The notes under the pieces were generated by a model. The model ran no database searches. It worked only from the letters and a program-made list of their open reading frames with translations, and was not told the DNA's origin. The position numbers and the translations under genes are program-made. This document shows positions 1 to 29,817 of a DNA stretch of 29,817 nucleotides, piece after piece (the stretch's first letter is position 1; every line of letters begins with the position of its first letter). Source of the stretch: Christensenella sp. UBA1252 (GTDB taxonomy: Bacteria; Bacillota; Clostridia; Christensenellales; CAG-1252); NCBI GenBank assembly GCA_002308575.1, contig DBVY01000060.1, positions 1 to 29,817 of the forward strand, in the 5' to 3' direction.

Positions 1-1482
1 GCGTCCGAATACGCTTACTCGGTAACCGGGCAAAACGAGTTGTTGTTCATCAAGGCAAGGGACGATATTGTACAAGAGGGGAAACACTCTTTTGACAATT
101 TCTTGATTGTCAAAGAGCCGCAGCAAGACGCCTCGCTTGCCTGCTTCCCGACGTACGACTTCGACACGATGCGCGTCCGTCCGGTGCGGGAGTTCGACGA
201 AATGGACTACCTCACCCATTTGCAGGAAACGCCCCAAGAGTACGTCGACCGCATCTTGCTGGAAGGCGGAAAAACGCTGGCGTGGACGCAACAACAACAA
301 ATGTCGCCCCTTAGCAAAAGCGACGTAGTTAAGATGATACAAATAGCGTCCCTCAAGTATCTGTTGGCGCACCCCGAACTCGATAAGCGAAGCGACGCGT
401 ACAAAGCATTGAAAGACGTCGTCGAAAAAGGGCCTACCGCGATAGAAGAACGGTTGCAGACAATGAAGGGCGACAAGAAGTTCGAGGATGAACTAAAAGG
501 GCTTAATATGGATGCGGTCGATTTTGATAATATGGAATCTATCGAACCGACTAAGACCTTCGACAAGTTTGCCAAATCGAGCCAAATGAAAAACTTCGGC
601 GAAGACGTTCGCCTGGCGGACAAGAACGCCAACAGAGATCTGAAAGCCTTGCAAACAGCACTCAACAGAGCAGAAAATGAACTTGATCGTGCCACGAGCG
701 ACTTTGCAATAGAGAAGGCTTCACGAGAGAGGACTGAGCTGAAAGAACAATTGGAAAAGGCGATCGAGAGCCGCAAAGAACAACTCATAAAGGATTTCCG
801 CGCGGGAAAGATCACAGAGGAATATTTGAACCGCCGCAACGAGCAGCTTGACAACGGCAAGTTCGACAACGTGCCCAAAATGTTCGAGGCGGACGAATTG
901 AAGTCTAAAAACGACTATCTGAAAGAGTATGCCAAACGATTCAACGACCCCGAGGACTTCAATGTCTTGAGCAAGGATGAGAAGAACGAGTTGTATCAGC
1001 GCTATGTGGATAATGCCAAGATCTCCAAAAATCAATTTATCGCCAAGAAGTATCTGGAGTCCGAGGGAATGAGACAAAAGGTCGAGCAAACAACCGTGGC
1101 GGAGCGTATAGCGGCGGAAGACGCAAGACTGGCGAGGATCGGAGAAGCGCCGATCAAGAGCAAAGCCGAGAGGGAGAAAGAAGCCGCCGAAAAAGAAAAG
1201 AAGGTCGAACAGCCCGAGGTCAAGCAAGAGGAAAAGGTCGAGGAAAAGAAGGTGGAAAACGTCGAAGTCAACCTCGACGAAGAAGAGCCCGAGGTCAAAC
1301 AGGAAGAGAAGGTCGAAGAAAAAGTCGAAGAAAAAGCAGAAGAAAAAGTCATCGGCGACGATGGCAGCGAAAGAATCAGCGTCGAGCTCGACGACGAGCG
1401 CGTGGAAATGAACGACGACATCCTTAACTTCGGCGGACAGGAAAAGAACCTCGAAAAGGGCAAAGGCCCGCTCGACATGTAA
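1..1482 (+). CDS. C-terminal part of a giant charged repeat protein (5' end outside window)
   Basis: The reading frame is open from base 1, so the gene begins upstream; the first in-frame start-like codon (TTG, base 40) has no ribosome binding site. The visible 493 residues are clearly homologous to the last 500 or so residues of the next gene (its bases 9373 onward). Shared blocks include FDNFLIVKEPQQDASL versus LDRYLMVKEPQEDASL, then FDEMDYL, RLADKNANR and FRAGKITEEYLNRRNEQLDN. The protein is rich in Lys and Glu, probably mostly helical with coiled-coil stretches, and shows no membrane segment. The tail is an acidic, Val/Lys/Glu-rich low-complexity segment (about bases 1195-1360) followed by the motif EMNDDILNF, which the neighbour also has near its C-terminus. 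By analogy the full protein may be equally large. I do not recognise the family, and no catalytic motif is visible. It is probably a structural or scaffold protein of the cytoplasm, which is inference. Confidence 0.85.
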   Translation, partial: ASEYAYSVTGQNELLFIKARDDIVQEGKHSFDNFLIVKEPQQDASLACFPTYDFDTMRVRPVREFDEMDYLTHLQETPQEYVDRILLEGGKTLAWTQQQQMSPLSKSDVVKMIQIASLKYLLAHPELDKRSDAYKALKDVVEKGPTAIEERLQTMKGDKKFEDELKGLNMDAVDFDNMESIEPTKTFDKFAKSSQMKNFGEDVRLADKNANRDLKALQTALNRAENELDRATSDFAIEKASRERTELKEQLEKAIESRKEQLIKDFRAGKITEEYLNRRNEQLDNGKFDNVPKMFEADELKSKNDYLKEYAKRFNDPEDFNVLSKDEKNELYQRYVDNAKISKNQFIAKKYLESEGMRQKVEQTTVAERIAAEDARLARIGEAPIKSKAEREKEAAEKEKKVEQPEVKQEEKVEEKKVENVEVNLDEEEPEVKQEEKVEEKVEEKAEEKVIGDDGSERISVELDDERVEMNDDILNFGGQEKNLEKGKGPLDM

Positions 1483-1573
1483 AAGTTTTCGTTCGTCAAA
1501 GAAATTTTTCTTTGAAAATAATCTCGGATGAAAGTTTTTTAGCGAAGAGAGAATAGAAGAACGAAGATAAAAA

Positions 1574-1612
1574 CGAGAAGTTGTCAGAAAAATGACGACT
1601 TCCGTTTTTTTT
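1574..1612 (+). terminator. Intrinsic terminator after the first giant gene
   Basis: The arms gaagttgtc (1577-1585) and gacgacttc (1594-1602) pair with one G-U wobble around an 8-base loop. The stem is extended by CG/CG at the base with one bulged A, and is followed by a run of eight T. It lies about 90 bases after the stop codon and separates the two giant genes into different transcripts. Confidence 0.8.
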
Positions 1613-1719
1613 CGGATTTTGCAAGCAAAAGTCCTTAAATTGCGTTGCCGATCGTTTGACGGATCTTTTTCGTTTCTTGTAAGAAAAAATCTAATAATCA
1701 CACGATCTTCGGGGCGATT

Positions 1720-1759
1720 TTGTTATAGATTTGTCATACTTCTATTTATATAATAAATA
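1720..1759 (+). promoter_or_regulatory. Probable promoter region of the giant gene
   Basis: A TATAAT lies at 1749-1754 inside an AT-rich run. The candidate -35 boxes TTGTTA (1720-1725) and TTGTCA (1731-1736) are at non-standard distances from it. TTGTTA at 17 bases from TATTTA (1743-1748) is the best-spaced pair. A promoter is expected here because a terminator precedes it, but the exact boxes cannot be decided by eye. Confidence 0.35.
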
Positions 1760-1827
1760 TACAAGCGTAAGTTCGAGGCAAAAAGAAATCAATATCCTCG
1801 CCGAAAAAGGGCGAAAAGGAGAACAGA

Positions 1828-4665
1828 ATGGGAAAACTTTTAAAACCGGGTGAGAAACTGACGAAACAGAATTTTGTCGAAATCTTCGATCGATATCGCG
1901 CAGAGGTAAAAGCGCCGATCCAAAAAGAAGGAAAGACGGAATACCAAATCGCGCAGGAAAAAGTGAAGAAGGAGGCGGCTGCCAAAGAGTACAACGCGCT
2001 CCTTGTCGACACCTTTGCGCTTTTGAGCAAAGAAAAGAAGCAGGAACTCTATTCCAAATTGGATCAGGCGACGCGTCAGACGAGCGAGAGTCGCGCGAAA
2101 GGCAACATTCGCGCCGAGCTGGAGGATAACGGAAAATATCCGCCGGCAGTTATCTTTGATAAAGTCAAAGAGCAATTAAACGCCGCCAAGAGTTACGATA
2201 AGAGCGTGGATATCCTTCGCCCGTTTTTGAGCAAGGAAGAATTGGCGCAACTGGAAAACTACCCGCATCCGGCTCGCCCGATGATGATGCTGGATAATAT
2301 CGGCGCCGATAATTTCAAGTACAAGTTTCTCGGCGCGATCGGCAGAGCGGAGACCGGCGACAAAGCGAGAGAGCTGGCGGCTCCTTTTATGCAAGATCAA
2401 CTCAAGGATCGCAAGTACAACGAGTACGAGATAAACGCATTTCGGATCGACGAGGTAAAGGACGATTTCTTCCGGATCGTCGCCGAATCACTCGACGAAA
2501 AGCAGATCGAAAAGATCCAAGCCGACGCGGAGAAGTATACAGATATCACCGAAAAGGATTGGGAAGAAGTCGGCAAGCATCCTCTTGCCGAGAAGACGAA
2601 CGCGATGATCGAAAAGATCAACGCCGACAAGACGCTTTCTCCCGAAGAAAAAGAGCAAGCCGTTCGGATGATCAATAAGATCGACAAGGACACGATCACG
2701 ACGGAAACCACCCATATCAATGCGCTCAACGATAATCGAAAGGAAATCGAAGAAGCGCTCTCCCGCGACGCTCGAAAGACGGGCGACGCGCTGCTCGGAG
2801 AGCAAGGGATCGACCCCCATCCGTTGAATCCGGACGAAACGCTCAGAGAGGGCAAGGCAGAGGATTACAACAAATTGAAATCGATGGAGATGCAATTCTC
2901 CGAAGACACCAAGAACAAGATGAAGGAGGTCTTCGAAAAGTTAGAAGCGTACGGCTACGCGCCCCAAGGCGTCCAGCAGGAAGAGGGCGAGAAACAGTAC
3001 GCTTTATCCGCCTACGGCGACACGATGAAGCTCTATCAGGACGCGCTCGAAAAGCAAGACGTTAAAAAGAGCGTCGAACTTGCGAAAGAGCTCGACAAGC
3101 ATAACAAGCAGATCCACGATCTCGTTGACACCGTCAATCAATTCTTCCCGTCGAACGAGGGCGATATGTATCCCGGCAACGTGGACGTTTTGCGAAACGA
3201 CGCCATGCCGCAAGATCTCAGGAAAGACGTCAAGGGCGTCAGCAAACTCAACGCGCTGTACGCCATTTACGGGTTTATCAAAGAAGCAGACGTAACCGTG
3301 GACGAATTTTTAGAGCGCCCGATGGAGCACATCCGTGAACCCTATTCGGAAGCGCTCACGAATAATCAGCCCATGGAGGCGATCAAAGGAGAAGCGGGCG
3401 CGGACGCGATTTATAATCTGACCCGTAAAGATCCGAATTTGAATAAGCAGTTGAGCGCTTTCGGAATGCCCCGTATTGCGGAGGGTCTTGCTACGCTTGA
3501 GACCGATCCTCAAATGAAGGCGAATAACTACGCGACTTCGTTTGCGTTCACCGATACTATCCACTTTCCTTATCAACATATAATTACCGACAAAAACGCG
3601 TTGGACGCCGCGAACAAGGAAACGCTCGACCGCTTCCTTCTCGTCGAAGATCCGCAGGTGGACGACAGGTTGCTTTCCGGCTCTTACTTCGATCCCGAAG
3701 CGGGTAAAAAAGTTCAAACCAAAGGATTCGACGAGGTGGAATATCTCGCGAACACCAAGGAAGACCCCAGCGAGTTCTATGCGAGACTCAAACAAAACGT
3801 CGTCGACTATATGGCGCTCGGCGACATGAGACCCGAAGGCGAAGAGGGGCTCAGCAACACCGATATGGTCCGCCTCGCGCAAAAAGCGGCGGCGAAGTTC
3901 TTGATCGTCAACGGTCCCGTTGCGTCTAAATATCAAAACCAAGAGGAACGCGAATACGAAGAGGAAGCCATTCGCGATTTGACCGCTTTCATCAAGAACG
4001 GCAAGCGTGAAGTGGGTAAATGGATCGACGAAGCGTATCTGCACCCCACGAATCCCAATCGACCGGTTTTGGAAGAGAAGGCGGAGCGTTTGATGAATTC
4101 GTTCGATTGCAACAACCCCTACGCGAACACGGTGAAAGATTTCATCGATCAGTACAACGAAGTAAAAAATCAAGAGGGCAACAACGAGCCCTATGCCCAA
4201 GAGGAAAGAGGGAAAAAGACGATCGAGGAGAAGAAGGCTTTCTTAACGCAATGTTTCCGCGACGGCGACGTGCCGCAGAGCTTCTATCAAGCGCGCATGA
4301 AACAGCTCGAGAAAGGCGATGTCAACGCCGAATTGCCTCCTTTCTTCGAGACGGACGCTTTGAGGGAAAAAGCGGATTATATCAAGGATACGTACGGCGA
4401 AGAAGCGCTCGGCGAACTTTCCGCAGCCGATCAGGACAGACTGTACGATCAATATATCTCGCGCGCAAAAGAAGAAAAGCGCATCTTCCTCGCCAAGAAC
4501 TATATGGCGGAGAACAAACTCGTTCAACAAGGTCAGTTCTTTACGATGGACGAGATGGAAAAACTGCATCCCACCGCCAATATCGAGGCGCACGAAGCGG
4601 AGAAAGAGCGCATCGCCGAGGAAGAAGCAGCCAAACTGGCGAAAAAAGAACACGAAAAACAGCTT
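1828..4665 (+). repeat. Protein-level repeat copy 1 of the giant gene
   Basis: First copy, residues about 1-945. It opens with a helical segment (start motif LKPGEKLTKQNFVEIFDRY), has the EKLEAYGY marker near residue 370, the GNVDVLRND block, and closes with a long Glu/Lys helix ending near KKEHEKQ. It is diverged from copies 2 and 3 at DNA level, so this is an old duplication. Boundaries are approximate. Confidence 0.7.
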
Positions 4666-7600
4666 CCGCACGAAGTCCGCATCAAGCTCGTTCGCGACGG
4701 GGAGAGGCTGAATAAGCATACATTCCCCGAGCAGATGAGCCGCTTTATCGAGAGCGTTCCGAACGACGTTGAGAAGAAGGAAGGCGAAACCGAATTGCAA
4801 ATGACGCACAGAAAGGAAGTCTTGCAGGAAGACAGATTGCGCAGGAGCGCTTTCGTCGGCAAGATCAATTCGATGCTGACGCCCGCGCAAAAAGAAAAAC
4901 TCGCCCGTTACGCGCCGATAAAAGGGCAAAAGGGAATGAATCGGATCATTTTCAGAAGAATGGCCGATATGATCAAGGAGTCCAGCCGGTATTACGAAAA
5001 GTCGAGCGAGGAGATGAGCATCGGCAACGGGCCCAGAAAGACGCAACTGGCGGAGGAACTCAAACAAATCAACGACACGGTCGGTCGCTTGGATCCCTCC
5101 AAAGTTTCGCTCGAAGAGGCGAAGCAGATCTGCTCCGCGTACTTGACGCCGGAGCAGCTGAACGATCCGAGATTTTCTCCCGCCAACGTCATGAACGCCA
5201 CCTTCTTCATCGAAAACCACGAGTACTGCGGCAAGGAGCTCGCGAATATGCTGACGCAGGAGCAACTCAACGAGCTCAATCAAACGGTTGAGAATTACGT
5301 CGCTCCGTGGAACAGGACGCACGAAGAAATGGGCGTCAAGGTCTTTACCGCGCAGACCGAGCAGGCAAAAGCGCAGATCGACCAAATGACGACGCTGAAC
5401 GGTCAGCCCCTCACCTTCGAACAAAAAGAAGCGATGAAAGCGGATCTCGACGCCGCGAACGATTTCTTGAGAGATCCCAAGGGCGAAGATCCCGAGTCCG
5501 CGTATTTCTCTTTGAATACGGACTACGAGCACGCGGTATTGCATGACGGACAAAAGAACGGCGCGACCAAGATGGCGGAGGAAGGATTGGATAAAGACGC
5601 CGTCGAACAGGTGGCCAATCCCGATACGGGGACGCTGGATAACGTCGTGGCGAAGGGCAAAGAAGCCGAACAAAAGAAATGGGAAGAGCAGGAATTCAAG
5701 TACTCGCCCGAGACCAAGAAGGCGATCAAGCACGTCTTCTCCAAGATGAAGGAGTACGGTTACGGCGGTCAAGGCATTATCGGTGAGGCGGACATTAAGG
5801 AGTACGGTCTCTCCAAGATCGCAAGGAAGATCGATGCCTACAGAGCGGCGACCCGAAGCGGCGACCCGATCAAAATGGCGAACGCTTCCAAAGAGATGAT
5901 GGAAGAAAAGGCGCGTCTCGACGAGATGCTCGGTTACGTTAAGGAAAATTTCCCGACCGATCGTCATCTCGACAATTTCGCCAAGGCGGGCAATATCGAC
6001 GTCGTGCGAAACGGAAACTTCCCGCCCGAGTATCGCTACGACGATGCGACGATTACGCATTTCAACTCGCTCTTTATCGTTATGAACTTTGCCGAAGCGA
6101 ACGGCATCGATCCCGACGAATTCTTAGAGCATCCCGCCAAGTATATGGGCGAATACTATTTGGATAAGGGTAACAAGAGCCTGAATAACGTTTTGAAAGA
6201 CAAGACGGGCGGCGAGGCGCTTTTTGAGATTGCGAAAAGGCAAGACTTTATTCCGAGAGCGGGTTACGGCAGCGCTCGCGCGATGGAAGCTTATTACTTC
6301 CTCGACAAAGATCCCGAAATCCGCGCGCATAACCACGGTTTGGGAGACTATATCGAGAAGCTCACCGTGCAAGCCGCGGACGCGGACATCAACCGCCGCG
6401 CCGCCGGGCGTAAACAAGGACACGTCGACAGGCTCCTCTTCGTGAGCGAACCGACCAATCCCGCGACGATCCTCGGGATCCCCCTCTATAATTCCAAGAC
6501 CCTTTCTTACGATCAGCCCGGAGAATTCAACGAGCTTGATTATTTGCAAAACAACGGCAAATCCGTCGGCGAGATGAAGGAGCTTTTGGATAAAAACATC
6601 AAAGAGTATCTCATTCGGGAGGCGACGGAGAGAACGGTGCACGGCGATAAGCTCACGGCGATCGACGACAACGGATTCTTGGAGATCGCGCAAAAGGCGG
6701 CAAGCAAGATCCTGATGGCGAAGCATATGGAAAAGGACGATCCCGCGTACGAGCAACTCAAAGGCCTTTTGACCAACGGGCAACAGTACGTAAACGATCT
6801 GCTCGCCGTTGAAAAGAACAAGGTCGCGCAAGAAGAAAAACTCTTGGAAAATGCGAAGATCGGTCTTGCCGACGTCAATAAGATGATCGAAGACAAGCGC
6901 GCCGCTGCGGAAAAAGCGGGGCAACGAATCGACGAGAACGATCCCGAAATGCAAATGCTTGCGGAGATCAAGGAGCAACGCACGCGGGAGATCGCCGAGC
7001 ATCAGGCGTATCTCGACGCAAACGGCGCGTATAAGAAAATTTCGCCTAATATGCAAGAAAAGTCGAACGAGCGGAAGTACGTTTCGACTTTGGAAACCTT
7101 GGAGCGTGCGATCAACGATTACGGCTCGCAAAAGCGTCCCGCCGGCGTGGACTTAAAGCCCGACGACGACTTTAACCGCTCGATCGTGAACGCGCAAAAA
7201 GAACTCGCCTCCATCGATTCGAGGATCGACGCGCGCCTGAACGAGATCGTAAACAGCGGCGCCGTGGGCACGATCAACAAGGACGATCAGATCCAAATTC
7301 TCGGTAAGATGAAAGAGGATAAGATCGCAGAGATCGCAGAAAGGAAAGCCGAATATATCGAAAAGCTCGATCGTGACGTGCAAGCGGGTCGCATCCCCGC
7401 CTCTTACAGGGACGTGCGCGTAAAGCAGGTCAACGATCCGAATTACAAATTCAACGACCTTCCCGCGCTTTTCCCGAAGCCCGACGTCATGAACAAGAAT
7501 CAATACATTGATTTCTTAAAGAACGATAAGAGGCAAGATCTGACCGGTTACGACGACGCCGATAAGGACGCTTTGTACGAAGTTTACGTCGCCGAACAAA

Positions 7601-10600
7601 ACGCGAAGAGAAACAAAGAAATCGAAGAATTCGCGATCAAGAAGAACGCCGAAGCGCTCGGATTTGCGTCTAACAAACCCGAAGCGCCCGCCGCAGAACC
7701 GGTTCCCGAAGCGCAAGCGGAAAGAGAGGAAGTGCAAAACGATTATTCGGGCAAATGGTTCGAGCCCGGAACCGAAGTGGATCATCAGATGCTGATCGAC
7801 AAGGTCAACGCGATCGAAGATCGTTTTGCGCAGCCAATCAACGACGAGAACTGGTTGAAAAACCGCGAAGAGTACGAAGCGAGAGGCTATGAAAGAGTGC
7901 GTTTGGGCGTCCTCTTCGAAGAAAGCTGGAAGACCCTTCCGACGGCGGGCAAAGAGAACGTTTTCGAGGCTTTGAACGACGAGACGAAGAGCGCGATCAA
8001 TAAAGAGGTCATCGATTCTTACGTCGCCAAACTCGGCGCGAAAGGAAAATCGGCGGAAGTTAAAGCCCTCGGGGATACGATCCGCGCCGGAAAAGATACT
8101 TTGACCCTTGCCGAAGTCGAGCAGATGACGGCGGGCGTCCTGACGGACGAAGAAAAGGCGGATCCCGCGCTGAAACCCTATAATCACGTCAAATTCGAGC
8201 ATATCTCGGAGAAGAATCCGCAAGCGTGGACTCCGCTTCTCCACTCCGTTCCGGAGAACGAATTGCAGTCCGTCGCTTTGAAAGCGGACGCGAAAAGAGC
8301 GCTCATGGAAAAGCCGCTTGACGAAGTCAAGGTCAAGAAGTACGGCGCCGAAGTCGATTCCTTGAAAGGCGTTCTCGACAATATGCAGTTCTATAACGGG
8401 CAGCCCTTGAACGAGCAGACCAGAGCGGAGATCAAGGGCAAACTCGACCGCGCGCAAGATATGCTTTCCGGTTTGACCCGGGAGTACGAAAGCGCCCTCG
8501 GCGATGTGCGTATCGGCAGGGAAGAGCGCGTTTACGGAATGAACCGCTCGCGTGAAGTCGTTGCCGATCGAAAACTCGGAGAAGAAGGCATCGAGATCAA
8601 ATCGGACAGTTTCGGCACGCGTAGACTGGCTGCCGTGGAGAAAGTGAATATCGAAGGGCAGGGTACCGTTGACGTCGTTAAACCCGAAGGCGCCGAACAA
8701 CTCGCGCATTTGAAAGAGAAGAAATTCGAGATCCGTCCCGAGACCAAACAGACGATCAAAGATATCTTTGCCAAATTCGACGAATACGGTTACGATCAAT
8801 CCATATTCGAGCCCGAAGAGGGAACGAAGGTTTACGCCTTGCATCGCTATAACGCCGCGGCAAAGGAATTCAAAAAGAACATTTCGAGCAACGATCCCGT
8901 TGAGAAACTCAAAGCGATCGAATCCGCCGATAAGATGAAGGTGGAGTACGACAGGGTCAAGGAGCTCGCCAAACAGGCGGGCGATCTCTTCGGCGTTGAA
9001 GAAGGCGGATTCTATCCCGGCAATTTGGACGTCGAGCGCGAAGACCTCTTCCCCCCGGAGTTCCGCAAGGATCTCGGCGGCATTTCCGCCTTGAACGGTT
9101 TGTACGTCATGTATCGCACGTTGAAGGAAAAGAACCTCGGCGTGGACGAGTTCTTGGATGATCCGAGGAAGTACGTCCATACCGAAGCCGAAAAGGTGAT
9201 CGAAAAATTAGATATCAATCATTCGATCAAAGGCAAGTCCGGCGTCGAAGCGATGATGGAGATCTGTAAGCCCTCTTACGTCATCGATCCGATCTCGGGA
9301 TTGGCGCTCGGCAGAACGATCGAGACCGTTGCCAAGATGGAAAAGGATCCCGCGCTTAGGGAGAACAATATCGCGACCGAATATGCGCACACGATGAGCG
9401 ACGATTACGCTTTGAACGCAACGGCGCAGCGCGAGGACGTGACCCGTACCGCGGCGGGCCATCTCGACCGCTATTTGATGGTCAAAGAGCCGCAAGAGGA
9501 CGCTTCTTTGTCCGGCGCCGTTACCATCGATTATAAGACGATGACCTTGATCCCCGCGCGAGAATTCGACGAGGTCGAATACCTCGTTAACGCAAACGAG
9601 GACCCGAAGGAGTACGCCGATCGCGTCCTCGGTCAGGGCTTGGATTTCCTCGTTAAAATGCACGAGGAAAAGGATCGCAAAGATTCGAAGGTCAGTTCCG
9701 ACGTCGAGCGCGAACACGCGGTAAGAGCGATGCAACTCGCGGCGATCAAATTCTTGGGCTCTCGCCCCGATATCAATAAAAAGAGCGAGGCGTATAAGAC
9801 CTTGAGCGGACTTGCCGAGAAGGGCCCCGCGTTCGTTAAGGAAAAACTGAACGAGAAAGTGGCAGCGGGCGTTTATGACGTCGACGTTTCGGAGATCGGA
9901 TTGGACGATATGAAGAACGTCGCGCCCAAAAAGAGCTTGGAAGAATTCAAGAAGTCCGAAAAGATGAAGACCTTCGGCGACGATGTTCGCTTGGCGGATA
10001 AGAACGCGAATCGCAATCTCAAAGATCTGCAAGCCGCGCTGACGAGAGCGCAAACCGCTCGTGATCGCGCGAACAACGACGTTGCGAGACAGCAAGCGGA
10101 TCAACAGGTTCGCGAGGCGCAAGCGCGCTTGAACGAAGCGGTCAACCAACGCAAAACGCAACTTATGGAGGACTTCCGCGCCGGACGCATCACCGAAGAA
10201 TATCTCAACAAGCGCAACGAACAGCTGGATAACGGGAAATTCAACGACAAGGTTCCCAAGATGTTTGAGGCGGACGAACTTTTGAGCAAGAACGACTACC
10301 TCAGCAAGAAGTATCCGAACGATTACCGCAACTTCAGCAAAGAGGAGAAGAACGAACTCTATCAACGCTACGTCGATAACGCGAAGCGTGAGAAAGATCA
10401 TTTTATCGGCAAGAAGTATCTGGAAGATCAAAAGATCATCACGAAGTCCCAGCCCAAGACCAAGGCGGAGCGGGAAGCGGCGGAGAACGTAAGACTTCAA
10501 AAGATCGAGGCGGTGATGCGGAAAGAGCAACCGAACGCGAACGCACGGCAAAACAATGCGCCCCAAATGCAGCAGGAAGCGCCGCAGGTGCAACAAAACG

Positions 10601-10896
10601 AGCCGCAAGCCCAAAACGAAGTCCAAAACCCGAAGCCTTCTTTGGAAGAAAGGATCCGCAATAACAACGGCCGCGTAGAGATCAACCTCGACGAAGAAGA
10701 CGATCCGATCGTCGAAGACGAAAAAGAGGACGAGAAGATCATCGAAAACAAGGCGGAAGTCAAAGAGGAAGAGAAACTCGAAGACGGTGTCGAACGCATG
10801 AATGTCGATCTCGACGAAGAAGAACCGGAAATGAATAACGACATTTTGAACTTCGCGGAACAAAAAGCCTTGGAAAAGGATTCGCTCAAAAAGTAA
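1828..10896 (+). CDS. Giant 3022-residue triple-repeat charged protein, function unknown
   Basis: The ATG start has a good AAGGAG six bases upstream (1816-1821). The protein is about 3022 residues, very rich in Lys, Glu, Asp and Ala, with almost no Cys and no signal peptide or membrane helix, so a cytoplasmic location is likely. It consists of three diverged copies of a module of about 1000 residues, roughly 1-945, 946-1970 and 1971-3022. Markers recurring in each copy are SEDTKNKMKEVFEKLEAYGY (358-377) and its equivalents from about 1292 and 2302; a block of the type GNxDVxR...FPPExR...LNxLY...DEFLxxP; and LDRFLLVEDP / VDRLLFVSEP / LDRYLMVKEP. Each copy ends with a helical, coiled-coil-prone part. 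The last 120 residues are Gln/Asn-rich, then strongly acidic, and close with EMNNDILNF shortly before the end. The preceding gene is a paralogue of the third copy. No enzyme motif is visible; a filament, scaffold or other large structural role is inference. Expression appears monocistronic, since terminators lie on both sides. Confidence 0.9.
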   Translation: MGKLLKPGEKLTKQNFVEIFDRYRAEVKAPIQKEGKTEYQIAQEKVKKEAAAKEYNALLVDTFALLSKEKKQELYSKLDQATRQTSESRAKGNIRAELEDNGKYPPAVIFDKVKEQLNAAKSYDKSVDILRPFLSKEELAQLENYPHPARPMMMLDNIGADNFKYKFLGAIGRAETGDKARELAAPFMQDQLKDRKYNEYEINAFRIDEVKDDFFRIVAESLDEKQIEKIQADAEKYTDITEKDWEEVGKHPLAEKTNAMIEKINADKTLSPEEKEQAVRMINKIDKDTITTETTHINALNDNRKEIEEALSRDARKTGDALLGEQGIDPHPLNPDETLREGKAEDYNKLKSMEMQFSEDTKNKMKEVFEKLEAYGYAPQGVQQEEGEKQYALSAYGDTMKLYQDALEKQDVKKSVELAKELDKHNKQIHDLVDTVNQFFPSNEGDMYPGNVDVLRNDAMPQDLRKDVKGVSKLNALYAIYGFIKEADVTVDEFLERPMEHIREPYSEALTNNQPMEAIKGEAGADAIYNLTRKDPNLNKQLSAFGMPRIAEGLATLETDPQMKANNYATSFAFTDTIHFPYQHIITDKNALDAANKETLDRFLLVEDPQVDDRLLSGSYFDPEAGKKVQTKGFDEVEYLANTKEDPSEFYARLKQNVVDYMALGDMRPEGEEGLSNTDMVRLAQKAAAKFLIVNGPVASKYQNQEEREYEEEAIRDLTAFIKNGKREVGKWIDEAYLHPTNPNRPVLEEKAERLMNSFDCNNPYANTVKDFIDQYNEVKNQEGNNEPYAQEERGKKTIEEKKAFLTQCFRDGDVPQSFYQARMKQLEKGDVNAELPPFFETDALREKADYIKDTYGEEALGELSAADQDRLYDQYISRAKEEKRIFLAKNYMAENKLVQQGQFFTMDEMEKLHPTANIEAHEAEKERIAEEEAAKLAKKEHEKQLPHEVRIKLVRDGERLNKHTFPEQMSRFIESVPNDVEKKEGETELQMTHRKEVLQEDRLRRSAFVGKINSMLTPAQKEKLARYAPIKGQKGMNRIIFRRMADMIKESSRYYEKSSEEMSIGNGPRKTQLAEELKQINDTVGRLDPSKVSLEEAKQICSAYLTPEQLNDPRFSPANVMNATFFIENHEYCGKELANMLTQEQLNELNQTVENYVAPWNRTHEEMGVKVFTAQTEQAKAQIDQMTTLNGQPLTFEQKEAMKADLDAANDFLRDPKGEDPESAYFSLNTDYEHAVLHDGQKNGATKMAEEGLDKDAVEQVANPDTGTLDNVVAKGKEAEQKKWEEQEFKYSPETKKAIKHVFSKMKEYGYGGQGIIGEADIKEYGLSKIARKIDAYRAATRSGDPIKMANASKEMMEEKARLDEMLGYVKENFPTDRHLDNFAKAGNIDVVRNGNFPPEYRYDDATITHFNSLFIVMNFAEANGIDPDEFLEHPAKYMGEYYLDKGNKSLNNVLKDKTGGEALFEIAKRQDFIPRAGYGSARAMEAYYFLDKDPEIRAHNHGLGDYIEKLTVQAADADINRRAAGRKQGHVDRLLFVSEPTNPATILGIPLYNSKTLSYDQPGEFNELDYLQNNGKSVGEMKELLDKNIKEYLIREATERTVHGDKLTAIDDNGFLEIAQKAASKILMAKHMEKDDPAYEQLKGLLTNGQQYVNDLLAVEKNKVAQEEKLLENAKIGLADVNKMIEDKRAAAEKAGQRIDENDPEMQMLAEIKEQRTREIAEHQAYLDANGAYKKISPNMQEKSNERKYVSTLETLERAINDYGSQKRPAGVDLKPDDDFNRSIVNAQKELASIDSRIDARLNEIVNSGAVGTINKDDQIQILGKMKEDKIAEIAERKAEYIEKLDRDVQAGRIPASYRDVRVKQVNDPNYKFNDLPALFPKPDVMNKNQYIDFLKNDKRQDLTGYDDADKDALYEVYVAEQNAKRNKEIEEFAIKKNAEALGFASNKPEAPAAEPVPEAQAEREEVQNDYSGKWFEPGTEVDHQMLIDKVNAIEDRFAQPINDENWLKNREEYEARGYERVRLGVLFEESWKTLPTAGKENVFEALNDETKSAINKEVIDSYVAKLGAKGKSAEVKALGDTIRAGKDTLTLAEVEQMTAGVLTDEEKADPALKPYNHVKFEHISEKNPQAWTPLLHSVPENELQSVALKADAKRALMEKPLDEVKVKKYGAEVDSLKGVLDNMQFYNGQPLNEQTRAEIKGKLDRAQDMLSGLTREYESALGDVRIGREERVYGMNRSREVVADRKLGEEGIEIKSDSFGTRRLAAVEKVNIEGQGTVDVVKPEGAEQLAHLKEKKFEIRPETKQTIKDIFAKFDEYGYDQSIFEPEEGTKVYALHRYNAAAKEFKKNISSNDPVEKLKAIESADKMKVEYDRVKELAKQAGDLFGVEEGGFYPGNLDVEREDLFPPEFRKDLGGISALNGLYVMYRTLKEKNLGVDEFLDDPRKYVHTEAEKVIEKLDINHSIKGKSGVEAMMEICKPSYVIDPISGLALGRTIETVAKMEKDPALRENNIATEYAHTMSDDYALNATAQREDVTRTAAGHLDRYLMVKEPQEDASLSGAVTIDYKTMTLIPAREFDEVEYLVNANEDPKEYADRVLGQGLDFLVKMHEEKDRKDSKVSSDVEREHAVRAMQLAAIKFLGSRPDINKKSEAYKTLSGLAEKGPAFVKEKLNEKVAAGVYDVDVSEIGLDDMKNVAPKKSLEEFKKSEKMKTFGDDVRLADKNANRNLKDLQAALTRAQTARDRANNDVARQQADQQVREAQARLNEAVNQRKTQLMEDFRAGRITEEYLNKRNEQLDNGKFNDKVPKMFEADELLSKNDYLSKKYPNDYRNFSKEEKNELYQRYVDNAKREKDHFIGKKYLEDQKIITKSQPKTKAEREAAENVRLQKIEAVMRKEQPNANARQNNAPQMQQEAPQVQQNEPQAQNEVQNPKPSLEERIRNNNGRVEINLDEEDDPIVEDEKEDEKIIENKAEVKEEEKLEDGVERMNVDLDEEEPEMNNDILNFAEQKALEKDSLKK
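4666..7737 (+). repeat. Protein-level repeat copy 2 of the giant gene
   Basis: Second copy, residues about 946-1970. It opens with IKLVRDGERLNKHTFPEQM, which parallels the opening of copy 1, and has the MKEYGYGG marker near 1307, the GNIDVVRNGNFPPEYR block and VDRLLFVSEP. It holds a longer coiled-coil insertion towards its end (from about residue 1650) than copy 1, which makes it about 70-80 residues longer. Confidence 0.7.
7738..10896 (+). repeat. Protein-level repeat copy 3 of the giant gene, closest to the upstream paralogue
   Basis: Third copy, residues about 1971-3022. It opens with SGKWFEPGTEVDHQMLIDKV and has the FDEYGYDQS marker, the GNLDVEREDLFPPEFR block and LDRYLMVKEPQEDASLSG. From base 9373 onward it aligns almost without gaps to bases 1-1482, so the upstream gene and this copy share a more recent ancestor than the three internal copies do. 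The copy carries the C-terminal acidic tail. Confidence 0.7.
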
Positions 10897-10916
10897 AAAG
10901 TAAACAAATTGAAAAG

Positions 10917-10952
10917 GAAGCCGTCAAGCCGTTTGACGGCTTCTTTTCGTTT
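10917..10952 (+). terminator. Intrinsic terminator after the giant gene
   Basis: A perfect 11-base stem, gaagccgtcaa (10917-10927) with ttgacggcttc (10933-10943), has a 5-base loop and is followed by a T-rich tail. It lies 20 bases after the stop codon and ends the giant-gene transcript. Confidence 0.9.
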
Positions 10953-11000
10953 CCGTTCCTTTCTGACTTTCTTACATTTCTCGCAGTTCACGCGAATGGT

Positions 11001-11028
11001 TTGCTTTTTCGAGGGTCTGTGATATAAT
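11001..11028 (+). promoter_or_regulatory. Sigma-A promoter of the GNAT-GH31 operon
   Basis: TTGCTT (11001-11006) and a consensus TATAAT (11023-11028) are separated by 16 bases. Transcription would start near 11035, leaving a leader of only about 15 bases before the ATG at 11050. Confidence 0.75.
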
Positions 11029-11049
11029 AGGGGCGAATTGAGAGGGATT

Positions 11050-11499
11050 ATGGATATTCGAGCGATCAGAGCAACGGAAACATGGCAACAAGCGGGCGCG
11101 TATTACGTCCGTATTCAGGGAATGGCGCGGCAACACGGCATCTCGCTTCGCCGCGAATTTGACGAACATGACACGCCGCAAACGAAATATATCGTTTTGA
11201 CGGACGGTGATTTCCCCGTCGCGACTTGCCGCTTGTATCCGATCGACGATAAGGCGGCGATGATCGGCAGAGTCGTCGTGCTCCCCGAATACCGCGGGCA
11301 AGGTCTCGGATCGCGCGTTATGAAGGAAGCGGAAAACTGGCTTTCGGAACTCGGATTTGCCCGGGCGGTCGTGGAAAGCCGCGACGTGGCGGTCGGGTTT
11401 TATCAAAATCTCGGCTATGCGGTTACGGATACAAAGGTCATTCACGGCGACACATTCGATTGCGTGCGCATGGAAAAGGATCTGCCCAAAAACGCATAA
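11050..11499 (+). CDS. GNAT-family N-acetyltransferase
   Basis: This 149-residue protein fits a single GNAT domain, which transfers an acetyl group from acetyl-CoA to an amine. The acetyl-CoA binding motif A is clear: VVLPEYRGQGLGSRVMKEAE, with RGQGLG at residues 82-87. It follows the strand CRLYPID and precedes the C-terminal block VGFYQNLGYAV, typical of the fold. The general layout resembles the ElaA/YjcF-like branch, but the substrate cannot be read from sequence. I chose the ATG at 11050 because GAGAGGG sits just upstream; an in-frame TTG at 11038 would leave no room for a ribosome binding site between it and the promoter. The GH31 gene follows after 32 bases, so they are probably co-transcribed. 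No functional link to sugar metabolism is evident. Confidence 0.85.
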   Translation: MDIRAIRATETWQQAGAYYVRIQGMARQHGISLRREFDEHDTPQTKYIVLTDGDFPVATCRLYPIDDKAAMIGRVVVLPEYRGQGLGSRVMKEAENWLSELGFARAVVESRDVAVGFYQNLGYAVTDTKVIHGDTFDCVRMEKDLPKNA

Positions 11500-11531
11500 A
11501 TCGGAAACGCAACAAGACAAAGGAGAACGAA

Positions 11532-13856
11532 ATGAAAAAAACGCTGAAAATCCATCCGGACGCGTTATACGACTCGGAGTACGAAGAGGCTTTTCTCGAA
11601 ACGGACGAATTCAAATCGCCTGACCTGCAATTGAAAGGTGAGTATAAGCACGAAAAAGGCGTGATCGTCATAACGACGTCGGGGCGCGAGATCGTCCTCG
11701 AAAACTGTTTCGAAAACACCCTGCGACTGCGCATCACGAAGCCGGGCGAATGCCTCGGAAAGACGGTGACCGAGCGTTTGGGATTGATCCGAACGGATTT
11801 CAAAGCGTTTCCTTATTCCTACGAACTTAAAGACGGCGTCATCACCTTTTCGAATGCGCGGCTGACCCTCGTCTTCGATATGAACACGAACGAATTTTCC
11901 TTCAAAACCGCCGAAGGGAAGACGTTGATAAAGACCAAAAACGGCGGCGCAAGGTTCTCCGAAGCGCCCGCGGACTATTCGGGCATCAGGAGTTACACCG
12001 AATTCGAGCGCCTCGGCGGCGAACGTTATTCGGGTTTCGGCGCGCGTATTTACAAGGTTGACAGAACGGGCGAATCTGCGGATATCTTCGCGGAAAAGGG
12101 CGGTGCGAAGGTCGGCGATTACGGCGGCTTCCCGATGCCGTATTTTATCAGCTCGGCGGGGTACGGTCTGTTCTTCAATAATCCGTGGCCGCACGTCTAT
12201 TTCGATATGGCGAAGACGAATCCGAACGAATGGTTTTTCACAGCGCCCGGCGGCGATTACGACCTGTTCGTTTTTTGCGGAAACACGTCCGAGATCACAA
12301 AAAGTTTTGCGAAGATCGTCGGCACGAACCAATTTCCGAAGAAGTGGCTGATGGGGTATTGGTGTAGCAGTTTGAGCTTCGAAAGGGCGCAAGGCGCGAT
12401 CGACGATATGGGCAGGATGCGCCGCGAAGGGTATCCCTGCGAAGCGATCGTGATCGACGGCCCGTGGCGCGGCGGCGTCAACTTCATCCGCGACTACGCG
12501 AGCGGATGGGGGTATCCCTCGGACGATTATAATTGGCATCCCGATTTCGGTGACGGCGTCGGCATGATTAAAAAACTCGAAAAAGAGAATATCAAAACCG
12601 TCTTGCATATCAATTCCTGCGCGTTCAAACCCGCGACCGCCGTTCCCGCGATCGCGCAAGGACTTTTGCGCCAAGTAAAAACCGAAACCGTGCCCGACGT
12701 TGCGACCGAGCGCGGCATCGAATACTACAAAACCTTTTTGGTGCCGAGGATCAAGGACGGCGTTACGCAATGGTGGACGGATCACTCCGACCGCGTCAGC
12801 GGAGAGATCCTGCCGGGCATTCCGTCGAGGAACCTGTTCGGCCCTCTTTGGAATCGGGCGATCTCCGACATTATGGCGGAAAACGGCGTCAAAAACCATA
12901 TGTCGCTGTCCAGAGGCGGCGGGATCGGAAGCCAAAGATACGCGCTTCCGTGGGCGGGCGATACCCAGTTCGGAATTCACCGCTTTAAGGAAGATATTTG
13001 GTATATCATAAACGCGGGTATGGCGGGCTTTACGCTCTGCGGTTACGATCTCGGCGGCTTTATGCGCGGGAGCGTAACCGATCTTACGCCCGACGAAATG
13101 CAATTCGACGTCGACAACATCGCGCGCCGCGTTTGCCAAAGCATGATCTTCTGTCCGATGCCGAGAATGCATAACGGCGAGAATTCTTCGGCGAAATGGC
13201 CTTGGAATTGCCCCGAGGAAACGAGAGAACTTTATCGTGATTGTTTATCTTTCCGCTATCGGTTTATCCCGACCGTTTATTCCTACGCGATCCACGGCTC
13301 AAAGACGGGCGAGCCGATCATTCGCCCCTTGTTTTACGATCATATGGAGCAGGAGAAGCTTTACGAGATCGACGACGAATTTTATCTCGGAGAGCACCTC
13401 TTGGTAGCGCCCGTGACCGAAGCGGGCGCCTTGAAACGCGAGGTCTATTTGCCCGAGGGAACGTGGGTAAATCTTTGGACGAAACAGCGCTTCGACGGTG
13501 ATCAAACGATCGTTTGCGACGCGCCGAAATTTAAGAAGGAAGGACTTCCGATGTTCGTAAAAGTCGGCGGCGGCGTTGCCTATCAACCCGACTGCCAAAG
13601 CCTCTATGACCGCGTGCCCGAAGCGCTCCGCGTCGAGCTTTACGCCGATTTGTCCGCCTCTCTCGTCCTGAACGAAGGGGAGGGGATCACGAACGCGTTC
13701 TCCGCAAAAAAGGTCGGCGACGGTTTCGAAGTGATCGCCGAGAATAGCAGCGGCGTAGACCGCGCCTACACGATCGCCGTCTACGCGAACGGCAAAGAAT
13801 TCTCCGCGGCGTTTACGATCCGCGCAGGGGAAACGAAAACGGCAAAGGCGGAGTAA
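11532..13856 (+). CDS. Glycoside hydrolase family 31 (alpha-glucosidase / alpha-xylosidase type)
   Basis: This 774-residue enzyme starts at an ATG with AAGGAG correctly spaced. It lacks a signal peptide and should act on imported oligosaccharides in the cytoplasm. The N-terminal third is the beta-sandwich seen in GH31 enzymes. The (beta/alpha)8 barrel starts near FPKKWLMGYWCSS. Family landmarks are the strand EAIVIDGPW, the block GVTQWWTDHSDR with Asp417 as likely nucleophile, and SRGGGIGSQRYALPWAGD with Asp477 as likely acid/base. The C-terminal beta domains follow, with the usual LLVAPV and VYLPEGTWVNLWT motifs. The nucleophile context (WWTDHSD) differs from the common KTDFGE or DMNEP forms, so the exact specificity (glucoside, xyloside, galactoside or sulfoquinovoside) is open. 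It lies in an operon behind the acetyltransferase, ended by a strong terminator, and next to a GH38 mannosidase gene. Confidence 0.92.
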   Translation: MKKTLKIHPDALYDSEYEEAFLETDEFKSPDLQLKGEYKHEKGVIVITTSGREIVLENCFENTLRLRITKPGECLGKTVTERLGLIRTDFKAFPYSYELKDGVITFSNARLTLVFDMNTNEFSFKTAEGKTLIKTKNGGARFSEAPADYSGIRSYTEFERLGGERYSGFGARIYKVDRTGESADIFAEKGGAKVGDYGGFPMPYFISSAGYGLFFNNPWPHVYFDMAKTNPNEWFFTAPGGDYDLFVFCGNTSEITKSFAKIVGTNQFPKKWLMGYWCSSLSFERAQGAIDDMGRMRREGYPCEAIVIDGPWRGGVNFIRDYASGWGYPSDDYNWHPDFGDGVGMIKKLEKENIKTVLHINSCAFKPATAVPAIAQGLLRQVKTETVPDVATERGIEYYKTFLVPRIKDGVTQWWTDHSDRVSGEILPGIPSRNLFGPLWNRAISDIMAENGVKNHMSLSRGGGIGSQRYALPWAGDTQFGIHRFKEDIWYIINAGMAGFTLCGYDLGGFMRGSVTDLTPDEMQFDVDNIARRVCQSMIFCPMPRMHNGENSSAKWPWNCPEETRELYRDCLSFRYRFIPTVYSYAIHGSKTGEPIIRPLFYDHMEQEKLYEIDDEFYLGEHLLVAPVTEAGALKREVYLPEGTWVNLWTKQRFDGDQTIVCDAPKFKKEGLPMFVKVGGGVAYQPDCQSLYDRVPEALRVELYADLSASLVLNEGEGITNAFSAKKVGDGFEVIAENSSGVDRAYTIAVYANGKEFSAAFTIRAGETKTAKAE

Positions 13857-13879
13857 AAGGCTTCAGCTTTATCCAATCG

Positions 13880-13912
13880 CACGCGACCTCGTTTATGGGT
13901 CGCGTGTTTTTT
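13880..13912 (+). terminator. Intrinsic terminator after GH31
   Basis: The arms cacgcgacc (13880-13888) and ggtcgcgtg (13898-13906) form a perfect 9-base stem with a 9-base loop, followed by six T. It is 24 bases after the GH31 stop codon. Confidence 0.92.
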
Positions 13913-13933
13913 ATATCGCGCAACGCGTTTTAA

Positions 13934-13962
13934 TTGACACGATTTGCCGCGCAAGGTATACT
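13934..13962 (+). promoter_or_regulatory. Sigma-A promoter of the GH38 operon
   Basis: A consensus TTGACA (13934-13939) is 17 bases from TATACT (13957-13962). The expected transcription start is near 13969, exactly where the structured leader begins. Confidence 0.9.
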
Positions 13963-13968
13963 AATTAG

Positions 13969-14018
13969 CGATAAAAAGTTTGACATAGTCAAACGGCGAA
14001 ACGCCGCCTTTTTTATCG
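13969..14018 (+). promoter_or_regulatory. Structured 50-base leader (three-way junction) before GH38
   Basis: Three stems pack with almost no unpaired bases. The closing stem is cgataaaaag (13969-13978) with cttttttatcg (14008-14018), one bulged T. The second hairpin is tttgac-ata-gtcaaa (13979-13993), perfect. The third hairpin is cggcg-aaa-cgccg (13994-14006). The closing stem ends at the ribosome binding site CGGAGG (14017-14022), so it could mask it. The third hairpin plus the six T at 14009-14014 could instead act as an attenuator. In DNA, the second hairpin is also a perfect palindrome just after the transcription start and could be a repressor operator. It matches no riboswitch class that I recognise. 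The pairing is seen; the role is inference. Confidence 0.6.
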
Positions 14019-14029
14019 GAGGATTACAG

Positions 14030-17000
14030 ATGAAACCGGAAAACGCGCATTTTAAACCGCTCGATTATTACCGCGAAAACGAGTGCAAGACCCTCGAAGA
14101 CGTTTTGGATTTCGGCAGGTGTTTGGAAGACGCCGCATTCCCCGTTCTGACTCGCTTTTACGGCTGGGAAGGAAGCGAGGAAGAAGCGCTCCCCACGGTT
14201 GAAAAGATCAAAAAGTGCCCCGTTTTCGATCCGACCGCAAAGGGCGAGAACAACATCAAAACGGGTTGGATGGCGGCGGAACTTGCGCTTCCGTACATCG
14301 CGAAGTTTTTCGACCCGAAGCAATTCGGCAATTACGGTTTTACTTACTACACCGAACTGGATCTCGATATCTATGCGGACGATCACGCGGTCGCTCTGTA
14401 TTCCTATATGGGCGGGCAGTTCGACCTCGGCTGCGCGCCTGACGGCAAACCGCATTACGTCTTTTTACGGATCGACAGCCCGAACAAAAACCCGATCAAG
14501 GACGTCGTTTCCCGCTACTGTTTGAAAGGTTTGAAAGAGGCGAACGAGGCGATCGCGAACCTTGCGAGATCGCTTCGCGCGGGGTGCCATCTTTTGTCCA
14601 CGTCCAATCGCCGCGAAAACCTGTACGTGCAGGGCGACGTTCCGATCAACAAAGCCAAGATCACGGACGAGGAAAGGAAAGCGCTTTCGGCGTGCCTCGT
14701 CAAAACCGCGAATTTCGTGATTTCAGCCCTTCGCGACGACACGATCCTTACGAAGATCTCCGCCGCGCTTGCGATGCTGAAACCCGTTGCGGATTATTCC
14801 AAAAAGTTTACGATTTACTTTATGGGGCATTCCCATATTGACCTTGCTTGGAAGTGGAGATATCCCGAAACGATCGAGTGCATGAAGGGAACGTTTGAAA
14901 CTCAGCTCGGTTTGATGGAGCGCGAACCCACGTACGTCTATTGCGAAACGTCCGCGGTCTTGTGGCGGGATATGAAGGAAAAGTATCCCGAATTTTGGGA
15001 GAAGATCCGCGCCGCGGCAAACAGAGGACAGTTTGAGCCGCAGGGCGGAATGTGGTGCGAAACGGACGGGCAATGCGTCGGCGAGGAAAGCTGGTTTCGG
15101 CAGATCGAATTCGGGCAGAAAACCGCGCGGGAAATCTTCAATAAGCAAGCGACCTGCGCCGTCAATATCGACGCGTTCGGGTTCAACGCGGGGCTTCCGA
15201 AGATCTTGAAAAACGCGGGGCTCAACTATTTCGTGACCCAAAAACTCCGCTATAACGAATACAATCTTTTCCCGTATATCCATTTTTGGTGGGAAGGGGA
15301 CGACGGCAGCAAGATCTTGACCTTGCACGAATATCCCGGTCACTCCAACCATATCGAGTACGATGAACTCGCGAAGACCGTCCGCGTCCATCACATGACG
15401 GACGGGTTCTATCATATCCCCCTTCTTTGGGGCTACGGCAACCACGGCGGCGGTCCGCAACCCGTTATGATGGACAGGCTCGACGAGCTCAAAAAGCAAA
15501 CGGTTTTCCCGAACATCAAGTTCTGCGGTATGACCGAATGGTATAAAATTTTGACGAGCACCGAGGATCTTTCCACGTTGCCGACCGTCAAAGGCGAACT
15601 CTTCTTGGAAACGCATCAAAAGACCTTTACCGTGCAGGCGAAGACCAAAGAACTGAACCGCGCTTGCGAACGCGAACTCTTGAACGCGGAGAGCTTACAG
15701 GCGGCGACGGGGAATTATCGCGACCTGACGAAGGCTTGGGAAAAAGAGCTGTTCGGTCAATTCCACGACATCCTCGCAGGAACTTCGATGCTCAAAGTGT
15801 ATCTCGATATGTACGAAGAGTACGATCAAGCGTTTAGGGTCATTGCCGATTCGAACCGCGATGTAGCGGAAAAAGCGCTCGGCACGGGAAGCGAAACCTA
15901 CGTCTTCAATCCGCTTTCGGTGACGGCATCCGAACCCGTCGTGATCGACGAAGCGCCCGCAAACGACGCGGGCTATTTGGCGGACGAAAACGGCAAGAAA
16001 TACGCCTATCAAAGGACATTCGATAACAAAACCGCGGTATATCTCGATGGGCTCAAACCCTATTCGTTTACGAAGCTTTCGTTGGCGGAAGGCGCGCCCG
16101 CGAGCGCGATCTCCGTTTGCGGAACGGAAATCGATAACGGCGTGATCAAGGTGGTTTTCGACCCCGAAAAGGGCGCGATCAAATCCCTCGTTTTCGACGG
16201 AAAGGAATTCAGCGGCGAGCAGATCGGCAATTTCAAGGTGTTGGAAGACACGAGAAGCCGCGATTACGATTCTTGGAACTTCGGCTTTACGGGCAAGGAC
16301 TGGGATATGAAATGCTTCGACTTCGAAGTGGTCGAGCAAGGCCCGATCCGCGTCGTCGTGCGCGCGAAATACTCGTTTGGTATTTGGACGGAAAAGAAGC
16401 CCTATTTCGGAACCTATCTGTGGCATACGCCCGCGGTCGATTACCCGACGAGCTTTTTGACGCAGGACTTTATCTTTTACGCGAACGATCCGATGATCCG
16501 TTCGGTGCTTCACGCTGATTGGTGGGAGAATGGCAAGGACTTAAAACTCTCGGCGGAAACGAACGTTAAGAACCCGCGCGCATTCTATAAAGTTCCTTTC
16601 GGGAAACTCGAGCGCCCCGTGAAACGAGAAACTTCTTACGAAAAAGCGAGATTCGAAGTTCCCGCGATCACTTACGGCGATCTTGTGGGAGAGGACGGCT
16701 ATTCGTTTGCGCTTTTGAACCGTTCCAAGCACGGCTACGACGCTTTGGACAGCAGAATTCGTTTGACGCTGTTGACTTCGCCGACCGGCGCGGACGTGGC
16801 GAAAGTGCCCGACGCAACCGCGGATAGAGGCAAGCACACGATCGAGGTCGCGTTCTTGCCGCATAAAAACGATTTCGATCTCGACCGCGCCGCGATGCGT
16901 TTCGAGAGAGGCGTTATGGTCTTAAAGGGAAGCGACGCGCCGAACGTGGCGCTTGGAAAATCGCTTTTGGAAACTTCGGACGACGCGCAAACGATCACGA

Positions 17001-17080
17001 GCGTTCGCCTGCTTGCGGACGGAAAGCGTTTTTACAGGACGCTGGGCAAGGACGGCAAACTCGGAACGGAAACAAAGTAA
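14030..17080 (+). CDS. Alpha-mannosidase, glycoside hydrolase family 38
   Basis: This 1016-residue enzyme has the domain order of GH38 mannosidases: an N-terminal beta domain, a catalytic domain, a helical bundle and C-terminal beta-sandwich domains. The zinc-binding motif GHSHIDLAWKW has His267, His269 and Asp271, and the nucleophile motif NIDAFGFNAGLPKIL has Asp381. A further active-site stretch is LLWGYGNHGGGPQP, and FHDILAGTS is a later family landmark. The start is the ATG at 14030, with CGGAGG seven bases upstream; the frame stays open further 5' only because it runs through the leader. There is no signal peptide, so it is cytoplasmic, trimming alpha-mannose from imported glycans. It is the first gene of an operon with the two small membrane-protein genes that follow. 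Its transcript begins with an unusual structured leader. Confidence 0.95.
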   Translation: MKPENAHFKPLDYYRENECKTLEDVLDFGRCLEDAAFPVLTRFYGWEGSEEEALPTVEKIKKCPVFDPTAKGENNIKTGWMAAELALPYIAKFFDPKQFGNYGFTYYTELDLDIYADDHAVALYSYMGGQFDLGCAPDGKPHYVFLRIDSPNKNPIKDVVSRYCLKGLKEANEAIANLARSLRAGCHLLSTSNRRENLYVQGDVPINKAKITDEERKALSACLVKTANFVISALRDDTILTKISAALAMLKPVADYSKKFTIYFMGHSHIDLAWKWRYPETIECMKGTFETQLGLMEREPTYVYCETSAVLWRDMKEKYPEFWEKIRAAANRGQFEPQGGMWCETDGQCVGEESWFRQIEFGQKTAREIFNKQATCAVNIDAFGFNAGLPKILKNAGLNYFVTQKLRYNEYNLFPYIHFWWEGDDGSKILTLHEYPGHSNHIEYDELAKTVRVHHMTDGFYHIPLLWGYGNHGGGPQPVMMDRLDELKKQTVFPNIKFCGMTEWYKILTSTEDLSTLPTVKGELFLETHQKTFTVQAKTKELNRACERELLNAESLQAATGNYRDLTKAWEKELFGQFHDILAGTSMLKVYLDMYEEYDQAFRVIADSNRDVAEKALGTGSETYVFNPLSVTASEPVVIDEAPANDAGYLADENGKKYAYQRTFDNKTAVYLDGLKPYSFTKLSLAEGAPASAISVCGTEIDNGVIKVVFDPEKGAIKSLVFDGKEFSGEQIGNFKVLEDTRSRDYDSWNFGFTGKDWDMKCFDFEVVEQGPIRVVVRAKYSFGIWTEKKPYFGTYLWHTPAVDYPTSFLTQDFIFYANDPMIRSVLHADWWENGKDLKLSAETNVKNPRAFYKVPFGKLERPVKRETSYEKARFEVPAITYGDLVGEDGYSFALLNRSKHGYDALDSRIRLTLLTSPTGADVAKVPDATADRGKHTIEVAFLPHKNDFDLDRAAMRFERGVMVLKGSDAPNVALGKSLLETSDDAQTITSVRLLADGKRFYRTLGKDGKLGTETK

Positions 17081-17383
17081 ATGGAGTATGTCTGTTCGAT
17101 CGTTTTGGGCGTCTTTGCGGGCGCGCTCCTTTTATACGCGGGGTTGATGGCGCTGACCAAGGACTATAAGATCCTTCCGATTCGAGGGCAGCAAGCCGTT
17201 AAGCCCAAAGACCCGAAACGGTACACGGCGCAGTTTGCGAAAGTTATTGCATTGGTTGCGGCGGCGCCTGCGATCGGCGCGATCGTCGGGATTTGGAGCG
17301 TGCTTGCCGCCGTGCTCGTTACGGTCGTCGGCATTATCGTCTGTATTTGGCTCGGCACGAAGATCATGCGGGGCGTGGAATAG
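17081..17383 (+). CDS. Small membrane protein of unknown function
   Basis: A 100-residue protein whose ATG directly follows the TAA of the mannosidase gene (TAAATG), with only a weak ribosome binding site, so translation is probably coupled. Hydrophobic segments lie at about residues 4-25, 51-70 and 72-92, separated by a basic loop (KDYKILPIRGQQAVKPKDPK), giving two or three membrane helices. I do not recognise the family with confidence; the general plan resembles the short DUF3784-like membrane proteins of Firmicutes. The tight coupling suggests that its level is tied to that of the mannosidase, but no transport or enzyme motif is visible. Confidence 0.7.
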   Translation: MEYVCSIVLGVFAGALLLYAGLMALTKDYKILPIRGQQAVKPKDPKRYTAQFAKVIALVAAAPAIGAIVGIWSVLAAVLVTVVGIIVCIWLGTKIMRGVE

Positions 17384-17417
17384 CGAACGGGAAAAAAGGT
17401 TCGAACGGGAGGATGCA

Positions 17418-18335
17418 ATGAACGCAGAGAACGGAAATCGCTCGCAGGCATTTAGAAAAGGACTCTTTATCGACGTCGTCGCCTATCTCGGCGCGTTCGG
17501 CATCGGCGTGATTCCCTTTCTTTTTATCGACAATATGTTTGCCGCGGTGGCGGCGTTTACGGCAGTCGCAACGGCGGTTCTCTTTATCGTGACCGTCGTT
17601 TTTTCGGACGTTTCGATTTACGATCCGTATTGGAGCGTCGCGCCGCCCGTTTTGGTGCTCGCTTCCATGATCAAATACGGATTGTGGAACGTGAACGCGC
17701 TCGTCGTTTTCGCGTTGATCCTTCTTTGGTCGATCCGCCTGACGGGGAATTGGTTGAAAACCTATAAGGGGATCGGGCGGGAAGATTGGCGCTATGCGAT
17801 GTATCGAAAGAAATATTCCCCGTTCGTCTTTCAAACGATCAGCTTCGTCGGACTTCTTTTCGTGCCGACGATCGTCGTTTATGCGGGACTTGTCAGCGCT
17901 CTTCTCGTGATCCGTGAAAGGGGGTTCGCGCCGCTTTCTTCGATCGGAATTCTCGTGATGGTCGCCGCCGTTTTGCTCGCCTTTTTCGCTGACAGGGCGA
18001 TCCATCGTTTTTTGCGCGAGCACAAAGGAGAGGGCAGAACGTGCAACCTTTCGGTGTGGAAATATTCGCGCCATCCGAACTATCTCGGCGAGATGTCCTT
18101 TTGGGTTGGATTGTATCTGTATTTCGTCGCGCGGTGCCCGTCGATTTGGTATCAAGGTTTGGGATTTTTGTCGATCATCGCGCTGTTTTTATCCGTTTCG
18201 ATCCCGATGATGGAAAAGCATAACGGCGAGCGCCGCGTCGATTACGCCGAATACAAGGCGAAGACTTCGATGCTTCTTTTGCTTCCGCCGAAGAAAAAGA
18301 AGGGACCCGAAAACCGTTCGGATCCCGAAGCATAA
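17418..18335 (+). CDS. DUF1295-type membrane enzyme (steroid 5-alpha-reductase / ICMT superfamily)
   Basis: This 305-residue protein has about seven hydrophobic segments. It carries the signature SRHPNYLGE (from residue 217) shared by DUF1295 proteins, isoprenylcysteine/phospholipid methyltransferases and 3-oxo-5-alpha-steroid 4-dehydrogenases. YDPYWSVAP near residue 75 is a second typical DUF1295 block. Members are integral membrane enzymes that use NADPH or S-adenosylmethionine; the bacterial substrate is generally unknown. The start is the ATG at 17418 behind GGGAGGA; it lies 34 bases after the preceding gene in the same operon. The C-terminus is a basic tail (PPKKKKGPE). There is no clear terminator in the 59 bases before the convergent neighbour; a near-palindrome at 18302-18326 falls inside the end of this gene. 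Confidence 0.88.
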   Translation: MNAENGNRSQAFRKGLFIDVVAYLGAFGIGVIPFLFIDNMFAAVAAFTAVATAVLFIVTVVFSDVSIYDPYWSVAPPVLVLASMIKYGLWNVNALVVFALILLWSIRLTGNWLKTYKGIGREDWRYAMYRKKYSPFVFQTISFVGLLFVPTIVVYAGLVSALLVIRERGFAPLSSIGILVMVAAVLLAFFADRAIHRFLREHKGEGRTCNLSVWKYSRHPNYLGEMSFWVGLYLYFVARCPSIWYQGLGFLSIIALFLSVSIPMMEKHNGERRVDYAEYKAKTSMLLLLPPKKKKGPENRSDPEA

Positions 18336-18394
18336 AGGTGCGTTTTCCTCGTCGGGAAAAGATAAGACTGTTTTTTTGCGAAGCGCTGAAGGGC

Positions 18395-19150
18395 TCAGCC
18401 GACCCAATGGGAAGCGCAGGAAGAGAATTTATCCAAAATAGACATCCATTGTTCGAAGGAAATGGGACTGGGCGTATAGATCGCGTCCGTCGCTTCCGCC
18501 GGGCGCAGGAAAGGATCCGATGAAACGTTTTGGAACGCGTAATTCGAGAAGACCGCCGTATACGTTTCGTTCGACGCGTTGCCGCTTTCGTCCGTTTGGT
18601 TGATTACGGCGCGGATCTTGACGAGGTTTTCGTCGTCGTACCATAAGCTGTATTCGTTGCCGTTGTTGGAAATGTCGTAGCGGCGCGCTTCCTTGTCGCC
18701 GACCGTGTCCTTTTGCGCTTTGGAAAGAAGGGTGGCGTAGGTCGCGAGCATAATGTTTTTGGTGATCACGTACAGGAAATTATCATCGGACGTATAGGAA
18801 ACGCCTTCCTGCGTGTGGTAGGAGCCGACCCGCGCGGTTTTTACGAATTCGTACAGGCAGTTATCCGCGAAAAGTTTGCGATATTGCATAGCGGAGTTGC
18901 TCGGATTTGAAAACGTGTAGGCGTAATCGTTGTTCTTTTTGAAACAGCTGACGTCGAGCTCGCTCTCGTCTGATCCGCTTTGAACGCTTAAATGCATATC
19001 GAAGGAAAGCTCTTTCGCTTCCGCCACTTTGTTTTGAAATTTGACTTCCGCGCCGTTTACTTTGCGAAGAAAATCGCAGGAGCAGAGAAATGCCGCGAGC
19101 ACGAGGACAAAAGCCGTTACCAAAGCAATCAACCGAATCGTACGTTTCAT
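18395..19150 (-). CDS. Lipoprotein of unknown function, possibly LolA/LppX-like
   Basis: This 251-residue protein is read on the minus strand from the ATG at 19150, behind AGAGGTGG. Its signal peptide (KRTIRLIALV and a hydrophobic core) ends in the lipobox LCSC, with Cys25 the likely lipidated residue, so it is anchored to the outer face of the cell membrane. The mature part alternates polar and hydrophobic residues as in a beta sheet, with stretches such as EYSLWYDDENLVKIRAVIN. This resembles the folded half-barrel of LolA/LppX-type lipoproteins that measure or carry hydrophobic ligands; that match is inference. It has its own promoter, convergent to the DUF1295 gene and divergent to the XRE cassette, and does not look like part of either. 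Confidence 0.85.
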   Translation of the reverse strand: MKRTIRLIALVTAFVLVLAAFLCSCDFLRKVNGAEVKFQNKVAEAKELSFDMHLSVQSGSDESELDVSCFKKNNDYAYTFSNPSNSAMQYRKLFADNCLYEFVKTARVGSYHTQEGVSYTSDDNFLYVITKNIMLATYATLLSKAQKDTVGDKEARRYDISNNGNEYSLWYDDENLVKIRAVINQTDESGNASNETYTAVFSNYAFQNVSSDPFLRPAEATDAIYTPSPISFEQWMSILDKFSSCASHWVG

Positions 19151-19178
19151 AATCCACCTCTTTTTGAAATTCATACCT

Positions 19179-19207
19179 ATTATACGCCGATCGGAAGAAG
19201 ATTTCAA
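19179..19207 (-). promoter_or_regulatory. Sigma-A promoter of the minus-strand lipoprotein gene
   Basis: On the minus strand, TTGAAA (19207-19202) is 17 bases from a consensus TATAAT (19184-19179). The start codon is about 29 bases further, with a good ribosome binding site between. Confidence 0.8.
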
Positions 19208-19230
19208 GCGGGAACGACTTTTTTGAATTC

Positions 19231-19259
19231 TTGTATTTAAGGAAAATGTATGCTATAAT
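19231..19259 (+). promoter_or_regulatory. Extended -10 sigma-A promoter of the XRE cassette
   Basis: TTGTAT (19231-19236), a 17-base spacer and TGcTATAAT (TG at 19251, TATAAT at 19254-19259) form an extended -10 promoter. The start would be near 19266, directly before the palindrome at 19270-19295 and about 110 bases before the first gene. Confidence 0.75.
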
Positions 19260-19269
19260 ATTTCCAAAT

Positions 19270-19295
19270 GCTTAACACCATTATACTTGTTAAGC
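19270..19295 (+). promoter_or_regulatory. Palindromic putative operator of the XRE cassette
   Basis: The perfect 8-base arms gcttaaca (19270-19277) and tgttaagc (19288-19295) are separated by 10 bases. The site sits just downstream of the predicted transcription start, where a bound HTH repressor would block transcription. The XRE proteins encoded by the cassette are the obvious candidates to bind it. No T-run follows, so it is not a terminator. Confidence 0.5.
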
Positions 19296-19375
19296 GGAAT
19301 TGTAAAAAGACCGGCAATAGTATTCTCTTTTTTCTTGTGTTATGATAAGAATACAAAACGAGGAGGTAACGGTTG

Positions 19376-19777
19376 ATGTACTGTGAGGTTGTTGCAAAAT
19401 GCGGACACGTCGGACGTGGGAAATATATTATCAAAAACTTTTACATTAAGGCGGAAACACGAAAAGAGGCGGCGAAAACCGTTAGATGGTTGCCAAGGGT
19501 AAAACATCATCAAAAGGATGCCATACAATCGGTTCGGGAAGTTTCTTATGAGGAGTTTGAATCCGGCAAAGATAGAATGAAAAGGGATCCTTATTTTTCA
19601 GTAAAAAATTCAACGGATCAACGTGCGTTGGATGCGGTAAAAAAAGAAGAGGTTTATTGTGAACCGATACCTTTAAAACATAAAAAAAGAGATAGTGTAT
19701 ATTATTTGCGAAAAAGAAAGATCGTCGAGAATGCGAATTTTAGAGATTTGAGAAACGGAGAAGAAACGGATGGATAA
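19376..19777 (+). CDS. Unknown 133-residue basic protein, first gene of the XRE cassette
   Basis: The ATG at 19376 (a TTG lies just before it in frame) follows a full AGGAGG. The protein is Lys/Arg-rich. It opens with MYCEVVAKCGHVGRGKYIIK, where two cysteines and a histidine recall a zinc-ribbon half, though the second pair of ligands is not evident. A conserved-looking centre follows: RVKHHQKDAIQSVREVSYEEF. No signal peptide or membrane segment is seen. The gene overlaps the following XRE gene by 8 bases and therefore belongs to the same transcription and translation unit. It is visibly richer in A+T than the flanking sugar-metabolism and sigma genes, in common with the whole cassette. I do not recognise its function; nucleic-acid binding would fit its charge but is only a guess. 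Confidence 0.75.
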   Translation: MYCEVVAKCGHVGRGKYIIKNFYIKAETRKEAAKTVRWLPRVKHHQKDAIQSVREVSYEEFESGKDRMKRDPYFSVKNSTDQRALDAVKKEEVYCEPIPLKHKKRDSVYYLRKRKIVENANFRDLRNGEETDG

Positions 19778-21236
19778 AAAAAGAATCGGAAGGTATATCA
19801 AACAATTGAGGAAAGAACATCGTTATTCGCAAAACGATTTAGTTAACCGCATTGAAGAATTAATGATAGACCCCAGTCAGGTTAGTAAATGGGAGCGCGG
19901 GGATGTTTCCATTGATACTTTGAAGTTGCTTTCGGAAGTCTTCGAAATCAGTATAGATGAGCTTGTATCGGGGAAAAAACCGGACATAACGCCTTTGGAA
20001 GAAAAGTATTTTTCCGTTCGCAGTAATTGGTGTATGGATGTAAATGAAAACGAAATATATGAAAAGAATCAAGAACAAAGGCTCTTGATTAAAAATCGAG
20101 CAAAAGAGTTGGTGCTCTTATTAATGGACGAAGGCATGACTCCGTCTGAGGTCAAAGAATTTGATTTTCTATTTACTCATTTTTTTGATATTCAAGATGA
20201 AATCGAACCGAGTACGTTACGATTTGAAATCAGACGTAAAGCATTAACGATGCGCAATAAGAAGGTAAATGAAAAATATTGGGAAGTCCAGAAATTGTTT
20301 TTGAACAAAGACAGACTTGAATTCAAAAAAGACGTTTGGGATTATGAAGATGACGTCGAATCTTTCAAAAAAAAACTAACGCTTGCAGAACCGCAGGAAA
20401 AAGATATTTTGCTTGCCCAAATTCAGACGCATAACGTAACACATCGATATGGAGGGTTCGCAAAAAAAATATATGCTCAACAATTCGGCAAATATGATGA
20501 AGAAAGAATTACAAAAAATGCAATTAGAATAATGATCGAAAACGGGGCAATGTTAAACAATCGATTGCTTGGTTTTGAAAAAAAAATATTTCGCAAAGAA
20601 CCGATATTGGATCGAATGGAAGAATTGTTTGACAAATGGAAAAGACCGATTGTTACAGCATATTGGGATGATGAGCAAAGATGTGAACATTTTGTCGAAA
20701 TCGAAAATATGCGAGAAAACAGATTGTTTGAACTATTTCAAGTGTTAAATCTTAAAAAGCCGTGGATCGATTATCCTGATTTTTTGAACCTCTTTAATCA
20801 AAATCGGGAATTCCCGGAAGATCTTTTGTTGGAAATGTATGACAAGGATGATAGGCTTCCTAAAAAAGAAGAAACGAAAGAAGAAAAGCTTTTAAGCGCG
20901 AAGGATATATTCTTTCGATACGAGTTGCAAGAATGGGAAAAAGCGCAAAAAAGAGAAGAACAAGCAGAAAGGGAAATAAAGGAACTTCAAAATCTTGAAA
21001 AAAAACTGTATAACGGAGAAACCGTTTTGACTACCGAGTACAAGGAATGGGTCGGAGGAAAAAACGGAGAGCTTGATGAAGAATATATAAGATCGGTCAT
21101 TCAAGGAATGGATTATCAAACATATTTATCTTCAAGAGATGAAGAAAAGACGAAGAACTTATTAAATGATTTGGAACGCTTATCATTAGACGAGATTAGA
21201 AGGACGTATTTTACGAAGGAGGTGCGCAATGGCTGA
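19770..21236 (+). CDS. XRE-family regulator with a large C-terminal helical domain
   Basis: This 488-residue protein has an N-terminal XRE-type helix-turn-helix (residues 1-68). The recognition region is DPSQVSKWERGDVSIDTLKL, followed by the usual closing helix VFEISIDELVSG. The helix-turn-helix loop is about three residues longer than usual. The remaining 420 residues are strongly charged and helical, with a segment RIMIENGAMLNN that recalls an ankyrin repeat edge, and a coiled-coil part around residues 365-415 (EWEKAQKREEQAEREIKELQ). No known sensor or enzyme domain is recognisable. The gene overlaps both neighbours by 8 bases, a sign of strict co-expression. It may repress its own cassette through the palindrome upstream. 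Such size is unusual for a plain XRE repressor, and the C-terminal part may sense a ligand or partner protein. Confidence 0.85.
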   Translation: MDKKRIGRYIKQLRKEHRYSQNDLVNRIEELMIDPSQVSKWERGDVSIDTLKLLSEVFEISIDELVSGKKPDITPLEEKYFSVRSNWCMDVNENEIYEKNQEQRLLIKNRAKELVLLLMDEGMTPSEVKEFDFLFTHFFDIQDEIEPSTLRFEIRRKALTMRNKKVNEKYWEVQKLFLNKDRLEFKKDVWDYEDDVESFKKKLTLAEPQEKDILLAQIQTHNVTHRYGGFAKKIYAQQFGKYDEERITKNAIRIMIENGAMLNNRLLGFEKKIFRKEPILDRMEELFDKWKRPIVTAYWDDEQRCEHFVEIENMRENRLFELFQVLNLKKPWIDYPDFLNLFNQNREFPEDLLLEMYDKDDRLPKKEETKEEKLLSAKDIFFRYELQEWEKAQKREEQAEREIKELQNLEKKLYNGETVLTTEYKEWVGGKNGELDEEYIRSVIQGMDYQTYLSSRDEEKTKNLLNDLERLSLDEIRRTYFTKEVRNG

Positions 21237-22272
21237 TCCCGAAATCGCGGTTTTCTTAAAAAAAATGAGAGAAGAACACGGTTTAACGCAACAAGAACTT
21301 GCTGATTTATTGGGCGTTAAGAAGCCTGCCGTTTCACAATGGGAGAATGGTGGCACCGGTATTAAATTGGAAAACCTCTATGAGTTATCGAGACTTTATT
21401 CCGTTTCTTTGGATAGCATTTTCCTCGGAGGAGAGCCGGACGAATTTTCAGAAGAGAATTGGGATCAAAAATACGGAATCGATCCTAAAGACACGGTAGA
21501 AGCGATTAAGTCTAATGATGTCGAAAAGGTAAAAACCTATTATGAGAAAATCGGTAGTATCGAGAGCAGATTTTTTTACCTGCTATATAAGAAAATGTCG
21601 GGAAAGCTGGTTGAAAAAGAAGAAGAGGAATATGGCTATTTGAAGCAGTTTTATGACTATGCCCCCTATGCTTCTTCTTGTTTTTTTAACAAAGGCTATC
21701 CGAGAACAGAAAATGAAATTGCAAACGTTTTGTTTAAAGAAATCGGTCGTAAAAAAAAGGCGATTACGTGGGAGTTGTATAAGATGTACAAACTGAAAGC
21801 TGAGTTGAATTTAGGAGATGAAATTATCCAATCGAATAATATCTCTTCGTTTTTCTTTATGTTCCGAACTTGGCGGCAGGTTGATAAAGACGTATGTTTA
21901 ATGCGGCTGATATCCAAGAAAAAAAATTCTGAATTGGATATAACGCTTGTAGAAGAAATGATCTCGGCGGGTGCAAGACCGCTCTTTGATAAATCGGATT
22001 ATCCCTGTTATTATTTCAGCAAGAAAGATTATGACTTTTTCTCGGGAGAAAAGAAAGCGCTTATTAACGCTGATAAAGCCTTGATGATTCGGAGTAAAAA
22101 ATTTGCAGAGAATGATGATACATTGGATCGATTAACTTATGATGAATATCACCAAATAGTGGATAAAGATCGATTAAAAAGCTTGCAAAATATTGTGAAA
22201 AATCGGAGTTCAAAACCGATTGAATACTGGAAAAAATACAAAGGAGGTGAAAACGATGGGCAAAGGAGTTAG
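21229..22272 (+). CDS. Second XRE-family regulator with unknown C-terminal domain
   Basis: This 347-residue protein has a classic XRE helix-turn-helix at residues 1-68: LTQQELADLLGVKKPAVSQW, followed by the LENLYELSRLYSVSLDSIF closing helix. The rest is helical, with a motif EEMISAGARPLFDKSD that parallels the RIMIENGAMLNN stretch of the preceding regulator and again looks ankyrin-like. The two proteins may therefore share a diverged C-terminal domain. The start ATG lies behind AAGGAGGTG and overlaps the end of the previous gene by 8 bases; the following small gene starts inside the end of this one. It is AT-rich like the rest of the cassette. The partner could act as antagonist or co-repressor of the first regulator. 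No catalytic motif was seen. Confidence 0.88.
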   Translation: MADPEIAVFLKKMREEHGLTQQELADLLGVKKPAVSQWENGGTGIKLENLYELSRLYSVSLDSIFLGGEPDEFSEENWDQKYGIDPKDTVEAIKSNDVEKVKTYYEKIGSIESRFFYLLYKKMSGKLVEKEEEEYGYLKQFYDYAPYASSCFFNKGYPRTENEIANVLFKEIGRKKKAITWELYKMYKLKAELNLGDEIIQSNNISSFFFMFRTWRQVDKDVCLMRLISKKKNSELDITLVEEMISAGARPLFDKSDYPCYYFSKKDYDFFSGEKKALINADKALMIRSKKFAENDDTLDRLTYDEYHQIVDKDRLKSLQNIVKNRSSKPIEYWKKYKGGENDGQRS

Positions 22273-22435
22273 CGGTTATACGCATACGCAACAACAGTTG
22301 GATCATTATGCAAATCAACATAATCCGAACAATGATGCGTATTGGGCAAACATGGACAATCACGCGAATCAATGCAACCCGAATAACGATGCTTACGAGA
22401 GTTCGAGAGACAATCGCGATCAAGATAATGACTGA
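22256..22435 (+). CDS. Asn-rich 59-residue small protein with an internal repeat
   Basis: The ATG at 22256 has an excellent ribosome binding site (AAAGGAGGTGA, seven bases upstream) and overlaps the preceding gene by 17 bases in another frame. The strong site argues that this is a real gene despite its size. The protein consists of a short Gly/Ser opening and two copies of a unit: HYANQHNPNNDAYWANMDN (17-35) and HANQCNPNNDAYESSRDN (36-53). The tail is charged. It is very rich in Asn, Asp and Gln, and likely unstructured or folding only with a partner. The NQ(H/C)NPNNDAY core is conserved between the two units, so selection acts on it. The reading TMGKGVSG upstream is in frame but lacks a start site of its own. 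Its function is unknown; as the last gene of the cassette it could be an effector or ligand of the regulators. Confidence 0.8.
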   Translation: MGKGVSGYTHTQQQLDHYANQHNPNNDAYWANMDNHANQCNPNNDAYESSRDNRDQDND

Positions 22436-22438
22436 CGA

Positions 22439-22467
22439 TTGAAAAAAAGTCTTTGTTATGGTATAAT
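22439..22467 (+). promoter_or_regulatory. Extended -10 sigma-A promoter of the TIGR04076 gene
   Basis: TTGAAA (22439-22444) is 17 bases from TGgTATAAT (TATAAT at 22462-22467). It starts 4 bases after the Asn-rich gene and marks the right end of the AT-rich cassette. The leader of about 70 bases contains a weak hairpin (aaacgg 22502-22507 with ccgttt 22521-22526). Confidence 0.78.
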
Positions 22468-22540
22468 ACATTGGAAAAGATTCTTGAGCAGTCGAATCAT
22501 TAAACGGTTTGGCGATGGATCCGTTTTTCAAGGGAGCAAT

Positions 22541-22855
22541 ATGAGAAAAGTCAGGATCACGGTGAAAAAGATCGCGCGGTACGACGATTTGATCGCGCGC
22601 TACGAGAACCCGATCGAGCACGCTTGCGAAATGACGCTCGGGCAGGTCTTTCTCTGCAATGGGTGGGCGCGCCCCGAGGGGTTTTGCGACAGCGCTTGGG
22701 ATTCCGTTTCTCCTTTCGTGAAAGTTCTTGCGGAAGGCGGCGGCGATTTTTACGGCGGTTGGATGAAGGATCCGAAATCGGCGATGATCTCTTGCAACGA
22801 CGGGTTCCGTCCGGTCAGTTTTCTCTTGGAAGCGACGGACGAAGAAGCGGAATAA
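22541..22855 (+). CDS. TIGR04076 family protein
   Basis: A 104-residue protein starting at the ATG at 22541 behind AGGGAG. It shows the family's layout: an N-terminal strand KVRITVKKI, a central GQVF block, PEGFCDSAWDSV, and the closing GGWMKDP and CNDGFRPVSFLLE. Members are small proteins with conserved Cys and Trp residues, often near redox or lipoyl-type enzymes, whose function is not established. The longer frame upstream runs through the promoter and is not used. A stable hairpin and the DUF1294 gene follow within 36 bases, so they are likely one operon. GC content is back to that of the main chromosome. Confidence 0.88.
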   Translation: MRKVRITVKKIARYDDLIARYENPIEHACEMTLGQVFLCNGWARPEGFCDSAWDSVSPFVKVLAEGGGDFYGGWMKDPKSAMISCNDGFRPVSFLLEATDEEAE

Positions 22856-22858
22856 AGG

Positions 22859-22875
22859 CGCGGCGAAACGCCGCG
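22859..22875 (+). other. Stable GC hairpin between the TIGR04076 and DUF1294 genes
   Basis: Perfect 7-base stem cgcggcg (22859-22865) with cgccgcg (22869-22875) and an AAA loop, without a T-run. Its 14-base core cggcgaaacgccgc is identical to the third hairpin of the GH38 leader at 13994-14007. It may stabilise or process the mRNA, or belong to a family of small dispersed hairpins. Confidence 0.6.
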
Positions 22876-22891
22876 AAAACGAGGTGAATCG

Positions 22892-23185
22892 ATGAGAAAG
22901 ACGGTTTTATTGATCTACGCGGTGTATTTGATCGTGTTTTCGATCCTGACCTTTTTCGTGTATGCGGCGGATAAGAGCAAGGCGAAAAAGGGGAAGTGGC
23001 GCATTCCCGAAAAGGTGCTTCTTTTGATGTCCTTTTTCGGCGGCGCGTACGGCGGCTATACCGCGATGCTGACCTTGCGCCATAAGACGAAAGGCGAACA
23101 TTGGTATTTCTCGTTCGTCAACATCTTCGGTATTTTGCTCCATACGGCGCTTCTCGTCTGCGTGGCGTTCGTGTTCGAGTTTTAG
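22892..23185 (+). CDS. DUF1294 family membrane protein
   Basis: A 97-residue protein with an ATG at 22892 behind GAGGTGA. Three membrane helices are evident, at about residues 3-25, 42-60 and 74-94. The family signature runs DKSKAKKGKWRIPE, LLLMSFFGGAYGG and the RHKT motif, typical of DUF1294 proteins. The family is widespread in bacteria and has no established biochemical role. It is the second gene of a probable two-gene unit after the TIGR04076 gene and is closed by a strong terminator. Confidence 0.93.
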   Translation: MRKTVLLIYAVYLIVFSILTFFVYAADKSKAKKGKWRIPEKVLLLMSFFGGAYGGYTAMLTLRHKTKGEHWYFSFVNIFGILLHTALLVCVAFVFEF

Positions 23186-23194
23186 GGCTTGAAG

Positions 23195-23222
23195 AAAAAG
23201 TCGGCGCCTGCCGACTTTTTTT
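23195..23222 (+). terminator. Intrinsic terminator after DUF1294
   Basis: The arms aaaaagtcggc (23195-23205) and gccgacttttt (23210-23220) form a perfect 11-base stem with a 4-base loop; the T-run continues to 23222. The A-rich 5' arm means it could also terminate transcripts coming from the right. Confidence 0.92.
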
Positions 23223-23228
23223 ATGCTC

Positions 23229-23259
23229 TTGTCACATTTTTTCTTCGTTTCGGCAACTA
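23229..23259 (+). promoter_or_regulatory. Putative ECF-type promoter of the sigma operon
   Basis: TTGTCACATTT (23229-23239) and GCAACTA (23253-23259), with 16 bases between GTCACA and GCAACTA, are repeated with the same spacing before the VWA lipoprotein gene (24652-24682). The boxes do not fit sigma-A. The simplest explanation is that the sigma factor encoded here recognises both sites and controls its own gene. Confidence 0.7.
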
Positions 23260-23288
23260 TTAAGCGACGGACGGATCAAGCCCCGCGA

Positions 23289-23317
23289 TTGACGGAATTC
23301 GGCAACGGTGTTATGAT
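23289..23317 (+). promoter_or_regulatory. Second, sigma-A-type promoter of the sigma operon
   Basis: TTGACG (23289-23294) and TATGAT (23312-23317) are 17 bases apart, giving a leader of about 37 bases. It would supply basal transcription of the sigma/anti-sigma pair independent of the ECF promoter. Confidence 0.55.
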
Positions 23318-23360
23318 TAGAAAAGAAACCGAGGGGGATCCCTGAAAAAGGAGCGACTTT

Positions 23361-23870
23361 TTGAACGAGAGTGAATTCAATCGGCTGCTTTTGTCCGTAA
23401 AAACGAGCGAGCGCGCGCTGGAAAAACTGCACGGATATTATTTCGGCAGGATCGTTTTTCACGTTGCGAAGACGTACGGTAAGACGTTCGCAGAAGACGT
23501 TGCGCAGGACTTTTTCATGTGGCTCCTCAAAGCGGAAAACCTGCCGCGCGTCGAGTACCCGACGACGTGGGTCTACCTGCAATGCGACAGCATCGCAAAA
23601 CGGAAAGTGCAAAAGGAAGCGCGTTACGTGCACGGCGAGATCGAGTTCGAGCAGGACGCGCCGCATAAAGAAGAACTGTTCGGTGACCTGTACGAAGCGA
23701 TGAAAGGGCTGGACGAGATCGAAAAGAAGATCGTCGAATTGCATTATTGGGAGGGCTACTCCTTAAAAGAGATCGCGCCGATGCTTCCCGCCGAGTACGC
23801 CGCCGTTCGGCAACGGCACAAACGACTGCTCGCGAAGCTCAAAAAGACCTTGAAAGAGATGGGGCTGTGA
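23361..23870 (+). CDS. ECF-type RNA polymerase sigma factor
   Basis: A 169-residue sigma factor with region 2 (YYFGRIVFHVAKTYGKTFAEDVAQDFFMWLL, about residues 26-57, here joined in sense only; the key parts are the AEDVAQDFFM stretch and the following tryptophans) and region 4 (about 112-165), whose helix-turn-helix reads YSLKEIAPMLPAEYAAVRQR. There is no other domain, as expected of extracytoplasmic-function sigma factors. The start is a TTG at 23361, seven bases after AAGGAG; the next Met lies inside region 2 and cannot be the start. The anti-sigma gene follows after 10 bases. An unusual promoter motif before this gene and before the VWA lipoprotein gene is the likely target. Confidence 0.9.
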   Translation: MNESEFNRLLLSVKTSERALEKLHGYYFGRIVFHVAKTYGKTFAEDVAQDFFMWLLKAENLPRVEYPTTWVYLQCDSIAKRKVQKEARYVHGEIEFEQDAPHKEELFGDLYEAMKGLDEIEKKIVELHYWEGYSLKEIAPMLPAEYAAVRQRHKRLLAKLKKTLKEMGL

Positions 23871-23880
23871 CGGAGGAATT

Positions 23881-24636
23881 ATGTCGAAAGAAAAGAAATT
23901 GAACCGATATGCCGAAGATAGGCTCGCTTCGTATTCGAATGCGGAAGATTCTTTGGCGCGGTTAAAGAGAGAGCAAGCCGCTTCGGACGAAACGGCGAGA
24001 GAAAAGGCGCGGAGCAGGAGCATTTTGAAAAAAGCCGTCGTAAGTTTTTCCGTCGCCGCCGTCGTGATCGTAACGATCGCGTTGGTTTGGGTCGGCGCGC
24101 TCTCGAAAATGGCGTCGCCCACGTGGGAAAGCGCGAAGACGTCGAATGGGAGCGGGAATTACTCTTGGCATTCCTATCCGAACACGAATACGGATTCCTC
24201 TCAAGACGGCTCCTCGTATCAAAGCGAAACTTCCTATAATGAAGTAGCGGGGGGTTCCTCGAAGGACGCCGAGGGAAACGCGGCGACGGAGCTCAACGGG
24301 GAAACGACGTACGTTCGATTCGTTTTTCCGAATAACGCAGTATCGTCGGAGAAGGTCGAGCAGACAAAGGGTTATTATTATTCGTTCTCGTTTGTGAAAA
24401 GCGAGATCACGATCGACGCGCTCGTTGCGTTCGGAGAGATAGCCGCGGATGGAATCGATTTCGAAACGAATAAAACCGCGACCGTTGCGGGGCAGACTTT
24501 CCTTTACGCGATGGGCGAAAACGGCTTGCGCGGCAAGATCGTGACCGACCGCGAAACCGTGTACGCTCGATCTTGTTCGGGCGCGGGCGAAGAGGCGATT
24601 TTGGCTTTCCTTCGCGAAACTTTTATCGCGAAATAA
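23881..24636 (+). CDS. Single-pass membrane protein, putative cognate anti-sigma factor
   Basis: A 251-residue protein directly after the sigma gene, with ATG behind GGAGGA. A cytoplasmic charged helical N-terminus (residues 1-51) is followed by one membrane helix (about 52-74). A Ser/Thr/Asn-rich linker leads to an external domain of about 120 residues. This layout, and its position, are those of an anti-sigma factor that holds the sigma factor at the membrane until an external signal is sensed. No classic zinc-binding anti-sigma motif (HxxxCxxC) is present, so it belongs to a less common type. The external domain, with stretches such as TTYVRFVFPNNAV, does not match a family that I recognise. 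The role is inferred mainly from context. Confidence 0.75.
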   Translation: MSKEKKLNRYAEDRLASYSNAEDSLARLKREQAASDETAREKARSRSILKKAVVSFSVAAVVIVTIALVWVGALSKMASPTWESAKTSNGSGNYSWHSYPNTNTDSSQDGSSYQSETSYNEVAGGSSKDAEGNAATELNGETTYVRFVFPNNAVSSEKVEQTKGYYYSFSFVKSEITIDALVAFGEIAADGIDFETNKTATVAGQTFLYAMGENGLRGKIVTDRETVYARSCSGAGEEAILAFLRETFIAK

Positions 24637-24651
24637 AAAAATTTCCTTTTT

Positions 24652-24682
24652 TTGTCACATTTGTTTGCATTAGGCGCAACTA
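24652..24682 (+). promoter_or_regulatory. Putative ECF-type promoter of the VWA lipoprotein gene
   Basis: TTGTCACATTT (24652-24662) and GCAACTA (24676-24682), 16 bases between GTCACA and GCAACTA, are the same as in the promoter before the sigma gene; GCG also follows after a few bases in both. Its leader of about 45 bases carries the ribosome binding site GGGGAGGAG. Confidence 0.7.
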
Positions 24683-24733
24683 ATAGGCGAAAAGAAATAT
24701 GGCGGCGATAGCCGAATGGGGAGGAGTGAAAGT

Positions 24734-26209
24734 ATGAAAAGAATTATCGCTTTGATTTTGATGATCGTTACGGCGTTTGCGCTTGCGTCTTGCAGCGGAA
24801 CTTCCACGATGAAAGACTCGGGCGGATATATGGGCGCGCACAGCGGCTCGGGCGGATATATGGGCGCGCACGACGGCTCGGGCGGATATCTTCCCGCACC
24901 GGAAGTAGGCGGCGACGGCGACGTGTTCTACGGAGAGTCGATCGCTTACAGCAAAACGCTTGACGGAGGCGAGGAGGGTTTTGTCGAAGGAAAAGAAACG
25001 ACGGGAGAAAAGCCGGACAGCGAAAGGAATCAGATCCGCGCGGGGCAGATCACCGCGAAGGCTTGGAACGATAACGAGAATTACGCGAAATGGAAAAAGC
25101 TCTTCAACGAGGAAACCGCAAACGACCCCGCGGGAAAATTCGTCGAGTTTAAGAGCGGTGACTGGGCGATCGACACGGCGAAGCGCGTAAAGGTCACGGT
25201 CACGCAAGGCGAAAGCAAGGTGTTCGGCGCGAAGATCGTTTATTACGATTCCAATCAAAAGAAAAGTACCGTCCGCACAGACGTAAACGGCGTGGCGTAT
25301 CTGTTCCCCGGCGAGGACGCGGGCACGATCACCATTTCGAGCGGGAACGCCGAAAAGACCGCGACGTTCTCCGCGGAAGAAAAAGATCTGACCGTCGATC
25401 TCGCGGACAGTCAAAGCAAAGCTAACGTGATCAAGATCATGTTCGTGATCGACGCGACGGGCTCGATGGGCGACGAAATGAATTACCTCGCCGCCGAACT
25501 CGCGGACGTCGTGAACCGCGTTGCGCGGCAGGCGGAAAACGTTAAGATCGACCTCGCGCTCCTGTTCTATCGCGACGACGGGGATGAAGAGAAATTCGCG
25601 TACGCCGATTTTGCGACCGTGACCGAGAGCGCGGGATTGCAAGCGCAACTCAACGTTTTAAGCAGACAATACGCGACGGGCGGCGGCGACTATCCCGAGG
25701 CGTTGGACGAAGCGCTCGTGCTTGCGACGGGCAAGAATTGGGGCGAAGAGAACGCGGCGAGATTGATGTTCGTTGTGCTCGACGCACCGCCGCACGAGAA
25801 AAAGGAAAACTACGATCGCATCGTGAACGCGTACGGCTCGGCGGCGGAGAAGGGCATCGCGATCTGCCCGATCCTTTGCAGCGGCGCGGACACTTTGACC
25901 GAATACGTAACGAGAACCGGCGCCCTTTTGACGGGCGGAACTTCGATCTTCGTGACCGACGATTCGGGCATCGGCGGCTCGCACCTCGATCCCGATCTTC
26001 CGGACGCGGTCGTCGAAAAGTTGAACGACTTGCTCGTACGCTTGATCGTCGGCTACCACACGGGCGATTTCGGAACGCCGGTTCCGTATAAGGGCGGACA
26101 ACAAACGCAAAACACGGAAGAAACTCCCACCGTAACGGGTGGCGAAACGAGCGGAGAAGAGGACGGCGAAACGGATGGATCGGGCTCGGCCGAAGGAAGC
26201 GAGGAATAA
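24734..26209 (+). CDS. VWA-domain lipoprotein of the sigma regulon
   Basis: A 491-residue protein starting at the ATG at 24734 behind GGAGGAG. Its signal peptide ends in the lipobox LASC, with Cys20 the lipid anchor, so it is displayed on the cell surface. After the anchor come Gly/Tyr-rich repeats (SGGYMGAH twice, then SGGYLPAP), a helical part, a beta domain of the carboxypeptidase-regulatory or Ig type (about 148-232), and a von Willebrand factor A domain (about 235-430). The metal site is DATGS (Asp240) with a distal Thr at TGGGD (Thr315) and an Asp at VVLDAPPHE. The DATGSMG/GGGDxPEA form differs from the common DxSxS form and is typical of one VWA subgroup. The acidic Thr/Glu/Gly tail is unstructured. 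A surface binding or adhesion role is inferred. Its promoter copies that of the sigma operon. Confidence 0.9.
   Translation: MKRIIALILMIVTAFALASCSGTSTMKDSGGYMGAHSGSGGYMGAHDGSGGYLPAPEVGGDGDVFYGESIAYSKTLDGGEEGFVEGKETTGEKPDSERNQIRAGQITAKAWNDNENYAKWKKLFNEETANDPAGKFVEFKSGDWAIDTAKRVKVTVTQGESKVFGAKIVYYDSNQKKSTVRTDVNGVAYLFPGEDAGTITISSGNAEKTATFSAEEKDLTVDLADSQSKANVIKIMFVIDATGSMGDEMNYLAAELADVVNRVARQAENVKIDLALLFYRDDGDEEKFAYADFATVTESAGLQAQLNVLSRQYATGGGDYPEALDEALVLATGKNWGEENAARLMFVVLDAPPHEKKENYDRIVNAYGSAAEKGIAICPILCSGADTLTEYVTRTGALLTGGTSIFVTDDSGIGGSHLDPDLPDAVVEKLNDLLVRLIVGYHTGDFGTPVPYKGGQQTQNTEETPTVTGGETSGEEDGETDGSGSAEGSEE
24817..24889 (+). repeat. 30-base tandem repeat inside the VWA lipoprotein gene
   Basis: Two full 30-base units (24817-24846, 24847-24876) differ at few positions and are followed by a 13-base partial third unit. 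They encode SGGYMGAHSG and SGGYMGAHDG, then SGGY. The nearly identical DNA suggests recent slippage and possible variation in copy number between strains. Confidence 0.85.
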
Positions 26210-26245
26210 AGCGTAACACGTTTTTTGCGAAAGAAGAAAAAGAAC

Positions 26246-26285
26246 GGGCGATTAAAACTTTTGTTTTAACCGTCCTTTTCTTTTT
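26246..26285 (+). terminator. Intrinsic terminator after the VWA lipoprotein gene
   Basis: ttaaaac (26252-26258) pairs with gttttaa (26263-26269) around TTTT. After one mismatch the stem continues gggcg (26246-26250) with cgtcc (26271-26275), one wobble, followed by TTTTCTTTTT. Confidence 0.85.
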
Positions 26286-26299
26286 GGGAGAAAGAGAAT

Positions 26300-26333
26300 C
26301 GAGGTGTCCGTTCGCGTTGACAAATGCACCTCG
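26300..26333 (+). promoter_or_regulatory. Inverted repeat around the -35 box of fumC
   Basis: Perfect 7-base arms cgaggtg (26300-26306) and cacctcg (26327-26333) flank the -35 box, with 20 bases between. The centre-to-centre distance of 27 bases is about two and a half helical turns. A dimeric regulator could bind here and control the fumarase-malic enzyme operon. No T-run follows. Confidence 0.4.
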
Positions 26334-26345
26334 CGGGCGTATAAT
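26317..26345 (+). promoter_or_regulatory. Consensus sigma-A promoter of the fumC operon
   Basis: TTGACA (26317-26322) and TATAAT (26340-26345) with 17 bases between are a full match to the sigma-A consensus. The start is near 26352, giving a leader of about 40 bases. Confidence 0.93.
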
Positions 26346-26390
26346 TTTATTTGGTAATTTTCCGAAATACGAACAAAGCGGAGGGAAACG

Positions 26391-27755
26391 ATGGATCAAA
26401 GAATCGAACGCGACAGTATGGGCGAGGTAAAAGTCCCCGCCGATCGCTATTGGGGTGCGCAAACCCAGCGCAGTTACGAGAACTTCCAAATCGGAGAAGA
26501 AAAGATGCCCAAGGGGATCCTTTCCGCGTTCGCCGTCGTAAAAAAAGCGTGCGCTCTGACAAACCGCGCGCTCGGCCTTTTGGACGAGAAACGGGCGGAA
26601 CTCATCGTTCGCGTTTCGGATGAGATTTTAAACGGAAAGCTCGAAGGACATTTCCCGCTCGCCGTTTGGCAAACGGGTAGCGGCACCCAAACCAATATGA
26701 ATTTCAACGAGGTCATCGCGAACCGCGGCAACGAGATCGCGGGGGAAAAACTTCTCCATCCGAACGATCACGTAAACCGTTCGCAAAGCTCGAACGACAC
26801 GTTCCCGACCGCTTTGCACGTCGCCGCCGTGCTGGCTTTGAAACAAAAACTCGAACCCGCTTTGGAAGAGATGATCGCCGCGTTTTCACGCCTTGAAAAG
26901 GAAAACGAAGGAGCGGTCACGGTCGGCCGCACCCATTTGCAGGACGCCGTTCCGATCGCGTTTTCGCAGGAGATCAGCGGTTGGCGAGTTATGATCGAGC
27001 GTTCGCTCGCGGCGATCCGCGCTTCCGAGGACGGACTCCTCGATTTAGCGCTCGGCGGCACCGCCGTCGGCACGGGGCTGAACTGCCCCAAAGGATTCGC
27101 GGAAGCCGTCGCCGAAGCGATCAAAAAGGAAACGGGCGTTCCGTTCCGCACCTCGCCGAACAAATTCCACGCCCTTTCGTCGAAGGACGATATCGCGTTT
27201 GCGCACGGCGCTTTGAAGGCGCTCGCCGCCGACCTGATGAAGATCGCGAACGACGTTCGTTGGCTCGCGTCCGGCCCCCGTTGCGGGCTCGGCGAGATCT
27301 CGATCCCCGAGAACGAACCCGGCTCGTCCATTATGCCGGGCAAGGTAAACCCCACCCAATGCGAAGCGCTGACGATGGTTGCCGCCGAGGTCATGGGAAA
27401 CGACGTTACGATCGGGATCGCGGCGTCACAGGGAAATTTTCAACTCAACGTCTATATGCCCGTCGTTGCCTATAACTTCCTGCAATCGGTCGGGTTGCTC
27501 GCGGACGGCGCGCGCTCGTTTACGGCGCATTGTCTTGCGGGATTGAAAGCGAACCGCGCGAAGATGAAAGACAACCTCGATCGGACGCTGATGTCCGTAA
27601 CCGCGCTTTCGCCCTATATAGGCTACGATAACGCCGCGAAGATCGCGAAAGCCGCCCATAAAAACGGAACGTCCTTGCGCGAAGAAGCGGTGCGCCTCGG
27701 CTTTTTAACGGAACAAGAATTCGATCTTTACGTCAAACCCGAAAAGATGGTTTGA
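26391..27755 (+). CDS. fumC: Class II fumarate hydratase
   Basis: This 454-residue enzyme reversibly hydrates fumarate to malate in the cytoplasm, without an iron-sulfur cluster. Length and order match the homotetrameric class II fumarases. The N-terminal ERDSMGEVKVPADRYWGAQT, the substrate-binding TGSGTQTNMN and SSNDTFPT, the catalytic His in GRTHLQDAVP (His182) and the superfamily signature GSSIMPGKVNPTQ (from residue 311, with the catalytic Ser) are all present. The combination with ERD.MG..KVP separates it from aspartase and argininosuccinate lyase, although aspartases are close relatives. The ATG at 26391 has GGAGGG upstream. The malic enzyme gene follows after 30 bases, and the two act on the same metabolite. 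A consensus promoter with a flanking inverted repeat suggests high but regulated expression. Confidence 0.96.
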   Translation: MDQRIERDSMGEVKVPADRYWGAQTQRSYENFQIGEEKMPKGILSAFAVVKKACALTNRALGLLDEKRAELIVRVSDEILNGKLEGHFPLAVWQTGSGTQTNMNFNEVIANRGNEIAGEKLLHPNDHVNRSQSSNDTFPTALHVAAVLALKQKLEPALEEMIAAFSRLEKENEGAVTVGRTHLQDAVPIAFSQEISGWRVMIERSLAAIRASEDGLLDLALGGTAVGTGLNCPKGFAEAVAEAIKKETGVPFRTSPNKFHALSSKDDIAFAHGALKALAADLMKIANDVRWLASGPRCGLGEISIPENEPGSSIMPGKVNPTQCEALTMVAAEVMGNDVTIGIAASQGNFQLNVYMPVVAYNFLQSVGLLADGARSFTAHCLAGLKANRAKMKDNLDRTLMSVTALSPYIGYDNAAKIAKAAHKNGTSLREEAVRLGFLTEQEFDLYVKPEKMV

Positions 27756-27785
27756 AAAACAATAACAAAAAGGAAACGGTGAAAA

Positions 27786-28958
27786 ATGAACTACGCGGAA
27801 GAATCTTTGAAGAAGCATTACGAATGGAAAGGCAAACTCGAAACGGTGCCGAAGATGAAGATCGAGAGCAAGGACGATCTTTCTTTGGCATATACGCCGG
27901 GCGTTGCGCAAGCGTGCTTGGAGATCCAAAAGGATCCCGAAAAGTCCTATGAACTGACGGGCAGGGGCAACCTCGTCGCCGTCGTTACGGACGGAACGGC
28001 GGTTTTGGGCCTCGGCGATATCGGCCCCGAAGCGGGCATGCCCGTGATGGAAGGGAAATGCGTGCTGTTCAAAGCGTTCGGCGGCGTGGACGCGATCCCT
28101 CTGTGCGTGCGCAGTAAGGACGTGGACGAGATCGTAAACACCGTCGCGCTTCTCGCAGGCAGTTTCGGCGGGATCAACCTCGAAGACATTGCCGCGCCGC
28201 GTTGCTTCGAGATCGAGCGCAAACTCAAAGAGCGTTGCGACATTCCCGTTTTCCACGACGATCAACACGGCACCGCCGTCGTCGTTCTCGCCGCCACGTT
28301 GAACGCGCTTCGCGCGGTCGGTAAAGACATCGGCTCCGTCAAAGCCGTGATCAACGGCGCGGGCTCGGCGGGCATCGCGATCGCAAAACTTTTGATGTCC
28401 CGCGGCTTGAAGAACTTGATCATTTGCGACAGGAAAGGCGCGATCTGCGAAGGCGCGGAAGGCTTGAATCCCGCGAAAGAAGAGATCGCAAAAGTGACGA
28501 ACCGCGACCACCTCAAAGGAACGCTGGCGGACGTTCTCGTCGGCGCGGATCTTTTCATCGGCGTTTCTTCCGCGAACCTCGTTTCGCAGGAGATGGTAAA
28601 AACGATGGCGAAGGACGCGATCCTTTTCCCGATGGCGAACCCGACGCCTGAGATCATGCCCGATCTCGCGATCGAAGCGGGCGCGGCGATCGTCGGAACG
28701 GGGAGGAGCGATTTCCCGAACCAAATCAATAACGTCTTGGCGTTCCCCGGCATCTTCCGCGGCGCTTTGGACGTTCGCGCACGCGATATCAACGAGGAAA
28801 TGAAACTTGCCGCCGCCGAAGCGCTGGCTTCTCTCGTTTCCCCCGAAGAACTCAAAAAGGATTATATCTTGCCGCGTCCGTTCGATCCGCGCGTCGGGCA
28901 AACCGTTGCGAAAGCGGTTGCAAAGGCGGCGAGGGAATCGGGCGTCGCGAAAGCCTAA
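27786..28958 (+). CDS. NAD(P)-dependent malic enzyme
   Basis: This 390-residue enzyme oxidatively decarboxylates malate to pyruvate and CO2 and is of the short bacterial type, without the phosphotransacetylase-like domain of the long MaeB form. Landmarks are the catalytic Tyr36 in AYTPGVA, the [12 protein letters not shown] stretch with the catalytic Lys, and the metal ligands in [14 protein letters not shown] (Glu133, Asp134) and [11 protein letters not shown]. The nucleotide-binding GAGSAG lies at 191-196, followed by an acidic Asp at the end of the next strand (ICDRK), which favours NAD over NADP. The C-terminal [19 protein letters not shown] is typical. It sits 30 bases after fumC in the same operon, so the pair converts fumarate through malate to pyruvate, supplying NADH, or runs in reverse. 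The ribosome binding site is modest (AAGGA). Confidence 0.95.
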
Positions 28959-28969
28959 ACGGAAAACAT

Positions 28970-28998
28970 TTCCATAAGAGAAAGGGGCTCTTACGGAA
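28970..28998 (+). other. Inverted repeat after the malic enzyme gene
   Basis: ttccataagag (28970-28980) and ctcttacggaa (28988-28998) pair except at one position, with a 7-base loop. There is no T-run, so it is not a typical terminator. A TATAAT (29000-29005) follows at once, and the pair may be an operator for the next gene or a hairpin protecting the mRNA end; the -35 region is poor. Confidence 0.45.
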
Positions 28999-29057
28999 GT
29001 ATAATGGAAAACGTGTTCGCGGAGTTTTCAGCGCGAACCGTAAGAAGGAGGAAGGAA

Positions 29058-29817
29058 ATGACCGAAAGGTTGAAAAAAGTATTTTTATTGATTGCGGTTT
29101 TCGTTCTCTCGATCTGCGTCGTCGCATTTGCGGCGTCGTGTGATAAAGAGGAGAACGGCGGCAGTCAAAAGACGATCACGAATTTGGAAGCAACGCTTGC
29201 AGACGGATCTTCTTTGACGTATTCGAACGGAATGATCATCGTAACGGAAGGGCAGATCCCCTCCTTTACCACCGGTGATTTCAGCGTTAAGATCGTCTAT
29301 TCGGATGGGAGCAAAGAAGCCGTTTCGGGCTTTACGATCGACGCAAGCGCGATCCCCGCGAACGCAACGGCGGGCTCGTATACGATTTCGTTTTCCTATT
29401 CCGGTCACAGCACGACCGTTTCGGTCGAAGTGCGCGCGTCGGAACCGGAGGCTCTTCCTGCGATCGACAGCCAAACAACGTATTCTTACGAGTACACGGG
29501 TTCGGCGATCGACCTGATCGAAAAGCTCGACGCGAATCGTTCCGCCGAGAATAAGATCGCGCCGCTCATTACGGCGGGTAAGATCCGCATTTCGACGCAA
29601 GAGAACGTCAGAACCCGCCAAGCGACGAACGTGGGTGATTATATGCTCGAACTCGTTGCGGCGGACGGGAACGTTTGGAAGGACGAAACGCTCGGGCAGA
29701 CAAGCTCGATGACCTTGCTATGGAGGATCACGAAGAAAGTGATCCCGACCCCGACCGTAAGCGGCTCCACTACGTTTGAATATACGGGGGAGGAGATCAC
29801 GCTCCCCGTCGATCTGC
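29058..29817 (+). CDS. Surface lipoprotein with Ig-like repeats (3' end outside window)
   Basis: The ATG at 29058 has AGGAGG-type ribosome binding (AAGGAGGAAGG), and the frame is open to the window end, with 253 residues visible. The signal peptide (RLKKVFLLIAVFVLSICVV) ends in the lipobox AASC with Cys28 as anchor. The mature part starts with a flexible stretch, then a bacterial Ig-like domain (about residues 45-135, with KIVYSDGSKEAVSGFTID and GSYTISFSYSG). It then opens repeated beta domains marked by TYSYEYTGSAIDL and again TFEYTGEEITLPVDL, about 100 residues apart. Such tandem domains form elongated stalks on the cell surface. The full length, the number of repeats and any functional C-terminal domain are not visible. 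The preceding inverted repeat and TATAAT may be its promoter. Confidence 0.85.
   Translation, partial: MTERLKKVFLLIAVFVLSICVVAFAASCDKEENGGSQKTITNLEATLADGSSLTYSNGMIIVTEGQIPSFTTGDFSVKIVYSDGSKEAVSGFTIDASAIPANATAGSYTISFSYSGHSTTVSVEVRASEPEALPAIDSQTTYSYEYTGSAIDLIEKLDANRSAENKIAPLITAGKIRISTQENVRTRQATNVGDYMLELVAADGNVWKDETLGQTSSMTLLWRITKKVIPTPTVSGSTTFEYTGEEITLPVDL

Follow-up and report, generated by a model that had tools for sequence, protein, structure and literature searches.

The window analysed here, that is, the whole stretch of 29,817 nucleotides, corresponds to bases 1–29817 of contig 49 (50,650 bases) in a genome assembly of 1.47 Mb and 61 contigs, which is 71% complete. It begins with the 3′ part of one giant gene, which is followed on the same strand by a promoter box and a second, complete giant gene, and the features of this part are as follows.

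1..1482, + strand: upstream giant gene, 3′ part, 493 aa, comprising part of a third module and the C-terminal tail (by alignment; the start is cut off by the contig start)
1354..1479, + strand: C-terminal tail of the upstream giant, residues 452–493 (tail profile, E 1.2e-19; the sequence belonged to the training set of the profile)
1719..1754, + strand: promoter box TTTGTTATAGATTTGTCA-12 nt-TATAAT, with a direct repeat of 11-bp period before the −10 element (0 mismatches; 73 nt before the ATG)
1828..10896, + strand: complete giant gene, 3022 aa (open reading frame with ATG start and no internal stop)
1828..4857, + strand: module 1, residues 1–1010 (module versus module searches)
2854..4038, + strand: mid domain, copy 1, with EAYGY, GNVDVLR, and DRFLLVEDP (motifs and homologue profile)
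4075..4566, + strand: signature domain, copy 1 (homologue profile)
4858..7827, + strand: module 2, residues 1011–2000 (module versus module searches)
5659..6867, + strand: mid domain, copy 2 (motifs and homologue profile)
7102..7716, + strand: signature domain, copy 2 (homologue profile)
7828..10893, + strand: module 3, residues 2001–3022 (module searches and AlphaFold2 model)
8689..9912, + strand: mid domain, copy 3 (motifs and homologue profile)
9934..10488, + strand: signature domain, copy 3, a long helical hairpin followed by PKMFEAD (homologue profile)
10777..10893, + strand: C-terminal tail of the complete giant, residues 2984–3022, conserved and predicted to be disordered (tail profile, AlphaFold2)

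For the 3022-residue protein, the original prediction had proposed three diverged modules of about 1000 residues. Indeed, phmmer searches with a single module recovered the other two copies: module 3 as the query matched residues 213–926 (183 bits) and 1076–1705 (163 bits) of the complete giant, and module 1 as the query matched residues 1096–1717 (118 bits) and 2154–2644 (155 bits). Profiles built from homologues delineated in each module a mid domain of ~410 residues (residues 343–737, 1278–1680, and 2288–2695) and a signature domain of ~190 residues (residues 750–913, 1759–1963, and 2703–2887), with a more variable stretch ahead. The three recurring marker motifs that had been noticed earlier were each found once per module (residues 373/1308/2318, 450/1388/2398, and 601/1534/2547), all inside the mid domain, and a signature-domain match is present also in short relatives of 419–425 aa. 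The upstream gene, said to match the third module, does so: it aligns with residues 2516–3017 of the complete giant at 43.8% identity (E 1e-118).

The complete giant is highly charged and acidic (K+R 15.1%, D+E 19.2%, net charge −124). Neither a membrane helix nor a signal peptide was visible in it, the maximal 19-residue mean hydropathy being 0.91, as compared with 2.8–3.4 for the VirB6, VirB4, and surface proteins used as controls. No family of Pfam, NCBIfam, or PHROG matched it above the curated cut-off or at E 1e-3, sub-threshold hits such as DAHP_snth_FXD (17.1 bits against a cut-off of 27) being taken as chance, and the only PDB sequences hit were two designed repeat proteins, whose matches (E 0.0029 and 1) spanned 42 residues. 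The AlphaFold2 model of module 3 (mean pLDDT 81, pTM 0.67) is mostly helical to about residue 900 and disordered from module residue 899 on; P0040, which is 97% identical to the 545-aa protein of genome G018, was modelled by AlphaFold2 with a pLDDT of 84 and a pTM of 0.80. Foldseek searches of these two models against PDB gave no match at E ≤0.001 (best, 0.1 and 0.22), and the VIA rows of the fold search mostly covered one helical hairpin. Neither catalytic domains nor known effector motifs were found in the giants, and no Pfam or NCBIfam family passed the cut-off for enzymatic or LPD-type domains, as found in polyvalent and ICE cargo proteins. With no known-family match in Pfam, NCBIfam, PHROGs, PDB sequences, or PDB folds, and with no signal peptide or membrane helix, the view that these are giant, tandem, repeat-built, cytoplasmic-looking proteins of an unknown family was borne out.

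Downstream of the complete giant, genes for GH31 and GH38 glycoside hydrolases are located on the same strand (11460–17080). An AT-rich stretch at 19000–22500 (GC about 36–41% versus 52–55% around it) encodes two HTH_3 proteins (19770–21236 and 21229–22272) and may be a recent insertion. The gene run at 23881–28958, judged by gene order and sequence starts, equals that at about 66461–71505 of contig C38 in G002, a genome of the same genus, the common genes encoding a 251-aa protein, a VWA lipoprotein, a fumarase-type lyase, and a malic enzyme. About 7–13 kb upstream of this common run, G002 carries a set of short relative, regulator, and kinase genes, and the window has the giants and hydrolases there.

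A full-length search, in which 7985 candidates were scored, gave 32 proteins including the query, none of which has a precomputed Pfam domain. The giant forms among these matches are two-module proteins of 1934–2341 aa, three-module proteins of 2877–3141 aa, and a fusion protein, P0033; single-module giants of 1048 and 1142 aa were obtained from genome context, and a 5062-aa protein of G336 (contig C8) contains four recognisable pairs of mid and signature domains. The 5062-aa open reading frame (G336:C8:10037–25225; L053, L054) adjoins a gene for a hybrid histidine kinase whose N-terminus is TetR-like. Order-wide, matches at E 1e-6 were found in 5 of 396 genomes, namely, the window's own, G002, G018, G241, and G318, the match in G002 being the short relative only. 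Among the 13 same-genus genomes, including the window's own, giants occur only in the latter and the short relative in one more. The suggestion of a genus-specific structure is thus contradicted, since giants are present in 1 of 13 genomes of the genus, yet also in other families of the order; the family occurs in scattered genomes of the order, in forms with one, two, three, or at least four modules. A scan of genome contigs gave no relative with one module as the query and five loci with the alignment as the query, all in MAGs titled ‘Clostridia’ or ‘Clostridiales’, two of which (one isolate) are titled roe deer rumen. A prophage or plasmid origin of the giants was rejected, as no match was found among phage records, plasmid records, and viral contigs.

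In relatives, the giants are encoded next to genes of a type IV secretion system (T4SS). The cluster of G241 (contig C73) consists, in this order, of genes for a histidine kinase, a short relative (423 aa), a response regulator, a secreted Ig-like protein, VirD4, a 4057-aa surface protein, a pilin, a lipoprotein, VirB6, VirB4, and two giants, with 111 nt between virB4 and the first giant and 102 nt in the next gap. The same order is found in G318 (contig C1), with a single 1142-aa giant 60 nt 3′ of virB4, and the locus L021 reads giant, kinase, short relative, regulator, Ig-like protein, VirD4, and surface protein. In all three, the short relative with the signature domain sits between the kinase and the regulator; further giants are located on separate contigs (G318:C11 and G241:C70). 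The 4057-aa surface protein (L023:2378–14551), encoded between virD4 and the pilin gene, has a signal-like start and a C-terminal membrane helix, and the corresponding open reading frame measures 2450–4057 aa across the full-length clusters. VirD4 matched NF045973 (cut-off 250) with 298.8 bits in G241, 298.0 in G318, and 297.3 in L021, and PF02534 with 170.8 bits; VirB6 matched NF045848 with 146.2 and 148.2 bits (cut-off 90), and the pilin of G318:C1 matched PF18895 (T4SS_pilin) with 40.5 (cut-off 26.6). VirB4 scored over the NF045975 cut-off of 590 in G227 (601.1 bits) and G018 (597.9 bits) and under it in G241 (551.7 bits) and G318 (563.0 bits), and NF045849 (cut-off 40) gave 53.7 for G318:C5 and 39.2, just under, for G318:C1. 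By their VirB4, VirD4, VirB6-like protein, and pilin, the clusters of the relatives are T4SSs of the Mbov/CD1115 conjugation type.

Mainly helical proteins of 350–560 aa with E1/E2 domains are encoded directly 3′ of virB4 in G018:C21, G227:C23, and G318:C5, at gaps of 18, 9, and 41 nt, respectively. At E 1e-5, they were found in 3 of 396 genomes, all three with the VirB4 type of the giants. The fusion P0033 joins two E1 copies with a giant module; the giant modules and the E1/E2 proteins showed no relation in a profile comparison (E 0.09), so that their link consists of this fusion and their common place, and not of proven homology. Separately, a 987-aa protein without a Pfam match (G343:C3; L077:11464–14427) is encoded directly 3′ of a more distant virB4, a position equal to that of the giants in G241 and G318.

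VirB4 was detected at E 1e-50 in 66 of 396 genomes, and matches spanning its full length at ≥55% identity were found in G018, G227, G241, G277, G318, and G336, partial C-terminal matches of 56–63% in several further genomes being left uncounted. Giants or E1/E2 proteins are present in five of these six genomes, the exception being G277. This VirB4 group occurs in 5 of the 8 family-bearing genomes, which include G127 and G002, versus 1 of the 388 others (Fisher 4e-9, with a threshold chosen post hoc, descent uncorrected, and G127 taken as one of the 396); when any VirB4 is counted, the enrichment is weak (p 0.004). The window's genome gave no VirB4 at E 1e-50, no VirD4 at 1e-5, no short relative except for matches inside the giants, and only a weak match (32%) for the regulator; the missing T4SS may be explained by the incompleteness of the assembly, whose contig is cut inside the upstream giant. 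Incompleteness poorly explains the case of G002 (97% complete), in which the kinase, the regulator, the short relative, and three promoter boxes are present and no VirB4, VirD4, or giant was found at the same thresholds.

The sequence of the box was first read in the spaces before the giants of the window and of G241, and none of 100 shuffles of the window contained a match. Its repeats (TTTGTAATA) are 11 bp apart, with 6–9 of 9 positions alike in 11 sites. An 11-bp repeat spacing is the operator geometry of the OmpR/PhoB type; the regulator of the clusters contains a receiver domain and a weak match to Trans_reg_C (E 0.0027–0.024), and presumably binds the box. With the pattern TTTGTWATARATTTGTMA-N12-TAYAAT and up to 3 mismatches, 12 sites were found in 4 of 10 genomes and none with the reversed control. 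Ten of the 12 sites precede family genes or pilin operons: five giants (the window with 0 mismatches, three in G241, and G318:C11), three short relatives with the regulator gene next each time (G241, G318, and G002), and two pilin-VirB6-VirB4 operons (G241 and G318). The sites of the window, G241, and G318 are not independent, since the pattern was built from them; those before the G002 short relative and in G127 are independent. Boxes in G002, a genome without a detected T4SS, also lie before a GGDEF gene (C16:45467) and a YjbR-domain open reading frame (C19:30289), and the regulon may include c-di-GMP signalling. No site was found in G008, G014, G018, G227, G277, and G336, among which T4SS genes are present without the box in G018, G227, G277, and G336.

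A search of 297 genomes revealed an exact site in G127, which precedes a short relative that is cut off by the contig end after 71 residues and has a kinase gene ahead. At ≤1 mismatch, eight sites were found, of which six precede family or T4SS genes (the window, G127, and four in G241); the other two stand before the YjbR-domain open reading frame of G002 and before a 3631-aa open reading frame of G251 with a signal-like start. The latter box (L107, G251:C1:696087; 1 mismatch) lies about 195 nt before the reading frame, whose product gave no blastp match (E 0.01) to the reference proteins of the clusters. At ≤3 mismatches, 56 sites in 44 genomes versus 30 for the reversed control indicate a high background, for which reason the box was rejected as a stand-alone detector at this setting.

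Neither of the complete clusters, G241:C73 and G318:C1, whose open reading frames of at least 80 aa were all assigned, showed a relaxase, and no integrase was found in them and the scanned flanking reading frames, the scan leaving out a 95-aa reading frame 3′ of the giants of G241 and some small ones. The flanks are housekeeping genes, that is, those for a melibiase, MscS, an LRR protein, ArsB/CitMHS, MntP, and a glutamate-type dehydrogenase in G241, and ABC-transporter genes and two small reading frames, one MsrA-like by eye, in G318. A genome-wide search for PF03432, the one relaxase family used, was positive in 1 of 8 genomes, on another G241 contig beside a second VirD4. Among four comparators with related T4SS parts, MobL is encoded directly before virD4 in G280:C1, which has an integrase besides, and in G241:C75, and no relaxase was found among the scanned neighbours (part of the reading frames) in G343:C3 and G277:C15; a missing neighbour relaxase is therefore not peculiar to the clusters of the giants. 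In these clusters, the Ig-like protein gene stands immediately 5′ of virD4, and the idea that the relaxase before virD4 was simply replaced was only half supported, as two of the four comparators have MobL and two showed no relaxase among the scanned neighbours. As far as tested, the clusters with giants are not a conjugative element.

Identity was further analyzed per 150-column step along the alignment A1 for nine pairs of proteins. P0018 and P0020 are 49–64% identical in the first seven steps and 84–99% in the last seven, and P0020 and P0022 are 79–94% and later 58–87% identical, a pattern of mosaic modules. At the internal ends of modules, the tail profile gave nothing better than E 0.01, the terminal matches arising by construction. 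The hypothesis of one tail for all candidate substrates was borne out in part: the giants share one conserved tail, and those of the 500-aa proteins are acidic, of several kinds, and loosely like it. The tail of the giants is a candidate translocation signal.

Collectively, the giants are connected with the T4SS by linkage, by the box they have in common with it, and by co-occurrence, and the gene in the window is connected with it as well through its exact box; the window's own organism would, on this reading, have such a system. We assign the giants to the gene set of a chromosomal T4SS of the Mbov_0395-0397/CD1115 type that lacks a relaxase and for which they most likely serve as protein substrates, a reading to which we give about an even chance and according to which they would leave the cell. 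The main evidence against it is that no T4SS was detected in the window's genome, for which incompleteness may account, and that G002 has the regulators and boxes with neither T4SS nor giants, for which incompleteness accounts poorly. Substrates are favored over machine parts by the variable number and length of the giants, their mosaics, the copies on other contigs, and the dissimilar proteins at the same place. A non-exported cytoplasmic machine part (scaffold, gate, or sorting platform), whose repeats would frame VirB4 and VirD4, is rather unlikely, although the giants adjoin virB4 and share the promoter box, the kinase and regulator genes flank the short relative that carries the signature domain (G241, G318, and L021), the model is mostly helical, and no catalytic domain was found. 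Such a part should be more constant, whereas both copy and module numbers vary widely, and E1/E2 proteins without detectable similarity take the same place in clusters with a related VirB4.

The giants might also belong to a conjugative element with a relaxase elsewhere or of a new type, being delivered with DNA and protecting it or disabling the recipient, a role proposed for the polyvalent proteins that phages and conjugative elements encode. The machine parts do come from conjugation families, related parts in the order stand beside MobL and once with an integrase, and the relaxase-free neighbourhoods of G343 and G277 suggest that a relaxase need not adjoin the machine. However, with neither relaxase nor integrase in two complete clusters, with PF03432 (the single family searched genome-wide) missing in 7 of 8 genomes, and with no match in plasmid or phage records or viral contigs, we regard this as improbable. 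Slighter still is the chance that the giants form a cytoplasmic scaffold, filament, or inclusion, as originally suggested, with an incidental T4SS neighbourhood. Their charged, helical, repeat-built nature without a signal peptide would suit such a role, as would the absence of a detected T4SS in the window's genome and the boxes and regulators of G002 without a T4SS; against it stand the linkage in G241, G318, and L021, the box at separate loci, and the enrichment with one VirB4 group, all of which point to a T4SS gene set. The original interpretation is partly supported: the unknown family of giant tandem repeat proteins is borne out, and neither the genus-specific structure nor the scaffold, filament, or inclusion received support.

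For the giants as T4SS substrates, the following course can be proposed from the gene contents. The histidine kinase and the response regulator would sense a signal, upon which the regulator would bind the direct repeat (TTTGTAATA, 11-bp period), standing in for a −35 element, and switch on the operon of the short relative (425 aa) and the regulator, the pilin-lipoprotein-VirB6-VirB4 operon, and the giants, whether linked or elsewhere. The huge surface protein would make contact, VirD4 would collect the helical giants via their disordered C-terminal tail, and the T4SS would export or inject them, the cargo having possibly been diversified by module duplication and recombination. More tentatively, and at somewhat less than an even chance, a conjugation-derived T4SS of monoderm bacteria would here be a dedicated translocator that injects helical repeat proteins of ~100 to >500 kDa and is controlled by a two-component regulon having a promoter box of its own.

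A T4SS lacking the usual gene for DNA transfer may have turned into a protein exporter; the association is observed, and export is inferred. If true, the giants would constitute a new effector class of very large size, and uncultured Clostridia would possess a T4SS dedicated to protein export, a kind of system nearly unknown in their group. The locus also offers a first functional lead for proteins of about 1000 to 5000 residues without a match in the searched libraries. A 2025 review finds it surprising that nearly all known functions of Gram-positive T4SSs are DNA transfer, and dedicated effector translocators in Gram-positive bacteria are described there as a long-standing question (PMC12857230). 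For testing this question, the present locus supplies concrete genes and two complete clusters, together with a predicted operator and a tail that is a candidate signal. Among the titles and abstract starts that searches of open-licence PMC papers brought up, none described the family or linked it with a T4SS.

Among known systems, Mycoplasma-type ICEs (pilin-like Mbov_0395, VirB6-like Mbov_0396, and VirB4 Mbov_0397) and the CD1115-type VirD4 supply the NCBIfam families to which the VirB4, VirB6, pilin, and VirD4 encoded in the clusters belong by their matches, partly over and partly just under the cut-offs. The clusters with giants differ from those ICEs by a two-component system of their own and by giant helical proteins behind virB4, and the two complete ones showed neither relaxase nor integrase. 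The ICEs of Mycoplasma hominis are described as carrying a species-specific module for proteins with TAL-effector features (PMC6813540), and by this description they are alike in that the ICE of a minimal bacterium encodes TAL-effector-like repeat proteins, and different in that these proteins lie on a mobile ICE. The T4SS of Saccharibacteria, with six pilins, is needed for life on another cell (PMC12857230); it resembles the system proposed here in being a T4SS of monoderm bacteria whose role goes beyond plain conjugation and differs in its six pilins and in that giant helical proteins do not appear in its description there. For the 89K T4SS of Streptococcus suis, protein export by a Gram-positive T4SS has been reported, the substrate being a subtilisin-like protease (PMC12857230). 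Judged by that description, the system of the giants would likewise be a monoderm T4SS exporting protein, whereas 89K is a pathogenicity-island system with a protease, and not giant repeat proteins, as its substrate.
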